From Bacilli bacterium (GTDB lineage: Bacteria > Bacillota_I > Bacilli_A > RFN20 > CAG-826): DNA of 64,000 nucleotides. The stretch is from NCBI GenBank assembly GCA_024408505.1, contig JAKSUZ010000006.1:1-64000 (forward strand). Reading direction: 5' to 3'. The notes below the pieces were generated by a model, which was not told the origin of the DNA, made no database searches, and saw only the letters and a list, made by a program, of their open reading frames with translations. Made by a program: the position numbers and the translations under genes. Shown piece after piece: positions 1 through 64,000 of the stretch. Each line of letters begins with the position of its first letter. Position 1 is the stretch's first letter.

Positions 1-340
1 AAGTTGATGGTGTTATCGATGTGACGGTTCAAACTATTCAAGTTAATGGTAATAATGAACTTGTTGCCTATGTTGCGACTAAAGACAAAGCCATTAAAGA
101 TAAAGTTATTAAATATGTCGCGAGCCATAAGCCCGCTTATATGGTTCCTAGCCACGTGATGGTTTTAGATAAGATTCCGCTTAACGTTAATGGCAAAGTT
201 GATAAACGTGCGTTACCGAAAGTAGATGTCAGTAGTAAGAAAGTTAGCTATGTTGCTCCAACTAATGATGTTGAAAAGACTATTTGTGATGCCTTCGCGA
301 AAGTCTTTAATTTAAAACAAGTTGGTGTGAATGATGATTT
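1..340 (+). repeat. NRPS internal repeat copy, identical to 4177-4516
   Basis: Read base by base, 1-340 matches 4177-4516 exactly (constant offset 4176). It covers the end of an adenylation domain, the linker and the start of the carrier domain. Identity stops at the carrier Ser motif, where the first copy continues as DDFNLLGGDS and the second as DDFLSLGGDS. Confidence 0.9.
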
Positions 341-3300
341 TAATTTACTTGGTGGTGACTCCATAAAAGCTATTCGTTTAGTAAGTGTTTTAAATAGTCA
401 ACATTTAATAGTCGAAGCGAACCAAATTCTTTCTTTGCGTACTCCGAAAGCTATTAGTAGCGCAATTAGCCAGAAAGAAATGAAAATTTATGATCCGGTT
501 GTAGGAGAAATCGGTTTATCGCCAATTCAAGAATACTTCTTTAATAGCGTTACTGATAAGGATAATTACAAACAATTTTACGTTGTTGAGGCCGCTGAGC
601 CACTTGACTTAGATCGCTTGCAAAAGGCATTCAATCAATTAACTAATCTTCAAGATCAGCTGCGTGCAAGTTACGTTAATCATCAACAAATTATCCGTCC
701 GCTTAATACGGTTGTAAGTAAAATTACAGCAATAACGACTAAAGAAAATATTCAAAAAGCAATTATTCATGAAATCGATAAGTCAATTGCTTCACTTAGC
801 TTAAAAAATAACCATCTTATTGATATTAAATTAATTAATAATCGCTATCTTGTTTTGACTATTCACCATTTAATTATTGACGGTGTTTCGTGGTCAATCT
901 TACTCGATAATCTTACTTTATTATACGAAGGAAAAGAATTTACGCGTCCTTATCCTTATTCTTCCTTTATTAAAGACATTAGAAAGTATAGTAGTGGTAT
1001 TTCTCAAAGCACAATTGAAAAATATCAATCGATTAATGATTTAGTAGATGAAGAAGCTATTAAAGGAAGTCCAATCGCGATTGCTGACCATTTTAAATCT
1101 TCGTTTGTCTCCAATAATCCGTATGAATTGTCGGAAAATGATTATCTTTTATTGGCAATCGCTCGCGCCTATAAGAAAACGTATGGTCGTGATATTATCT
1201 GTGGAATGGAATCGCATGGCCGAGATGAAACGTTAACAGATGTTAATCAAACGATTGGCTGGTGTACCGCAATTTATCCGTCATTATTTGAAGTATCTAC
1301 AAAGAATTCTCATTTTGATTTAATTAATGATTTATGTGCGATTAAAAAGGCAACAGTAAATAACGCACACTTAGGGATTGATTATTTAGTTTCGTGTTAC
1401 TATTTAAAACAACTTAAATTTAAACATTCACCAGTTACCTTTAATTTCTTAAGCGACGAATTTTCTTATAACAATCATTTATTTAGAACATTATCACTAG
1501 ATAATGATAAAGAAATTGCGCAGCGAATGAATGTAGCGGAAACCATTTATGGCTTGACGCTTAATATTAGCAAATCGCATAATGAATATATTATTACGGG
1601 CACTTGTCCTAAGCACACATACTTAAGCGACAAATATCAATCCTTTATCGCTAATCTTAAATTAGAAGCAAAAAATATTGCAACAGCTTTAAATAGTAAA
1701 ACTTATGTATATCCACTTTATGAAGAGCCTCTTGGCGTTTATCTTGATGAGAAGGTTAATAATAAAGGAACATCGTATTCGTGCTTTGGCTATGTAAAAT
1801 TTGAACAAAAAATATCACTTGATACGGCTAAAGCAAAAATCTCTCAACTTCTTGACTTCCATCCGGTTTTAAAAACACGAATTCTTGATGTTAATGGCCT
1901 ACCTTATGGTTTAACTGATGGCGAAGTGGGAATTAATGTTCTTAATAAAAACTTTGCCGAAATCGATTTAAATGATTTAGTGTTGCCGTTCAATTTTGCT
2001 AAATCGTTATCTCGTTTCTTCATTATCCAATCGAAAAATAATACTTATCTCGCTTATGATATGCATCATATGATAAGCGATGCTTCCTCACGCTTCTTAA
2101 TTAATAAAGAATTAACAGGCGAAATTACTAAAAAGATTGATTTGGGCTTTATGAAAAAAGCTTATGCAAACTTAAAACGTGATTATCAAGATTTATTAAA
2201 ATTAGCAAAAGAATTCTACGAAAGAGACTTTGTTGATAGCGGGAATATTATTGAATTAATTGATGACATAAATAATGATTATGGTGGTCTTGCAAGCGTT
2301 TATCTTGGTGATATTAAGGAAAAACTGATCGCATTAGCGAATCGTCTTTCAATTACACCAAATAATATATTAACAAGCGCTTTTGCTTATACTCTATCTC
2401 GATTTATCAATAATGATAAAGTCTATTTCACTTTTACAAATCATGGTCGTGATTTAGATGGTTTAGATGCCGCGCTTGGTATGTATGTCAAAACTATTCC
2501 AATTGTTTTGAATACAAATAATAAATCAGTGGATGATTATCTAAAAGGATCTTCAAAGCACATTTTAGATGCAATGAAGCATAGCGTTTTCCCATTCCGC
2601 TTAGTTGCAAGTGAATATCACCTTAAGAAAAATGTTTCGTTTGAATATAATACGAATCTAAATGATGTGACTGGTGTCAGTGAATCGATTTATTATAAAC
2701 CAGATAAAGAAAAGCACATTTCTCATGTATCGCATTTATTAGGCGTTATCAATGATTATCAAAATGGTTATGTATTAAGCATCGAGCATTCTAGTAGATA
2801 CACAAAAAATACCATAATTCGTTTCCTAAAAACATATCAAAAAATTATTATTGGCTTATTAAATAATAAAGAATTAAAGGACATCAACTACACTCTTGAT
2901 GAAGATCTTAGTGTCTTTAATAAAATTAATGCGACTTCAACTAAACTTGTTTATCACGATATTTTAGAAGCCTTTAATAATTCGCTTAAGAAATACCCAA
3001 ATAACACATTAGTAACTTATCTTGATAATAAATATACCTATAAAGAAGGCGCGAAATGGATTAATAATCTTACTAATAAACTAAATAACATTCCTCAAGG
3101 TAGTAATATAGCTATCTTAACTCATCGTTCTCACTATTATTTATTAACAGCCCTTGCGGTTCTTAATCATGGTTCTACTTATGTTCCAATTGATGATACT
3201 TATCCTGATGAACGAATTAAGTTTATGCTTAAAGATAGTGGGGCGAAATGTGTCTTAGTTACTAGCGAAATGGTTTCTCGCATTAAGACATTGACTGATA

Positions 3301-6300
3301 TCCCGTTTGTTAATGTGAGTGATATTAGGGCAATTGGAGAACTTAAGCCTCTTAAGATAAACACTAACGAAGATAGCGTGGCCATAATTTTATATACCTC
3401 TGGCACAACGGGAACACCTAAGGGTTCTTTAATTACTCGTAGAGCCATTCTTAATCTCGCTGAATGGTATGTTCATGATACGAAATTAACAAATCATGAT
3501 ATTTATTCAATGTATGTATCATATGTTTTTGATATGCATACTTTAGGATTCTATACGCCTTTAATTGTCGGCGCATCGTTAGATATTGTACCGTTCAATG
3601 TTCGCTTAAATCTTAATGATCTTAATAAACATTTTAATAAAGTTGGTGGCACTCATACATATATGACCGCTCAAGTAGGTAAATTATATGCGGAAGGCGG
3701 ATATAAAACACCAATTAAACTTCTTTGTTTTGGCGGTATGAAGCTTGGCGAACTTCACGCGCCTAATTCAATTGGAGCGTTTGAATCATATGGTCCAACT
3801 GAAAACTTAGCGATTACGACTTCAATCTTTGCAAATAAACGAATTCATCATTCATCTATTGGTAACTTCATTCATAACGTTAAAGGATATATCTTAGATC
3901 ATGAACACCGTTTAGTGCCTTATGGCGCGATGGGTGAACTCTACCTATCCGGTTATCAACTCGCGAAAGGATATCTTAATCGAAAGAAAGAAAACGAAGC
4001 GGCTTTCTTTAAAAATCCATTTACTAACGAAAAAGGATACGAAGTCTTATATAAGACAGGTGATATTGTTAGACTCTTACCTGATCATACCTTAGGGATT
4101 ATTGGTCGCGTTGACTCTCAAGTCAAGATTCGGGGTAACCGCGTAGAATTAGGTGAAGTAGAAACATGTATTAAACAAGTTGATGGTGTTATCGATGTGA
4201 CGGTTCAAACTATTCAAGTTAATGGTAATAATGAACTTGTTGCCTATGTTGCGACTAAAGACAAAGCCATTAAAGATAAAGTTATTAAATATGTCGCGAG
4301 CCATAAGCCCGCTTATATGGTTCCTAGCCACGTGATGGTTTTAGATAAGATTCCGCTTAACGTTAATGGCAAAGTTGATAAACGTGCGTTACCGAAAGTA
4401 GATGTCAGTAGTAAGAAAGTTAGCTATGTTGCTCCAACTAATGATGTTGAAAAGACTATTTGTGATGCCTTCGCGAAAGTCTTTAATTTAAAACAAGTTG
4501 GTGTGAATGATGATTTCCTTAGTCTAGGTGGTGATTCACTTACCGCAATTCGTCTATTAGCGTTCTTAAAAGATTATCAATTAACCGCTGCGGATATTAC
4601 TAACTTAAAAACTCCAAGACTCATTAGTGAGAAGATTTCGGGTAGTAAGTCATTAAGTCTTGATTTAAATAAATATAGTCTCGTAACTGGTGCGCCTTTA
4701 AGTGAACAACAACTTAATATTTATCTTGATATTGTAATGAATAAGAAGGTAGATGCCTATCTTATTCCGCTGGTAACAAATTTAGAAAAATATTCATCTA
4801 ATGATGTTATTAAAGCTTTAGATAAAATGTTTGAAATTCACCCTATTCTGAAAGGATATGTTGATAATAAAAATGACACTCCTTTTATTAAAATAGGTAA
4901 AAAACCAAACACGAAAGTTGTCGACAATAACACAAAAATCGATTTAACTAAATTCTTATCGACACCATTTGACATTTATCACGAATTATCTCGTTTCTTA
5001 TATTGCAAAGAGAACAAAACTTTATATGCCGTGTTCCATCATATGATTTTTGATGGTCTATCAACCTTAGTGTTCTCTAATCACCTCTTAGCGATCCTTA
5101 ATAAAAAGGAAGTTGAACCTGATCTTGCTTTCTTAAAAGCCAGTGCCTTTAGTCAAGAAATTAAGAAAACAAATTTATACCAAGAAGCCGAAATATTCTA
5201 TGAAAAAGAATTCGTTGATAGTGAAAAGATTGTGGAGCCTCTCCCGGATATTGGTGAACATCAACCAAGTTATACTTCTTTAAAATTAAAAGTTGATCAA
5301 AAGCGCATTGATAGTTTTATTAAACGACACGAAATTACCAAGAACGTGCTCTTTACTAGTGTCTTTGCCTATACGCTTTCACGCTTTACTAATACCAATG
5401 ATGCTTATTTCACAATGATTGAAAACGGGCGAAGTCGTCTTGATGCGCGTGAGGCGATTGGAATGTTTGTCAATACCTTACCTTTACTTATTGATTGCTC
5501 GAATGATTCAATTGCTAACTTTATTAAGAAGAGTAAAGAAAAGATTTATCAAACCATTAACTATAATTTCTATCCGTTTAGATTATTAAATAATAAATAT
5601 CGAATAAGCGCGAACGTTCTCTTTCAATATCAGCCCGGTGTTAAGCAAACCAAATCGATGAACGATAAGGGATTTATTGGTAAAGATGATTTAGCCAATC
5701 GTAATGATTTTAACGCTGAACTTTCGTTCGTTCTATCTAGTTCTGATACTGATAATTATCTTGATGTGATTGCGGGCAAAAAATACGCATCTTCAACTAT
5801 CAAAAAAATTCTCTTAACCTATGAGCGGATTCTTTGCGAATTTTTGATTAAGGATAATTTAAAAGATATTAATTATACACTTGCTGAAGATATTAAAGTT
5901 ATTGATGGAATCAATTCAACAAGAACCAAGCTTAAATATCACGATATTTTAGAAGCTTTTAACAATTCTTTGAAAAAGCATCCTAACCATATATTAGTAA
6001 GTTATTTTAATGAAAAATATACTTATGCTGAGGGCGCAAAATGGATTAATAAATTAGATGATATCTTTATTAGCAAAAAGATAAAACGCTACTCCCATAT
6101 TGCTGTCTTCCCGCATCGTAGCCACTATTATCAATTAGGAGCATTAGCGGTGGAAAATTATAATTCTGCTTATGTACCAATTGATGAAGCGTACCCAAAC
6201 GACCGTATTAAATTTATGATTACGGATACAGCAGCCAGCGCCATCTTGGTTACTAATCAAACATTAGACCGTGCGAAAGAAATAATTAAAGATTTTAAAG

Positions 6301-9300
6301 TTAAACCATTAATTATCAATATGAGCGAAGTAATAATCACTAACCAAGATAAAGTTAAACCATTAACTGCAAAAATTGATCATCAGGATGTTGCTTGTAT
6401 TCTTTATACTTCTGGTACAACTGGGATTCCAAAAGGAGCGTTAATTCTTCATAAAGGAATTATCAATACCGCACAACGCTATGCTACCCAAGTTGCTAAT
6501 TTATGTGATACGGATAAAGTCACTCTTTATGCCTCAGTTGGTTTTGATGTTCATATGGAAGCTCTCCATTCACCAATTTTTGCCGGCGCTACCTTAGACA
6601 TCACACCTACTAATGTGCGTTTAGATCCAATTGCGTTACTTAAACATTTTGAAACTCACCATGTTACACATGTCCACTTACCGACCTCTTTAACTAAAAT
6701 TTTAATTAATCACGAAATTCCATCTTGTATGAAACAAATGGTTACTGGTGGTGCACCGTTAGGAAAAGTAAATACCAATCTTCCTTGCGATTTTAAAGAT
6801 GTGTATGGACCAACAGAAGCAACAATTAACGTTGCCGCTATTCGCGTGAAGGATAAAATTGATCCGACTAGTGTAGGTAAACCATTAATGAATTCTCGTT
6901 GTTATATCCTTGATAAGGAACATCGCTTAACCCCGTTTGGTGGTGTGGGTGATTTATATCTATGTGGTTACCAAGTATGCAAAGGTTACCTTAATCGCGA
7001 TAAGGAAAATAAAGAAGCGTTCTTTAAGAACCCTTTCACTAATGAAGAGGGCTACGAAAGAATATATCGTTCAGGTGACGTTGCGCGTTATTTACCTGAT
7101 GGAACGATTGCCTACCTTGGTCGGAAAGACTCACAAGTAAAGATTCGTGGTAATCGCGTTGAATTAGGCGAAATTGAAGTTACAATTAGAAAAATTAAAG
7201 AGGTAAAAGATGTTACTGTTCAAGTCATTGTTAATGATGGTAACAAAGAACTTGTCGCGTATGTCGTTTCTTCAAATAAAGATATTAAAAATATCATTAT
7301 TAATTACGTTAGAAATAACCAACCTGAATATATGGTTCCTAGCCACGTGATGGTTTTAGATAAGATTCCGCTTAACGTTAATGGCAAAGTTGATAAACGT
7401 GCGTTACCGAAAGTAGATGTCAGTAGTAAGAAAGTTAGCTATGTTGCTCCAACTAATGATGTTGAAAAGACTATTTGTGATGCCTTCGCGAAAGTCTTTA
7501 ATTTAAAACAAGTTGGTGTGAATGATGATTTCCTTAGTCTAGGTGGTGATTCACTTACCGCAATTCGTCTATTAGCGTTCTTAAAAGATTATCAATTAAC
7601 CGCTGCGGATATTACTAACTTAAAAACTCCAAGACTCATTAGTGAGAAGATTTCGGGTAGTAAGTCATTAAGTCTTGATTTAAATAAATATAGTCTTGTA
7701 ACTGGTGCGCCTTTAAGCGAACAGCAACTTAATATTTATCTTGATATTGTAATGAATAAGAAGGTTGAATCCTATCTTAACCCACTTGTTTTTAAATATG
7801 ATAAATATACATCGAATGATATCAAGAATGCTCTAACTAAATTGTTTAAGTGTCATCCGATTTTAACTGGTTACATTGAAAATGATTCTGATAATAATCC
7901 TTATTTAAAAATCGGCCATACACCTATGATTGAGGTTCTAAAGGATTTAAGGAAAAATGATATTAATAGTTATATCGCTGAGCCTTTTAACATTCATAAA
8001 TCATTATCACGTTTCCTTATTGATGAGAATAGCAAAACTTTATATGCGGTGTTCCATCATATAATTTTTGATGCTTTATCTCGTGCTGTTTTTAGAAATC
8101 ACCTCTTAGCGATCCTTAATAAAAAGGAAGTTGAACCTGATCTTGCTTTCTTAAAAGCCAGTGCCTTTAGTCAAGAAATTAAGAAAACAAATTTATACCA
8201 AGAAGCCGAAATATTCTATGAAAAAGAATTCGTTGATAGTGAAAAGATTGTGGAGCCTCTCCCGGATATTGGTGAACATCAACCAAGTTATACTTCTTTA
8301 AAATTAAAAGTTGATCAAAAGCGCATTGATAGTTTTATTAAACGACACGAAATTACCAAGAACGTGCTCTTTACTAGTGTCTTTGCCTATACGCTTTCAC
8401 GCTTTACTAATACCAATGATGCTTATTTCACAATGATTGAAAACGGGCGAAGTCGTCTTGATGCGCGTGAGGCGATTGGAATGTTTGTCAATACCTTACC
8501 TTTACTTATTGATTGCTCGAATGATTCAATTGCTAACTTTATTAAGAAGAGTAAAGAAAAGATTTATCAAACCATTAACTATAATTTCTATCCGTTTAGA
8601 TTACTTAAGAATAAATATAATTTATCCGCGAATATTGATTTCCAATATCAACCAAATAACTTTAGTAGTCATCTGGATACGAACGCGCATAATTTACTTT
8701 ATCGTGATAACTTAAAGAAACGAACCGATTTAATTAGTGATTTAGCGATTGTTGCTACCGATAACGAAATTAATATTGTTAGTAGCAAAAAATATGCCCA
8801 ATCGACCATTAAAAAGATGTTATCTACCTATGAGCAGATTCTTAACGAGATTTTAGTGAAGAATTCTTTAGCGGATATCAATTATACTCTTAATGAAGAT
8901 CTTAGTGTCTTTAATAAAATTAATGCGACCTCAACTAAACTCGTTTATCACGATATCTTAGAAGCCTTTAATCATTCACTTAAGAAATATCCGAATAATA
9001 CTTTAGTGAGTTACCTCGATACTAAATATACATATTCTGAAGGCGCGAAATGGATTAATAATCTTACTAATAAACTAAATAACGTTCCTAAGAAGAGCAA
9101 TATCGCAATCCTTACTCATAGATCCCACTTCTATCTATTAACGGCCTTAAGCGTTTTAAATCATGGTTCCGCCTATGTTCCAATTGATGATACTTATCCG
9201 GATGAAAGAATTAAGTTCATGCTTAAAGATAGTAATGCGAAAGTAGTGTTAGTCACAGATGAAACCATTAACCGTGTTAAGAAACTTACTAATATTCCTG

Positions 9301-11390
9301 TTATTAATGTAAGTGATATTAAATCATCAGGAACACTGAAACCGTTAAAGACTAACAATAAAGATGATTTAGCCGCGGTCATTTTATATACCTCAGGGAC
9401 AACCGGAACACCAAAAGGTACGATTTTGCCTCGGAAAGCGATTTTGAATTTAGCGGAATGGTGCGCGCACTTCACCTCTTTAACTAAAACTGATGTATTC
9501 GCGTTATATGTTTCAATTGGTTTTGACGTCCATATTGGTTCGCTTTATTCCCCTTTATTAACCGGGGCAAGTTTAAACGTTATTCCTACGGATATCCGTC
9601 TTGATCCAAACCAGCTTATTAATTATTTTAACCAATATCATATTAGCCATGTCTTCTCGGTTACCGCTTTAACCAGAATCCTTCTTGATAATCAACTACC
9701 AAAAGAATTGCGGGTCATGTTTACTGGTGGTGAAGCCTTAGGCGAAGTTAATCAACATCTTACTTGTTCTTTATATGATGCTTATGGACCAACTGAGTCG
9801 ACGGTCTTATCAACAGTAATTGATGTAAAAAAGAAAATATCAGCTTCTAGTGTCGGTCATCTTTTAGCAAATATTAAAGGTTACGTCTTAGATCATGAGC
9901 GGCGTCTCGTCCCTTATGGCGCGATGGGTGAACTCTACCTATCCGGTTATCAACTCGCGAAAGGATATTTAAATCGAGATAAAGAAAATAAAGAAGCTTT
10001 CTATCTTAATCCATTCTCGAAAGAAAAAGGTTATGAAAGAATGTATAAGACGGGAGATATCGTTAGATACTTACCTGATGGGACCTTTGGCTTTATTGGT
10101 CGAGTGGACTCTCAAGTTAAAATCCGTGGTAACCGTGTTGAACTAGGTGAAGTAGAAGCAACCATTCGCGAAGTTAAAGAAGTTAAAGATGTCACAGTTC
10201 AAACTATGATTAATAATAACAATAAAGAACTTGTCGCCTATCTTGTCTCTAGTGATAAAGCCATTAAAGATAAAGTTATTAAATATGTCGCGAGCCATAA
10301 GCCCGCTTATATGGTTCCTAGCCACGTGATGGTTTTAGATAAGATACCGCTTAATGTTAATGGCAAAGTTGATAAACGCGCGTTACCGAAAGTAGATGTC
10401 AGCGCGAATATTCATTCTTGTCAACCACCTCGTAATAAATTAGAACAAAGAATGGTTGATTGTGCGAAAAATTTATTTAAACTTGCCTCACAAAAAATAG
10501 GAATCGACACAAACATGAATAATCTAGGCTTAGATTCATTAATAGCATTACGCTTGTCACTTCTTTATAAGGCACGCGCTAATATTAGTATTGGCGCTAT
10601 CGATATTATCAATAATCCAACTATTGAAAAGCAGATTGCGTTTGTTAAAAAGTTCACATATCAACCGATTCATACCTTCAATTTAAGCAAGGGCAAAAAA
10701 CATTTATTCTTTGTCCACCCTGGACAAGGTGGTAGTGAATCATATCAAGAATTAGCAAAATTACTAGGAAAGAATGTTTCCTTCTCGGTTTTTGAGCATT
10801 ACAATTTATTCCACCTTAATCAAAGAATCAAAGGAATTAAAAACATTGCGAAATATTATGTTAAATTATTGAAAGCGCAGCAACCGCATGGGCCATATTA
10901 TTTAGGCGGTTATTCTTATGGTGGCAATATTGCATATGAAATGGCGGTTATTTTAGCTAAAGATCATGAAGAAGTTAGGAACCTTTTCTTGCTCGATTCA
11001 GCTACAAGAAGCGTACCGCTATCAAAGGAAGAGATGATTAAATTAGTCGATGCGGAAACAAAAAATATCACTATCAAACAAAAGAATTTAACTAATGAAA
11101 TGGCAACTGCTTATAAGACAATTTCGTTATTTGTATCCGAAGATTTAAATGGCTATTCACCATCTCGATATGATGGAGAAGTAACATTCTTTAAGGCTAA
11201 CAAAAAGAATAAAAAGATTGCGGGGTTACCAAAGTCAACATACCAAAAAATTTCTTCATCTAGAAACTTATACTTAAAGAAAAAAGCAAATTTTATAATA
11301 TGCGATATTGATGCTTCGCATGATGAATTGTTAGACGAAAAACCGAGAAACAAAATTGCAAAAATTATTGTAAAGCAACTTCTTAATTAA
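1..11390 (+). CDS. Non-ribosomal peptide synthetase, 3' part: (A)-PCP-E-C-A-PCP-C-A-PCP-C-A-PCP-TE
   Basis: Multimodular assembly line that activates amino acids as adenylates, loads them on carrier domains, condenses them and releases the peptide. The frame is open at the left edge (first full codon at base 3), so the N-terminus is missing; the GTG at 21 is internal. Numbering residues from that GTG: adenylation C-subdomain with the NGKVDKRALP motif (~57), carrier LGGDS with Ser114, epimerization domain (HHLIIDGVSW at 282, ESHGR, GWCTAIYP), condensation HHMISDA at 682, adenylation YTSGTTG at 1125, carrier Ser1506, condensation HHMIFDG at 1673, adenylation YTSGTTG at 2129, carrier Ser2511, condensation HHIIFDA at 2679, adenylation YTSGTTG at 3123, carrier LGLDS Ser3506, thioesterase GYSYGG Ser3632 with a later ASHDE His. 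The thioesterase should release a free or cyclic peptide. Substrates cannot be assigned. I see no clear terminator after the stop. Domain order is sure; product unknown. Confidence 0.95.
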   Translation, partial: VDGVIDVTVQTIQVNGNNELVAYVATKDKAIKDKVIKYVASHKPAYMVPSHVMVLDKIPLNVNGKVDKRALPKVDVSSKKVSYVAPTNDVEKTICDAFAKVFNLKQVGVNDDFNLLGGDSIKAIRLVSVLNSQHLIVEANQILSLRTPKAISSAISQKEMKIYDPVVGEIGLSPIQEYFFNSVTDKDNYKQFYVVEAAEPLDLDRLQKAFNQLTNLQDQLRASYVNHQQIIRPLNTVVSKITAITTKENIQKAIIHEIDKSIASLSLKNNHLIDIKLINNRYLVLTIHHLIIDGVSWSILLDNLTLLYEGKEFTRPYPYSSFIKDIRKYSSGISQSTIEKYQSINDLVDEEAIKGSPIAIADHFKSSFVSNNPYELSENDYLLLAIARAYKKTYGRDIICGMESHGRDETLTDVNQTIGWCTAIYPSLFEVSTKNSHFDLINDLCAIKKATVNNAHLGIDYLVSCYYLKQLKFKHSPVTFNFLSDEFSYNNHLFRTLSLDNDKEIAQRMNVAETIYGLTLNISKSHNEYIITGTCPKHTYLSDKYQSFIANLKLEAKNIATALNSKTYVYPLYEEPLGVYLDEKVNNKGTSYSCFGYVKFEQKISLDTAKAKISQLLDFHPVLKTRILDVNGLPYGLTDGEVGINVLNKNFAEIDLNDLVLPFNFAKSLSRFFIIQSKNNTYLAYDMHHMISDASSRFLINKELTGEITKKIDLGFMKKAYANLKRDYQDLLKLAKEFYERDFVDSGNIIELIDDINNDYGGLASVYLGDIKEKLIALANRLSITPNNILTSAFAYTLSRFINNDKVYFTFTNHGRDLDGLDAALGMYVKTIPIVLNTNNKSVDDYLKGSSKHILDAMKHSVFPFRLVASEYHLKKNVSFEYNTNLNDVTGVSESIYYKPDKEKHISHVSHLLGVINDYQNGYVLSIEHSSRYTKNTIIRFLKTYQKIIIGLLNNKELKDINYTLDEDLSVFNKINATSTKLVYHDILEAFNNSLKKYPNNTLVTYLDNKYTYKEGAKWINNLTNKLNNIPQGSNIAILTHRSHYYLLTALAVLNHGSTYVPIDDTYPDERIKFMLKDSGAKCVLVTSEMVSRIKTLTDIPFVNVSDIRAIGELKPLKINTNEDSVAIILYTSGTTGTPKGSLITRRAILNLAEWYVHDTKLTNHDIYSMYVSYVFDMHTLGFYTPLIVGASLDIVPFNVRLNLNDLNKHFNKVGGTHTYMTAQVGKLYAEGGYKTPIKLLCFGGMKLGELHAPNSIGAFESYGPTENLAITTSIFANKRIHHSSIGNFIHNVKGYILDHEHRLVPYGAMGELYLSGYQLAKGYLNRKKENEAAFFKNPFTNEKGYEVLYKTGDIVRLLPDHTLGIIGRVDSQVKIRGNRVELGEVETCIKQVDGVIDVTVQTIQVNGNNELVAYVATKDKAIKDKVIKYVASHKPAYMVPSHVMVLDKIPLNVNGKVDKRALPKVDVSSKKVSYVAPTNDVEKTICDAFAKVFNLKQVGVNDDFLSLGGDSLTAIRLLAFLKDYQLTAADITNLKTPRLISEKISGSKSLSLDLNKYSLVTGAPLSEQQLNIYLDIVMNKKVDAYLIPLVTNLEKYSSNDVIKALDKMFEIHPILKGYVDNKNDTPFIKIGKKPNTKVVDNNTKIDLTKFLSTPFDIYHELSRFLYCKENKTLYAVFHHMIFDGLSTLVFSNHLLAILNKKEVEPDLAFLKASAFSQEIKKTNLYQEAEIFYEKEFVDSEKIVEPLPDIGEHQPSYTSLKLKVDQKRIDSFIKRHEITKNVLFTSVFAYTLSRFTNTNDAYFTMIENGRSRLDAREAIGMFVNTLPLLIDCSNDSIANFIKKSKEKIYQTINYNFYPFRLLNNKYRISANVLFQYQPGVKQTKSMNDKGFIGKDDLANRNDFNAELSFVLSSSDTDNYLDVIAGKKYASSTIKKILLTYERILCEFLIKDNLKDINYTLAEDIKVIDGINSTRTKLKYHDILEAFNNSLKKHPNHILVSYFNEKYTYAEGAKWINKLDDIFISKKIKRYSHIAVFPHRSHYYQLGALAVENYNSAYVPIDEAYPNDRIKFMITDTAASAILVTNQTLDRAKEIIKDFKVKPLIINMSEVIITNQDKVKPLTAKIDHQDVACILYTSGTTGIPKGALILHKGIINTAQRYATQVANLCDTDKVTLYASVGFDVHMEALHSPIFAGATLDITPTNVRLDPIALLKHFETHHVTHVHLPTSLTKILINHEIPSCMKQMVTGGAPLGKVNTNLPCDFKDVYGPTEATINVAAIRVKDKIDPTSVGKPLMNSRCYILDKEHRLTPFGGVGDLYLCGYQVCKGYLNRDKENKEAFFKNPFTNEEGYERIYRSGDVARYLPDGTIAYLGRKDSQVKIRGNRVELGEIEVTIRKIKEVKDVTVQVIVNDGNKELVAYVVSSNKDIKNIIINYVRNNQPEYMVPSHVMVLDKIPLNVNGKVDKRALPKVDVSSKKVSYVAPTNDVEKTICDAFAKVFNLKQVGVNDDFLSLGGDSLTAIRLLAFLKDYQLTAADITNLKTPRLISEKISGSKSLSLDLNKYSLVTGAPLSEQQLNIYLDIVMNKKVESYLNPLVFKYDKYTSNDIKNALTKLFKCHPILTGYIENDSDNNPYLKIGHTPMIEVLKDLRKNDINSYIAEPFNIHKSLSRFLIDENSKTLYAVFHHIIFDALSRAVFRNHLLAILNKKEVEPDLAFLKASAFSQEIKKTNLYQEAEIFYEKEFVDSEKIVEPLPDIGEHQPSYTSLKLKVDQKRIDSFIKRHEITKNVLFTSVFAYTLSRFTNTNDAYFTMIENGRSRLDAREAIGMFVNTLPLLIDCSNDSIANFIKKSKEKIYQTINYNFYPFRLLKNKYNLSANIDFQYQPNNFSSHLDTNAHNLLYRDNLKKRTDLISDLAIVATDNEINIVSSKKYAQSTIKKMLSTYEQILNEILVKNSLADINYTLNEDLSVFNKINATSTKLVYHDILEAFNHSLKKYPNNTLVSYLDTKYTYSEGAKWINNLTNKLNNVPKKSNIAILTHRSHFYLLTALSVLNHGSAYVPIDDTYPDERIKFMLKDSNAKVVLVTDETINRVKKLTNIPVINVSDIKSSGTLKPLKTNNKDDLAAVILYTSGTTGTPKGTILPRKAILNLAEWCAHFTSLTKTDVFALYVSIGFDVHIGSLYSPLLTGASLNVIPTDIRLDPNQLINYFNQYHISHVFSVTALTRILLDNQLPKELRVMFTGGEALGEVNQHLTCSLYDAYGPTESTVLSTVIDVKKKISASSVGHLLANIKGYVLDHERRLVPYGAMGELYLSGYQLAKGYLNRDKENKEAFYLNPFSKEKGYERMYKTGDIVRYLPDGTFGFIGRVDSQVKIRGNRVELGEVEATIREVKEVKDVTVQTMINNNNKELVAYLVSSDKAIKDKVIKYVASHKPAYMVPSHVMVLDKIPLNVNGKVDKRALPKVDVSANIHSCQPPRNKLEQRMVDCAKNLFKLASQKIGIDTNMNNLGLDSLIALRLSLLYKARANISIGAIDIINNPTIEKQIAFVKKFTYQPIHTFNLSKGKKHLFFVHPGQGGSESYQELAKLLGKNVSFSVFEHYNLFHLNQRIKGIKNIAKYYVKLLKAQQPHGPYYLGGYSYGGNIAYEMAVILAKDHEEVRNLFLLDSATRSVPLSKEEMIKLVDAETKNITIKQKNLTNEMATAYKTISLFVSEDLNGYSPSRYDGEVTFFKANKKNKKIAGLPKSTYQKISSSRNLYLKKKANFIICDIDASHDELLDEKPRNKIAKIIVKQLLN
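4177..4681 (+). repeat. NRPS internal repeat copy shared with 1-340 and 7329-7696
   Basis: Bases 4177-4516 equal 1-340, and 4314-4681 equal 7329-7696 (offset 3015; first mismatch at 4682). Bases 4314-4516 therefore occur three times without a change. The block spans the adenylation C-subdomain, carrier domain and the entry into the next condensation domain. Confidence 0.9.
5079..5585 (+). repeat. NRPS internal repeat copy, identical to 8097-8603
   Basis: A 507-bp exact match to 8097-8603 (offset 3018). It covers the condensation-domain half that follows the HHxxxDG motif. The flanking first halves of the two condensation domains differ clearly, so identity begins and ends abruptly. Confidence 0.9.
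7329..7696 (+). repeat. NRPS internal repeat copy, identical to 4314-4681
   Basis: A 368-bp exact match to 4314-4681, covering the end of the second complete adenylation domain, its carrier domain and the start of the third condensation domain. Similarity continues with scattered synonymous changes to about 7765. Confidence 0.9.
8097..8603 (+). repeat. NRPS internal repeat copy, identical to 5079-5585
   Basis: Second copy of the 507-bp block in the third condensation domain. Sharp edges against divergent flanks suggest gene conversion or recent segmental exchange within the gene, or an assembly artefact. Confidence 0.9.
10257..10345 (+). repeat. Short NRPS repeat, identical to 4263-4351
   Basis: An 89-bp exact match in the C-subdomain of the last adenylation domain (offset 5994). 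It is followed by near-identical sequence to about 10400, where the linker to the last carrier domain diverges. Confidence 0.85.
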
Positions 11391-11464
11391 CCATAAAGCA
11401 AGTTTTAATATTATTTAATTATGCAATTTATTAAAAAAATAAAATAATATAATAGCAGCATGGT

Positions 11465-12378
11465 TAATTTTAAATATTTATGTCTATTCTCAATAGTGGT
11501 AATAGGTGTGGTAGAATTCTCGTCTTCATACCAAGCAATAAAGTTTTACCCATCCTTACAGCATCTTTTAATGTTATCACGTCTTCAATCGTGAAATTTT
11601 CTGGGTTATCCTTATCGTTAGTCCCACCATTAAGATACCAAGTAATACCATATGATATTGCGCTAAATCTCCCGTACAAAATAGTATTCTCGGCGCTTAT
11701 ACTAGTTTGTCATCAATTTTATTTCCGCCCTCTGCCTTATCTAACCAACCATCGAAATTGTATCCTTCACGAGTTGCTTTTTTTAAGACTAAGTGATTCA
11801 CCTTTTCTAGCCATGTTTTATTTTCAGGTGGATTAATAGCATCTTCAGGCAAAATGTATTCAATTTTACATAAATCAGTTGAATCATAAGATTCAACATA
11901 TGTATATAGACTTTTACTAACCCAACCTGTATATGTATATTTAATTTGCTTTTCGTAGTCGTATGAAACAGCTGAATGTGTTTGAGGAAAATAATTTTCT
12001 ACATCCCCTCCTCTAGGAACTTCAACTGTTTCGGTTGGTTTGCCATCAGCATATTCAAAATAATAAGAGGTTGAAATTTTTACACTTTCTTGTTTTTCTT
12101 GATAATTGCAATTTTGCTTATATTCCCATGTATATGTGTATTCATAGTAGTAATCATCATGCTTAGGAGTATTCTCAGGGTAATTTTTTTAACATCTTCG
12201 CCAGTAGGTACTTCTTTATTAACTGAATGACCATCAAAAAATGTAAAACTATAAGTAGTAGATGTAGGAGTAGAAGTCGGTTCTGCCCTGGATCATCTCC
12301 ACCGCCTTTTGAACAAGACGCTAAAACAGATACCGAAAATAGAGCGATGAAACTTAAAAATATGGTCTTCGTTTTCAT
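11465..12378 (-). pseudogene. Frameshifted surface lipoprotein with Listeria-Bacteroides-type repeats
   Basis: The start at 12378 encodes a clean lipoprotein signal (MKTKTIFLSFIALFSVSVLA, then SCSKGGGDD). The frame then breaks near 12285-12290, again at the T-run 12184-12190, near 11695-11705 and near 11535-11550. Joining frames gives a coherent protein with DGHSVNKEVPTGEDV, YADGKPTETVEVP, GYNFDGWLDKAEGG and TWYLNGGTNDKDNPENFT, the pattern of Listeria-Bacteroides / InlB B-repeat surface proteins. The product would have been a cell-surface lipoprotein. It stops abruptly near 11465 with no C-terminal anchor. Four breaks in about 0.9 kb argue for real decay, although two lie in homopolymers and sequencing error cannot be excluded. 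The forward reading frame across 11480-11836 is a shadow. Confidence 0.75.
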
Positions 12379-12500
12379 AAGTCTAATTTATCATAGAACC
12401 CCCCGTCAACTTTTGCACTTTGCAAAAATATTGTTTATTTGCCAAAAAGTTGTACCATAGTACTAACTCAACCGAGTACAAAAAATCGGGTACACATCAT

Positions 12501-12530
12501 TTAGCCTCTTTTTGTTAAGTAACTAATAAG
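12501..12530 (+). repeat. 30-bp direct repeat, left copy
   Basis: This 30-mer (begins TTAGCCTCTTTTTG, ends AACTAATAAG) is repeated exactly at 12880-12909, so the two copies bracket the small gene at 12567-12836. This copy has no pairing GAGG arm upstream and so is not itself a terminator. Confidence 0.9.
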
Positions 12531-12566
12531 CCTATTACGGTTATTTTTAAGTGGAGGTAGATAATT

Positions 12567-12836
12567 ATGAAAAGAGACTTAAAAAGTATGGTGGAATTAA
12601 AAGAATTTCTAAAAAATCCCTCACCGAATTTAAAAGTTCCGGTGTATACTGAAAACGAAGATGGAGCTAAACCAGTGAAAAATACAAAAGATAGAGTCAC
12701 ATTGAAGCAAGTCGTTGATATGATCCAAAAAATGGATGATAAAATGGATGCTGGTTTTAAACAAGTAAATGCCCGTCTTGATTACATCGTAGGCGTAAAT
12801 AATCTAAAAGATCTTCCAAAAACAAAAAGTAAGTAA
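12567..12836 (+). CDS. Small hypothetical protein (89 aa), coiled-coil-like C-terminus
   Basis: Not recognised. The ATG follows a good ribosome binding site (GGAGG) about 10 bases upstream, so it is probably translated. The protein is hydrophilic with no signal or membrane segment: an N-terminal Lys/Leu-rich stretch, a Pro/Asp-rich middle, and from about residue 47 an amphipathic stretch (VVDMIQKMDDKMDAG, then FKQVNARLDYIVG) with heptad-like spacing, suggesting a short coiled coil that could oligomerise. It resembles in style the short coiled-coil proteins of Mollicutes, but I cannot name a family. It sits between two copies of a 30-bp direct repeat and next to a lipoprotein pseudogene, so it may be accessory or mobile. 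Confidence 0.6.
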   Translation: MKRDLKSMVELKEFLKNPSPNLKVPVYTENEDGAKPVKNTKDRVTLKQVVDMIQKMDDKMDAGFKQVNARLDYIVGVNNLKDLPKTKSK

Positions 12837-12840
12837 ATTC

Positions 12841-12861
12841 TATATTTACTTTGTAAATATA
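12841..12861. other. Perfect AT-rich inverted repeat after the small gene
   Basis: TATATTTAC-TTT-GTAAATATA, a 9-bp stem with a 3-nt loop, just after the stop codon and followed on the plus strand by an A-run. It could act as a terminator only for minus-strand transcription. Confidence 0.45.
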
Positions 12862-12872
12862 AAAAAATAAGT

Positions 12873-12892
12873 GAGGAAATTAGCCTCTTTTT
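12873..12892 (+). terminator. Weak intrinsic terminator after the small gene
   Basis: GAGG-AAATTAG-CCTC followed by TTTTT, extendable past one mismatch. The 3' arm and T-run belong to the right copy of the 30-bp repeat. Confidence 0.45.
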
Positions 12893-12909
12893 GTTAAGTA
12901 ACTAATAAG
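12880..12909 (+). repeat. 30-bp direct repeat, right copy
   Basis: Exact copy of 12501-12530, 379 bases downstream. Here it supplies the 3' arm of a weak terminator and ends where an AAGGAGG ribosome-binding-like sequence begins (12907-12913). Confidence 0.9.
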
Positions 12910-13175
12910 GAGGATATTGTGCATATGCACTTTATCTTTCCTAGGCGCCTACCCTTTATCTCCTTGGTGCTGCAACAAAGGAGGAGAGCGTGCTCGATAC
13001 CATTTTGCTGATGGTAGTATTGACGTTACTGATTGAGTTAATCTCGCGAAGGTAATGAAAAAAGGGCGGTCATCCCGTCCTCAACATTAAGCGAAATAAT
13101 GATAGCACCTCGTAGGAGTCTTGTAAAGGGGCGAGTGCCGACCCGGATCCTTTGGGTCCGGGGTTAAATATTAGT
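12907..13175 (+). promoter_or_regulatory. GC-rich structured leader before the ABC transporter pair
   Basis: This stretch holds no convincing gene but much structure. AAGGAGG at 12907-12913 precedes a possible 28-codon, Arg-rich upstream ORF (ATG 12925, TGA 13009-13011). Hairpins: palindrome GTGCATATGCAC (12919-12930); TACCAT/ATGGTA (12998-13003 with 13011-13016); GGGCGG-TCATC-CCGTCC (13064-13080); GCAC(C)TCG with CGAGTGC (13105-13112 with 13132-13138); CCCGGATCC-TTT-GGGTCCGGG (13142-13162). By hand count 13101-13163 is about 62 percent G+C, far above its surroundings. The last stem includes the only G-rich candidate ribosome site (13160-13163) before the ATG at 13176, so it could hide it. 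No T-run follows, so a terminator is unlikely. I matched no known riboswitch class. Confidence 0.45.
13007..13069 (+). pseudogene. Possible dockerin-like gene remnant
   Basis: In one frame the bases read ADGSIDVTD, a TGA stop (13034-13036), then VNLAKVMKKGR. This resembles one calcium-binding half of a type I dockerin (DGxIDVTDLVxLAKxL). It is too short to prove and overlaps the hairpin-rich leader; chance is possible. Confidence 0.2.
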
Positions 13176-15233
13176 ATGTATAAATTAGTAAATGTAAGTA
13201 AATCGTATGGTAAGGGAATTAATTCAATTAACGTTTTAAAAAGCGTTTGCCTTACTTTTCCACAAGTAGGCTTGGTGTCAATTTTAGGCAAGTCAGGAAG
13301 TGGAAAATCTACACTTTTAAATATCATCGCTGGATTAGATAAACCAACCAATGGGAAAATCTACTTTTCTAACAAGGATTTGAATGGACTAAGCAAGAAA
13401 GAAAAGAAGATTTATCAAAATCAAATTATTGGTGTATTGTTTCAGCACTTTAATTTATTTAATGATTTAAGCTGTCTTGAAAATGTAATGCTCCCAAGTT
13501 TAATTAACGGAGTTAATAGAGAGGATAGTAAAGTAAGAGCCACTAATCTATTTAAACAATATCATCTTGAACATTTAATGAATCAACGGTATGAAACTCT
13601 ATCTGGAGGCGAAAAACAAAGAGTAGCGTTATTAAGAGCGTTAATAAATAGACCAAGAATTATTATCGCAGATGAACCTACTGGCGCGCTAGATAGTCAA
13701 AATAGTGTTTTTATTATGAAAGAATTAAAAACTCTAGCAAAGGATCACCTAGTTATCGTTGTTACACACAACGAAGCACTAATTAAAGATTATGAAGATT
13801 ATCGAATAAATATTGTTGATGGTAAGACCAGTGAATTTAAAGCCGTTTTTAACGAAAGATATGAAGTAAAGCATAGCGGTAAAATAAAATTCAGTGCGGT
13901 TACTCGTTTTATTAAATTGCATCTATTTAAACATAAAGTAAGAAATATTATTGCAGCAAGCTCAATTATGTTCTCTTCACTTTGTTTGTTAGTGTCTTTA
14001 GGTTACATCAATGGTGCAAAGACATCAGTTGATAATTATAAAAAACAATCGCTTTTATACACTTATGCGACGGTTGCAAAGAAAACAAAAATAGAAGTCC
14101 CTGATTCACCGATTATTATTTCAAAACTAACAAGGCCTTCGTTAGAAGAAATTAGTTTTTTAGTTGACAATATTTCATCTTTAATAGTTGCGAATAACTA
14201 TCAAATTGTTTTTCCCTCTGTGCCATCATTTAATTTTGATAATAAAAATATTAGTGACATTGAATTTTCACCAGTTTATGATTTTTCATTATTTCAAAAT
14301 TTATTTACTAGCGGGGTGTTACCACAGCAAGATAATTTTCTTGAGGTTGTGGTAAATGAAGAATTCGCGCATCACTTCGGTTACTCAAATCAAGAAATAA
14401 TTAACCATGTATTTAATCTTGATTCCTTAAGCGACATAAATAGTAAAAGTCCTTTAGGAAAAATCATTAAAGATGAAATTTATTTTAATCAAAAAGTAAA
14501 AATTACTGGTGTAGTAAAAGAATTTGCTTATTTAAATATGCCCCGCGTATATTATCCATATTTAGGTCTTAAAAAAATATTAAGCAATTTCATTTTGCTA
14601 AATTATTCAAAAGAAGTAGGATATAACGTTTCAATTGAGGAAATGATTAGTGACGCTAGTGAAGAAGATGCAAATAGTAGCTATTGCTATAGTTTATTTG
14701 TTAATGATCTTAACGAAGTTAATCAACTCTATGATTTTAAAAAAGAATATGATCAATTAGGAACTTTTGATATCGCTTCAACTAGTTATACTATCTCTTC
14801 GTCCTATCAAGAGATGACTGACATTATTTCAACCTCATTAATTGCGTTTGTGATTATTGCTATTGTTGGAGCGATTTTTATTATTGTTATTACCGCGTAT
14901 TCTAACTTCACACAGAATAAAAAAGAGAGCGCTATTTTATCAGTTCTTGGAACTAATAAATTAGCTATCTTCAATATCTTCAATATTGAGAATCTAATTG
15001 TGGCTGCAGTTGGTATTTTTTCTTCTTTCTTATTATCAATGCCGATTACACTAATCATTAACTCGATCATCGAGAAATCATTTCATCTAAGTAATTTGAT
15101 TGCCGTCCCACTTTTATCATATGTTCCATTTGTGATTTTGATTGTTGCGTTTGTTTTATCAATATTAGCGACTGCCATCCCGTTTTTATTTTACGAGAAC
15201 GGTTTTATTGTTGAGGAGCTTAAAGACGAATGA
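13176..15233 (+). CDS. ABC transporter, fused ATPase and FtsX-type permease (first of pair)
   Basis: Membrane exporter subunit of the MacB/FtsX class, 685 aa from the ATG at 13176; the longer TTG start at 13152 lies inside a hairpin and is less likely. The N-terminal ATPase has Walker A GKSGSGKST, signature LSGGEKQR, Walker B ADEPTGALD and the H-loop THNEA. One membrane segment follows near residue 255-275, then a large extracytoplasmic domain and three C-terminal membrane segments typical of FtsX permeases. It overlaps the second transporter gene by 4 bases (ATGA), so they are probably made together and pair. Such pairs export or remove peptides, lipoproteins or antibiotics. The nearby NRPS suggests peptide export or self-protection, but this is inference. 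The structured leader upstream may control it. Confidence 0.88.
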   Translation: MYKLVNVSKSYGKGINSINVLKSVCLTFPQVGLVSILGKSGSGKSTLLNIIAGLDKPTNGKIYFSNKDLNGLSKKEKKIYQNQIIGVLFQHFNLFNDLSCLENVMLPSLINGVNREDSKVRATNLFKQYHLEHLMNQRYETLSGGEKQRVALLRALINRPRIIIADEPTGALDSQNSVFIMKELKTLAKDHLVIVVTHNEALIKDYEDYRINIVDGKTSEFKAVFNERYEVKHSGKIKFSAVTRFIKLHLFKHKVRNIIAASSIMFSSLCLLVSLGYINGAKTSVDNYKKQSLLYTYATVAKKTKIEVPDSPIIISKLTRPSLEEISFLVDNISSLIVANNYQIVFPSVPSFNFDNKNISDIEFSPVYDFSLFQNLFTSGVLPQQDNFLEVVVNEEFAHHFGYSNQEIINHVFNLDSLSDINSKSPLGKIIKDEIYFNQKVKITGVVKEFAYLNMPRVYYPYLGLKKILSNFILLNYSKEVGYNVSIEEMISDASEEDANSSYCYSLFVNDLNEVNQLYDFKKEYDQLGTFDIASTSYTISSSYQEMTDIISTSLIAFVIIAIVGAIFIIVITAYSNFTQNKKESAILSVLGTNKLAIFNIFNIENLIVAAVGIFSSFLLSMPITLIINSIIEKSFHLSNLIAVPLLSYVPFVILIVAFVLSILATAIPFLFYENGFIVEELKDE

Positions 15234-17989
15234 TTGTTCTAAAAAATATTAATAAACGATATAAGGAAAATGTAATCAGCAATTTTTCTTATTCTTTTCC
15301 TAATATTGGTTTAATCGCAATTTTAGGTGATAGTGGATCAGGTAAATCAACTTTGTTAAACATTATTAGCGGGGTTGATAGTGACTACACAGGCAATTTA
15401 CGAATTGATGATATCAATATCAAATTACTTAATGAAATTGAAAATTCCACCTTCCGTTTGAATAACATTGGATATGTATTCCAAGATTTTCGTTTACTAA
15501 ATTTATTGAGTGTTTTTGACAATGTAATTTTTAATTTAGATGCGGCTTCATCTTTATCAAAAGATGCGAAGAATAAGTTAGTAGATGATGCACTTAAATT
15601 TGTTGGTTTAGAAAAGAAAAAGAAAGTAGCGGTAAATAAATTATCCGGTGGTGAAAAACAGAGAGTTGCCATCGCGCGTGCGATTGTGGGATCACCTAAA
15701 TATTTATTATGTGACGAACCAACCGGAAACTTAGATGATAAAAATGCATTAGCGGTTTTTTCATTAATTAAAGAATATAGTAAAAATCATTTGGTAATAC
15801 TTGTTTCGCACGATCAAGAAAAGACCATTCAATTCGCAGACGAAATTATTTATTTGAAAGATGGCAAAATTAACCATATTGATAAACTTAATGAAATTAA
15901 ACTAGGTGAGACTCCACAAATAAAAATTAATAAGAAAAGTAATATTTCATTATCTTGGGGATTGCGTTTTAGGTCAGGCAAGAAAAAAATCCAAGAAAAG
16001 AAATTTCGCTCTATTTTTACTAATTTAATTTCTTCGATTTCGCTTTTAGCGTTAGGGATTGGCGTTATTGTTACAACTTCTTTACGAAATCAAATTATTT
16101 CATCCTTTGCGAATCTAATTAATCCAAATCAAATTATTGTCACGAAGAAAAGCAATAATCCGAACCCGTACACTAGTTATATCTCGACTGATGAAACAGT
16201 AGTGAAGAAAATTGCAGATGAATATAGCGATTATATGTATGGAATGGGTGTTACTTACTTAAATAATTTTTCTCAGCATTTTCCTGATCGCGACCAAGTC
16301 TATATTGAGTTAAATGGAAGAAAAATTGTTCTACCTTCCTATCATTCAGCGAAATTTAATTCTTATGTATGGCAAGAAGAATGTACATCAGATGTCTTTT
16401 TTCCGACTCTAAAAGATAAACTTGAAATTAACGAAGTTGTGTTGGGTTTAACTTATAGCGATATGCGTAATTTATGTCGTCAATTAGGTTTAGCGGATGA
16501 AACCTATCAAATTCTTGGTAGTTATTTAGCGACACATAGTGTCCCACTCTATTTAGGCATTGATAATATGAGTTGGGAATATGAAAACGATATTGAATTT
16601 ACTTTAAAAAGTGTATACCCATCTTCTGAACCGGAAATTTATCACACTGATAGCTTCTTTAATCAGCACGTTTTTGAAATTGAAGCACAAATGCCTACTA
16701 CTTTAGATATTATGAGCGAACCAGAAAAGCCGTGGACACTTAAAAAGGTTTTTACTTTGCATCTAGCGGAGACACCATCATATTTTGTCGAGAGCTTGCA
16801 ATATGATAAAAAATACGATGATATTTTAATTGAAAGCGCACAAAACTTTTTAGAAGATTCGTGCATTGCCACCGATACCTGTCCAAGCAATATCGTCTTT
16901 GTATTTACATTGGATAAAAATGCAGTTGATGTATCTGACATTATTACCTTTAAGAAAATAACTCCTAGAGTTAAAAGCTTTTATTTATCCACTATTAGTG
17001 GTTATCAAATGCACTCCTCAGGAATGATAATGGGATTTAGCAATAACATCGCCTTTTCTTTTGATGAGGATAAAGCGTTAGCGGTAGGTGATTATTTTTC
17101 AAAGCAAATCGAAGGTGATATGCAAAATTTTCCTGGCACCGCAATTGGAGGCATTACTCGCTTTAATCAAAATCCAGTTTTATTTTCAAGCGATTTAGAT
17201 CAAATCAGTGAAGGCGATTTGCCAAATAACTATAACGAAATTGTTATTTCAACCGGATTAGCGAAATACTTAGGAATTGAGAAACCACTATATGAAAATC
17301 TCTATTATTCAATTTATTCATCGACTTTAGAAGAAGTGATTCTTAATAAATTTAAAGTAGTTGGAATCGTTGAAGAAGAAAAGAACTATATTTATCATTA
17401 TCCGTTATTTTCTATATCTTTCTTCCGAGATAAATTAGGAGTCTCTTCATTTAACTTAGTGCCGACAAGCATGGTAATTAATCTATTAGAAGACACAAAC
17501 ATTGATTTATTGATGGCTGATCTCTCTTCTTCGTTTAAAGAATATAATTTTGCTTGTCCGCTTGAAGAAATTGGAGCTACCGTTGATGAAACAATGAACT
17601 ATGTTACCAGTATTGCAATCATCTTTTCGTGTATTGCTTTAATTATTACAATTTTGTTATTAGCATTAATTAGTTATCTCAATACAATTGAAAGCAAAGG
17701 CGAAATTAATCTATTGAAACACTTAGGACATAATCATAAATCAATTAATGAATATATTGTTTCTCATTCACTAGTAATGAGCATCATTACAACTAGTATA
17801 GCAGTAGTCGAATTAATTATTTTCCAAATCTTTTTATCTTTCTTTTTAGGGAGTTTCTTTGGTACAACCATTTCTTTAACAATCAATGTATTACCGTTTT
17901 TCATTGTTATTATAGTGGGGATGTTATTACCAACCATTATTAGTTATTTAGTTAGCAATTTTACCTTAAGAAAAATGATGAAAAATTAA
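15230..17989 (+). CDS. ABC transporter, fused ATPase and FtsX-type permease (second of pair)
   Basis: 919-aa partner of the preceding gene, overlapping it by 4 bases. N-terminal ATPase: Walker A GDSGSGKST, signature LSGGEKQRVA, Walker B CDEPTGNLD, H-loop SHDQE. A membrane segment lies near residues 260-285. An unusually large extracytoplasmic region of about 500 residues follows, then three C-terminal membrane helices (from about 780). The large outer domain suggests recognition of a bulky or peptide substrate outside the membrane. Both genes carry intact ATPase motifs, so the complex probably has two active ATP sites. Function is known only by class. No terminator is evident after the stop; the next gene begins 45 bases on with its own -10 box. 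Confidence 0.88.
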   Translation: MIVLKNINKRYKENVISNFSYSFPNIGLIAILGDSGSGKSTLLNIISGVDSDYTGNLRIDDINIKLLNEIENSTFRLNNIGYVFQDFRLLNLLSVFDNVIFNLDAASSLSKDAKNKLVDDALKFVGLEKKKKVAVNKLSGGEKQRVAIARAIVGSPKYLLCDEPTGNLDDKNALAVFSLIKEYSKNHLVILVSHDQEKTIQFADEIIYLKDGKINHIDKLNEIKLGETPQIKINKKSNISLSWGLRFRSGKKKIQEKKFRSIFTNLISSISLLALGIGVIVTTSLRNQIISSFANLINPNQIIVTKKSNNPNPYTSYISTDETVVKKIADEYSDYMYGMGVTYLNNFSQHFPDRDQVYIELNGRKIVLPSYHSAKFNSYVWQEECTSDVFFPTLKDKLEINEVVLGLTYSDMRNLCRQLGLADETYQILGSYLATHSVPLYLGIDNMSWEYENDIEFTLKSVYPSSEPEIYHTDSFFNQHVFEIEAQMPTTLDIMSEPEKPWTLKKVFTLHLAETPSYFVESLQYDKKYDDILIESAQNFLEDSCIATDTCPSNIVFVFTLDKNAVDVSDIITFKKITPRVKSFYLSTISGYQMHSSGMIMGFSNNIAFSFDEDKALAVGDYFSKQIEGDMQNFPGTAIGGITRFNQNPVLFSSDLDQISEGDLPNNYNEIVISTGLAKYLGIEKPLYENLYYSIYSSTLEEVILNKFKVVGIVEEEKNYIYHYPLFSISFFRDKLGVSSFNLVPTSMVINLLEDTNIDLLMADLSSSFKEYNFACPLEEIGATVDETMNYVTSIAIIFSCIALIITILLLALISYLNTIESKGEINLLKHLGHNHKSINEYIVSHSLVMSIITTSIAVVELIIFQIFLSFFLGSFFGTTISLTINVLPFFIVIIVGMLLPTIISYLVSNFTLRKMMKN

Positions 17990-18018
17990 GATTATCTTTT
18001 ATAAAAAATAATTATTGT

Positions 18019-18024
18019 TATAAT
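18019..18024 (+). promoter_or_regulatory. -10 box of ychF, very short leader
   Basis: TATAAT with only 10 bases to the ATG at 18035 and no ribosome binding site, so the transcript is probably leaderless. No good -35 box is visible at the expected distance. Confidence 0.5.
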
Positions 18025-18034
18025 AATTATTGCT

Positions 18035-19141
18035 ATGGCATTAAAAGCTGGAATTGTCGGTTTACCAAATGTAGGGAAGTCTACCCTTTTTAATGCTATT
18101 ACAAATAGTCATGTTGAAGCCGCTAATTATCCATTTGCTACGATTAATCCGAATACCGGTGTAGTCATGGTTCCTGATCATCGTCTTGACGTTTTAGTAA
18201 AAGCCTTTAAACCAAAGAAAACTATTTATGCTACATTTGAATTCTACGATATCGCTGGATTAGTTAAAGGTGCAAGTAAGGGCGAAGGATTAGGCAATCA
18301 GTTCTTAGCGCATATCCGTGAATGTGATGCAATTGTGGAAGTGGTCCGTTGCTTTGAAAACGCGGATATTATTCATGTTGATGGAACCGTTAATCCTAAA
18401 CGCGATATTGAAACTATTAATCTTGAATTAGCCTTAGCGGACTTAGATACCGTTAATAAACGTTTAAGTAAAGTTGAAACTAAAGCGCGTATTCAAAAAG
18501 ATAAAGAATCAATCGCGGAATTCAATGCTTTAAAGAAAGTTGTTGAACCTTTAAGCCAAGGTCAATCAATTCGCCAAATTGAATTCACTGAAGACGAATT
18601 TAATTATTTATTTAAAGAATTACACCTACTTTCTCTTAAGCCGATTATCTATGTCGCGAATGTTAGCGAAGAAGATTATGCGAATTTAGAAAACGCTAAG
18701 CATTTAAAGGCAGTCCAAGAAATTGCAAGTAAAGAAAAAGCAGAAGTAATTCCGGTTTCTTGCGAAATTGAATATCAGATTTCAACCCTTCCAGTTAATG
18801 AAAGAGGAGAATTCTTATCATCGCTTCATCAGACTGAATCAGGTTTAGATAAATTAGTAAAAGCTTCCTATAAGTTACTTAATCTATCAACTTTCTTTAC
18901 AGTCGGAGAAGATGAGTGTCGTGCTTGGACGTTTAAAAATGGAATGCTTGCGCCTGATTGCGCTGGTATTATTCATACTGATTTTAAGCGTGGCTTTATT
19001 AAAGCCGAAGTTTATTCATATAGTGACTTTGAAAAATATGGTAGTGAACAAGCCATTAAAGAAAATGGCAAACTACGAATTGAAGGAAAGGAGTATGCTT
19101 TTAAAGATGGCGACATCGTCTTCTTTAAATTCAATGTGTAA
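18035..19141 (+). CDS. ychF: YchF/OLA1-type redox- and ribosome-associated NTPase
   Basis: Cytoplasmic P-loop NTPase of the Obg superfamily, 368 aa, the usual length for YchF. G1 motif GLPNVGKST starts at residue 8, the switch region has DIAGLVKGAS, and the C-terminal TGS domain carries the conserved CRAWTFKNG and AGIIHTDFKRGFIKAE stretches. Family members bind ribosomes and prefer ATP over GTP; the role is stress- and translation-related. Translation appears to start without a Shine-Dalgarno sequence. ispF follows after 2 bases, so ychF-ispF-argS form an operon. Confidence 0.95.
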   Translation: MALKAGIVGLPNVGKSTLFNAITNSHVEAANYPFATINPNTGVVMVPDHRLDVLVKAFKPKKTIYATFEFYDIAGLVKGASKGEGLGNQFLAHIRECDAIVEVVRCFENADIIHVDGTVNPKRDIETINLELALADLDTVNKRLSKVETKARIQKDKESIAEFNALKKVVEPLSQGQSIRQIEFTEDEFNYLFKELHLLSLKPIIYVANVSEEDYANLENAKHLKAVQEIASKEKAEVIPVSCEIEYQISTLPVNERGEFLSSLHQTESGLDKLVKASYKLLNLSTFFTVGEDECRAWTFKNGMLAPDCAGIIHTDFKRGFIKAEVYSYSDFEKYGSEQAIKENGKLRIEGKEYAFKDGDIVFFKFNV

Positions 19142-19143
19142 TT

Positions 19144-19617
19144 ATGTATCGAATTGGCTTTAGCAAAGATATTCATAAATTAGTTAAAGGTCGTAAGCTT
19201 ATGCTTGCAGGTATTCATATTCCTTTTAATAAAGGTGAACTTGCGCATAGTGATGGTGATGTAATTATGCATGCAGTAGCAGAAGCGATGTTAGGCGCTA
19301 CTACTTTAGGAGATCTCGGAACTTTCTATCCAACGAATGATAGAAAATATAAAGATATCGCTAGCAAAGAAATTTTAATTGATACTAATAAACGGATTCA
19401 TAAATTAAAATATCAAATTGAAAACGTTGATGTTAGTGTCGAACTTGATAAACCAAAGCTTGCTCCTTATATTAGTAAGATGAGAAATAATTTGGCAAAG
19501 ATTTTAAAAGTTAAATTAGATCAAATAAGCATTAAAGCAAATACTAATGAAGGATTATGTGTGACCGGTAAAGGAGAAGCAGTTATCGCTTATGCGATTG
19601 TCTTGTTAAAAAAGTAA
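19144..19617 (+). CDS. ispF: 2-C-methyl-D-erythritol 2,4-cyclodiphosphate synthase
   Basis: Fifth enzyme of the non-mevalonate isoprenoid pathway: converts CDP-methylerythritol 2-phosphate to the 2,4-cyclodiphosphate, releasing CMP. 157 aa, normal length. The metal-binding DxH is at residues 9-11 (KDIHKL), the AHSDGDV motif near 34-40, and the C-terminal nucleotide-site TNEGLCVTGKGEA is complete. It shows that this organism makes isoprenoids by the MEP route. It starts 2 bases after ychF without its own ribosome site, so it is probably translationally coupled. Confidence 0.95.
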   Translation: MYRIGFSKDIHKLVKGRKLMLAGIHIPFNKGELAHSDGDVIMHAVAEAMLGATTLGDLGTFYPTNDRKYKDIASKEILIDTNKRIHKLKYQIENVDVSVELDKPKLAPYISKMRNNLAKILKVKLDQISIKANTNEGLCVTGKGEAVIAYAIVLLKK

Positions 19618-19618
19618 T

Positions 19619-21241
19619 ATGGCTATTGAATTAACATTAAAAGAAGAAATTAGTAAAGCACTTAAAAAATTAGGTGTTACTTTTGAAACTAGTAATATTA
19701 CGATTGATCATTCGAAAGACCCAAGTCATGGTGACTACGCTTCTAATATTGCTTTTAAAGTAAATAAAGATTTAGGACCAACTCCGATCGATACCGCAAA
19801 TAAAATTATTGATGCGTTAGACAAAAAACTATTTACGAAAGTTGAAGTCGCTAAGCCTGGTTTCATTAATTTCTTTTTAAAGAATGATTTAGTGACATCG
19901 GTTATTGAAGAAATTGTAAAACTTGATAAAAAATATGGTCAAGGCGAAAAGAAAAAAGAAAAAATTAATATTGAATTTGTGAGTGCAAATCCAACCGGTA
20001 ATCTTCATGTTGGTCATGCTCGTTGCGCTGCTTATGGCGATTCACTTGCTCGAATTATGGAGTTCGCAGGATATCAAGTTACTCGTGAATATTATATTAA
20101 TGATGCTGGTAATCAAATCGCTAATCTTGGAGAGTCGCTATATCAAAGATACATAGAATTATTTGGTAAAGTAGCTAAGATTCCTGAAGATGGTTATATG
20201 GGCGAGGACGTGAAGAACATCGCAAAATTATTTAAAGATAAATATGGTGATTCTTTACTAGAACATACAAAAGAAAATGTTGAGAAGATGACTAATGAAG
20301 GCAAAGCCTTAGAACTTGAAAATATCAAAAAAGACCTTGAATTATTTAGAGTTAAATTTGATGTGTATAGTTCAGAAACCGCAATTAGAAATAGCGGTGC
20401 AATCGAAAAGGCCTTAAAAGAATTAGAACCACATATTTATGTTGATGGTGGCGCTAAGATTCTTAAGACTAGCGAATATCTTGATGATAAAGATCGCCCA
20501 ATTGTTAAAAGCAACGGCGACTATACTTATTTCTTACCTGACATTGCATATCACTATAATAAATTAAGTCGTGGATTTGATTATTTAATTGATGTTTTAG
20601 GCGCTGATCACCACGGTTATGTAAATAGAATGAAGAGCGCATTAATGATGAAAGGATATAAAAAAGAAACATTGGAAGTCCCATTAATTCAGGTTGTACG
20701 TTTAATGGATAAAGGTGTCGAAGTTAAAATGAGTAAGCGGACTGGTAACGCAATTACATTAAGAGAACTTTGTGAAGAAGTTGGCGTTGATGCAGTTAGA
20801 TATTTCTTTGTAGCTAGAAGTAATACTTCTCACCTTGATTTTGATTATGCATTAGCCAAATCAAAGACTAACGATAATCCGGTTTATTATGCGATGTATG
20901 CTCATGCTCGTTTACACAATGTTCTTGAGCTCGCAAAGGGTATGAAAATTGATTATTCAGGAAAGCTTTTAAAAGAAAAAGCCGAGCTTGATATTTTAAA
21001 GATCTTGCAGGAATTCCCGCATGTTGTTCAAACAGTCGCAAAAAGTCACGAAGTCCATAAAATGGCGATTTTTATACATTCACTAGCAACTTTGGTTCAT
21101 TCATTCTATAATGAATGTCGCATAGTAAATAAAGAAAATATTGAATTAACCGCTAATCGATTAGGATTAGTTGAAGCAAGCAAGGTTGTCTTGTATAATG
21201 CTTTAGGTTTAATTGGAGTAAATGCTCCAGATAAAATGTAA
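19619..21241 (+). CDS. argS: Arginyl-tRNA synthetase
   Basis: Class I synthetase charging tRNA-Arg, 540 aa. An N-terminal Arg-S additional domain (about 1-85) precedes the catalytic core. The HIGH box is HVGHAR within SANPTGNLHVGH (about 123-134), the KMSK-like box is KMSKRTGN, and the C-terminal DALR-type anticodon-binding domain ends the protein. It begins 1 base after the ispF stop with no clear ribosome site, consistent with coupling. Confidence 0.97.
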   Translation: MAIELTLKEEISKALKKLGVTFETSNITIDHSKDPSHGDYASNIAFKVNKDLGPTPIDTANKIIDALDKKLFTKVEVAKPGFINFFLKNDLVTSVIEEIVKLDKKYGQGEKKKEKINIEFVSANPTGNLHVGHARCAAYGDSLARIMEFAGYQVTREYYINDAGNQIANLGESLYQRYIELFGKVAKIPEDGYMGEDVKNIAKLFKDKYGDSLLEHTKENVEKMTNEGKALELENIKKDLELFRVKFDVYSSETAIRNSGAIEKALKELEPHIYVDGGAKILKTSEYLDDKDRPIVKSNGDYTYFLPDIAYHYNKLSRGFDYLIDVLGADHHGYVNRMKSALMMKGYKKETLEVPLIQVVRLMDKGVEVKMSKRTGNAITLRELCEEVGVDAVRYFFVARSNTSHLDFDYALAKSKTNDNPVYYAMYAHARLHNVLELAKGMKIDYSGKLLKEKAELDILKILQEFPHVVQTVAKSHEVHKMAIFIHSLATLVHSFYNECRIVNKENIELTANRLGLVEASKVVLYNALGLIGVNAPDKM

Positions 21242-21251
21242 GGAGAAAAGT

Positions 21252-21596
21252 ATGGCAAAAAAAGCAATGATTGAATACGCATACGAAGTGATGCAAGAAA
21301 AGAAAAGTATTAGTTTTTCTACTCTTTGGGCAACGGTTAGCAAGAAAGCTGAACTTACCGATGCTGAGAAAGAAAAAGCTTTGCCAAATTTTTATACACA
21401 ATTATCGTTAGATGGTCGCTTTGTAGCGCTTGGCAATAACAAATGGAGTCTTCGTGATCGCTTACCTTATGAGAAGGTTCATGTTGATTTAAGTGATTTC
21501 TATAATGACTTAGAAGAAGAGACCGAAGGCGATGACGATGAAGAGAACGAAACTAAAAAAGAAGAAGCTCCCGCTGAAGAAGGGGCTAATTTATAA
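21252..21596 (+). CDS. rpoE: DNA-directed RNA polymerase delta subunit
   Basis: RNA polymerase accessory subunit found in Bacilli, raising specificity and recycling of the enzyme. 114 aa from the ATG at 21252 that follows AAGGAGA; an upstream in-frame start lies inside argS. An N-terminal HARE-HTH winged-helix domain (about 1-75, with SFSTLWATV and NKWSLRDR) is followed by an unstructured acidic tail rich in Asp and Glu (about 85-114), the hallmark of delta. It is a strong marker that the organism belongs to Bacilli. fba follows after a short gap with its own ribosome site. Confidence 0.93.
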   Translation: MAKKAMIEYAYEVMQEKKSISFSTLWATVSKKAELTDAEKEKALPNFYTQLSLDGRFVALGNNKWSLRDRLPYEKVHVDLSDFYNDLEEETEGDDDEENETKKEEAPAEEGANL

Positions 21597-21618
21597 CTTA
21601 TATTAAGGAGGATTAAAT

Positions 21619-22524
21619 ATGAGTATTAAAGATTTCAAAACCGTGTTCACTGGTCGTCCAGTAACTCATTTTGTAAGCATGAAAGAAATGCTTATCAAGG
21701 CGCGTGCAGGTCACTATGCCGTTGGTCAATTCAATATCAACAACATTGAATGGATTGGTGCTATCTTAGACAGAGTTCAAGAATTAAAAGCGCCAGTTAT
21801 TCTCGGTGTTAGTGAAGGCGCCATGAAATATATGGGTGGTTGGCATACGGTTGTCGGTGCAGTTGAAGGCTATATCCGCGACAAAAAAATTACTGTTCCA
21901 GTGGCAGTTCATCTTGACCATGGTTCATCTTATGATGCTTGTAAAGCAGCTATTGATGCTGGTTTTTCAAGCGTTATGATTGATGCATCTAAGTTCCCAT
22001 TAGAGAAGAACATTGAAATTGTTAAACAAGTGGTCCAATACGCGCACAGTCGTGGCGTTTCCGTTGAAGCGGAACTTGGTCACGTTGGCGGACAAGAAGA
22101 TAATGTTGTTTCTCAAGGTGTTATTTATGCGGATGCGGCAGAGTGCGTTAAATTAGTAAAAGAAACTAACGTTGATTGCCTAGCACCAGCTTTAGGTAGC
22201 GTTCACGGCCCATACCATGGTGAACCAAAACTTGGTTTCCCAGAAATGGAAAAAATTAATAACTTATTAGGTATTCCACTTGTCTTACATGGTGGTTCAG
22301 GTATTCCTGATGAACAAATCCGTAAAGCAATTGATCGTGGTACAGCAAAAATTAATGTTAATACTGAATGTCAACAAGAATGGACAAAGATTGTTCGTGA
22401 AGTCTTAGCTAAAGATGATAAGGTCTATGACCCACGTAAAGTCATTGGTCCTGGTAAGAAAGGTATCGCTAACGTTGTCACAGCTAAGTGTGCAATCTTT
22501 GGCTGTAACAATAGAGCTGCCTAA
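21619..22524 (+). CDS. fba: Class II fructose-bisphosphate aldolase
   Basis: Glycolytic enzyme cleaving fructose 1,6-bisphosphate to glyceraldehyde 3-phosphate and dihydroxyacetone phosphate with a metal ion. 301 aa. Class II marks: HLDHGSS (Zn His and catalytic Asp, about 92-98), [28 protein letters not shown] and the phosphate-binding KINVNTE. A strong ribosome site AAGGAGG precedes the ATG, fitting high expression. Neighbouring rpoE-fba order is common in Bacilli. Confidence 0.96.
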
Positions 22525-23300
22525 TGTGGGAAAAACAATTAGCGGCCGCCATTAAAGCTGGCGAACTTGCTAAACGCGCTATTCTCGAAATTTATAAAAC
22601 TCCTTTTAAAGTAGAATTAAAAAAGGATAAATCCCCAGTTACCACTGCGGATAAAAAGGCTGACAAGATAATTTCTGAATATTTAAAACAAGCATACCCT
22701 AAGTACGCTATTTTAACTGAAGAGAGTAAAGATGATAAAAGTCGTCTTACTAATGATTTTGTTTGGATAGTTGATCCACTTGATGGTACGACTAACTTTG
22801 TTGATAAGAATAATGAATTCACCATCAATATTGCTTTAGTTCATAAACATAAAGTAGTGGTAGGGGTTGTTATCATTCCAATTACAAATGAGATTTATTA
22901 CGCAACCGATCATGGTGGCGCATTTTATTCAATCAATGGAAAAATAAAAGAAATTCATGTCTCACGTAATACTGAAAGTATTCGTGTTTTATTATCACGT
23001 TTGCACCATGGCAAAAAAGAAGAAGAGGTTCTTAAAAAGTACGGCAGGAAAATTATCGATAAAAAATATGTTGGTGCGGCTATAAAAGCTTGTCTAATTG
23101 CTAAAGGCGATGCGGAATTATCAATTGGCTTAAATGATAAAACTAAAGAATGGGACACGGCTGCTTCGCAAATTATATTAAAGGAAGCGAATGGTTTATT
23201 TATTGAACCACATGGCAAGTGGCTTACTTATAACCGAGAAGATACAACAAATAAAAATGGCTATGTTATGGCCAATAAACGCAAAAATATTTTATTTTAG
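22524..23300 (+). CDS. Inositol monophosphatase family protein
   Basis: Metal-dependent sugar-phosphate phosphatase of the FIG/IMPase superfamily, 258 aa. The metal-binding motifs are LTEES (about 71-75) and DPLDGTTNF (about 90-98), with WDTAA toward the C-terminus. Substrates could be inositol phosphate, PAP/bisphosphate nucleotides (CysQ/NrnA-like) or a glycolytic bisphosphate; sequence alone does not decide. Its start overlaps the fba stop (TAATG), so it is translated with fba. It converges on the metal regulator with a 4-base overlap of stops. Confidence 0.88.
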   Translation: MWEKQLAAAIKAGELAKRAILEIYKTPFKVELKKDKSPVTTADKKADKIISEYLKQAYPKYAILTEESKDDKSRLTNDFVWIVDPLDGTTNFVDKNNEFTINIALVHKHKVVVGVVIIPITNEIYYATDHGGAFYSINGKIKEIHVSRNTESIRVLLSRLHHGKKEEEVLKKYGRKIIDKKYVGAAIKACLIAKGDAELSIGLNDKTKEWDTAASQIILKEANGLFIEPHGKWLTYNREDTTNKNGYVMANKRKNILF

Positions 23301-23671
23301 TCTTTAGCGTGTTTAGCAATTGCTTTTAAAGTATCTTCGCTAATTACATGTTCAATTTTACAGCAATCGATTTCAGCAATCTTTTCGTTAACGCCAATGG
23401 AGATTAAGAATTTTTTAATGGTTGTATGGCGATAGTAAATGCTTTTTGCAAATGTTCTACCCTTATTGGTAAGTGTTACATCAGAATAAGTTGATTTAGT
23501 AACATAACCAAGAGTTGCTAAGCGTTTTAAAGCACGCGTTACAGCTGGTTTACTCACGTTTAAATGTTTAGCGATTGCAATAGAGTGAATGCGTCCGCCT
23601 TTCATCTCTAAAACAAAAATTGCTTCTAGATAATCTTCTAATGAACGACTTAGATTTGCCATCTCCTTCAT
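23297..23671 (-). CDS. DtxR/MntR-family metal-dependent transcription regulator
   Basis: 124-aa repressor of the short DtxR type without SH3 domain. N-terminal winged helix with SLEDYLEAIF and the helix-turn-helix HLNVSKPAVTRALKRL; then RHTTIKKFL and DCCKIEHVIS, the metal-binding and dimerisation region. In this family Fe(II) or Mn(II) binding switches on DNA binding. It is divergent from feoA, so iron control of feoAB is the likely job. The start could be the first Met or Met4; AAGGAG lies directly before Met4 with no spacing, so it does not decide. Whether it senses Fe or Mn is not resolved. Confidence 0.88.
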   Translation of the reverse strand: MKEMANLSRSLEDYLEAIFVLEMKGGRIHSIAIAKHLNVSKPAVTRALKRLATLGYVTKSTYSDVTLTNKGRTFAKSIYYRHTTIKKFLISIGVNEKIAEIDCCKIEHVISEDTLKAIAKHAKD

Positions 23672-23700
23672 AATACATTGTTAATTAAATAATTACAATT

Positions 23701-23710
23701 TAAGTTGACT
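23701..23710. promoter_or_regulatory. Second candidate DtxR-type site near the regulator
   Basis: TAAGTTGACT differs by one base from TAAGTTAACT inside the feoA operator (23746-23755). Placed toward the regulator's own start, it may allow self-control. Confidence 0.3.
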
Positions 23711-23731
23711 AACCACTCTTGATGACTAAAA

Positions 23732-23754
23732 TATAATTGTTAACCTAAGTTAAC
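23732..23754 (+). promoter_or_regulatory. feoA promoter -10 and operator
   Basis: TATAAT at 23732-23737 is followed by GTTAACCTAAGTTAAC at 23739-23754, a near-palindrome resembling DtxR/IdeR boxes, placed where transcription would start and just before the feoA ATG at 23759. A bound regulator would block initiation. There is no ribosome site. Confidence 0.55.
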
Positions 23755-23758
23755 TTTT

Positions 23759-24028
23759 ATGAAGAAAGCAAAACATATTCTTTTACATAGCGGTGAAGAA
23801 GGGCACCTCAGCGATTTACGACGCGGGCAAAAATGTATTGTCCTTGACTTTCATAATGATAACGCTGCTTTGCGTCGTCGTTTATTAGATATGGGAATTA
23901 CTAAAGGCGTCATCATTGAAATTAAAAAGATTGCGCCACTAGGGGATCCAATTGATATTCGTTTACGCGGTTATGAATTATGCATTCGTAAGGCTGATAT
24001 GGAGGGAATCGATATCCGCGTCTTATGA
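23759..24028 (+). CDS. feoA: Ferrous iron transport protein A
   Basis: Small cytoplasmic SH3-like partner of FeoB, 89 aa. Typical motifs are LRRRLLDMGITKG and the ending DPIDIRLRGYELCIRKADMEGI. It starts 4 bases after a candidate metal-regulator operator and overlaps feoB by 4 bases (ATGA). The first ~25 residues, His-rich and hydrophilic (HILLHSGEEGH), extend beyond the usual core; they may be a linker or metal contact. Confidence 0.93.
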   Translation: MKKAKHILLHSGEEGHLSDLRRGQKCIVLDFHNDNAALRRRLLDMGITKGVIIEIKKIAPLGDPIDIRLRGYELCIRKADMEGIDIRVL

Positions 24029-26067
24029 AATTAGCATTGTTTGGAAATCAAAATTCAGGCAAAACTTCTCTTTTTAATGCGCTTACTGGTTCTAATCAAA
24101 AAGTTGGTAACTGGCCAGGTGTTACGATTGATCGTGTTGAAGGATATATCAAGAAAAATAATTCAACTATTGTTGATCTACCTGGTGTTTACTCTTTATC
24201 TCCTTATACAAGCGAAGAAGAAATTTCTCGTCGTTTTGTTTTAGATGAAAAGATTGATTTAATTATTAATATTGTTGATGCCACGCAACTTGAAAGAAGT
24301 TTATATTTAACCACTCAACTACTTGAGTTAGATGTTGATGTAGTTATAGCGCTAAATATGTATGATTTGCTTCAACATAAAGGCATTAAGATTAATGTTA
24401 AAAAACTTGAAGATGAACTAGGAGTCACGATTATTCCCATCTCAGCAAAAACTGGTGCGGGTATCAATCGCCTTAAAGAAACAATCTTTAAAAGACGATA
24501 TAAAAGAAATAAACATAAACCAATTTATCCAGATGATGTTGAAGAGTTTATTCAACGAGTCGCTAAAGAATTTAAATATGTGAGGCCGACTAAAAATGGT
24601 AAACCACATAAACGTTTCGGGGCCGTGAAGATTTTAGAAGAAGATCGTGACTATCGTATTTTAATGGATGAGAAATTAAAAGCTGCACATCTTGCGCTTG
24701 AGCAATCTTATGGAATGGATGGTGAACAATTAGTAGCATCACTTCGCTATGACTATATCGTGCGCATTAGAAGAAAATGTGTCCATTATCAAAAGCGAAA
24801 AGAGACTAGAACCGATAAAGTGGATCGTATTTTCTTAAATAAATTTTTAGCTATTCCTATTTTCATTTTAATTATGGCAATAGTTTACTTTGTATCAATT
24901 TCCCTTGTTGGTGGATTAACAGCTAGTCTTATTGATGCAGCTTTTAATGGCACTGAACATTTAACTATTTATATTGGTACTCATCCGATTGTTTTTGACC
25001 AAGGAGCGATTGGTCTAGGACCATTATTAGCTAATTGGTTAGGCGGACTTGGTGCTTCCTCTTGGGCGATTGGATTACTTACCGATGGTGTCATTGCTGG
25101 TACTGGTGCGGTAATTTCCTTTGTCCCACAATTAATTATGTTATTTATTTGTTTAAGTGTTCTTGAAACAACTGGTTATATGTCGCGTATTGCATTTTTC
25201 CTTGATCGTGTGTTTCATAAAATCGGTTTATCTGGTAAATCATTGATTCCGTTTATTGTTGGCGCTGGTTGTAGCGTTCCTGGAGTGATGAGTACAAGAA
25301 TTATTGAAGACGAAAACGAAAAGAAAGCGACACTAGCTTTGGTGCCTTTTATTCCTTGTAGTGCGAAGTTACCAATTATTTCATTAGTATGTGCCACCTT
25401 CTTTCCAGCTTGGGGATTTGCTCTAGCTTTAGTTTTCTATTTAATGGCAATTGTTATTATTTTTGTTCTAGCATTAATTATTAAAAAGTTTACTAAGAAA
25501 AAAGAACATTCGACTTTTATTAGTGAATTACCGAGTTATAAAATCCCAAGTCTTAAATACGTTGGTCGCGATGTCGGTGATAAAACTTGGTCCTTCGTCA
25601 AACGCGCAGGAACAGTAGTAGTATTTTTCTCTGTAATTGTTTGTGTCCTTGCATCATTTACTTGGAATTTCCAATATGTAGATGGCACAAGAATCAATAT
25701 TGACGAGTCCATGCTTGCTGGTATTGGTAACGGATTTGCATGGTTCTTTTATCCAATGCTTGGCTGTCAATGGAATTGGGCGGCTAGTGTTTCAGCGATT
25801 CAAGGATTAATTGCAAAAGAACAAGTGGTATCATCAATTCGCGTAATTGAAGCAGCGGGAGGTTTAGGTTTATTTGATAGTTTCACTCCTCTAACCGCAT
25901 TTGCTTATGCGGCCTTTAATTTATTTTCAATTCCTTGCATCGCAACAATTTCTACTATGCGTGCCGAATTGAAATCGGTTAGGAAAGTTATTTTAATTAT
26001 GTTGATGGAGTTATTAGTAGCGTGGCTGATTGCATCGCTGATTGGCGTTTGGGGAGTGTTGTTATGA
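24025..26067 (+). CDS. feoB: Ferrous iron transport protein B
   Basis: Membrane Fe(II) importer with an N-terminal G domain, 680 aa. G1 is GNQNSGKT (6-13), G3 DLPG, G4 NMYD. After the helical guanine-dissociation region come the membrane segments with both gate motifs: GAGCSVPGVM and FIPCSAKLPI in the first half, and a second gate near AASVSAIQGLIAKEQVV. Intact throughout. Overlaps feoA and the next small gene by 4 bases each, so the three are one unit. Confidence 0.96.
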   Translation: MKLALFGNQNSGKTSLFNALTGSNQKVGNWPGVTIDRVEGYIKKNNSTIVDLPGVYSLSPYTSEEEISRRFVLDEKIDLIINIVDATQLERSLYLTTQLLELDVDVVIALNMYDLLQHKGIKINVKKLEDELGVTIIPISAKTGAGINRLKETIFKRRYKRNKHKPIYPDDVEEFIQRVAKEFKYVRPTKNGKPHKRFGAVKILEEDRDYRILMDEKLKAAHLALEQSYGMDGEQLVASLRYDYIVRIRRKCVHYQKRKETRTDKVDRIFLNKFLAIPIFILIMAIVYFVSISLVGGLTASLIDAAFNGTEHLTIYIGTHPIVFDQGAIGLGPLLANWLGGLGASSWAIGLLTDGVIAGTGAVISFVPQLIMLFICLSVLETTGYMSRIAFFLDRVFHKIGLSGKSLIPFIVGAGCSVPGVMSTRIIEDENEKKATLALVPFIPCSAKLPIISLVCATFFPAWGFALALVFYLMAIVIIFVLALIIKKFTKKKEHSTFISELPSYKIPSLKYVGRDVGDKTWSFVKRAGTVVVFFSVIVCVLASFTWNFQYVDGTRINIDESMLAGIGNGFAWFFYPMLGCQWNWAASVSAIQGLIAKEQVVSSIRVIEAAGGLGLFDSFTPLTAFAYAAFNLFSIPCIATISTMRAELKSVRKVILIMLMELLVAWLIASLIGVWGVLL

Positions 26068-26243
26068 GTACAGCGGATATTGTCATTGTTGTTATAGTTT
26101 CTCTCTTTATGTTATCGATTGTTTTCTTTGCATTTATTTATCCGCGTTTAATCAAGCATCGCAATGGTTGCGACTCTTGCCCTGCTGGTAAATATCAAAA
26201 GATTAAAAGAGCTTTTAAAGACTATCGCAAGAAAAATAGATAA
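26064..26243 (+). CDS. Small FeoB-associated Cys-containing membrane protein
   Basis: 59 aa from the ATG overlapping the feoB stop (ATGA). One N-terminal membrane helix (about 5-27), then a basic cytoplasmic tail with GCDSCPAGK (CxxC). This fits the FeoB-associated Cys-rich membrane proteins that follow feoB in many Bacillota, thought to assist iron uptake. A longer frame from 26022 lies inside feoB and is not the likely start. Confidence 0.75.
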   Translation: MSTADIVIVVIVSLFMLSIVFFAFIYPRLIKHRNGCDSCPAGKYQKIKRAFKDYRKKNR

Positions 26244-26255
26244 AATATATAAGGT

Positions 26256-26597
26256 ATGAAAAAGTTGTTGTTACCATTCGCCCTTTTATTCACTATCCCT
26301 TTTAATTCTTCTTGTATTAAGGAAATAACTTTTAAAGTTTCTGTGACCGGAAAATATTGTAGTTGGGAAGAGCCGGTAAAAGATGCAGTGTATGGAAAAG
26401 ATTACAGTATAAAGATTATTCCGGATTTAGGTTTTTATTTACTAGACGGTGACTTTGTTGTTAAAAATAAAATACACGATTTATCTTTATATCATCTTTA
26501 TGAACCAACCACTCAAACTCTTACTATTCCCGGCGAACATGTTAATAGTGAAATCACAATTTACGCTGAAGCTACAGAAGAACCACCAGGTTTATAA
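26256..26597 (+). CDS. Small lipoprotein, unknown function
   Basis: 113 aa. A lipoprotein signal peptide (MKKLLLPFALLFTIPFNSSC, Cys20) anchors it outside the membrane. The mature part is a small beta-rich domain with no motif I recognise; it ends in TEEPPGL. A weak AAGG site precedes the ATG. It sits between the feo genes and a pseudouridine synthase, 12 bases after the Cys-rich protein, so a role in iron uptake is possible but unsupported. Confidence 0.65.
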   Translation: MKKLLLPFALLFTIPFNSSCIKEITFKVSVTGKYCSWEEPVKDAVYGKDYSIKIIPDLGFYLLDGDFVVKNKIHDLSLYHLYEPTTQTLTIPGEHVNSEITIYAEATEEPPGL

Positions 26598-26599
26598 CT

Positions 26600-27523
26600 A
26601 TGAATAAAAATAAAAGAAGATTTGAACATCATCATCGTTCTTCCCCAGTTCTTTTTAATTTCAAAATTGCTAATGAAGATCGATTATTAAATTTTTTATA
26701 TACACATATTCAAGTAATTCCTCGAGGCAAAATAAAATCAATGCTTGAACATCATCAAGTATTAGTAAATGGTGTAGCAATTACTCGTTTTGATTATTTA
26801 TTGAGTAAAGAAGATGTTGTAAAAATTGTTAAGACTTCTTTCAAAGATACAAGAAGTAATAAACTACCTTTTAGTATTCTTTATGAAGATAAAGATTTTA
26901 TTGTTGTTGATAAGCCGAGTGGTTTATTAACTGTTGCAACCGAAAAAGAAAATCGTCGTACGGCTTATCGTTTCGTTAGTGATTATGTTTCGTTACGCGA
27001 TAAACATGAGAGAATATATGTTGTTCATCGCCTTGATGAAGATACATCAGGCGTTCTAGTGTTTGCAAAAGATGCGCGCTTAAAAGATGCGCTTCAACTA
27101 TCTTGGCAAAAGCTTGTGAGTAAGCGTGGCTACTATGCAATTGTGGAAGGCAAGATGCGCGATCATGAAGGAACACTCGTGAATTATTTAAAGAAAAGTA
27201 AGATTAATCTTGTGTATGTGACCGATGATAAGGTTAATGGGAAACGCGCGGTTACTCACTACAAAGCAATCAACGAAAATAATGATTACAGTTTGCTAAA
27301 TATCACGATTGATACCGGAAGACAAAATCAAATTCGTGTTCAATTAGGGCATATTAATCACTACGTGATTGGTGATGATAAATACGGAGAGCCGTCTAAT
27401 CCAATTCATCGTTTAGGGCTCCACGCTTATCTATTAGAATTTAAGCATCCTTATAGCAATAAGGTGATGCGTTTTAACTCTCCAATTCCTAAAGAATTCC
27501 AAACTTTATTTCCAAAGAAATAG
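26600..27523 (+). CDS. RluA-family 23S rRNA pseudouridine synthase
   Basis: 307 aa. An N-terminal S4-like RNA-binding segment (about 25-90, NRLL-type pattern with HHQVLVNG) precedes the catalytic domain with the RluA motif HRLDEDTSGVLVFAKD (catalytic Asp) and the C-terminal TGRQNQIRVQLGHINH. It isomerises uridines in rRNA or tRNA; RluC, RluD and RluB-like targets cannot be told apart by eye. It starts 2 bases after the preceding lipoprotein gene. Confidence 0.9.
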   Translation: MNKNKRRFEHHHRSSPVLFNFKIANEDRLLNFLYTHIQVIPRGKIKSMLEHHQVLVNGVAITRFDYLLSKEDVVKIVKTSFKDTRSNKLPFSILYEDKDFIVVDKPSGLLTVATEKENRRTAYRFVSDYVSLRDKHERIYVVHRLDEDTSGVLVFAKDARLKDALQLSWQKLVSKRGYYAIVEGKMRDHEGTLVNYLKKSKINLVYVTDDKVNGKRAVTHYKAINENNDYSLLNITIDTGRQNQIRVQLGHINHYVIGDDKYGEPSNPIHRLGLHAYLLEFKHPYSNKVMRFNSPIPKEFQTLFPKK

Positions 27524-27538
27524 AAAAAATTTAATGCA

Positions 27539-27562
27539 AGAGTAGTGATAATACTCTAAAAT
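27539..27562 (+). promoter_or_regulatory. Inverted repeat and -10 box before the DUF1538 gene
   Basis: AGAGTA-GTGATAA-TACTCT (27539-27557) runs into TAAAAT (27557-27562), which lies 9 bases before the ATG at 27572. The repeat has no T-run and sits in the promoter, so it may be an operator. The transcript would be nearly leaderless. Confidence 0.35.
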
Positions 27563-27571
27563 AAATCATAC

Positions 27572-29080
27572 ATGAAAAAGTGGGCTAAGATTCTTCTTGA
27601 TGCTTTATTATCAACTGCGCCTGTTATTGTTATTGTGCTCATTTTAAATCTATGTAAAGTCGCTCCTTTTGATAACAACATGAATCTAATGTTTTTGTTT
27701 GGTTCATTACTTCTTTTCTTTGGTGTTGCCCTTTTCTCGGTCGGTACCGAAAACGCGATGAGTAAGATCGGTGAAATCGTAGGCGCGAATATGACCAAAC
27801 AAAAGAATTTTATAGGCTTAATTCTAATTGTCTTCCTTCTAGGAATATTTGTTACAATAGCTGAACCAGACTTATCAGTTCTTGCTTCACGATTACCGAT
27901 TGAAAATTATTTGTTTATTGCCTTAGTTGGTGTCGGAGTTGGTTTGTTTCTTGTTATCGGTGTTATTCGAATTTTATGGCAAAAGAGTTTAAAGGTTTGG
28001 CTTTTGGCTTTTTATGCTCTAATCTTTGCTTTAGCAATTTTAGTAGATGAATCGTTCGTACCACTAACCTTCGATAGCGGTGGCGTTACCACTGGTCCAG
28101 TTACCGTTCCGTTTATCCTTGCGTTGGGCGTTGGTATCGCAACTACTCGTGCAGGTAAATCGAGTAATGCTGACTCATTCGGTCTAACTGCTTTCTGTTC
28201 AATCGGCCCATTACTTGTTGTTTTAATCTTTGGATTATTTATGCGCAATTTAGATATGGAAGTTAAGACAACGGAAGTATTACCGTTTGGTGAAGCGTTG
28301 TTTATTGCATTCAAAGATCAGTGCATCAATGTTTCTATTGCGATGGCGCCAATCATCTTATTCTTCTTTATCTATAACGCGGTCTTTATTCGCTTACCTA
28401 AAAAGCAAATTCTTAAAATTATTGTTGGCCTAGTTTATACCTATATTGGTCTAGTGTTATTCTTAACCGGTGTCGAAGGTGCATTCACTCCAATTGCTGA
28501 CTATGTCGGTACATCATTAGCTAATGGAGTACTTTGGATGCTTCTTTTAATATCAGCAGTAATTGGCATTGTTGTTGTGCTTTGCGAGCCCGCAGTTCAA
28601 GTTTTAGTTAAACAAGTTGAACAAGTTAGCGATGGTATGATCAAGAAATCTAACATGCTAATTGCTTTAGCAGGTGGTATTGGTTTAGCTGTTATGTTGT
28701 CGGTTATTCGTATTATTTACGATTTCTCAATTTTCTATTATGTGGTGCCAGGTTATATTTTAGCGTTAGGTTTAACCTTCGCGGTCCCTGATATTTATGT
28801 CGGTATTGCGTTTGACTCAGGCGGAGTCGCAAGCGGTCCTATGACAAGCGCGTTTATTCTCCCATTTACGTTAGGCATCGCTAAAGCATTACATCCAGGC
28901 GATGGGCAATTCCTTCTTACACGTGCTTTTGGCACAGTCGCGATGGTTGCGATGATGCCTTTAATCGTTATCCAATTGCTCGGTCTTAATGCAACCCTTG
29001 AAAAACAATATAACCTTCGTCTTGCGCGTAAACTTGTGGCGGAGAAAGATGATAATCAAATCATCCACTTTGGAGCATAA
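27572..29080 (+). CDS. DUF1538 integral membrane protein, probable cation transporter
   Basis: 502 aa, about 12 membrane helices, built as two homologous halves: each carries a DSGGVxxGPxT signature (FDSGGVTTGPVTVPF about residue 170 and FDSGGVASGPMTSAF about 415), plus repeats of the form VGTxNAMSKIGE / PIADYVGT and AEPDL / CEPAV. DUF1538 proteins have been linked to Na+ or K+/H+ antiport. The two genes directly downstream encode PII-like regulators, so transport is probably gated by a small-molecule signal. Single fused gene, where many bacteria have two. Confidence 0.85.
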   Translation: MKKWAKILLDALLSTAPVIVIVLILNLCKVAPFDNNMNLMFLFGSLLLFFGVALFSVGTENAMSKIGEIVGANMTKQKNFIGLILIVFLLGIFVTIAEPDLSVLASRLPIENYLFIALVGVGVGLFLVIGVIRILWQKSLKVWLLAFYALIFALAILVDESFVPLTFDSGGVTTGPVTVPFILALGVGIATTRAGKSSNADSFGLTAFCSIGPLLVVLIFGLFMRNLDMEVKTTEVLPFGEALFIAFKDQCINVSIAMAPIILFFFIYNAVFIRLPKKQILKIIVGLVYTYIGLVLFLTGVEGAFTPIADYVGTSLANGVLWMLLLISAVIGIVVVLCEPAVQVLVKQVEQVSDGMIKKSNMLIALAGGIGLAVMLSVIRIIYDFSIFYYVVPGYILALGLTFAVPDIYVGIAFDSGGVASGPMTSAFILPFTLGIAKALHPGDGQFLLTRAFGTVAMVAMMPLIVIQLLGLNATLEKQYNLRLARKLVAEKDDNQIIHFGA

Positions 29081-29082
29081 TT

Positions 29083-29532
29083 ATGGCAAAGTTTAAATTA
29101 AGAAATTTCCTTAGTCTAAGAAAAATCATGCCACAACAAACCAATAAAAAGTTTGATCCGAAACGTGCTGATCATTTAAAAATGGGTATTATTTTGGTTA
29201 AAAAAGGTCATGGTGTAGCAATCAACGAATTATTGTTCGCGCATGGTGTTGCAATGAGTGTACTAGTCTATGCGGAAGGCGCCAGAGAAAAATATGTCGC
29301 TGATATCTTAGGCGGTGAAGAGCATAAGATTGAAGCTATTTTAACGGTGATGAATGAAAAGAAAGTAAAGGAAATTAAAGAAGCACTACATACACGCTTT
29401 ATAATCAGCAAAGATAGCGTAGGTGTAATGTTTGTGTTTGATATTAAATCGATGGCGGGAATTCTCGCATATAAATATTTAGCAGATTTTGGAGGAGCAT
29501 CAAATTATGGCAAACAAAAAGAAGGTAAGTAA
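29083..29532 (+). CDS. PII-like protein linked to DUF1538 (first)
   Basis: 149 aa, soluble. A ferredoxin-like alpha/beta pattern from about residue 30 (KMGIILVKKGHGVAINELL, ... IEAILTVMNEKKVKEIKE, ... GVMFVFDIKSMAG) fits PII-like signalling proteins, preceded by a basic N-terminal extension of about 30 residues. It starts 2 bases after the DUF1538 stop and overlaps the next PII-like gene by 26 bases, so all three are co-translated. Partner and ligand are unknown. Confidence 0.7.
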   Translation: MAKFKLRNFLSLRKIMPQQTNKKFDPKRADHLKMGIILVKKGHGVAINELLFAHGVAMSVLVYAEGAREKYVADILGGEEHKIEAILTVMNEKKVKEIKEALHTRFIISKDSVGVMFVFDIKSMAGILAYKYLADFGGASNYGKQKEGK

Positions 29533-29854
29533 AACTAAACAACCAAAGAAGGCTTTAGCGGATGCAGTATTTTGTATCGTAAACCGTGGCTTTACTGATT
29601 TGGTAATGGTAGCAGCACGCAAGGTCGGTGTTACCGGTGGTACTGTGTTGCACGCTCGTGGAACTGGTAGTGAACAATTTAAAAAGTATTATGGCATTTC
29701 AGTTACACCAGAAAAAGAAATTGTTATGATGATTGTTAAAAGTGATATTACTGATAAGGTTTTATTAGCGGTTAATGAAGCAGCTGGTTTAGATAGCCCA
29801 GGCCAAGGTATTGCTTTCGCATTACCAGTTACTGACTATGTAGGCACACGTTAA
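29507..29854 (+). CDS. PII family protein linked to DUF1538 (second)
   Basis: 115 aa from the ATG preceded by GGAGGAG at 29491-29497; an upstream TTG at 29489 is too close. After a short Lys-rich start, the sequence follows PII: FCIVNRGFTDLVMVAARKVG, the flexible loop region with GGTVLHARGTG, then KEIVMMIV and the C-terminal GQGIAFALPV. The T-loop region is short, without the uridylylated Tyr context of GlnB. Probably controls the DUF1538 transporter together with its neighbour. Its stop overlaps that of rsmI, read in the other direction. Confidence 0.8.
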   Translation: MANKKKVSKTKQPKKALADAVFCIVNRGFTDLVMVAARKVGVTGGTVLHARGTGSEQFKKYYGISVTPEKEIVMMIVKSDITDKVLLAVNEAAGLDSPGQGIAFALPVTDYVGTR

Positions 29855-30702
29855 TTGCCGTGATAGATTGAATAAACTTTATTCTTAGGCAAGTTGAGTA
29901 AATCGCTTGCCTTTTTTATTGCGTCTTTGGTGGACATGCCCATATTAGTAAAGTTACGAATTAAATTTACGATTTCTTTTTCTTCTGGCATAGCTGTTAT
30001 TTCTTCGTCGTTGCCTTCCACCACGATTACCATTTCACCTTTTAAAGTTTCTTTATCAAGTGTTAGGAATTCTTCTAGGTTGCCACGAATAAATTCTTCA
30101 TGAATTTTACTAATCTCGCGCGCGATACATGCTTTACGGCTACCGAAGATTTCGTGCATACACTTTAAAGTTTTATCAATTCTGTGAGGTGATTCGTAAA
30201 AGATAAGGGTCTCTTGTCGCTTATAGAGTTTTCTTAATTCCTCTTTTTTGACGCTGTCCTTTGCGTTTAAGAAGCCGTGGAAGTAGAAATGGTCAGTTGG
30301 TAGACCGCTCGCAATTAAAGCGTTTAACGCTGCATTTGGCCCGCTAATCGGCGAGACATTAATCTCATTAATTAAACATTCTCTTACGAGAATATATCCA
30401 GGATCAGAGATACAAGGCATACCCGCATCTGACATATACGCAACTTTATAGCCTTCTTTTAATAAACGAATTGCTTCTTTGGTTGCCATTGCTTCATTAT
30501 GTTCATGGCAAGAAATAAAACGTTTCTTCACTCCGCAAAGATTAACTAACTTAGAAGAAACACGAGTGTCTTCGCAAAAAATATAATCAACTTCTTTTAA
30601 GACATCGAGTGTTCGTGTAGAAAGCTCTTTTAGATTACCGATTGGGGTTGCGACTAAATATAGAATAGGTTTTTTACTTGAGAAATTAGAATTACGAATC
30701 AT
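29851..30702 (-). CDS. rsmI: 16S rRNA (cytidine-1402-2'-O)-methyltransferase
   Basis: SAM-dependent methylation of C1402 in the ribosomal P site. 283 aa, tetrapyrrole-methylase fold with LYLVATPIGNLKELSTRTLDVL at the start (about 14-35; motif split here only for description), CEDTRVSSKL, SDAGMPCISDPG and PISGPNAAL. Last gene of the dnaX operon, starting 1 base before the ricT stop. Confidence 0.96.
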   Translation of the reverse strand: MIRNSNFSSKKPILYLVATPIGNLKELSTRTLDVLKEVDYIFCEDTRVSSKLVNLCGVKKRFISCHEHNEAMATKEAIRLLKEGYKVAYMSDAGMPCISDPGYILVRECLINEINVSPISGPNAALNALIASGLPTDHFYFHGFLNAKDSVKKEELRKLYKRQETLIFYESPHRIDKTLKCMHEIFGSRKACIAREISKIHEEFIRGNLEEFLTLDKETLKGEMVIVVEGNDEEITAMPEEKEIVNLIRNFTNMGMSTKDAIKKASDLLNLPKNKVYSIYHGN

Positions 30703-31499
30703 TATTTTTTAATGTCGCTTAATTTGATAAAGGCGATACCCTCCGGTCCTTCGCATTTAATTGTTTTACTCACAATATTAAACCCTAATACTTTATAGGT
30801 TACTTTATCTTTTTTAATTGTTGATCCAATGGGTGGATAATCTTTTGCTTCTCGACTATAAGTCTCGTCTTCAAATAATAAGCAGCACATTAATTTTCCA
30901 CACGAGCCAGAAAGCTTTGCGTTATTAAGCGGGAGCTGTTGATTCTTTGCGCGATTAATTGAAATGCCATCAAAATTCTTTAAGAAAGATAAACAGCATA
31001 ATTCACGACCACAAGGTCCGACACCACCGGTTGCTCTTGCTTTATCGCGTGCACCGATTTGGTGGAATTCGATTCTAGTATGTAATCTTCCGGTTAATAT
31101 TTTTAGTAATTCACGGAAATCAACACGACCATCAGCAGTATAGATTAGAGTTAATTTACTAGCATCAAGAACATACTCTGCATCCAAAAAACTCATACCA
31201 AGCTTTAAGGCATCAGATTCTTCTTGTGCAATTCTTAATGCATCTTTTCCACGCTTAAGATTGTCGTTATAAATATGAACTTCAGTCTTAGTAGGGCGAC
31301 CGATAATTGTTGAAACATCAACCTTACTTGTGATTGATTCAATATTAGAAGGTTCACTTACAACCACTCCCATTTCTTCGCCGCGCTCAGTATTAATTAA
31401 AACTTGATCACCGACTTTTAAGTCATCAATATCAGTAGCAAAAAGAGTTGGTTTACTTAACCGTGAATATTTAACTTGAACGAGATACTTTTTAACCAT
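30702..31499 (-). CDS. ricT: PSP1-domain protein, RicT/YaaT-type
   Basis: 265 aa with the PSP1 domain. Cys pairs in GGVGPCGRELCC, LSGSCGKLMCC and CEGPEG include those known in the Bacillus RicAFT complex to hold iron-sulfur clusters and to promote RNA processing by RNase Y. In Bacillus it lies between holB and rsmI-type genes, as here. RicA and RicF partners are not seen in the window. Confidence 0.9.
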   Translation of the reverse strand: MVKKYLVQVKYSRLSKPTLFATDIDDLKVGDQVLINTERGEEMGVVVSEPSNIESITSKVDVSTIIGRPTKTEVHIYNDNLKRGKDALRIAQEESDALKLGMSFLDAEYVLDASKLTLIYTADGRVDFRELLKILTGRLHTRIEFHQIGARDKARATGGVGPCGRELCCLSFLKNFDGISINRAKNQQLPLNNAKLSGSCGKLMCCLLFEDETYSREAKDYPPIGSTIKKDKVTYKVLGFNIVSKTIKCEGPEGIAFIKLSDIKK

Positions 31500-31500
31500 A

Positions 31501-32475
31501 TTACTCCTTGGTTAGATAAATTGATAAATGTTCGAATATGCTTGGAATACTAACATTTGAATCAATTTTACGTCTTAACGTAATTATTTCTAATAAACTT
31601 GATTCAACGTGCGGCATTGCCTTCGCTAATTCATTAATTATCTTATCATAACTTGTTAAGAATATCTTTTCGCCGTTTTTCTTTCTAATAACATCTTCTA
31701 GAACACTAGTAAGCATATCAAGGAAGACACGAGCTTGTTGTTTAGTAGTAATATTTTCGATTACTTGGCTTTCAGCAATGTAAAGTAAATCCTTTTTATT
31801 GTTAATGTTATTAACATAAGAATTAAGACATTCTTTAGTGGATGCATATTCTTCATCACTAATAACATCTTTAATCTTATTTGCATCATTATAGAAATAA
31901 GAAAGTAGTTCAACATCATCTACAGGTAAATTTAATTGCGCGCATTCTTTAATTACATCTTCTCTTGGAGTTAGACGGAGCACAAGTTTTTGACTTCTTG
32001 AGACAATGGTTGGTAAGACTCGTGATTCGTTTTGTGTGGTTAAAATCGCGTAAGTATCTTTGCCAGGTTCTTCAAGAAATTTTAATAAAGCATTAATCGA
32101 AGTCGGCAACAAAGTTTCAATTAAATGAATGATATAAATTACTTTGCCTTTGCTTTCAACAGCAGTTTTTGAGAAAGTAGAAATAATTCGATCGATATCT
32201 TCTCTTTTGATTTGACCTTCTTCGGCATCTTCAACGATTAGGTCAGCATATTGATTATTTTCAACACGCATACAGGTAATGCAATTCTCACACGCTAGGG
32301 GGTCAGGTTTATCACATAAAAGAGATTTAGCTAAATAAAGAGCGGTTTCTTTTAATGGTGTTCCAGTTTCACCAACAATTAAATAAGCATGAGATAATTC
32401 ATTATTTTTGAGTGCATTTAAAAACGTTTGATAAAGTAATGGCTGTTTAGTTTTTAAATATTCTTTGATTTGCAT
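31501..32475 (-). CDS. holB: DNA polymerase III delta' subunit
   Basis: Clamp-loader subunit, 324 aa. AAA+ fold with a degenerate P-loop VGETGTPLKET (no GKT, as usual for delta'), zinc-site Cys residues CDKPDPLACENCITC, sensor-like RVLPTIVSRSQ, and the LEEPGKDTYAILTT segment. Starts at the tmk stop with a 1-base overlap. Together with DnaX here and HolA elsewhere it loads the sliding clamp. Confidence 0.93.
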   Translation of the reverse strand: MQIKEYLKTKQPLLYQTFLNALKNNELSHAYLIVGETGTPLKETALYLAKSLLCDKPDPLACENCITCMRVENNQYADLIVEDAEEGQIKREDIDRIISTFSKTAVESKGKVIYIIHLIETLLPTSINALLKFLEEPGKDTYAILTTQNESRVLPTIVSRSQKLVLRLTPREDVIKECAQLNLPVDDVELLSYFYNDANKIKDVISDEEYASTKECLNSYVNNINNKKDLLYIAESQVIENITTKQQARVFLDMLTSVLEDVIRKKNGEKIFLTSYDKIINELAKAMPHVESSLLEIITLRRKIDSNVSIPSIFEHLSIYLTKE

Positions 32476-33095
32476 TATTTTTTTAAGCGTTTTTTGATTG
32501 CGCGATAAACTTCTTTCACAATTTCTTCCGGTGTTTTGCTAGCATCAATTTTTACAATCCGTTTTGGATAACGTTTCGCTAAGAGTAAGAAATTTTTTCT
32601 TACTTCGTTATGGAAAGATATACGTTCTAAATCTAGACGGTTCACTTCACGTCCTTTGTTTTTGCTAATCCTTTTTAATCCTAGTTTTGGTTCAATATCG
32701 AAAAGGAATGTTAAATCAGGGAATGTGCCTTCAGTGGCAAACATATTCATATTTAAAACATTATCAATTCCAATTTTTCTCGCCCCACCTTGATAAGCTA
32801 ATGAAGAATCTAAATAGCGATCGCAAATAACGATATTGCCTTTCTTAAGATTTGGCCACACAGTTTCGATTAAATGTTGGCGGCGACTAGCAGCGTATAA
32901 TAAAGCTTCGGTTCTTTTATCCATCATTGTATTCTTTTTATCCAGGATAACATTACGAATATCTTCACTAATTCTTGGACCGCCTGGTTCGCGCGTTAAA
33001 ATAACTTTGTAGCCATCTTTTTGTAATAATTTAGTAATGGCTTTAATTGCAGTGGTCTTGCCACTTCCTTCTCCGCCTTCAAAAGTAATAAACAT
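32475..33095 (-). CDS. tmk: Thymidylate kinase
   Basis: 206 aa. Phosphorylates dTMP to dTDP. P-loop FEGGEGSGKTT (4-14), DRYLDSSLAYQG with the DRx motif, and the LID region with RISKNKGREVNR. No abnormality. One base separates it from recR. Confidence 0.96.
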   Translation of the reverse strand: MFITFEGGEGSGKTTAIKAITKLLQKDGYKVILTREPGGPRISEDIRNVILDKKNTMMDKRTEALLYAASRRQHLIETVWPNLKKGNIVICDRYLDSSLAYQGGARKIGIDNVLNMNMFATEGTFPDLTFLFDIEPKLGLKRISKNKGREVNRLDLERISFHNEVRKNFLLLAKRYPKRIVKIDASKTPEEIVKEVYRAIKKRLKK

Positions 33096-33096
33096 A

Positions 33097-33693
33097 TTAA
33101 ATCTTCTTCCTTCCTTCTAATGCTTTCATAATTGTCATAGAATCAGCGTAATCAATATGGCCGCCCATTGGTAAGCCATAGGCTAATCTTGTAACTGTAA
33201 CTTTTTTCTCTTCTAATAATTTTGCAATATATAGTGCAGTTGTTTCACCTTCGACGGTAGGATCAGTTGCGATGATTACTTCTTTAATTCCTTCTTCATC
33301 GACGCGCTTAATTAAAGAAGCGATATTTAAATCTTCTACTCCTACACCTTTAATTGCACTTATTACTCCATTAAGTACATGATAAACCCCATGATATGAA
33401 TTTAATTTCTCAAAGTTGTAAGCATCTTTTGCATAAGATAAAACAATAATAGTTGAGTGATCGCGAGTCGTATCTTTACAAATCTCGCATTCATCATCTT
33501 CAATATATAGACCACATTGTGGGCATTGTTTTATTTTCTTTTTAACATCAAGTAAGGCATCCGCGAATTCTTTGATTGCTTCTTCGTCCATATTTAAAGT
33601 TGCGTATGCCATTCTTTCAGCGCTCTTTTTACCAACGCTTGGAAGACGAGAATATGAATCAACTAAACGATTAATGGACTTAAGTTCTTTCAT
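33097..33693 (-). CDS. recR: Recombination protein RecR
   Basis: 198 aa. N-terminal helix-hairpin-helix LPSVGKKSAERMAY, zinc finger CPQCGLYIEDDECEIC, and Toprim domain with ATDPTVEGETTALYIAKLL. Works with RecO and RecF in loading RecA at gaps. Its start overlaps the ybaB stop by one base. Confidence 0.97.
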   Translation of the reverse strand: MKELKSINRLVDSYSRLPSVGKKSAERMAYATLNMDEEAIKEFADALLDVKKKIKQCPQCGLYIEDDECEICKDTTRDHSTIIVLSYAKDAYNFEKLNSYHGVYHVLNGVISAIKGVGVEDLNIASLIKRVDEEGIKEVIIATDPTVEGETTALYIAKLLEEKKVTVTRLAYGLPMGGHIDYADSMTIMKALEGRKKI

Positions 33694-33992
33694 TACATTC
33701 CAATTCCTTCTTTACGACCGGTTAATCTAAGATTAATCTCTTCTTCAGCGGCCTTGATTTGTTCGTGCGCTTCATTAATTGCTAACACAATCATATCCTG
33801 AACCATCTCTTTATCTTCTTTTAAGGCGTTATCATCAATGTTTATTGATTTAACTGATTTATTACCTAAAACAGTAACTTTAACCGCGCCGCCTTTTTCA
33901 ATTACGAATTCTTTGCTAGCTAATTCAGCTTTTGCTTTTTGAAGTTCGCGTTGAATTTTCTGCGCTTGCATTAACATTGCTTGCATGTTCAT
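33693..33992 (-). CDS. ybaB: YbaB/EbfC family nucleoid-associated protein
   Basis: 99 aa dimeric DNA-binding protein. Begins with MNMQAMLMQAQKIQRELQ, followed by VKVTVLGNKSVKSINID and an acidic DMIVLAINEAHEQ helix, the family pattern. Constant neighbour of dnaX and recR. Confidence 0.93.
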   Translation of the reverse strand: MNMQAMLMQAQKIQRELQKAKAELASKEFVIEKGGAVKVTVLGNKSVKSINIDDNALKEDKEMVQDMIVLAINEAHEQIKAAEEEINLRLTGRKEGIGM

Positions 33993-33995
33993 AAA

Positions 33996-35612
33996 TTATT
34001 TCTCCTTTATTACTACTTCTTCTTTTGCTGGTAATTTATTTACCTGGCGAAGATTTAAAAACAATTTTCTTAAGCGTACTTCTTCGCCACGACTAAGAGC
34101 GTAAACGAAGACTTTTCGCTTCACAATCGCTTCGATAATTGAAGCAATATTTGCTTGGTTAGTTTTGATGTTTACTTTGTAAGCTAAACGTTCAAAATCA
34201 AAATTAAGTAATAATACATTTTTACAAATTACATATGGTGTTGCATCTAATAATAAAGTTGCATATTTACCAATCTTTGGATCACTCACTAGTGGTGATA
34301 AATGCATATTCCAATGATTTAATAAATCCACTCTTTCATCTTTATTTCCGCTTACCATTAATTTAATAATTGTATTGTCATCAAGTTTATTAACATCACC
34401 TTCAATGTCTAGTTGTTTATCTTCTTTTAGGCTAACTTTGATATCTTCATGTTTTTCTTTTACTTTAGTAGGCTCTTTTTTTACGTCAGTAAAAATAACT
34501 GATGGAGTAACCGTAGATAATTTTTCTTCTTCAGTTGGTTCTAGTGTAATTAATTTAAGTAAAGTAATTTCAAATAGACTTCTTGGATTAGAAACAACTT
34601 TAAAGTCAACTTCAGCCTTAATAAGAATGGTAATCATTTCGTTTAATTGGCGAGGTGAAAATAAGCCTTCAAGTTTCTTTAAATCAGTTTCTTTTAGCGT
34701 GAGCATTAAATCAGTTTCTTTGGTTGTGTGATAAATCAGTAAATCTTTTAAGATATCAAGTAGTGATACAGTTAAACGTTTAATATCTATGCCTGCTTCT
34801 AAGAAGTGATTACTTCTAGTTAATACTCCGTTTGTATTCTTTTTTGCGATATCCACTAACAAATCTACTTTCTCTTCTAGTGAAGCGATACCAAATAAAT
34901 CAAGAACGTCTTTTTCTACTAGTTTCTTGTTTGAATACGATAAAGCTTGATCAAGCATCATTAAGGCATCGCGCATTCCGCCATCAGCAATACTTACAAT
35001 CGGGGTCAATGCTTTAGCATCATAAGTAACACCTTCTTTATCTAGGATACCCATTAAGTATTCAGTAATAGCATGATCTTCAATCTTTGCGAAGTCATAA
35101 CGTTGACAACGAGAAAGAATGGTTGGTAATACTTTATGCGGTTCAGTAGTTGCGAGAATAAAAATAACATGTGCAGGTGGTTCTTCTAAAGTTTTTAATA
35201 ATGCATTAAATGCACCAGAGGTCATCATATGAACTTCATCGATGATATAAACTTTGTATTTACCTTTAATTGGTGCGAATTTACATTTTTCAATTAATGA
35301 ACGTACTTCCTCAACACCATTATTGCTCGCAGCATCGATTTCAATAATATCTGGATGAGCATTTTTATTCGCGCTCATGCAATTATCACATTCATTACAA
35401 ATTTCTCCATTACCTTTTTCGCAGTTGATTGCTTTTGCAAATAACTTGGCGGTTGTGGTTTTTCCAGTTCCTCTTGGGCCAGTAAACAAATAAGCATGGG
35501 AGATTTTACCCGTCTTTAAAGCATTGCTTAAAGTTTGGACAATTGCTTTTTGTCCAGCTACTTCGCTAAACTTCGTTGGACGATATTTACGATATAAGAC
35601 TTTGTAAGACAT
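33996..35612 (-). CDS. dnaX: DNA polymerase III gamma/tau subunit
   Basis: Clamp-loader ATPase, 538 aa. Walker A GPRGTGKTTTAK (45-56), zinc Cys in CEKGNGEICNECDNC, Walker B IIDEVHMM, sensor ILSRCQRYDF. The C-terminal part is long and Lys/Glu-rich, so a full tau form is encoded; I did not find a need for frameshifting to gamma. First gene of a seven-gene operon ending with rsmI. No Shine-Dalgarno sequence before the ATG. The usual Bacillus neighbour, the signal-recognition-particle RNA gene, is not visible upstream. Confidence 0.96.
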   Translation of the reverse strand: MSYKVLYRKYRPTKFSEVAGQKAIVQTLSNALKTGKISHAYLFTGPRGTGKTTTAKLFAKAINCEKGNGEICNECDNCMSANKNAHPDIIEIDAASNNGVEEVRSLIEKCKFAPIKGKYKVYIIDEVHMMTSGAFNALLKTLEEPPAHVIFILATTEPHKVLPTILSRCQRYDFAKIEDHAITEYLMGILDKEGVTYDAKALTPIVSIADGGMRDALMMLDQALSYSNKKLVEKDVLDLFGIASLEEKVDLLVDIAKKNTNGVLTRSNHFLEAGIDIKRLTVSLLDILKDLLIYHTTKETDLMLTLKETDLKKLEGLFSPRQLNEMITILIKAEVDFKVVSNPRSLFEITLLKLITLEPTEEEKLSTVTPSVIFTDVKKEPTKVKEKHEDIKVSLKEDKQLDIEGDVNKLDDNTIIKLMVSGNKDERVDLLNHWNMHLSPLVSDPKIGKYATLLLDATPYVICKNVLLLNFDFERLAYKVNIKTNQANIASIIEAIVKRKVFVYALSRGEEVRLRKLFLNLRQVNKLPAKEEVVIKEK

Positions 35613-35688
35613 AAAATAATTACTATTATTTTAACAAAAAATAAAAGATTAACATAACTTATTTAAAAATAGGTCAAAAAACGGACAA

Positions 35689-36804
35689 TTATTTTATAGA
35701 ACTAAACTTATAAGTAATATTGCGAGTGAAAGGTTTATCTTTATCAATAAATAATTTTTCCATTGATTCCTGTTCGGTGGTAAAGAAGGTGTATGGTTCA
35801 ATAGTAATTGCAGCATATTTTGTATCTTTTTCGCCGTCGTTCATTTCTTGTTCTTCGTTTGGCCAACAATTAGAGTACATAATAACTGCATCCGAATCCT
35901 TCGATGTGACATTTAATCTAATATTTGATTCTTCGTTACTTAATTCGAAGTCTTGTTCATCAATACTTCTATCATCGAAACACCAAATGTGATCATATCC
36001 ACCAGAGACTTTATCTTTATCTGCTGCTTCTTCAATATCTTTCCCAATAGTTTTTCCATTAATAAAATTCCATGGGTTATTGCCTTCCTTAGTTACACTT
36101 TCAATGCCTAAAACAGTTTGATGCCCTTCGCTATCGTATTTTGCTATATTTTCAGCTTTAACAGTTAATTTATGATTTTTTATGGTTCCATTATTACCTA
36201 GTCTAAAGTACGGATGGAATGATAAATTTACCGGAGTTAAACCAGAAGAGGTAGCATCAATGGCTAAACTTAATTCTCCATCAGTTTTGCTTACTGTATA
36301 AACATATTTAACATTTAAAGTTTCAGGGAATCCTGATTCACCAGCAAGAGATATGTATTCAAATGCAACTTGATAATTATCATCCTTTTCCGTTACTTTA
36401 TGTGTCCAATCTTTAGCATATAAACCATTTGTACCACCATGAAGACAATTATTTTTTCCGCCTTTAGTCTCGTTAATGTCTAAATTATATTCATGTTCAC
36501 CAATCTTTAATTTGCCATCTGAGATTCTACCTGCTACTCTTCCTAAACATTTTCCATAAAAGTTATTAGTGATAAATGTTTTCTTATCCTTTGGATGATA
36601 GGTGACAAATTGATCTTTGTATTTAATCGAATAAATGGATGCACCACGATCGCAGAACACTACTTCTAACTGATCTCCTTTCACAGTAAAGAATAATTTG
36701 TTAATGTCTTCATTATTACAACCGGTGGTAGAAATTATTGCGCCGCCTAACATAGCAAAAGCACATAAACATAATGCTTTAGATTTTGATGCATTTGTTT
36801 TCAT
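35689..36804 (-). CDS. galM: Secreted lipoprotein aldose 1-epimerase (galactose mutarotase)
   Basis: 371 aa. Converts alpha and beta anomers of galactose or glucose. The signal peptide ends in the lipobox STTGC (Cys29), placing the enzyme outside the cell, where most GalM are cytoplasmic. Catalytic motifs are present: NCLHGG (His), HPYFRL (His), GYDHIWCF and TIEPYTFFT (Glu base). Ribosome site AGAGG precedes the ATG. It follows add by 13 bases. Extracellular mutarotation would supply the anomer taken by the Mgl importer encoded at 56.6-63.2 kb; that link is inference. Confidence 0.9.
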   Translation of the reverse strand: MKTNASKSKALCLCAFAMLGGAIISTTGCNNEDINKLFFTVKGDQLEVVFCDRGASIYSIKYKDQFVTYHPKDKKTFITNNFYGKCLGRVAGRISDGKLKIGEHEYNLDINETKGGKNNCLHGGTNGLYAKDWTHKVTEKDDNYQVAFEYISLAGESGFPETLNVKYVYTVSKTDGELSLAIDATSSGLTPVNLSFHPYFRLGNNGTIKNHKLTVKAENIAKYDSEGHQTVLGIESVTKEGNNPWNFINGKTIGKDIEEAADKDKVSGGYDHIWCFDDRSIDEQDFELSNEESNIRLNVTSKDSDAVIMYSNCWPNEEQEMNDGEKDTKYAAITIEPYTFFTTEQESMEKLFIDKDKPFTRNITYKFSSIK

Positions 36805-36817
36805 AAATTACCTCTAA

Positions 36818-37828
36818 TTAGTGTTTTTTCACGTATTCATCAACAAGTTTAAGATAAGCTTTCTTTTTCTTATCGCTCATAAAACTTGCAAGGAATGAAT
36901 TTTTCGCTAATTGAATAACTTCTTTTTTGCATAGTTTATATTTACTAGCAAGTGTAAACATATCATCCGAGATATAACTTTGAAAATAAGCCGGATCATC
37001 GGAATTAACTGTAACAAGTGCTCCTTTCTTGAGTAAGTATTTCATTTCCTTGCCTTTCATATCTTTAGTGACGAAGCTATTTGAAACCGGGCAACAAGTA
37101 AATCCAATTTTATTTTTAATCGCAAATTTTACTAATGATTCATCTTCAACAATGTTTGTACCATGATCAATTCTTTCAACCTTAATATCTTTTAGACAAG
37201 TACGAATATGTTTAATGGAATCAATTTGATCAATGTCACAATGCATTGTGATATGAAGACCATCTTTCTTAGCTTGTTTAAAAATATCTTTGAATTTCTC
37301 AGGTGGATTGTTTCTTTCATCAGAATCTAGTCCGATTGCGATAATCTTATCCTTATAAGGAAGCATTTGTTTATAAGTCTCTTTTGCGGATTTATATGGC
37401 ATATCACGTAAGAAACACATAATTAAGCGCGCTTCAATGCCTAACTTTTTAGCTTCTTTAACTGCTTTATAGTACCCATTAATGACAGTTTTAAAACTTA
37501 CGCCACGAGAAGTGTGAGCTTGTGGATCAAAGAATAATTCGCAATATTTTACATTGTGCTTCTTCGCTTTTAATAAATAGGCATGTGCTAAAGCGTAGAA
37601 ATCGGATTCTTTTTGTAAAACATTCATTGCAGGATAATAGACTTTTAAGAACGAAGTTAAATCGTTAAATTTATAAGATGCTTTAACTTCCTTAATATTC
37701 TTTTGGCCAATATTAATGTGATTCTTTTTCGATAGTTTAAGTTTTAAATCGGGTTCAAGTGTACCTTCTAGATGTAAATGTAATTCAGCCTTTGGTAAGC
37801 CTTTAATGAATTCTTTTGAGTAGTCCAT
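36818..37828 (-). CDS. add: Adenosine deaminase
   Basis: 336 aa. Hydrolyses adenosine to inosine and ammonia for purine salvage. Zinc and catalytic residues: ELHLHLEG (HxH), HCDIDQ, HGTNI and NSDDPAYF. A clear AGGAGA ribosome site precedes the ATG. Adenine deaminase is an alternative within the superfamily, but the length and motifs suit Add. Divergent from sufC. Confidence 0.92.
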   Translation of the reverse strand: MDYSKEFIKGLPKAELHLHLEGTLEPDLKLKLSKKNHINIGQKNIKEVKASYKFNDLTSFLKVYYPAMNVLQKESDFYALAHAYLLKAKKHNVKYCELFFDPQAHTSRGVSFKTVINGYYKAVKEAKKLGIEARLIMCFLRDMPYKSAKETYKQMLPYKDKIIAIGLDSDERNNPPEKFKDIFKQAKKDGLHITMHCDIDQIDSIKHIRTCLKDIKVERIDHGTNIVEDESLVKFAIKNKIGFTCCPVSNSFVTKDMKGKEMKYLLKKGALVTVNSDDPAYFQSYISDDMFTLASKYKLCKKEVIQLAKNSFLASFMSDKKKKAYLKLVDEYVKKH

Positions 37829-37928
37829 AATTTTCTCCTAAATCTTTATATAATAATCATACCTTTTTCAAAAATAATTATCATATAATTAGACTTTTTC
37901 TTCTCCTTAATTAAAATAGATAACGATT

Positions 37929-38738
37929 ATGAAAAGTTTAGTAATTAAAAATCTTCATGTCACCGTGGATGGTAAAAAGATCTTAAATGGCGTTACTCTT
38001 GCTATTAACGAAGGCGATAATATTGCTCTTTTAGGACCAAACGGGCATGGTAAATCAACATTATTTATGTCAATAATGGGACATCCTAAATACCATATTA
38101 CTCAAGGTAGTATTACCTTTAATAATAAGGATATTAAAAAGTTAAGTGTTGATGAAAGAAGTAAACTTGGTATTTTTTTAGGATTACAAAATCCAAGTGA
38201 AGTGCCTGGTGTAAATAATAGTGATTTCTTAAAAAATATTATGAATGTAAGAAGAGATAAGCCGATGTCGCTTTTTACTTTCTATAAAGAATTGGAAAAA
38301 GCTTACCAAGAAATGGAGATGCCGTTTGAATTCGCAAATCGTAATTTAAATGAAGGATTTTCTGGTGGTGAAAAGAAGCGTAATGAAATTTTGCAAATGT
38401 TACTTCTTAATCCAAAACTTGCGATGTTAGATGAAATTGATTCAGGTTTAGATGTTGATGGTATTAATCAAGTCGCAAAGATGATTAATAAAAAACATAA
38501 AGAAGGTACAAGTTTATTAGTAATTTCTCACTATGCAAGATTATTCAATCTTATTAAGCCGAATCGTGCGGTAGTAATGGTAAATGGAAAAATTGTACTT
38601 GATGGCAAACCAGATTTAATTAAGCGCATTGATAAAGAAGGATATGAATGGATTAAGAATGAACTAAAAATTGAAATTAATAAAAAACAAGTTCATTCAA
38701 TTGGAACCTGTGCAACGAAAGTTGCCTTGAAAAAATAA
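37929..38738 (+). CDS. sufC: Iron-sulfur cluster assembly ATPase SufC
   Basis: 269 aa cytoplasmic ABC ATPase of the SufBCD scaffold. Walker A GPNGHGKST, signature FSGGEKKRNE, Walker B LAMLDEIDSGLD, H-loop SHYARL. About 20 residues longer at the C-terminus than usual. No ribosome site; TAAAAT at 37910-37915 may be its -10 box. First gene of sufCDSUB; sufD starts directly at its stop. Confidence 0.96.
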   Translation: MKSLVIKNLHVTVDGKKILNGVTLAINEGDNIALLGPNGHGKSTLFMSIMGHPKYHITQGSITFNNKDIKKLSVDERSKLGIFLGLQNPSEVPGVNNSDFLKNIMNVRRDKPMSLFTFYKELEKAYQEMEMPFEFANRNLNEGFSGGEKKRNEILQMLLLNPKLAMLDEIDSGLDVDGINQVAKMINKKHKEGTSLLVISHYARLFNLIKPNRAVVMVNGKIVLDGKPDLIKRIDKEGYEWIKNELKIEINKKQVHSIGTCATKVALKK

Positions 38739-39442
38739 TGAATATTAAAGTGAAGCAAAACGAAACTAAAGAAATTTTAGTAGAGGACAATTCCTCCATT
38801 AATTTTTCAATTGCTGAAAATGCTTCACTTATTTTAAAGTTTGTTTTCTTTTCGCCAATTAAAAATATTTCGATTAATGGTGAACTTAAAAAGAAAGCTA
38901 AATTAAAAGCGGTTGTTGCGGATTTTTCTAATGGTGAAGCTAAGATGAACGCAAAAATTTTATTGAATGAAGAAGGCGCGAATGCAACTTGGGATTTAGC
39001 ATCTCTTGCCACTAAAAAAGATCAAAAACAATTTGATATCTCCTTTATTCACAATAAAGGTAATACGAAAGCGGATATGAATAACTATGGTGTTGCGCTT
39101 AATGCATCGCGCCTAGTATTTTCAGGCACTAATCATATTCAAAAGAAAGCCAAGAAAAGTAACACCAATCAAAGCGCAAAAATTATTGTGTTTGATAAAG
39201 ATGCAAGCGGAAAGGCTAATCCAATTTTACGTATTGATGAAAACGATGTTTTAGCTAGTCACGCTGCGGTTGTTGGTCGTTTAAATGATGAACACTTATT
39301 TTATTTAAAATCGCGTGGACTAACTGAAGAAGAAGCTAAAGCTTTAATCGTAAGCGGCTATCTAAAACCGATTGCCAAAAACTTTGACACTAATATTCAA
39401 AATAAGATTAATAAAATGATTATGGAGAAATGTCATGTATAA
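38738..39442 (+). CDS. sufD: SufD-type scaffold protein, short form
   Basis: 234 aa, against about 400 for typical SufD: the N-terminal helical part is missing and only the beta-helix core and C-terminal helices remain. The C-terminal family signature is present (ENDVLASHAAVVGRL, then LFYLKSRGL and EEEAKALIVSGYL). Partner of SufB and SufC. Overlaps sufC by one base and sufS by 8 bases. The frame is intact, so this is a natural short form. Confidence 0.88.
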   Translation: MNIKVKQNETKEILVEDNSSINFSIAENASLILKFVFFSPIKNISINGELKKKAKLKAVVADFSNGEAKMNAKILLNEEGANATWDLASLATKKDQKQFDISFIHNKGNTKADMNNYGVALNASRLVFSGTNHIQKKAKKSNTNQSAKIIVFDKDASGKANPILRIDENDVLASHAAVVGRLNDEHLFYLKSRGLTEEEAKALIVSGYLKPIAKNFDTNIQNKINKMIMEKCHV

Positions 39443-40658
39443 CATAAAAAAGATTCGTGAAGATTTTCCGATGCTAAAACAAAAAATGCAGAATCATCCG
39501 CTTGTTTTTCTTGATAATGCTTCTACTACCTTTAAACCAAAAGCGGTAATTGATGCTATTAACAATTACTATGTAAAGGAAACTAGTAATTCGCATCGTG
39601 GTGATTATGATCTTTGTTTCCATATTGATCAAGAACTTGATGCTACTCGTAAAGTAGTGGCGGATTTTCTTAATGCTAAAAAAGAAGAAATTGTTTTTAC
39701 TTCAGGTGCATCCATGTCCATTAATTTAGTGGCATATGGTTATGCAATGAAACATTTAAAGAAAGGCGATGAAATTTTATTAACTGAATCCGAACATGCT
39801 TCTAATATTTTGCCTTGGTTTAAAGTTCAACAAACCGTGGGCGCAAAAATAAAATTCATTCCTTTAACTAAAGAAGGAAGATTAACTTTAGATAATGTAA
39901 AGAAATCGATTACTAGTAAAACTAAAATTATTGCAGTTGCGCAGATTACTAATGTTTTAGGATACCTTGCGTCAATTAAAGAAATCACAAAATTAGCACA
40001 TCAAAAAAAGATTATTGTTGTTGTAGATGGCGCGCAATCCGTTCCACATCGTTTAACTGATGTTAAAGATTTAGACGTTGATTTCCTTTCCTTTAGCGCG
40101 CATAAGATGTGCGGGCCAACTGGGATCGGCGTTTTATATGGTAAGTATGAATTATTAGAAAAAACCGATCCGACTTTAACTGGTGGTGGAATGAATGTTG
40201 ATTTCTTTACTGATGGAAAAGTAACTTATTTTAATCCTCCAGCGCGTTTTGAAGCAGGTACGCTTAATCTAGCAGGCATCTATGGTTTAAAGGCCGCTAT
40301 TCAATATTTAACAAAGATTGGAATGAACAATATTGAAAAACACGAGCAGGAATTACGCGCTTATCTAATTAAAGAATTAAAGAAAATTAAAGATGTCGTT
40401 ATCTATAACGAACACGCTGAATCAGGCATCGTTACAATTAACAAAAAGAATGTTTTTGCCCAAGATGAAGCAACATTTTTAAACAGCCGTGGAATTGCTG
40501 TTAGAAGTGGGCAACACTGCGCAAAGATTTTAAATGGTTTTTTAAATACTCCAGCAACAGTTCGCATATCCCTATATTTATATACCAGCAAAGAAGATAT
40601 TGATAAATTAATTAAAGCTTTAAAAGAAGGAGATTATCTCAATGCCTATTTCGCTTAA
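39435..40658 (+). CDS. sufS: Cysteine desulfurase SufS
   Basis: 407 aa PLP enzyme that takes sulfur from cysteine. PLP-binding Lys in SFSAHKMCGPTG, active-site Cys in RSGQHCAK, and FLDNASTT near the N-terminus. Group II desulfurase, which needs SufU as sulfur acceptor; sufU follows, overlapping by 17 bases. Confidence 0.96.
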   Translation: MYNIKKIREDFPMLKQKMQNHPLVFLDNASTTFKPKAVIDAINNYYVKETSNSHRGDYDLCFHIDQELDATRKVVADFLNAKKEEIVFTSGASMSINLVAYGYAMKHLKKGDEILLTESEHASNILPWFKVQQTVGAKIKFIPLTKEGRLTLDNVKKSITSKTKIIAVAQITNVLGYLASIKEITKLAHQKKIIVVVDGAQSVPHRLTDVKDLDVDFLSFSAHKMCGPTGIGVLYGKYELLEKTDPTLTGGGMNVDFFTDGKVTYFNPPARFEAGTLNLAGIYGLKAAIQYLTKIGMNNIEKHEQELRAYLIKELKKIKDVVIYNEHAESGIVTINKKNVFAQDEATFLNSRGIAVRSGQHCAKILNGFLNTPATVRISLYLYTSKEDIDKLIKALKEGDYLNAYFA

Positions 40659-41079
40659 CAATGAAATGATGCGTCAAATCATCATGGATCATTATCAAAA
40701 TCCACAGCATAAGAAAACGCCTAAGAAAGGTTATGTTTCAATTCATTCAAAAAGTGAAAATTGCATTGATGACATCAATGTTTATTTAAAACTAGAAAAA
40801 GGTAAAGTCAAAGATTGTCTTTGGGATGGCGTAGCCTGTACGATTTCTACCGCTAGCACTGATATTATGTGTGAACTCGTAATTAATAAAACTGAAAAAG
40901 AAGCACGTTATATTATCGATCAATACTTGAAAATGATTCATGAAGAAAAGTTTGATGAAGAAATATTAGGCGAAGCAATTGCTTTTATTAACACAAGTAA
41001 ACAAGCCGCGCGGATTAAGTGTGCGACCATTGGCTTTAATGCATTAAAGGATATCTTAAATCATAAACATGGGAAATAA
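40642..41079 (+). CDS. sufU: SufU zinc-dependent sulfurtransferase
   Basis: 145 aa. Accepts sulfur from SufS. The three Cys and Asp zinc ligands fit: [12 protein letters not shown] and [11 protein letters not shown]. It is the Bacillota form, not a true IscU scaffold. Overlaps sufS and sufB. Confidence 0.94.
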
Positions 41080-42466
41080 ATTAAAACTAAACACTGACTA
41101 TAAATATGGTTTTAAAGATAAAGATACCGCAGTTTTAAAAACGCCAAAAGGTTTAAATGAAAAAATAATTCGTGTGATCTCTCGTCTTAAGCATGAACCA
41201 AAATGGATGTTAGAGTTTCGTTTAAAATCTTATGAAGCATTTAAGCGCTTAAAAATGCCAAGTTTCGGTCCGGATTTATCTAAACTCGATTTTAATTCTT
41301 ATACTTACTTTATTCGTCCGAGTGAAAAGGTTGAAAGAAAATGGGAAGATGTTCCTCAAACAATTAGAGATACATTTAAAAAGATTGGTATACCTGAAGC
41401 AGAACAAAAATATTTAGCGGGTGTTACTACTCAATATGATAGTGAAGCAGTTTATCACAACATGCTTAAAGAAGTAGAGGATAAAGGAGTTATCTTTTTA
41501 TCAACCGATCAAGCTTTACAAATGTGTCCTGAAATAATGAAAAAGTATTTCAACACCGTTGTTCCTTATACTGATAATAAATTCGCTGCGCTTAACGGTG
41601 CAGTTTGGTCAGGTGGTTCTTTTATATATGTCCCTAAAGGCGTTAAATTAGAAAAACCACTTCAATCTTATTTTAGAATTAACAATGAAAAATCAGGTCA
41701 ATTCGAAAGAACTTTAATAATTGTCGATGAAGGCGCAGATGTACATTACATTGAAGGATGTACTGCACCAATTTATTCAAAAGATTCATTACACGCTGCA
41801 GTGGTAGAAATTGTTGTGTTAAAAAATGCGAAATGTCGTTATTCAACTGTACAAAATTGGTCAACCAATATTGTGAACCTAGTTACTAAACGCGCGAGTG
41901 TTTTTGAAAACGGCAGCATGGAATGGATTGATGGTAATATCGGTTCACTTGTAAATATGAAATACCCGGCATGTTTACTAAAAGGAGAAGGCGCAAAAGG
42001 AACTTGCATTTCAATTGCGGTTGCAAGCAAAGGACAATATCAAGATGCAGGTGCACGTATGATTCACTTAGCGCCCAATACCCATTCGACCATTATTTCT
42101 AAATCAGTAGTACATGATGGTGGAGTTGCTAATTATCGTGGCACAGTTCGTCATACTAGATTAGCAAATAATTCTTCTAGCCACGTTGAATGTGACACAT
42201 TAATTCTTGATGATATTTCTAAGTCGGATACGATTCCGAATAATGAAGTGATTAATCATACTAGTTTTATTGAACACGAGGCTACAGTTAGTAAGATTAA
42301 TGAGGATCAACTATTTTATTTAATGAGTAAAGGCATGAGCAAAAAAGATGCAACTCAGTTAATTATTATGGGATTTATTGCGCCGTTCTCGCGTGAACTT
42401 CCAATGGAATATGCGGTTGAGCTTAATCAATTAATTAAACTCGACATGGATAAAAGCATTGGATAA
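41069..42466 (+). CDS. sufB: Fe-S cluster scaffold protein SufB
   Basis: 465 aa. Assembles the nascent cluster with SufC and SufD. Conserved blocks [30 protein letters not shown], and the C-terminal [16 protein letters not shown] followed by [10 protein letters not shown]. Normal length, in contrast to the shortened SufD. Last gene of the operon; no terminator hairpin is evident behind it. Confidence 0.97.
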
Positions 42467-42531
42467 AAAAACTAAATTCTTGCTTATAAAAATTTCTTTT
42501 ATTATGTATAATAAAAATAGGAGAGTATATT

Positions 42532-42915
42532 ATGGCAAGAAAAGAACATCATGTTGTCCCTAATAAGAAGGGCGGATGGGATGTTAAGATTAATGATGCT
42601 GGTCATCGTACTTACCATACCCGTAAAAAATCAACGGCGGTTAGAAAAGCCCGTGCTATTTCCCGTCGCCATGGTAGTGAATTAGTCATTCACAACTCAA
42701 AAGGTCAGATTGAGGTGAAAAACTCACATCCAAATCCAACCAAGAGACGGAAAAGAGCTAAAAAGGCAAAACGTCGTGTAAAACGTACGGTTAAGAAAGC
42801 CAAGCGTCCAGCAAAGAAAAAAACTAGACGTCCAGTAAGAAAAGCTAAGCGCGTAAAGAGAAAAGTTAAACGTCCTGCGCGTAAAGCGAAAAGAAAGAAT
42901 CGTCGTAGAAGATAA
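42532..42915 (+). CDS. DUF2188 protein with histone-H1-like Lys/Arg tail
   Basis: 127 aa, extremely basic. Residues 1-65 form a DUF2188-type domain (HHVVPNKKGGWDVK, GHRTYHTRKKSTAVRKARAI, GSELVIHNSKGQI). From about 68 to the end is a repetitive Lys/Arg/Ala/Pro tail with units such as KRPAKKK, RRPVRKAKR and KRPARKAKR, like eukaryotic H1 C-termini and bacterial AlgP/Hc1-like proteins. It probably binds DNA or RNA electrostatically and may compact the nucleoid. Own promoter (TATAAT at 42507-42512) and a good AGGAGAG ribosome site suggest solid expression. The function of DUF2188 is not known. Confidence 0.75.
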   Translation: MARKEHHVVPNKKGGWDVKINDAGHRTYHTRKKSTAVRKARAISRRHGSELVIHNSKGQIEVKNSHPNPTKRRKRAKKAKRRVKRTVKKAKRPAKKKTRRPVRKAKRVKRKVKRPARKAKRKNRRRR

Positions 42916-42919
42916 TTCT

Positions 42920-43132
42920 ATGCAGAAGATTCTATTAATTGCTAGCATTGTTTTATTGACCGTTGGTGCGATAATCTTTCTAGCAATCGGAACGCCTTTA
43001 AAAGACTTTAATTGTATGTGGGCGGGATTAGGAATCTTCTTGATCGGACTCGTAACCTTGATTGTTTGGTTCTTTATCAGAACTTATCTTAAACGAAAAG
43101 AAGACGAGAAAAACAATATTAGAAGGGGCTAG
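42920..43132 (+). CDS. Small two-helix membrane protein, unknown
   Basis: 70 aa. Two hydrophobic helices (about 3-25 and 33-56) with a short loop, then a basic tail RTYLKRKEDEKNNIRRG. It starts 4 bases after the DUF2188 gene without its own ribosome site, so they are one transcript, and its stop codon lies inside the terminator hairpin. No family recognised. Confidence 0.65.
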   Translation: MQKILLIASIVLLTVGAIIFLAIGTPLKDFNCMWAGLGIFLIGLVTLIVWFFIRTYLKRKEDEKNNIRRG

Positions 43133-43148
43133 TTAATAGCCTCTTTTT
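43124..43148 (+). terminator. Intrinsic terminator of the DUF2188 operon
   Basis: AGGGGCT-AGTTAAT-AGCCTCT (one G-T pair) followed by TTTTT. The TAG stop of the small membrane protein is in the stem. Confidence 0.8.
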
Positions 43149-43154
43149 ATTAGT

Positions 43155-43183
43155 AAAAAAGAAAAGCACCTATGGTGGGTGCT
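43155..43183 (-). terminator. Intrinsic terminator of tRNA-Gly
   Basis: On the minus strand a hairpin with arms AGCACC and GGTGCT and a 7-nt loop is followed by a T-rich run (TTTTCTTTTTT). Confidence 0.75.
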
Positions 43184-43193
43184 ATAATTTTAC

Positions 43194-43267
43194 TGGAGCA
43201 GGTGACGGGAATCGGACCCGCATAACTACCTTGGCAAGGTAGTGTTCTACCACTGAACTACACCTGC
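43194..43267 (-). tRNA. tRNA-Gly (anticodon GCC)
   Basis: 74 nt with encoded CCA. Acceptor GCAGGTG pairs with CACCTGC; D arm GTTCAGTGGTAGAAC; anticodon stem CTACC/GGTAG with loop TTGCCAA; T arm with GGG(T)CCGATTCCC. Read on the minus strand. Confidence 0.95.
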
Positions 43268-43283
43268 AAATGAGTGCCGTATT

Positions 43284-43312
43284 ATTATAAATAAAGTATA
43301 ATAAGTATTCAA
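43284..43312 (-). promoter_or_regulatory. Promoter of tRNA-Gly
   Basis: On the minus strand TTGAAT, a 17-base spacer and TATAAT, ending 16 bases before the mature tRNA. The same 60 bases must also hold the gltX promoter on the plus strand (TATAAT at 43297-43302), so the two promoters overlap face to face. Confidence 0.75.
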
Positions 43313-43326
43313 GTATTAAAAAAATT

Positions 43327-44982
43327 ATGGATAAACAGATTGAATTAGCAGAATTAATGTTTCCAGAAATAAAGGAAACAATTGGTGATCTTGAGGCAAA
43401 ATATCCGCCCCGTAATTTAATTGAGTCTGCTGAAATCACTCGGTTTGCGCCATCGCCTACTGGTTATTTACATACTGGTAGTTTATTTACTTCATTAGTA
43501 AGTTATTATCTTGCTAAATCTACAAAAGGCGTTTTCTTTGTACGTTTAGAAGATACTGATACAAAGCGTGAGATTAAAGGCGCTGGCGAAGCGCTTATTA
43601 AAGAATTAAAGAATTTTAATATTGCACCGATGGAAGGATATGGTACAGATAAAGGGCGCTATGCTCCATATGAACAAAGTAAACGTGCTAGCATTTATAA
43701 AACAGTCATTAAAGAATTAGTGAAACAAGGTTTAGCATATCCATGTTTCTGCACACCAGAAGAGTTAGATGAAATTCGCCAAGTTCAAGAAAAGACTAAA
43801 CAATTGCCTGGTTATTATGGTAGCTATGCTAAGTGTCGTTATTTAAGTGCGGAAGATGCAATTAAATTAATTAAAGAAGGGAAACCTTATGTGGTGCGTT
43901 TCCGCAGTAACGGCAATCACAATAATAAGATTCGCGTTCACGATGAAATTCGTGGAGATATTGATATTAGTGAAAATGAATTAGATGTCGTTATTTTAAA
44001 AAGTGATGGCCTACCAACTTATCACTTCGCGCATGTTGTGGATGATCACTTTATGAAAACTACAACGGTTACTCGAGGCGAAGAATGGATATCTTCTCTT
44101 CCAATTCATTTAGAAATGTTTAAAGCATTAAAATGGAAGGCTCCTAAGTTCGCTCACTTACCTTTAATTAATAAATTAGATAATGGCAATAAACGTAAAT
44201 TAAGCAAAAGAAAAGATCCAGAAGCGGCAGTGACTTATTTCTTTGAAGAAGGCTATCCTCCTGAAGCAGTTCTTGTTTATTTAATGAGTATTGCTAATTC
44301 AAATTTTGAAGAATGGATGATTGCTAATAAAAGTTTTGATTTAGATAAATTCCCATTCTCCATTCATAAGATGAGTCTTGATGGTGCGTTATTTGATTTA
44401 GATAAATTAGCATATTTCTCTAAAGAATTTTTAGCGCATTTAACTGCGGATGAAATGAGTAAACGTGCTCTAGAATATGCAAAAAAATATGATCCAAAAT
44501 TATTAGCGCTTATTAATAAAGATATTGCTTATTTCACGAAAATTATGAATATTGAACGCGATAAAGAAAATCCAAGAAAAGACTACGCTAAATTTAAAGA
44601 TATTTATAATGTTATCCGTTTCTTCTACGACGACGAATATAACGAAATAATTAAGAACGGATATCCATTTAATCCAAATATTAAAAAAGAAGTTATCGCT
44701 AATGTGTTAACTGATTTTATGAATACAAACGACTTTTCACTTAATGAGCAAGATTGGTTTAATACGGTTAAAGTTTTGGGTGAAAAATATGGTTTTGCAA
44801 GCGATAGAAAAGCTTATAAGGCTAACAAGGATAAATACCTCGGAATGGTGAGCGATGTAGCGGAGATGATTCGAATTGCGTTAACCGGCAATAAGAATTC
44901 ACCGAATCTATACTATGTTTTACATATTCTCCCAAAAGAGACAATAAATAATAGAATTAAACAAGCAATAAGCGTAAAATAA
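43327..44982 (+). CDS. gltX: Glutamyl-tRNA synthetase
   Basis: 551 aa class I synthetase. After an N-terminal extension of about 38 residues the core has FAPSPTGYLHTGS (HIGH-like HTGS), RLEDTD, the Cys-containing CFCTPEEL insertion and KLSKRKDPEA (KMSKS-like KLSKR). It charges tRNA-Glu and possibly tRNA-Gln for the amidotransferase route. A tRNA-Glu gene lies 9 bases downstream. No ribosome site before the ATG. Confidence 0.94.
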   Translation: MDKQIELAELMFPEIKETIGDLEAKYPPRNLIESAEITRFAPSPTGYLHTGSLFTSLVSYYLAKSTKGVFFVRLEDTDTKREIKGAGEALIKELKNFNIAPMEGYGTDKGRYAPYEQSKRASIYKTVIKELVKQGLAYPCFCTPEELDEIRQVQEKTKQLPGYYGSYAKCRYLSAEDAIKLIKEGKPYVVRFRSNGNHNNKIRVHDEIRGDIDISENELDVVILKSDGLPTYHFAHVVDDHFMKTTTVTRGEEWISSLPIHLEMFKALKWKAPKFAHLPLINKLDNGNKRKLSKRKDPEAAVTYFFEEGYPPEAVLVYLMSIANSNFEEWMIANKSFDLDKFPFSIHKMSLDGALFDLDKLAYFSKEFLAHLTADEMSKRALEYAKKYDPKLLALINKDIAYFTKIMNIERDKENPRKDYAKFKDIYNVIRFFYDDEYNEIIKNGYPFNPNIKKEVIANVLTDFMNTNDFSLNEQDWFNTVKVLGEKYGFASDRKAYKANKDKYLGMVSDVAEMIRIALTGNKNSPNLYYVLHILPKETINNRIKQAISVK

Positions 44983-44991
44983 TATTCACGT

Positions 44992-45067
44992 GGTCCCATG
45001 GTCAAGCGGTTCAAGACGCAACCCTCTCAAGGTTGAATCCCGGGTTCGATTCCCGGTGGGATCACCA
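44992..45067 (+). tRNA. tRNA-Glu (anticodon CTC)
   Basis: 76 nt with encoded CCA. Acceptor GGTCCCA pairs with TGGGATC; anticodon stem CAACC/GGTTG with loop CTCTCAA; T arm CCGGG/CCCGG with TTCGATT. CTC reads only GAG, so a TTC isoacceptor should exist elsewhere. Directly behind gltX, probably on the same transcript. Confidence 0.93.
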
Positions 45068-45082
45068 AAAATATTAATTTAT

Positions 45083-46435
45083 TTATTCTACACGATATTG
45101 CTTACCGAGCTCGATAGCTTCGTCAAATCTATTTATTACATCATTATATTTATAATATCCATCAGCGTTCTTTGTTAAACGATTAAATTCTAAATCATAG
45201 AACATTGGCGGATTATCTAAAGAAGTGATTTCACAACTTCTTAATTGTGAAGTCGTGTTATAAACCATAATGGGTTTGATATATTTAGTGTCCTCATTAG
45301 CTTTAGAATATTCTTCAAACATCATTTTTACACCGATTGGGGATTTACAAGAAATCGCTCCTGGGAGTTTATATTCTTTTATATCTAATGCCGATACTAA
45401 AGAAGTTATAGTGCTATCGTGTCCGCAAAGGAAAGTAAATTGTCTATCCTCTTCTTCTAATTCACTCTTCATCAGTTTCATCATTTCAACCATTACGTGT
45501 GTTGCTAATGTTCTAGTGCCTTCACAAATTTCTTGATACATATCTCCAATCGAACAAATCTCTATAATTTGCTTTTCAGTTAATTGATGGCCGAATAACG
45601 CTTTATTAATGTTTGGTTCTTCATAGATTTGAAGTTTAAAAGCATCAACTGCACTATTAGCGAGTTTTAATCCACCAGTCATTTTGTCCCCGAGTTCTTT
45701 ATCAACTTCAAATTTCACTGCATTATCATCTAACGGAATATGTTCTATATTATTCTCCTTTGCGTATTTAGAAACTTTAAAGTCTAGTGTATCTTCTAAT
45801 AATTTATAAGCATTTTTTAATTTATAACCCACACCAGTAAAGCCTTGTTCACCGCAAATCTCGTCAATGTCGGAACGAACTTTTTCTTCGAACCCTTCTT
45901 TGTGCTCCTTAATGATAGGGCAGAATATTGGATTTACTGTTCCGTAAGGTTTTTGATAATCAATTTTAATATCTCCTACTGGTAACATACCGGTAGCGAA
46001 GAAGTTAGCAGTCGCGATTGTTCTTTGCATTGAATTAGAATAAAACCAAGTCTCTCCTTCATCGGGAATCCAATTTTCAGGTATCATCTCTTTGGCTTCC
46101 AAATATTTTCTAAAAAATTGGCCCATGTTGGTTTCAAGTTGACCACCCTTAACTGATAATTCGCCTGATTTAGAAGTCCATTTAAACCATTCGTGGGGTG
46201 TGATTTCACCTAATGTAGACCCATCGCCAGTAAGTGGAGAACGAATATTGTGTCTACTCATAATAAGTACTTTTTCTAGTTTATAGTCACCATCATCTAA
46301 TACAATTGCTGGTTCTAAATCATCATGATGAAAGATGTCGACGTTAGCATTGTTTGCGCAACTTGTAACAAGAGTGCAAGTGACCATAATTAGCGAACAG
46401 AAAACTATGTGTCTATAATTGTTGAGTTTATTCAT
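45083..46435 (-). CDS. Lipoprotein histidine acid phosphatase (phytase/glucose-1-phosphatase type)
   Basis: 450 aa. The signal peptide ends in VTSC (Cys26), so the enzyme is anchored outside. Histidine phosphatase branch 2: nucleophile motif SRHNIRSP (RHxxRxP) near 60 and the proton-donor GHDSTITS (HD) near 345. It would strip phosphate from extracellular sugar phosphates or phytate. Good ribosome site (AGAGG) and a TTATAAT -10 box upstream. Divergent from the lipid kinase gene. Confidence 0.88.
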   Translation of the reverse strand: MNKLNNYRHIVFCSLIMVTCTLVTSCANNANVDIFHHDDLEPAIVLDDGDYKLEKVLIMSRHNIRSPLTGDGSTLGEITPHEWFKWTSKSGELSVKGGQLETNMGQFFRKYLEAKEMIPENWIPDEGETWFYSNSMQRTIATANFFATGMLPVGDIKIDYQKPYGTVNPIFCPIIKEHKEGFEEKVRSDIDEICGEQGFTGVGYKLKNAYKLLEDTLDFKVSKYAKENNIEHIPLDDNAVKFEVDKELGDKMTGGLKLANSAVDAFKLQIYEEPNINKALFGHQLTEKQIIEICSIGDMYQEICEGTRTLATHVMVEMMKLMKSELEEEDRQFTFLCGHDSTITSLVSALDIKEYKLPGAISCKSPIGVKMMFEEYSKANEDTKYIKPIMVYNTTSQLRSCEITSLDNPPMFYDLEFNRLTKNADGYYKYNDVINRFDEAIELGKQYRVE

Positions 46436-46502
46436 TTTGTATACCTCTTAACATAAATTTTATAATGCCATTATAACATTATTGTAAAATATACATTAGA
46501 TT

Positions 46503-47408
46503 ATGAAGGCGATCTTTGTTTATTCAGTTCTTTCTGGATTCATTAATATAACGCGTTTTATTCCTTTAATTGAGCGAAAGTTGAAAGAGAAATTTTCAGA
46601 ATTAAAAATTATTGAAACTAAAAATGAGGAAGAATTAAAAGAAGCATGTCTATTAGCATGTAAAGAATATGAATATTTAATTTTTGTGGGCGGAGATGGT
46701 GCGGTCAATTCAGTTATTAACAATATCGCCAATCAAGAAAAGAAACCGATATTAGGTTATATTCCTGGAGGGACCACTAATGATTTTGCAAAGAATTTTA
46801 AACTTTCACGTAGTATACGCTCTGCCTTAAAAAAGATTATTAAAGGCGCTCCCGCTCCGTTTGATATTTTTAAAGTTAATAATAAATATGTAGCTTATGT
46901 TTTAGCTTGTGGGGCTTTTAGCGAAATATCATATACCGCTAAAAGAAAAACCAAAAAAGCAGTCGGCCCTTTAGCATATTATCTACTAGCAATGCGTGAT
47001 GTTTTTATTCCTAGACGCGTAATCGGAAAATTGTCTTGTAATGGAAAAAGCTATGATGTGAACACACCGTTTTTGTTAGTGCTTAATGGTAACCATGTTG
47101 GCGGTTTCTATTTAAATTTTAAGAACAAAATTAATGATGGCAAATTTAATATCTATATTACTAAACCGGGCGTGTTTAATGGTTTGCTTCATTATCTATT
47201 CTTTAAGATGAAGACGGTCAAAATTCAGACTGATCATTTTACTTTTACTTTTTTAAGTAAACCTACTCCATGGTGCATTGATGGTGAACTCGCAAATATG
47301 GAAAATGTCGAAGTAAAATGTTATCCAGCTCATTTAAAAATAATGACTTCAAAACGAATGGCGAAAAAACTTTATAGTCAACAAGCGGTGGCGGTAGAAC
47401 AAAAATGA
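46503..47408 (+). CDS. Diacylglycerol kinase-like lipid kinase (DgkB/YegS family)
   Basis: 301 aa cytosolic or membrane-associated kinase. Motifs: VGGDGAVNSVIN (GGDG), IPGGTTNDFAKN, and WCIDGE toward the C-terminus. Recycles diacylglycerol from lipid turnover, or phosphorylates a related lipid. A TAAAAT box lies 12 bases before the ATG without ribosome site. It overlaps mnmG by 4 bases (ATGA). Confidence 0.9.
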   Translation: MKAIFVYSVLSGFINITRFIPLIERKLKEKFSELKIIETKNEEELKEACLLACKEYEYLIFVGGDGAVNSVINNIANQEKKPILGYIPGGTTNDFAKNFKLSRSIRSALKKIIKGAPAPFDIFKVNNKYVAYVLACGAFSEISYTAKRKTKKAVGPLAYYLLAMRDVFIPRRVIGKLSCNGKSYDVNTPFLLVLNGNHVGGFYLNFKNKINDGKFNIYITKPGVFNGLLHYLFFKMKTVKIQTDHFTFTFLSKPTPWCIDGELANMENVEVKCYPAHLKIMTSKRMAKKLYSQQAVAVEQK

Positions 47409-49270
47409 AAAATTATGATGTGATAGTGGTTGGTGGTGGACATGCGGGCGTTGAGGCTGCGCTTGTTTCAGCGCGAATGGGCGTTAAAACCTTATTGACC
47501 ACATTAAATATCAAAAAGATGTCTAACATGCCTTGTAATCCTTCGATTGGCGGTTCTGCGAAAGGAATTGTGGTACGCGAGATTGATGCAATGGGCGGAG
47601 CAATGGGGATTGCAGCTGATCATACCTATTTACAAATGAAAATGCTTAACACTGGTAAAGGACCAGGAGTTCAATGTCTAAGAGCGCAGTGTGATAAATA
47701 TGATTATCCACACTATATGCAAGAGCTATGTTTACATACCAAAAATTTAACGGTTAAAGAATGTGAAGTGAAGGAACTTATTTACGATAAACATAAGGTT
47801 AGTGGTGTTATTACTAATAAAAAAGAACGTATAAAAGCTAAAGCAGTCATTATTACTACTGGAACTTTTATGAATGCTTATATTTATCATGGGAAAAATA
47901 AAATAAGTGCTGGTCCTGATGGTGAAAAGCCTAGTATTGGACTTAGTGATTGCCTTCGTAAAATGGGACTATCACTAATTCGTTTAAAGACCGGAACTCC
48001 TCCACGCATTAAACGCGAATCAATTGATTTTAAGAAAACCGAAATTCAATTAGGAACGCCTGGTAAATTAGCATTCTCTTATCTTACGAACAAATTCGTG
48101 GATATTAAAAAACAATTACCGTGTTATTTAATCTATACAAACGAAAAGACACATGCATTAATACGTGCGCATCTTGATGAATCCGCTCAATATAATGGAA
48201 CTGTTCAAGCAACTGGTCCTCGTTATTGTCCAAGTATCGAAGGTAAAGTGATGACCTTCAAAGATAAGAAGAGACATCAATTATTTTTAGAGCCTGAATA
48301 TAAGGATCAAGAATCAATTTATCTACAAGGTTTCTCAACTTCTATGTCTCATCCAGTTCAGGAAAAGATGGTGCATTCTTTGAAAGGACTTGAAAAAGCA
48401 GTTTTTCTTAAATATGCTTATGCGATTGAATACGATGCCATTGATCCACTTGAATTTAATCTTTCGTTAGGCGTAAAAAAATACCAAGGATTATATGGCG
48501 CTGGACAAATATGTGGTACTTCAGGATATGAAGAAGCCGCAGGCTTAGGATTAGTCGCTGGCATTAACGCTGTCCATTATATTAAAAAGAAAAAACCATT
48601 TATTTTAAAGCGCAATGAATCATATATTGGAGTAATGATTGATGATATTGTCACTAAAGGCATTACTGAACCATATCGTTTACTATCAAGTCGTGCTGAA
48701 TATCGATTGTTGCTTCGTCATGATAATGCAGATATTCGTTTAACACCTATCGCAAAGAAACTAGGCATTATTGATAATAAGCGCTATCAAATGTTTATTA
48801 AGAAAAATGAACAAATAAAAAAAGCGATGAAGTTATTAAACGTCACTCGCTTTGGTAGTAAAAGTGAAGTGAATGCCTATTTAAAAACATTAAAGTACGA
48901 TAATTTATCTGCAGGTACTTCGGCTTTAGATTTATTACGTCGCCCAAATGTTAGACTTGTTGAGCTATATTCATATGTTAAAGGATTAAAGGAACTTAAA
49001 TTAACTGATATCGCTATTTTCCAAATTGAAGTGAGTGTAAAATATGAAGGTTACATTCGTAAGCAATTAAAAGAAGCAACTGAATTTAATAAGATTGAAG
49101 ATACATTAATTCCGAATAATATTGATTATCTTCATATGGATGGTTTAGCCTTAGAAGCTAGACAAAAAATGGATAAGATTAGACCACATTCAATTGGACA
49201 AGCAAGTCGTATCTCCGGTGTAAATCCAAGTGATATCGCTATCTTAGTGCTAAACTTAAAGAAGAAATAA
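47405..49270 (+). CDS. mnmG: tRNA uridine-5-carboxymethylaminomethyl modification enzyme MnmG
   Basis: 621 aa FAD protein that, with MnmE, modifies the wobble uridine. FAD motif GGGHAGVEAALVSARMG (8-24), CNPSIGGSAKG with the active Cys, KTGTPPRI, and the C-terminal helical domain ending IRPHSIGQASRISGVNPSD. Normal length. rsmG follows after 2 bases, the usual origin-side order. Confidence 0.97.
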   Translation: MKNYDVIVVGGGHAGVEAALVSARMGVKTLLTTLNIKKMSNMPCNPSIGGSAKGIVVREIDAMGGAMGIAADHTYLQMKMLNTGKGPGVQCLRAQCDKYDYPHYMQELCLHTKNLTVKECEVKELIYDKHKVSGVITNKKERIKAKAVIITTGTFMNAYIYHGKNKISAGPDGEKPSIGLSDCLRKMGLSLIRLKTGTPPRIKRESIDFKKTEIQLGTPGKLAFSYLTNKFVDIKKQLPCYLIYTNEKTHALIRAHLDESAQYNGTVQATGPRYCPSIEGKVMTFKDKKRHQLFLEPEYKDQESIYLQGFSTSMSHPVQEKMVHSLKGLEKAVFLKYAYAIEYDAIDPLEFNLSLGVKKYQGLYGAGQICGTSGYEEAAGLGLVAGINAVHYIKKKKPFILKRNESYIGVMIDDIVTKGITEPYRLLSSRAEYRLLLRHDNADIRLTPIAKKLGIIDNKRYQMFIKKNEQIKKAMKLLNVTRFGSKSEVNAYLKTLKYDNLSAGTSALDLLRRPNVRLVELYSYVKGLKELKLTDIAIFQIEVSVKYEGYIRKQLKEATEFNKIEDTLIPNNIDYLHMDGLALEARQKMDKIRPHSIGQASRISGVNPSDIAILVLNLKKK

Positions 49271-49272
49271 TT

Positions 49273-49944
49273 ATGACTTATCAAGAATTAGAAAAAGAAT
49301 TTAATATCAACGCGAAACAAGTTGATAAGTTTTTAACTTATTTATTAGAGACTAATAAAAAGATGAACTTAACTGCGATTACCAATAAAGAAGAAATGAT
49401 TAGTAAACATATTTATGATTCATTACTTATTAGTAAAGCTTATGATTTTAAAAACAAAACTATTTTAGATGTTGGTAGCGGTGGAGGTTTCCCTGGCATT
49501 CCGCTTGCAATGCTTTATCCAACTTCACATTTTGTGTTAGTGGATTCAACCATGAAGAAAGTTAAATATTTAGATGAAGTCGCTAAGGCGCTTAATCTTA
49601 CAAACGTTGAAGTGAAATGCGCTCGTGTTGAAGAGTTAAACGAAAAAGAAAAATACGATGTGGTAATTGCTCGTGCTTTAGCAGAATTAAGAATTTATCT
49701 TGAACTTGTTACTTACCTAGTAAAAGTAAATGGAAACGTTATTGCGCTTAAAGGAAAAAATGCAAACGATGAATTAGCCGCTAGCGATAACGCAATCAAG
49801 AAATTAAACTTATCATTAAATAAAATACAAGCCACCGCAATTCCTACAGGTGAAAAACGTATGAATCTGATTTTCACTAAAATTAAAAGTACGGATAAAT
49901 CCTATCCACGCGAATTTAGTCAAATTAAAAAAAGACCACTATAA
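49273..49944 (+). CDS. rsmG: 16S rRNA (guanine-527-N7)-methyltransferase
   Basis: 223 aa. SAM-binding motif LDVGSGGGFPGIPLAM (about 64-79), N-terminal MNLTAI and ARALAEL. Methylates G527 of 16S rRNA. Starts 2 bases after mnmG; no own ribosome site. Confidence 0.96.
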   Translation: MTYQELEKEFNINAKQVDKFLTYLLETNKKMNLTAITNKEEMISKHIYDSLLISKAYDFKNKTILDVGSGGGFPGIPLAMLYPTSHFVLVDSTMKKVKYLDEVAKALNLTNVEVKCARVEELNEKEKYDVVIARALAELRIYLELVTYLVKVNGNVIALKGKNANDELAASDNAIKKLNLSLNKIQATAIPTGEKRMNLIFTKIKSTDKSYPREFSQIKKRPL

Positions 49945-49962
49945 TATAAGGAGAGGTATTCT

Positions 49963-50562
49963 ATGAATAAGACTAACAAAACTTTAAAAATTATCACCGC
50001 TTCAACAATTGCAATTGCGAGCCTTGTAATGGTTATTCTTGCAATTGTTAATTTAGCGAAAAATGGTAGTGGTGAATCGGAAACCATCGCTTTCCGCATC
50101 ATCGCTTGTGTTCTTCTTGTTTTAGCTTCAATATTATCAACTTGTTTAGTTGTTGGTGATAATCCACGTCACTTTGACGCTAGATTAGTTATTTATAATG
50201 GTCTATTACTTGGCACAGGTATTTTTGTAGTTTTACCAGTAGCCGGAGAAGTCGCCGATATTATGGTCGGTTATTTAATCCCTTGTTTCCTTATCGGTCT
50301 TGGCGTTTTCTTTGTTGTCGCTACTATCATTAGCTTAATTAAGAAAATTAATAATAAAAACACGGATGTTGTTGCGCTAATTCTTGGTATCCTATTGCTT
50401 GTCGCAGGCATTCTTCTTCTTTGTTACGCAGAGAAAACAACCAAAGTTTTATGGTTAGTTATAGGCATTATCCTACTTGCATCTTCAATTATCGCTTTAG
50501 TGAACATAATTAAAAAAGATAAAGTAAAAACTATTGATGTTACTGATACTACAAAGAATTAA
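49963..50562 (+). CDS. Membrane protein, unknown function
   Basis: 199 aa with about six hydrophobic helices: near 10-27, 42-60, 76-95, 103-122, 132-153 and 160-182. Short charged N- and C-termini. A good AAGGAGAGG ribosome site precedes the ATG. I do not recognise a family. It lies where other Bacilli have other genes between rsmG and the par locus, and its stop overlaps that of parB from the other strand. Confidence 0.65.
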   Translation: MNKTNKTLKIITASTIAIASLVMVILAIVNLAKNGSGESETIAFRIIACVLLVLASILSTCLVVGDNPRHFDARLVIYNGLLLGTGIFVVLPVAGEVADIMVGYLIPCFLIGLGVFFVVATIISLIKKINNKNTDVVALILGILLLVAGILLLCYAEKTTKVLWLVIGIILLASSIIALVNIIKKDKVKTIDVTDTTKN

Positions 50563-51392
50563 TTATTCTTACTAATATTTTCTAAAAACTTATCTTTTTC
50601 TTTATTGTTAGTGAAACTAATCACTAGAGTTTTATCTTTATTATCTACTTCGCATTTAAATTTCTTTAATAAGATTACCGAAGTATCTTGATTACCTTTT
50701 GCATGTTTCTTTTTCGCTAAACCTTCAATCTCACGAACTGATAAACCTTCTTCGTAGATTTTATTCACCAGTTCTTCAATTGAAGTTTCTGGTAATGATG
50801 CAATCGCTTTAGCGTGTCCATAACTTAACTTACCAACCGAGATATCATCAATAATCCATTTTGGTAAATTAAGTAATCTTAAGATATTAGTAATTTGTGA
50901 ACGTGATTGATGAGCGAGCTCCGCTAAAGTAGTTTGATTGTAATTATATTTCTCGCTTAATTCTTTTAAGACTAATGCAGTTTCGATAATATTCGCATCC
51001 CGTTGTTCGCGGTTATCCGCAAGTAGCATAAAAAGCATTTCTTCATCGCTTACATTAATGATTCTTGCGGGTGCTTTATAAATCTTATATTTCTTCATCG
51101 CTAATAAACGCTTACGACCAAAAACGATTTCGTAATAGTTTTTCTTAGGACGCACAATTAATGGATTAGTTAATCCATTTTTATTAATACTATCCGCGAT
51201 ATTTTTTAAAGCATCATTAGGGATTACTGCACTTTTAATAATTGCATTGTCATCAATATTAGTCACTAACAATTCGGTTGATTTAGCTTGACGGAGATTT
51301 TTCTCCATCTCTTCGATTACATAGCTCTTTGAAAAACGATTAACTAATTTAGAGAGTTGGTTTTTCTTTAGCAATCTATTTGTTTTGTTCAT
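50559..51392 (-). CDS. parB: Chromosome partitioning protein ParB/Noc family
   Basis: 277 aa. N-terminal ParB/sulfiredoxin-like CTPase domain with NGLTNPLIVRP, FGRKRLLAM and ADNREQRDANIIE; then the helix-turn-helix TLAELAHQSRSQITNILRL with HAKAIASL; C-terminal dimerisation part. ParB marks parS near the origin and loads SMC. The GRKR in place of the usual GERR/GRRR is a mild variant. Its start overlaps parA by 17 bases. Noc is an alternative, but pairing with parA favours ParB. Confidence 0.92.
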   Translation of the reverse strand: MNKTNRLLKKNQLSKLVNRFSKSYVIEEMEKNLRQAKSTELLVTNIDDNAIIKSAVIPNDALKNIADSINKNGLTNPLIVRPKKNYYEIVFGRKRLLAMKKYKIYKAPARIINVSDEEMLFMLLADNREQRDANIIETALVLKELSEKYNYNQTTLAELAHQSRSQITNILRLLNLPKWIIDDISVGKLSYGHAKAIASLPETSIEELVNKIYEEGLSVREIEGLAKKKHAKGNQDTSVILLKKFKCEVDNKDKTLVISFTNNKEKDKFLENISKNN

Positions 51393-52149
51393 GATCTAAT
51401 AATTCCTTCGCAAGTGATGCATACGAAACGCTACCAGCACTCGTAGGACGATATTCACTAACTGGCATTAATTTAGCAGTAGCTTCAGGAATTGAAACGT
51501 TTCTGGGAATAACTGAGATAAATGTATTCTCTTTAAAGAGCGATCTTACTTCTTGAGCGATTTCGCTACTTAAATTCGTATGAGTATCAAACATAGTTAA
51601 CACAAAACCTTCAATTGCTAAATTAGGATTGTGTAAACGTTTTACTTCACTAATGGTTCCGAGGATTTGTGCAATGGCCTCCATTGCAAAATATTCGCAC
51701 TGAACAGGAATTAAAATACTGTTAGATGCCGTTAAGGCATTGATGGTTAATAAGCCTAAAGATGGAGGACAATCAATTAAAACATAATCGTATTTCTTTT
51801 TAATTAGACTCATGGTTTCTTTAAGACGATTATGTGGTTGATTAGTGACATTCGAAATAGTGATACCAAAATTCGCTAAGTTGAGATTACTTGGTATGAT
51901 GTCGATTCCCTTATACGAAGTAGTTCTAATTACTTCATTGACATCTTTTTGATTAATTAAAGCTTCAAATAAAGTATTTTTAATTGCATTAATATCAATA
52001 CCAACACCACGAGATGAATTGCCTTGTGGGTCCATATCAATAATCAAAACATGTTTATCTAAGTTACCTAAAGCAGCAGCTAAATTAATGGTGGTGGTAG
52101 TCTTACCTACGCCACCTTTTTGATTGGCAATTGAAATAATCTTACCCAT
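51376..52149 (-). CDS. parA: Chromosome partitioning ATPase ParA (Soj)
   Basis: 257 aa MinD/ParA ATPase. Deviant Walker A KGGVGKTTTTINLA (11-24), Walker A' IDMDPQGNSSRG and Walker B YVLIDCPPSLGLL. Works with ParB to segregate the origin. No ribosome site; the promoter -10 lies 8 bases before the ATG, so the mRNA is probably leaderless. Confidence 0.96.
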   Translation of the reverse strand: MGKIISIANQKGGVGKTTTTINLAAALGNLDKHVLIIDMDPQGNSSRGVGIDINAIKNTLFEALINQKDVNEVIRTTSYKGIDIIPSNLNLANFGITISNVTNQPHNRLKETMSLIKKKYDYVLIDCPPSLGLLTINALTASNSILIPVQCEYFAMEAIAQILGTISEVKRLHNPNLAIEGFVLTMFDTHTNLSSEIAQEVRSLFKENTFISVIPRNVSIPEATAKLMPVSEYRPTSAGSVSYASLAKELLDHEQNK

Positions 52150-52157
52150 GCACTTAT

Positions 52158-52186
52158 ATTATAATGTTTCACGGATAGTTTCACAA
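52158..52186 (-). promoter_or_regulatory. parA promoter with repeated parS half-site-like heptamers
   Basis: On the minus strand TTGTGA, 17 bases, TATAAT. GTTTCAC (plus strand) occurs at 52166-52172 and again at 52178-52184, 12 bases apart. The left copy extends to TGTTTCACG, the first nine bases of the Bacillus parS consensus TGTTTCACGTGAAACA, but the second half is not inverted, so it is not a full parS. Confidence 0.6.
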
Positions 52187-52188
52187 AA

Positions 52189-53622
52189 TTATATTTTCTT
52201 AATTAAAGGATATAGTTTTCGATACGTTAAATATTTCTTTTGATAGTAGTTAACTAATTTTGGATCTTTTTTAATTACTTTAGTAACTTTAACAATTTTA
52301 TTAGTGGCTTGTTCAATTGATTTATATTCTTTGTTTGCAACCATCGCTAAAATAGCTGCACCTAAACCTGGCCCCTCATCCGCATTAATTAATTTAACAT
52401 TTACGTTTAGGATATTCGCAATTAGGCTTGGCCAAACATCAGATTTTGCGCCACCGCCACAAACGGTAGTTTCTTTTACATTGATTCCCATATCGCGTGC
52501 GATATTGAGACAATCTTTTAATGCAAATGTCACTCCTTCAAGAACCGCTAATGACATATCGTTATTAGTGGTATTACTTCTTAAATTAAAGAATGCACCC
52601 GTTGCGCTTGGATCATTATATGGGCATCTTTCGCCAGTTAAATAAGGTAAGAAATAAATATCATTTTTCTTTATAGTAATCTTACGATTAACTTTTGCAT
52701 TAATAATTTTACTCCACCAATTATAAGCACTAGCTGCACTAAGAATGCAACCCATTAAATAATATTTACTATTTGCGTGATTAAATGAATGAATCGGTAA
52801 AGTCTTACCATCATGATAAGTATCAGAAGCGATTAAAATTGTTCCACTTGTACCAAGTGAAATGTTACAAGCGTTGTTCTTAATTGTGTTAGTGCCAATC
52901 GCAGCAATTGCATTATCTGCTCCGCCAGCAACAATCTTAACATCAGTATTTAAACCAAGATCATTCGCGACTTTCTTATTAATCTTTTTTACTACTTGAT
53001 AACTTTCATAAATCTTTGGTAGTTGTTCTTTTTTAACACCAACAATTTTTAGCATTTCGTTTGACCACTTCTTTCTTTTAACATCAAGAAGTAGCGTTCC
53101 CGCGGCATCACTATAATCCGTGGCAAAGCATTTAGTGAATTGATAAATAAGATAATCTTTCGGGAGCATAATCTTATTAATCTTTTTATAGTTTGCTGGT
53201 TCATGTTTTTTAACCCACATAATCTTTGGAGAAGTAAATCCATTAAAAGCGATATTGCCGGTTAAAGCATTTAACTTCTTTTTATTTTTATTTAATAACT
53301 GAGTGAATTCTTCACTCCGATTGTCGTTCCAAAGAATACAAGGTCTAATAACATTATCATCTTTATCAAGCATTACTAGTCCATGCATTTGCCCACTAAA
53401 GGAAATGGCTTTAACATTCTTTTTATTTGTTTTGCTTAATAAAGTCTTTAATCCAGAAATAGTAGCGGACCACCAACGATTAGGATCTTGTTCAGAAAAA
53501 TTCACTTGTGGAATATTAACTGGATAGGCAACGCTAACAGAGTTAAGAACTTTACCTGTGTGGTTAACTAAAAGTAATTTAACTGCACTAGTGCCTAAAT
53601 CAATTCCTATATATGTATTCAT
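52189..53622 (-). CDS. xylB: Xylulokinase
   Basis: 477 aa FGGY-family kinase that phosphorylates D-xylulose to xylulose 5-phosphate. Motifs GIDLGTSAVKLLL (5-17), FSGQMHGLV with the substrate residues, GTSGT of the ATP site and a C-terminal GGGAKS. It follows the permease by 2 bases, and xylA is upstream. Its stop is 39 bases from the parA start. Confidence 0.94.
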   Translation of the reverse strand: MNTYIGIDLGTSAVKLLLVNHTGKVLNSVSVAYPVNIPQVNFSEQDPNRWWSATISGLKTLLSKTNKKNVKAISFSGQMHGLVMLDKDDNVIRPCILWNDNRSEEFTQLLNKNKKKLNALTGNIAFNGFTSPKIMWVKKHEPANYKKINKIMLPKDYLIYQFTKCFATDYSDAAGTLLLDVKRKKWSNEMLKIVGVKKEQLPKIYESYQVVKKINKKVANDLGLNTDVKIVAGGADNAIAAIGTNTIKNNACNISLGTSGTILIASDTYHDGKTLPIHSFNHANSKYYLMGCILSAASAYNWWSKIINAKVNRKITIKKNDIYFLPYLTGERCPYNDPSATGAFFNLRSNTTNNDMSLAVLEGVTFALKDCLNIARDMGINVKETTVCGGGAKSDVWPSLIANILNVNVKLINADEGPGLGAAILAMVANKEYKSIEQATNKIVKVTKVIKKDPKLVNYYQKKYLTYRKLYPLIKKI

Positions 53623-53624
53623 GA

Positions 53625-55082
53625 TTAAATTAATGTGAGATATAAGTTCATACCAATTGCGGTAAGAATGGTTGCAATTGGGAATGCAGCGGCATATGCG
53701 TTCGCCACGTCGTCGGTTTTGGCCATGCCAATTAATGCGCCTAACGCTGGAGTAGAAGTCATACTACCAGTAATAGCGCCTAAGTTATTTAATAAAGGTA
53801 ATTTAAATATGTATTTACCCATAAAGTAACCGCCTATCATCGGAATCACAGTAATAATCACTCCGAGTAAAATTGCATAAACAATAGTAACCGGATCAAT
53901 TCCACCTGTAGAAGCGCTATTAATAATCTTATAGCCACCAACAATACCGATACCAGCTAAGAAGACAATTAAACCAAATTCACGGAAGGTTTTATTAACA
54001 TTCGCTGGAACTTTAAATGACATTTTGCCAATATGTCCGAAGTGACCAAAGATAATACAGCTAAGTAAACAACCACCGGTGGTGCCTAGTGAGAAACATG
54101 GTCCTGCGAATCCATCTGGAGTTAATGGAATAGTTATTGCGCCAACTAATAAACCAGCAAAAGCGGCGATTGAGAATGGCACTAAACCAAACGAATCTAC
54201 TTCAAAATAAGTTTTATCTAAACCCTGTCTCTGTTTTTCTTCTTCGGCTTTTTCTTCATTCATTTCTTGTTTTAAAGCTTTGACGATTAATAGACCTCTT
54301 TCCATGCTCATATCCGCTTTTAAGATCTTAGGCATTAATTGAATGAAAAGAACAACACCTAAAACGCCTAAAGGATAAGTAACTGCATATCCAATCGTTA
54401 CTAAAGTAACTGCTTGGTCACCAGCAGCTTTTGCTACTTCTTGTGCCGCGGCTAAAGCAGGAGTAGAAGTAATAGCGCCTGAGAAAATACCTGAAGCGTA
54501 GAATGGACCAATGCCAGGAATCAAACCAATTAAAGCGGTTAATAAAATGCCGACTAAAGTGACAGAAACTCCCATAGTAATAAATGATTTAGCGTTTGTT
54601 TTAAAACTTCTAAAGAAAGTAGGACCTGCAATAAATCCAACTGCGGAAGCAAATAAAATTAATCCGAAATTTTCAAGAACATCACCATAAATAGTGATAT
54701 CATGAATCCCTTTTGTAGCATCTTCTACTAATACAAATTGGCCAATCCAAGGAGTATCAGGAGGTATAGCGGCAAAAGCGATGCCGACTCCGAGCGCGAC
54801 TAAGAATACACCGGCTGAACCAAAAGAAACGCCTTTAATAGTAATGCGACCAATCGCAAGGCCGATAGCTAAAATTAAAAATAATCCAATAAATCTAGCT
54901 AAGTGTTGCCCGACGACAACTGGACCAACTTTTCCTTCTGGATCAGGTGGTGCAAAATTACACCAAACAACAATTAGTGCTAATAAAACAACCCCAAAAC
55001 AAATCCAAAAAACTTTATTTTTGAACAATGATTTAAAAAAGTTTGGTTTTTGGGAAGAAGAGCTTTTCTTTTTCTCAGCCAT
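53625..55082 (-). CDS. AspT/YidE-type permease in the xylose locus
   Basis: 485 aa, 10-12 membrane helices in two homologous halves with the AspT-YidE-YbjL signatures: GAITSTPALAAAQEVA and GSMTSTPALGALIGMA. The family includes the aspartate:alanine exchanger. The central TrkA-C regulatory domains of that family are missing; a short charged loop (about 255-280) replaces them. It starts 2 bases before xylB and sits between xylB and xylA, so it may carry a pentose-related substrate or exchange an end product; the family is not known for sugars. No ribosome site; TATAAT (minus strand, plus 55093-55098) is 10 bases before the ATG. Confidence 0.85.
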   Translation of the reverse strand: MAEKKKSSSSQKPNFFKSLFKNKVFWICFGVVLLALIVVWCNFAPPDPEGKVGPVVVGQHLARFIGLFLILAIGLAIGRITIKGVSFGSAGVFLVALGVGIAFAAIPPDTPWIGQFVLVEDATKGIHDITIYGDVLENFGLILFASAVGFIAGPTFFRSFKTNAKSFITMGVSVTLVGILLTALIGLIPGIGPFYASGIFSGAITSTPALAAAQEVAKAAGDQAVTLVTIGYAVTYPLGVLGVVLFIQLMPKILKADMSMERGLLIVKALKQEMNEEKAEEEKQRQGLDKTYFEVDSFGLVPFSIAAFAGLLVGAITIPLTPDGFAGPCFSLGTTGGCLLSCIIFGHFGHIGKMSFKVPANVNKTFREFGLIVFLAGIGIVGGYKIINSASTGGIDPVTIVYAILLGVIITVIPMIGGYFMGKYIFKLPLLNNLGAITGSMTSTPALGALIGMAKTDDVANAYAAAFPIATILTAIGMNLYLTLI

Positions 55083-55102
55083 CTTATTTATAATTATAAC
55101 TT

Positions 55103-55138
55103 AAAATAAATAAAAAATAAAAAGCACCTTTTGGTGCT
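55103..55138 (-). terminator. Intrinsic terminator behind xylA
   Basis: AGCACC-AAAA-GGTGCT on the minus strand followed by TTTTTATTTTTTATT. The arms equal those of the tRNA-Gly terminator. On the plus strand the T-run is poorer. Confidence 0.8.
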
Positions 55139-55156
55139 CTTTATTATTGTGGTTAA

Positions 55157-56476
55157 TTATTTACCATGAATGATTTGATTTATAATGCTCTGCATGAGCT
55201 CTTGATGGTTGCTCTTAGGAAGCTTTGCATCCTTCATCTTACAAGCATATTTACTGAGTTCTTCTAGAGTAGTCTTACCACTAACAATCTTTTTACCAAT
55301 GCCTGTATTAAATGAAGCATATTTCTCTTTGATCATCTTATCAATACGTCCGTCTTTAATTAACTTATCTGCATTAATTAATCCTAAAGCATAGGTATCC
55401 ATACCTAAGATATAACCATAGAACATATCTTCTTTGGTGTAAGAACCACGGCGGTTCTTTGCATCAAAGTTAAATCCACCGGTTAAACCTTTACTCTTAA
55501 GTACTTCATACATTGCCATCGTAGCGGTATGAACATCAAATGGGAATTCATCAGTATCCCATCCTAAGATTGGATCGCCTTGGTTCGCATCAATACTTCC
55601 TAACATATTATTTAAACGAGATACTCTTAATTCATGTTCAAAAGTATGACCCGCTAAAGTAGCGTGATTAGCCTCGATATTTAACTTAAAGTCTTTATCT
55701 AACCCATAATGACGTAAGAAATTAATGGCGGTATTAGCATCAAAGTCATATTGATGTTTCATTGGTTCTTTGGGTTTTGGTTCAATATAGAAATCGCCTT
55801 TAAAACCAATCTTACGACCATACTTAACGGCCATTTTCATGAGTCGAGCGATATTATCAAGCTCTAATTGCATATCAGTATTTAATAAATGCTCATAGCC
55901 TTCTCTTCCGCCCCAAAAGACATATCCGCGACCACCGAGTTTAACGGTAATATCAAGCGCTTTCTTGACTTTTGCGGCTGCAAAGGCAAAGACATCCGCA
56001 CTACTAGTGGAACCCGCTCCAGCGAAGAATTTGGGGTTAGAGAACATATTAGAAGTACCCCAAAGACACTTAATACCGGTTTGTTTCATCTTTTTTAAGA
56101 TATAATCGCTAATTTCATCTAAACGCTTATAGTTAACGTTAATATCATTGGTTTCAGGGATTAAATCCGCATCATGCCAGCAGAAATAATGAATGCCAAG
56201 TTTTTGCATAAATTCAAAACCTGCATCAACTTTAGCCTTAGCGTGATCCATGGTGCCAATCTTTCTATTGAAAGATTTATCCATGGTATCAGTACCAAAC
56301 ATATCCGTTCCTTGAGCGCATAAATTGTGCCACCAAGCCATCGCAAAAGGGAGATGATCCTTCATTTTCTTACCGGCTACTACCTTATTTTCATCATAAT
56401 AATGAAAAGCTAAGGGATTTTTACTGCTCGGGCCTTCATATTTAATTTTTTTAATGTTAGGGAAGTATTCTTTCAT
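55157..56476 (-). CDS. xylA: Xylose isomerase
   Basis: 439 aa, the clostridial class II length. Interconverts D-xylose and D-xylulose. Metal and catalytic residues: WHDADLIPE (His/Asp), [14 protein letters not shown] with the Glu and Lys, [17 protein letters not shown] and [17 protein letters not shown]. The HDAD in place of the common HDRD/HDVD is a small change outside the metal ligands. A GAGGT ribosome site and TATAAT precede it. Separated from the permease-xylB pair by a terminator and divergent from the mgl genes. Confidence 0.96.
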
Positions 56477-56580
56477 AAATTTACCTCATAGTAAGCATTA
56501 TATAACTAATCTTAAATAAATAATTTATTATTTAGATATTTTTTAGTTTATAATATATTCAGTTTACATTATTAGTGATT

Positions 56581-58098
56581 ATGAAGAAAAACACTTTAAA
56601 AATCATAACCATTGTAAGCGCTTCCTTTATAGCGACATCTTGTTCTTTATTTCAAACCAAATATTTTGACTGGTTAAAATCTACAAATAATAACACTGAG
56701 ATTAACTATTGTCTTTTAATTGGTCAAAATGAGCATAGTGACTCTATTGAAAGAACTAGGTACACGCGCGAAGCTTTACACACACGTGACGCTGCGTCTG
56801 AAATTAACGGAAATGCTAACTTAGGCACCCCTAAGATTGGTCAACTCACCTTAGGTGGCAAAAGTTCAACCGATCCATTAAATCCAGCCCCAGAACGCGA
56901 ATTTAAGGTAACTGAGCTTGAACATATGGAGCAAAAGTCCTTAGCAGGCGTTGTTTGGGACTCAATTACCGCAAACGGGACCACTTCAACCTGGATTAGT
57001 AAACATAATGAGAAAATCACCATGATTATTTCTAATAATGATGGCATGGCCGAAGGCGCCTTATTCGCCTCTAATTACATTAAAGATTTACCATTATTCG
57101 GTTATGATGCAAACACCTCAACCCTTAAATTAATCACTCAAGGCAAGATTATGGGCACAGTGGATCAAAATGCATCTGCTCAAACTTCAGCCGCCTATTT
57201 AATGATTAGAAATATCCTAGAGGATATTGATAATAAGGCTAATGGCATCGGAACAACGGCTTATAATCCCTTAAATCGTGGATTTAATGGGGAAGAAAGC
57301 GCAACAGCGGATGGCATTTATATTGAAGGCTTTAATAGCGATACCCAAATAACTGAATTAGAGAAAGAAGGAATAACTAATCCATTCCATGATGATCGTT
57401 CGCCTAATAACATGGATTTAAGCAAAACTGACGGGTATCATCAAATTTTATCGAAAAGTATCGCGATTGACGATACAAATATCGATACTTTCGTTGATGA
57501 AAGCGGTGAAGTTCGTAAACCACACGATTTAGCATGGTCAGATATCGGTTATGTTCATAAAAAGGGTAGTAAAAAACCTAATAAAACCTATAACATATGT
57601 CATGTTTATAACAACGCTGCTGAAGTCTATTTACAAGGAACAATGCATGACTATTATGTTGAATATGATGATGAATTAGGTTTAGCCATCCAAAAGATTG
57701 ATGGCGATGGGGTTGATGAACAAAAGATTTTCTCCCAATTAGAAGGCGCTTGCGCAGGTACTCAATTTGATGCTTTCTTAATTAACATGGTTACTACCAC
57801 TGATGGTGGAACATTTGTAGATAACATTTCTAAATATGCTGCATCCAAAGAAGGAAAGGGTAATCCACCTAAAGGTGGATGGGATAAATGGGAAGACCGT
57901 TTAGACACTCCATTAATCTTCTGGAATAAACAGCCACAAACGGTTGATGGTAAAGTCGATGTAGATACCATGAATAATAAATACTTTAAGTATACTTATT
58001 TTGTAGGAGTCGATGCTTCTTATGGCGGACAAGAACAAGGAAATATGATTGTTCGTTATCTCGAACGCCAATACGAGAATAGCATTAAAAATAAATAA
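56581..58098 (+). CDS. mglB: Galactose-type ABC importer binding lipoprotein (first)
   Basis: 505 aa from ATG 56581; the upstream GTG at 56575 is less likely. Signal peptide with lipobox IATSC (Cys17 of the ATG-start protein). The mature protein has the periplasmic-binding fold seen as INYCLLIGQ, NDGMAEGA, FGYDANTSTLKLI and WDKW...PLIFWN, with long insertions that make it much larger than the ~330-aa MglB. No ribosome site; TATAAT lies about 30 bases upstream. The sugar bound is not certain; galactose/glucose is the family usual. Confidence 0.87.
   Translation: MKKNTLKIITIVSASFIATSCSLFQTKYFDWLKSTNNNTEINYCLLIGQNEHSDSIERTRYTREALHTRDAASEINGNANLGTPKIGQLTLGGKSSTDPLNPAPEREFKVTELEHMEQKSLAGVVWDSITANGTTSTWISKHNEKITMIISNNDGMAEGALFASNYIKDLPLFGYDANTSTLKLITQGKIMGTVDQNASAQTSAAYLMIRNILEDIDNKANGIGTTAYNPLNRGFNGEESATADGIYIEGFNSDTQITELEKEGITNPFHDDRSPNNMDLSKTDGYHQILSKSIAIDDTNIDTFVDESGEVRKPHDLAWSDIGYVHKKGSKKPNKTYNICHVYNNAAEVYLQGTMHDYYVEYDDELGLAIQKIDGDGVDEQKIFSQLEGACAGTQFDAFLINMVTTTDGGTFVDNISKYAASKEGKGNPPKGGWDKWEDRLDTPLIFWNKQPQTVDGKVDVDTMNNKYFKYTYFVGVDASYGGQEQGNMIVRYLERQYENSIKNK
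56613..56626 (+). promoter_or_regulatory. Candidate cre site in the first mglB codons
   Basis: TGTAAGCGCTTCCT agrees with the CcpA consensus TGWAANCGNTNWCA at all but about two positions. It lies inside the signal-peptide codons, downstream of the promoter, where it could block transcription. Chance is possible. Confidence 0.3.
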
Positions 58099-58100
58099 TT

Positions 58101-59654
58101 ATGAATAAACGTCCGTTATTACTTCTATCATCATTATCAATAATTGCATTAACTTCGTGTGGATTATTAAATAAACATACTTGGAGTTGGACTGCTTCTA
58201 CTGAAGGTTACAAAATAAACTATTGTTTATTAATTGGCCAAATTGATCATAACGATTCTATGAATCGTACCCGTGGTGTGCGGGATCAGCTTGATACTAG
58301 AGTAGAAGAAAAATATCGGAAAGATAATTACAACCTTGAAGGAGTTAAACAAGGTGAAGTTACTTTAGGCAAAGGCACCGCTCATGAACATAAATTTGTG
58401 ACTACCGAACTTGAAAGCTTAGAACAGAAATCATTTTCCGGCGCTACTTGGGATCCGATTACCGCTAATACAACTACTGGTACTTGGATTGGTAAACATG
58501 GTAAGAATATTACTTGTTTTGTCTCCAATAACGATGGTATGGCGGAAGGCGCTATTCGAGCCTTTAACTGGTATCAAGGTATGCCAATCTTTGGCTATGA
58601 TGCCAATATGTCGACTTTAAAACTAATTAACCAGGATAAGATTATGGGTACGATTGATTCCAATACCGCTGGTCAATGCTTAGTGACTTCAGTTATTGTT
58701 CGTAATATCCACAATGCTTCAAAGAAGAGAGCGGAATATAATGGCATGAGTCTTATTGAAAAGATGTGGAAAGAAGAAGGTAAACCTTATAACCCAATTT
58801 ATGAAGGTTTCCAATATGATGATGAAGAATATGCTGCTGAAGCAGGCACCGAAGTACGTGGACATAATGAAATTTCTTATGGTACTGGCTATGTTCATAG
58901 CACAGTTACTTTTGATGGATGCCTTAACGATGATTTAACTAATAATCCTAAATCTAACCATGCTATTCTTTTGAAGAATAGAACGGTAACTAAAGATAAA
59001 TATACCGAAGGCATTGATCCAAGTGCGATTAAAACTAATTTCTTCTTTAATCCAGATACTGGCGAAGCATTAACGCCAAAAGAAATATATGATAACGCTG
59101 AAGGCGCTAATGTTGAAGATAAAAATCCAGTTATCCCTAATAAACAAGATGAACCAGTGCGTGCTTGGCAATCTTGGTATAGTGATACGGATACTTTCTT
59201 CTCTGGAAATATGGATCCTTACTTTGTAATTACACAAGATTCAAATATGTTTAATATAGCAGTAACACCAGCCAAAAGTGATGGGGCAAATGAAGATAAA
59301 AACCTTAATGCTTTAAGCGCAGTCTTAACTAAAAGTGAAAGTGAGAGGCCAAACGCTTTCTTAATTAATCCAGTTCAACAACCTAATTCAGTTCAATACA
59401 TTACTAGAATTGCCGACGGACTTAAATTACAAGAAGAAGATGAATGGATTAATCGAAGTGATATTCCGATTATTTTCTGGAATCGTCAACCAACTGATCT
59501 ACATGGCGCGATATCAACTGAATCCGTTATGAATAATAAATACTTTAAATACACTTATTATATTGGCTTTGATGCGGCTCAAGGCGGCGAACTACAAGGT
59601 CAAATGGTTAAGTCGTGGTTAAACAAAAAGTATATGGAGCAATTTGAAAATTAG
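58101..59654 (+). CDS. mglB: Galactose-type ABC importer binding lipoprotein (second)
   Basis: 517 aa paralogue of the previous gene, 2 bases behind it. Lipobox ALTSC (Cys20). Shares INYCLLIGQ, TELE..EQKS..G..WD.ITAN, SNNDGMAEGA, FGYDAN.STLKLI and the C-terminal MNNKYFKYTY..G.DA..GGE.QG, but the middle (about 195-360) differs. Duplicated receptors on one importer suggest two sugars or two affinities. Followed by the ATPase gene after 11 bases. Confidence 0.87.
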   Translation: MNKRPLLLLSSLSIIALTSCGLLNKHTWSWTASTEGYKINYCLLIGQIDHNDSMNRTRGVRDQLDTRVEEKYRKDNYNLEGVKQGEVTLGKGTAHEHKFVTTELESLEQKSFSGATWDPITANTTTGTWIGKHGKNITCFVSNNDGMAEGAIRAFNWYQGMPIFGYDANMSTLKLINQDKIMGTIDSNTAGQCLVTSVIVRNIHNASKKRAEYNGMSLIEKMWKEEGKPYNPIYEGFQYDDEEYAAEAGTEVRGHNEISYGTGYVHSTVTFDGCLNDDLTNNPKSNHAILLKNRTVTKDKYTEGIDPSAIKTNFFFNPDTGEALTPKEIYDNAEGANVEDKNPVIPNKQDEPVRAWQSWYSDTDTFFSGNMDPYFVITQDSNMFNIAVTPAKSDGANEDKNLNALSAVLTKSESERPNAFLINPVQQPNSVQYITRIADGLKLQEEDEWINRSDIPIIFWNRQPTDLHGAISTESVMNNKYFKYTYYIGFDAAQGGELQGQMVKSWLNKKYMEQFEN

Positions 59655-59665
59655 CGGAGGAGCAG

Positions 59666-61180
59666 ATGATGAAAAAGAAAGTTAGCAACAGCAAATACGT
59701 TCTCGAAATTATTAACTTATCAAAAGCCTTTGGTAAGAACCAAGTTCTTTGTGGCGTTAATATTAGAGTCCCGCGTGGTACGGTTATGGGTCTGATGGGT
59801 GAAAATGGTGCGGGCAAATCAACCTTAATGAAATGTTTATTTGGTATGTACGCGAAAGATACCGGAACCTTCCGTTTAGATGGTAAAGAAATTGATTTTA
59901 AATCGAGTAAAGAAGCGTTAGAAAGTGGTGTAGCGATGGTGCACCAAGAATTAAACCAATGTTTAAATAGAACGATTCAAGATAACTTATTCTTAGGGCG
60001 TTATCTTACGAATGCAGGCATTGTTAATGAAAAGGCTATGTATAAGCGTTCACTTGAATTATTCTCACGCTTAGACATGAAATTTAATCCTAAGATGATG
60101 ATTCGTGATTTATCAGTTTCGCAAAGACAGATGGTCGAAATTGCCCGTGCGATTTCTTATAACTCAAAAGTAATCATCTTAGATGAACCAACTTCATCGT
60201 TATCTGAAAGAGAAACTAGAAAACTATTTGAAATTATTAATAATTTAAAGAAAACAGGTGTAAGCTTCGTCTTCATTTCTCATAAGATGAACGAAATCTT
60301 TGAACTATGTGATAACATCACGGTCCTTCGTGATGGTTTAGTTACGCTAGATAAACCAATCCCAAAGACTAACTTAGATGAAGTAGTTAAGGCGATGATC
60401 GGAAGAAGCTTAACTAGTCGCTTCCCACCTCTAACTAATAAACCAGGCGAAGTAATCTTAAAAGTTAGAGCGCTTGAAACTAAATATAAACCATACTTAC
60501 GTGATATTGACTTTGATTTAAAGAAAGGTGAAATCTTAGGCGTATATGGTCTAGTAGGCGCGGGTAGAAGTGAATTACTTGAATGCTTATTCGGTTGCCG
60601 TACCATAGGTACTGGTGCGATTCGTTATCACGATAAACGAGTATTATTTACTACTCCAAAAGAAGCAATGGATCATAACTTTGCATTCGTGACTGAAGAA
60701 AGAAAGGTATCAGGCATGTTCGCTAATTGTAACTTAACCTTTAATACTTGTATTACTAACCTAGATAAATATAAATCTAGAACTATGTTAATTAATAGCA
60801 AGATGAATAAAGCAGCCGATTTACAAATTGGTCAAATGCACGTTAAGTGCAGTAGCCGTAATGATATGATTCTTAACTTATCGGGTGGTAATCAACAAAA
60901 AGTTATTATTGGTAAGTGGCTTGAAAGAGCACCGGATGTATTCTTAATGGATGAACCAACCCGTGGTATTGATATTATGGCTAAGTACCAAATCTATGAA
61001 TTAATGATTGAACTCGCGAAGCGTGGTAAATCAATCATTATGGTAAGTAGTGAAATGCCAGAAATCTTAGGAGTTACTAATCGAGTAATAGTGATGAGTA
61101 ACTACCGGATTGCGGGTGAACTAGAAACTAAGAAAGCAACGCAAGAGCAAATTATGCGTCTATGCACAAAATATTTATAA
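59666..61180 (+). CDS. mglA: Sugar ABC importer ATP-binding protein (MglA type)
   Basis: 504 aa with two ATPase domains in tandem. First half: GENGAGKST (Walker A), LSVSQRQMVEIARA and LDEPTSSLS. Second half: GLVGAGRSELLECLFG (degenerate Walker A), LSGGNQQKVIIGKW and MDEPTRGID. Two adjacent ATGs; the second (59669) is better placed behind GGAGGAG. Cytoplasmic energy source of the Mgl importer. Confidence 0.94.
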   Translation: MMKKKVSNSKYVLEIINLSKAFGKNQVLCGVNIRVPRGTVMGLMGENGAGKSTLMKCLFGMYAKDTGTFRLDGKEIDFKSSKEALESGVAMVHQELNQCLNRTIQDNLFLGRYLTNAGIVNEKAMYKRSLELFSRLDMKFNPKMMIRDLSVSQRQMVEIARAISYNSKVIILDEPTSSLSERETRKLFEIINNLKKTGVSFVFISHKMNEIFELCDNITVLRDGLVTLDKPIPKTNLDEVVKAMIGRSLTSRFPPLTNKPGEVILKVRALETKYKPYLRDIDFDLKKGEILGVYGLVGAGRSELLECLFGCRTIGTGAIRYHDKRVLFTTPKEAMDHNFAFVTEERKVSGMFANCNLTFNTCITNLDKYKSRTMLINSKMNKAADLQIGQMHVKCSSRNDMILNLSGGNQQKVIIGKWLERAPDVFLMDEPTRGIDIMAKYQIYELMIELAKRGKSIIMVSSEMPEILGVTNRVIVMSNYRIAGELETKKATQEQIMRLCTKYL

Positions 61181-61197
61181 TATAAAGGAGATATATT

Positions 61198-63165
61198 ATG
61201 GCGAAAAAGAAAGTTATTAAAAAGAAGACGGTTAAGGCTAAAGTTAAGACTTCATCTTCTATGACGATCGCAACGGATGAATCAAACACCATTGAAGTCT
61301 ATGTCAAGAAACACGCGCGTTTCGTGAGCGGTATTCTTGAGGCGCGCAAAAAAGACATTAGTCATGTTTTTGCGCTTCGGCGTGCAATCATCGATGTTGA
61401 GACTGATGAAAAATTAAAACCTGAAACTAAAGAAACAAAGCTTAGTGAACTAAAAGCTCAGCTTAAACAAGCTAAGATAGATGCTAAGCTTAGTCAAAAG
61501 GCCATCGAGAAAACCGTTGATGATGCCATTAAGAATAATTTCTATGATTTAAGAGTTTGTTTCTCTTATCAACAAGTTAAGTATCAAGATTATCTTGATG
61601 AACTTAATAAATTAAGACGTGATGGTGAAAATAAGATCATCGCGCTTCGTAATGAAATCCAAGATATCATCTTGAATAAACAAATTGAAAAACACGAGAA
61701 GAGAGAATTAATTGATAACAATATTAAAGAATTAAAGAAAGCAAGAGAGAACGCTAAGTTAATGAAGAAAGAGGTTAAAGCCGTTCTTCATGAAGCCATG
61801 GTGTTATCTAAACTTGACTCTAAACAATATATGCGTCTTGTGAAGGCGGGTAATAAATATGACAATAATTTATCACGTACGCAATATAAGGACATGTGCA
61901 AAACTATTAATGAAATGCACACGAAGCGTGTTATTCAATTAAAGAGTGAAGCTAAAGATAAGAAAGCGTTAGCTGTTGACTTAAAAGCTGAAAATATTGC
62001 TTACTCCAGTAAACTTAACGAAGCGAAGACCGCTAAAGTTGAAGCGATTGATCGTTCTAAAGAATTACGCTATTCATCCTTTATGAATAAATACGCGTAT
62101 ACCGGTAAGCTCAAGCATGATCATCACCCAATTGGTGAGTGGTTCCGCTTTAAATATGAAAACTACATTGCTAACTTTAATCTCCAGAATTGGTTATTAA
62201 AGAATGCATTATATGTAGTTATCCTTGTAGTTTTCGCTGCCTTAGTCGGTATGACTGGTGGTGGTCTACTTAAAGGTGAGTCACTTTTAGGTGCTTTAGT
62301 CCAGATTTCGCCAAAGATCTTCTTCGCGTTAGGCGTCGCGGGTCTAATTCTATTAGGAGGCACGGACTTAAGTATTGGACGACTAACCGGTGTAGGTGTT
62401 TCCTTTACCTTAATGATATTATCTAACGATATTTATCCTGATATTAATGGTAACGCGTGGTGGATATTTACGACCGCGCCAGGCGCAGTAAAAATTATTA
62501 CAGCCTTATTAATTTCAATCCTCTTATGTACTTTCTTTACTACTTTCGCTGGTTTCTTTACCGCGAAGTTTAAGATGCATCCATTCATTTCAACCTTAGC
62601 GGTGCAGCTTATTTCTTATGGTTTCTTCCAAATCTTCTGGTCAGCAACCTCGAGCTTCTCACCTGATACCGATCTACTCGCTGCGTTACGTGGCCCGCAA
62701 TCTATATTATTAGTTATATACGCGATTATCGCGATATTAATTGTTTGGTTTATTTGGAACAAAACGAAGTTTGGTAAACACATGTACGCGGTGGGTGGTA
62801 ACCAAGAAGCCGCAACCGTTTCTGGTATTTCTCCATTTAAGATTACAATGCTCGCGTTCGTAATGGCGGGTATTCTCTATGGTTTTGGTGGATTTGTCCA
62901 AGCGATTCAAACTGGTACTGGTAACTTTAACTCAGGTTATGGTACTGAAACTGACGCGATTGCCGCGTGCGTTATAGGTGGTATCTCATTTAGTGGTGGT
63001 GTTGGTAAAGTCGGCGGTGCAGTTATAGGCGCGATTATATTAGGGTTCTTAACGTATGCGTTCGCTTATATAGGTGTTAACTCCAACTTACAGCTCCTCA
63101 TCAAGGGTGTCATTATTCTCATCGCAGTGGCTCTTGACTGTGTGAAATATTTACGTAAAAAATAA
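61198..63165 (+). CDS. mglC: Sugar ABC importer permease with long N-terminal coiled-coil extension (MglC type)
   Basis: 655 aa, almost twice the usual ~335. Residues about 335-655 are an ordinary MglC/RbsC permease: hydrophobic helices from NALYVVILVVFAALVG, GLILLGGTDLSIGRLTGVG, KMHPFISTLAVQLISYG, GGNQEAATVSGISPFK and ACVIGGISFSGGVGKVGG. Residues 1 to about 325 are soluble, Lys/Glu/Ala-rich and mostly helical (LSELKAQLKQAKIDAKLSQK, IKELKKARENAKLMKKEVKA), predicted coiled coil, ending with a basic KLKHDHHPIGEW segment at the membrane. The frame is unbroken and the ATG has AAGGAGA, so the fusion is real. The extension lies in the cytoplasm and could tether the ATPase, the cell skeleton or DNA; function unknown. 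Confidence 0.9.
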   Translation: MAKKKVIKKKTVKAKVKTSSSMTIATDESNTIEVYVKKHARFVSGILEARKKDISHVFALRRAIIDVETDEKLKPETKETKLSELKAQLKQAKIDAKLSQKAIEKTVDDAIKNNFYDLRVCFSYQQVKYQDYLDELNKLRRDGENKIIALRNEIQDIILNKQIEKHEKRELIDNNIKELKKARENAKLMKKEVKAVLHEAMVLSKLDSKQYMRLVKAGNKYDNNLSRTQYKDMCKTINEMHTKRVIQLKSEAKDKKALAVDLKAENIAYSSKLNEAKTAKVEAIDRSKELRYSSFMNKYAYTGKLKHDHHPIGEWFRFKYENYIANFNLQNWLLKNALYVVILVVFAALVGMTGGGLLKGESLLGALVQISPKIFFALGVAGLILLGGTDLSIGRLTGVGVSFTLMILSNDIYPDINGNAWWIFTTAPGAVKIITALLISILLCTFFTTFAGFFTAKFKMHPFISTLAVQLISYGFFQIFWSATSSFSPDTDLLAALRGPQSILLVIYAIIAILIVWFIWNKTKFGKHMYAVGGNQEAATVSGISPFKITMLAFVMAGILYGFGGFVQAIQTGTGNFNSGYGTETDAIAACVIGGISFSGGVGKVGGAVIGAIILGFLTYAFAYIGVNSNLQLLIKGVIILIAVALDCVKYLRKK

Positions 63166-63185
63166 AAAAATTACAAATTCTAAAG

Positions 63186-63206
63186 CGCCCCCTCGGGGGC
63201 GTTTTA
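63186..63206 (+). terminator. Intrinsic terminator of the mgl operon
   Basis: CGCCCCC-TC-GGGGGCG followed by TTTTAAT, 20 bases after the mglC stop. The strongest hairpin terminator in the window. Confidence 0.88.
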
Positions 63207-63229
63207 ATAGATGTCATCGGAAAAAATAT

Positions 63230-63258
63230 TTGACATTCCTTATTTATATTATTAGTAT
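63230..63258 (+). promoter_or_regulatory. Promoter of the last lipoprotein gene
   Basis: TTGACA, 17 bases, TAGTAT, about 38 bases before the ATG. Confidence 0.6.
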
Positions 63259-63296
63259 ATAGGCACAGTTATTCTAAAAAAGGAGATTTGTTAGAT

Positions 63297-64000
63297 ATGA
63301 CTAAAAACATAAAATTTATTGCGCCATTAGCCTTAGTTGCTTTTGGTACACTTGCAAGTTGCGGTGGTGGAAAGAGTTTTTCCCATTTAAACCGCGTTGA
63401 GTACAAGGAAGTTAATTCGAAGGAATTGGTGCCACAACTCAATAAGATTTTTGAGAAACAGTATGCTGCTGGTGTTATTGCTAATTTATTCAAGAAAGGA
63501 ACGATTAACCTAAATTATTCTATATCTTTAAACGGTGATGTCCGTGCATATATTGATGGTGTTGCACCTATTGATGTCAATGGCATTAACATTTCAGAGC
63601 AAAATAGTGTTACTTTCTCTTGGTCAATTGATGATGAGTATTTGAAAGCTACTAGTAAGACTGGTACTACTTACATTATTCATGATAAAGCTGACAATAA
63701 ATATTACAAATGTTTTGATATCGGTGATGGTCAAAAATATAAAGTGGATCTTTTTGAAGGATATAGTGATCCTTCTGACATCCCTTATTTCTCTGACATT
63801 GTAATTGCTGAAGCTGCAAAAAATTGTGGTTTATATTATGGTGGTATGGGAATGGGAGTTGCTTTTGGGCTAACTGGTCAAGGAACAATGTGGGTCGAAC
63901 CACAAACTTATGATTTCATTAATTTCTATGAAATACCTGGTGCTCTTGTTCTTGCTGATCAAAAGCTTCCAGAAACTCTTGGAGGCATCGCTATTATCAT
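63297..64000 (+). CDS. Lipoprotein, unknown, cut by the right edge
   Basis: Open to the window end (234 complete codons). A strong AAGGAG site precedes ATG 63297. Signal peptide with lipobox TLASC (Cys22), then a hydrophilic, beta-rich extracellular part with no known motif (for example LNGDVRAYIDGVAPIDVNG, GLYYGGMGMGVAFGLTGQG). Own promoter and isolated by the mgl terminator, so a separate unit. Function unknown. Confidence 0.8.
   Translation, partial: MTKNIKFIAPLALVAFGTLASCGGGKSFSHLNRVEYKEVNSKELVPQLNKIFEKQYAAGVIANLFKKGTINLNYSISLNGDVRAYIDGVAPIDVNGINISEQNSVTFSWSIDDEYLKATSKTGTTYIIHDKADNKYYKCFDIGDGQKYKVDLFEGYSDPSDIPYFSDIVIAEAAKNCGLYYGGMGMGVAFGLTGQGTMWVEPQTYDFINFYEIPGALVLADQKLPETLGGIAII

What the first reader, a model, noticed from the sequence alone, without database searches (positions are those of the whole stretch)
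1..11390. Large NRPS with epimerization and thioesterase domains in a small-genome type Bacilli chromosome
Seen: at least four modules ending in TE, with an E domain in the first visible module. Known: the most discussed gut Bacillota NRPS clusters end in reductase domains giving aldehydes and pyrazinones, so a TE-ended line would make a different, probably acidic or cyclic, peptide. Inference: an undescribed peptide of four or more residues with at least one D-residue. The gene has the same AT-rich style as its neighbours, so it is not a fresh import.
Basis: partly seen in the sequence, partly recalled or inferred. Interest (0 to 1): 0.8.

Follow-up and report, generated by a model that had tools for sequence, protein, structure and literature searches.

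The report
Methanogen-type peptide synthetase in gut Bacilli
A tiny-genome gut bacterium carries a giant peptide-making enzyme whose building modules are most closely related, among everything that could be searched, to those of gut methane-producing archaea rather than to those of its bacterial relatives, so the enzyme has probably moved between domains of life and should make an undescribed small peptide that contains a D-amino acid.

Summary
ORF 3-11390 (3795 aa) is an intact but 5'-truncated NRPS: A(end)-PCP-E-C-A-PCP-C-A-PCP-C-A-PCP-TE. The contig starts inside a 340-bp exact copy of a later module, so the upstream part is missing because assembly stopped at a repeat. Contig C20 carries a plausible 5' end: a loading A domain without Asp235, then PCP-C-A. 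A second NRPS (A-PCP-C-A-PCP-TE) sits between rpoC and dprA on C14, a site that is empty in a congener. An Sfp-type PPTase is present. Codon use is host-like, so 'not a fresh import' holds for timing, not for origin. Modules are mosaics of identical tracts (up to 507 bp) around divergent specificity cores, as gene conversion would give. Most likely product: an N-acylated, roughly four-residue peptide with one D-residue, released by TE. Archaea-to-Bacilli direction is favoured but unproven; Clostridia could not be sampled.

The parts
3..11390 (+). 5'-truncated NRPS gene (3795 aa read, open at contig start)
   Evidence: open frame and Pfam domains
1..340 (+). exact copy of 4177-4516; assembly break in the A-end/PCP region
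   Evidence: 100% identity over 340 bp
3..227 (+). C-terminal end of the first A domain (AMP-binding_C)
   Evidence: Pfam PF13193, profile match
279..464 (+). PCP 1 (GGDSI type, as expected before an E domain)
   Evidence: Pfam PF00550 residues 93-154
501..1703 (+). Epimerization (E) domain, HHLIIDG
   Evidence: best relatives are E domains of G123 and Methanobrevibacter
1704..2987 (+). Condensation domain after E (HHMISDA variant)
3108..4373 (+). A domain, pocket code DMLQCGSAIK
4455..4652 (+). PCP 2 (GGDSL)
4683..5972 (+). Condensation domain 2
6099..7388 (+). A domain, pocket code DVESVGVINK
7470..7661 (+). PCP 3 (GGDSL)
7698..8981 (+). Condensation domain 3
9102..10367 (+). A domain, pocket code DVGAFGAVLK
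10434..10652 (+). PCP 4 (LGLDSL)
   Evidence: PF23297 match
10659..11387 (+). Type I thioesterase (GYSYGG), product release
   Evidence: Pfam PF00975; PDB relatives NocB, EntF and fengycin TE
5079..5585 (+). 507-bp tract identical to 8097-8603 (C-domain halves of two modules)
4314..4681 (+). 368-bp tract identical to 7329-7696 (A end and PCP)
13152..17989 (+). two fused ABC-ATPase/FtsX transporter genes next to the NRPS; conserved in congeners without NRPS, so not specific to it

Best explanation
This is a functional NRPS assembly line whose elongation modules belong to a family otherwise found here in gut methanogen-associated archaea (Methanobrevibacter; Methanomethylophilaceae-type Thermoplasmata). 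An ancestor of this small-genome Bacilli lineage acquired it horizontally, most likely from a methanogen, long enough ago for its codon use to become host-like. It then multiplied and homogenised its modules by duplication and gene conversion. Likely working (inferred from anatomy): a loading A domain without Asp235 (on contig C20) activates a carboxylic acid lacking an alpha-amino group; successive C-A-PCP modules add amino acids; the E domain converts the residue on the first visible PCP to the D form; three further residues are added; the TE releases an acid or a cycle. A second, two-module TE-ended NRPS (C14) makes a shorter acyl-amino-acid-type product. The Sfp-type PPTase beside recA primes the carriers. 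Shown: domain order, intact motifs, phylogenetic placement, codon use, identical tracts, the empty rpoC-dprA site. Inferred: C20 joined to C50, substrates, product, donor and direction.
For: Domains and intact frame. Best public relatives of the last A-PCP-TE region are Methanobrevibacter at 51-54% and Thermoplasmata/Methanomethylophilaceae at 43-63%, besides one congener from horse faeces; within the order everything outside the genus is at most 42%, apart from the G123 fragment at 84%; plasmids give under 30%. C-domain tree: the four window-genome C domains of the common type are one clade, nested among Methanobrevibacter at 96/97; the post-E C domain with G123 is sister to Methanobrevibacter post-E C domains at 100/99; archaeal outgroup 100/100; the family's 2410-aa NRPSs are separate at 100. 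A-domain tree: window and G004 elongation A domains are in a 100-support clade with 27 Methanobrevibacter and 16 Thermoplasmata A domains. Pocket codes: DMLQCGSAIK against DMHQCGSAIK (Methanobrevibacter, two genomes), DVEALGTVSK (C14) against DVEAVGTVSK (Thermoplasmata). E domain: next best after G123 is Methanobrevibacter at ~340 bits, Thermoplasmata ~120. Codon use r = 0.96 with host genes, GC3 0.263 against 0.260. Selection: dN/dS 0.17 against the G123 copy. Mosaic tracts. Empty site in G001. PPTase present in G000, G002 and G004, no comparable full-length match in G001 or G003.
Against: The AU test does not reject Methanobrevibacter C domains as a clade without the window domains (p = 0.18), and the A tree puts the window domains beside Methanobrevibacter rather than inside it. 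The TE does not match the one Methanobrevibacter TE compared, so not all parts share that origin. Clostridia could not be sampled with the genome search, and the one scan of all genomes used only two octapeptides. The C20-C50 join is not bridged by sequence. Substrate codes have no trained predictor here.
Confidence: 0.7

Rival explanations
1. An unsampled bacterial lineage (for example gut Clostridia) is the source, and both the methanogens and this Bacilli lineage received the modules from it independently.
For: Earlier papers propose a bacterial origin of methanogen NRPSs (PMC2812497) and note similarity of Euryarchaeota and Firmicutes NRPSs in the rumen (PMC8241843). Clostridia are not in the sampled tree. 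Long stems (0.65-0.72 changes per site) separate window domains from archaeal ones.
Against: In both the A and C trees the window domains lie within a set whose deeper branches are all archaeal; the all-genome scan returned no other bacterial relative above 29%.
Confidence: 0.35
2. A vertically inherited gut Bacillota NRPS, a diverged version of the reductase-ended 2410-aa enzyme common in this family.
For: Many members of the family carry an NRPS (57 of 224 genomes).
Against: Those enzymes are at most 39% identical over the A-PCP region, fall in another clade with 100 support, and end in NAD_binding_4. Congeners G001 and G003 have no NRPS hit and G001 has the empty rpoC-dprA site.
Confidence: 0.04
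3. Contamination or chimera: archaeal or other NRPS contigs binned with a Bacilli genome.
For: MAG with 53 contigs; NRPS contigs end inside the gene or near an IS3 fragment; long exact repeats may be misassembled.
Against: C50 continues through ychF, ispF and argS in the same order as congeners; C14 is flanked by rpoB-rpoC and dprA-topA; codon use is host-like and less like Methanobrevibacter NRPSs, r = 0.96 against 0.56-0.69; related fragments occur in G004 and G123.
Confidence: 0.04
4. A decaying or inactive relic.
For: In the congener G004 the loading A domain is cut to 98 aa, a later A-domain core is deleted and no TE follows.
Against: In the window genome the frame is open over 3795 aa, core motifs are intact, and dN/dS is 0.17 against G123.
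Confidence: 0.1

Closest known systems
Methanobrevibacter NRPSs (M. ruminantium M1 mru_0351 and mru_0068 as described in PMC2812497; relatives L044, L045, L048, L049 here)
   Same: Same A, C and E domain families; same HHxxxDA variant in the C domain after E; one pocket code 8/9 identical; loading A domains without Asp235
   Different: Host is a bacterium; TE not recognisably related to the one compared; L045 ends in a reductase; several archaeal ones are much longer (5880 aa) or have MatE beside them
Thermoplasmata/Methanomethylophilaceae NRPSs (L047, L052, L216-L220)
   Same: Next clade out in the A and C trees; C14 pocket code 8/9 identical
   Different: The one compared for codon use (L047) is GC3-rich and unlike; more distant (43-47% over the module)
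Reductase-ended two-module NRPS (~2410 aa) of the same Bacilli family; from own knowledge, the gut dipeptide-aldehyde/pyrazinone type
   Same: Same class of enzyme, same family of hosts, small genomes
   Different: C-A-PCP-C-A-PCP-R, no TE, 39% identity or less, separate clade
Aureusimine synthetase AusA, EntF, linear gramicidin synthase LgrA
   Same: Generic NRPS domain architecture; best NCBIfam or PDB sequence matches
   Different: Far below the NCBIfam cut-offs (AusA 1398 of 2500 bits, EntF 906 of 2400)

Membership tests
Type I modular NRPS | Repeated C-A-PCP modules in one chain with intact core motifs | tested here: met
Type I modular NRPS | Sfp-type PPTase in the genome to prime the PCPs | tested here: met
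   204-aa PF01648 + PF22624 protein on C23
Type I modular NRPS | TE with Ser-Asp-His triad at the end | tested here: met
   GYSYGG and Asp/His candidates aligned with C14 TE; Pfam PF00975; triad not checked on a structure
E-domain-containing NRPS (D-residue) | E domain after PCP with HHxxxDG, followed by a C domain of a separate clade | tested here: met
Gut methanogen NRPS module family | A and C domains fall inside the archaeal clade with support | tested here: met
   C 96/97 and 100/99; A 100
Gut methanogen NRPS module family | Nested within Methanobrevibacter rather than beside it | tested here: inconclusive
   AU p = 0.18; A tree places it beside
Reductase-ended gut NRPS (dipeptide aldehyde type) | Terminal NAD_binding_4 reductase domain | tested here: not met
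   TE instead; reductase present in L279
Described NRPS equivalogs (AusA, EntF, MxcG, SolG) | Score above the NCBIfam cut-off | tested here: not met
MIBiG clusters | Close match to a described cluster | not testable with these tools
   no MIBiG or antiSMASH on hand

The most novel reading that the evidence does not exclude
An NRPS assembly line moved from methanogenic archaea into a genome-reduced gut bacterium, kept some binding pockets almost unchanged, and makes a peptide like one made by methanogens, so that two domains of life in the same gut share a secreted peptide.
Probability: 0.35. Interest if true: 0.7.

Novelty: new variant of a known kind. Interest (0 to 1): 0.52.

Why it matters
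NRPS genes in archaea are usually explained as gifts from bacteria. Here, with the sampling available, a bacterium sits inside the archaeal set, in an organism with only about 1.2-1.4 Mb of DNA that spends about 20 kb of it on NRPS genes. If confirmed, it makes exchange of peptide assembly lines between methanogens and gut Bacilli testable, and gives a second, perhaps easier, source for the unknown products of methanogen NRPSs. The identical tracts around divergent specificity cores also give a natural example of how assembly lines keep modules compatible while changing substrates.

Tried and rejected
Vertical origin from the family's 2410-aa NRPS: rejected by identity, tree and release domain. 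Binning error: disfavoured by flanking genes and codon use. ABC transporters as dedicated exporters: the block is conserved in congeners without an NRPS, so no special link. A repeat downstream of both NRPSs (76-119 bp) looked like an NRPS-linked element, but copies lie elsewhere in the genome. Plasmid carriage: nothing above 30% identity in PLSDB. Origin of the TE from the methanogen TE: no meaningful match with the single one tested. One dN/dS comparison (C50 last module against C14) was run out of frame and is discarded. The Condensation search of the whole assembly found only C50, C14 and C20.

Full report
What is there. The window is bases 1-64000 of contig C50 (75.5 kb) in a 1.23-Mb, 53-contig assembly, 86.7% complete. 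One frame runs from base 3 to a stop at 11390. Pfam and own profiles give A(end)-PCP-E-C-A-PCP-C-A-PCP-C-A-PCP-TE. Motifs are intact: HHLIIDG in E, a GGDSI carrier before it and GGDSL carriers before C domains, YTSGTTG in the A domains, GYSYGG in the TE.

Why it is truncated. Bases 1-340 equal 4177-4516 exactly, and 138-340 also equal 7329-7531. The contig ends in a repeat. Contig C20 (5.6 kb) holds an NRPS start: a loading A domain, PCP, C and part of an A domain running off the contig end; 332 bp of it are 99% identical to C50 2874-3205. It is the natural 5' part of the same gene, but about 200 residues between C20 and C50 are not seen, so the join is an inference. In congener G004, contig ends carry a loading-domain remnant followed by C-A, and separately a post-E C domain followed by an A remnant and PCP, which fits the same order.

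A second NRPS. Contig C14 has an 1806-aa A-PCP-C-A-PCP-TE enzyme between rpoC and dprA. In congener G001 rpoC and dprA are about 470 bp apart with nothing large between them. This is an empty site, and shows gain in this lineage or loss in the other. The C50 neighbours (two ABC/FtsX genes, ychF, ispF, argS) are conserved in G001-G004 without an NRPS at that place, while the genes upstream of them differ.

Relatives. A scan of all GTDB-220 genomes with the A(end)-PCP-TE alignment returned one congener (Bacilli bacterium from horse faeces, 84%), then Methanobrevibacter (51-54%) and Thermoplasmata/Methanomethylophilaceae (43-63%), then nothing above 29%. Within the order the enzymes outside the genus are at most 42%, apart from an 84% fragment in G123. 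Within the 19 genomes of the Methanobrevibacter group 4 match strongly, and within 147 of the Thermoplasmata order 16 do at E <= 1e-80.

Trees. In the careful C-domain tree the four ordinary window-genome C domains are a 100/100 clade nested in Methanobrevibacter at 96/97; the post-E C domain and its G123 orthologue are sister to Methanobrevibacter post-E C domains at 100/99. The family's 2410-aa NRPSs are in a separate clade with 100 support. In the A tree window and G004 elongation domains are in a 100-support clade with 27 Methanobrevibacter and 16 Thermoplasmata domains, beside Methanobrevibacter at 88. The AU test does not reject a Methanobrevibacter clade that excludes the window C domains (p = 0.18). 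So placement within the archaeal set is well supported with this sampling; the exact donor and the direction are not.

Pockets. Aligned to LgrA, the codes are DMLQCGSAIK, DVESVGVINK, DVGAFGAVLK (C50) and DVEALGTVSK (C14). Two Methanobrevibacter A domains read DMHQCGSAIK and a Thermoplasmata one DVEAVGTVSK. Loading A domains of C20 and C14 lack Asp235, as do several archaeal loading domains; in established NRPS chemistry Asp235 holds the alpha-amino group, so a starter acid without it is likely. Alignment of these loading domains is uncertain in detail. DVESVGVINK recalls basic-residue pockets from memory only; this is not a prediction.

Age and state. Codon use correlates 0.96 with neighbouring host genes and 0.56-0.69 with Methanobrevibacter NRPSs; GC3 is 0.263 against 0.260. 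The genes are old residents. dN/dS against the G123 copy is 0.17 at dS 1.36, so they were under selection. Within the genome, modules share exact tracts of 507, 368 and 340 bp, while the pocket region (alignment columns 625-750) differs by roughly 30-70% in all pairs. That pattern is expected from gene conversion outside the specificity core. Interior tracts longer than short reads could in part be assembly artefacts; reads would tell.

Supporting genes. The genome has one detectable PPTase of Sfp type beside recA. It is present in G002 (two copies) and G004; a weak, short match in G001 and none in G003 suggest absence there; outside the genus its best matches are Methanobrevibacter at 38-40%. 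This would fit joint acquisition but the identity is low.

Known background. M. ruminantium M1 NRPSs were the first reported in archaea and were proposed to be bacterial in origin (PMC2812497). A rumen survey found many Methanobrevibacter NRPSs and similarity to Firmicutes NRPSs (PMC8241843). Searches for papers joining NRPS with RF39, or archaea-to-bacteria transfer with Methanobrevibacter, gave nothing relevant. I do not know of a report of this specific case, but the library is incomplete. The order and family names of the host could not be read from the tools; only 'Bacilli' from the congener's record title.

Verdict. Real, intact apart from the assembly break, and more interesting for its ancestry than for ending in TE. 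New variant of a known kind.

Noticed in passing
L108:2-2379 and L109:2-1468 (congener G004): NRPS remnants in the congener look decayed: loading A domain cut to 98 aa with the next frame starting inside a C domain, a later A-domain core deleted, no TE. Different genomic neighbours (proS; ATP-grasp) from the window genome.
   Followed up: partly
window 12501-12530, 12880-12909; L008 11679-11797; L281 8623-8698; L290 4112-4188: A 30-bp repeat within a 76-119 bp block (with a small ORF end and a terminator-like hairpin) occurs downstream of both NRPSs and elsewhere in the genome; a 30-bp direct repeat flanks the 89-aa ORF 12567-12836. Looks like a dispersed small repeat or cassette.
   Followed up: partly
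window 11480-12378, - strand: Probably a broken lipoprotein gene (signal MKTKTIFLSFIALFSVSVLASCSKGGG) between the NRPS and the ABC genes; appears frameshifted.
   Followed up: no
L009:2-295 and 840-1900: IS3-type transposase fragment and a broken acyltransferase-like membrane gene upstream of the C20 NRPS start.
   Followed up: no
L044 genome (G224): A Methanobrevibacter MAG has 47 Condensation matches, an unusually large NRPS load for an archaeon, several frames with stops.
   Followed up: no
window 23297-29080: DUF1538 protein (27572-29080) and feoAB with a DtxR-type regulator (23297-26067); ordinary neighbours.
   Followed up: no
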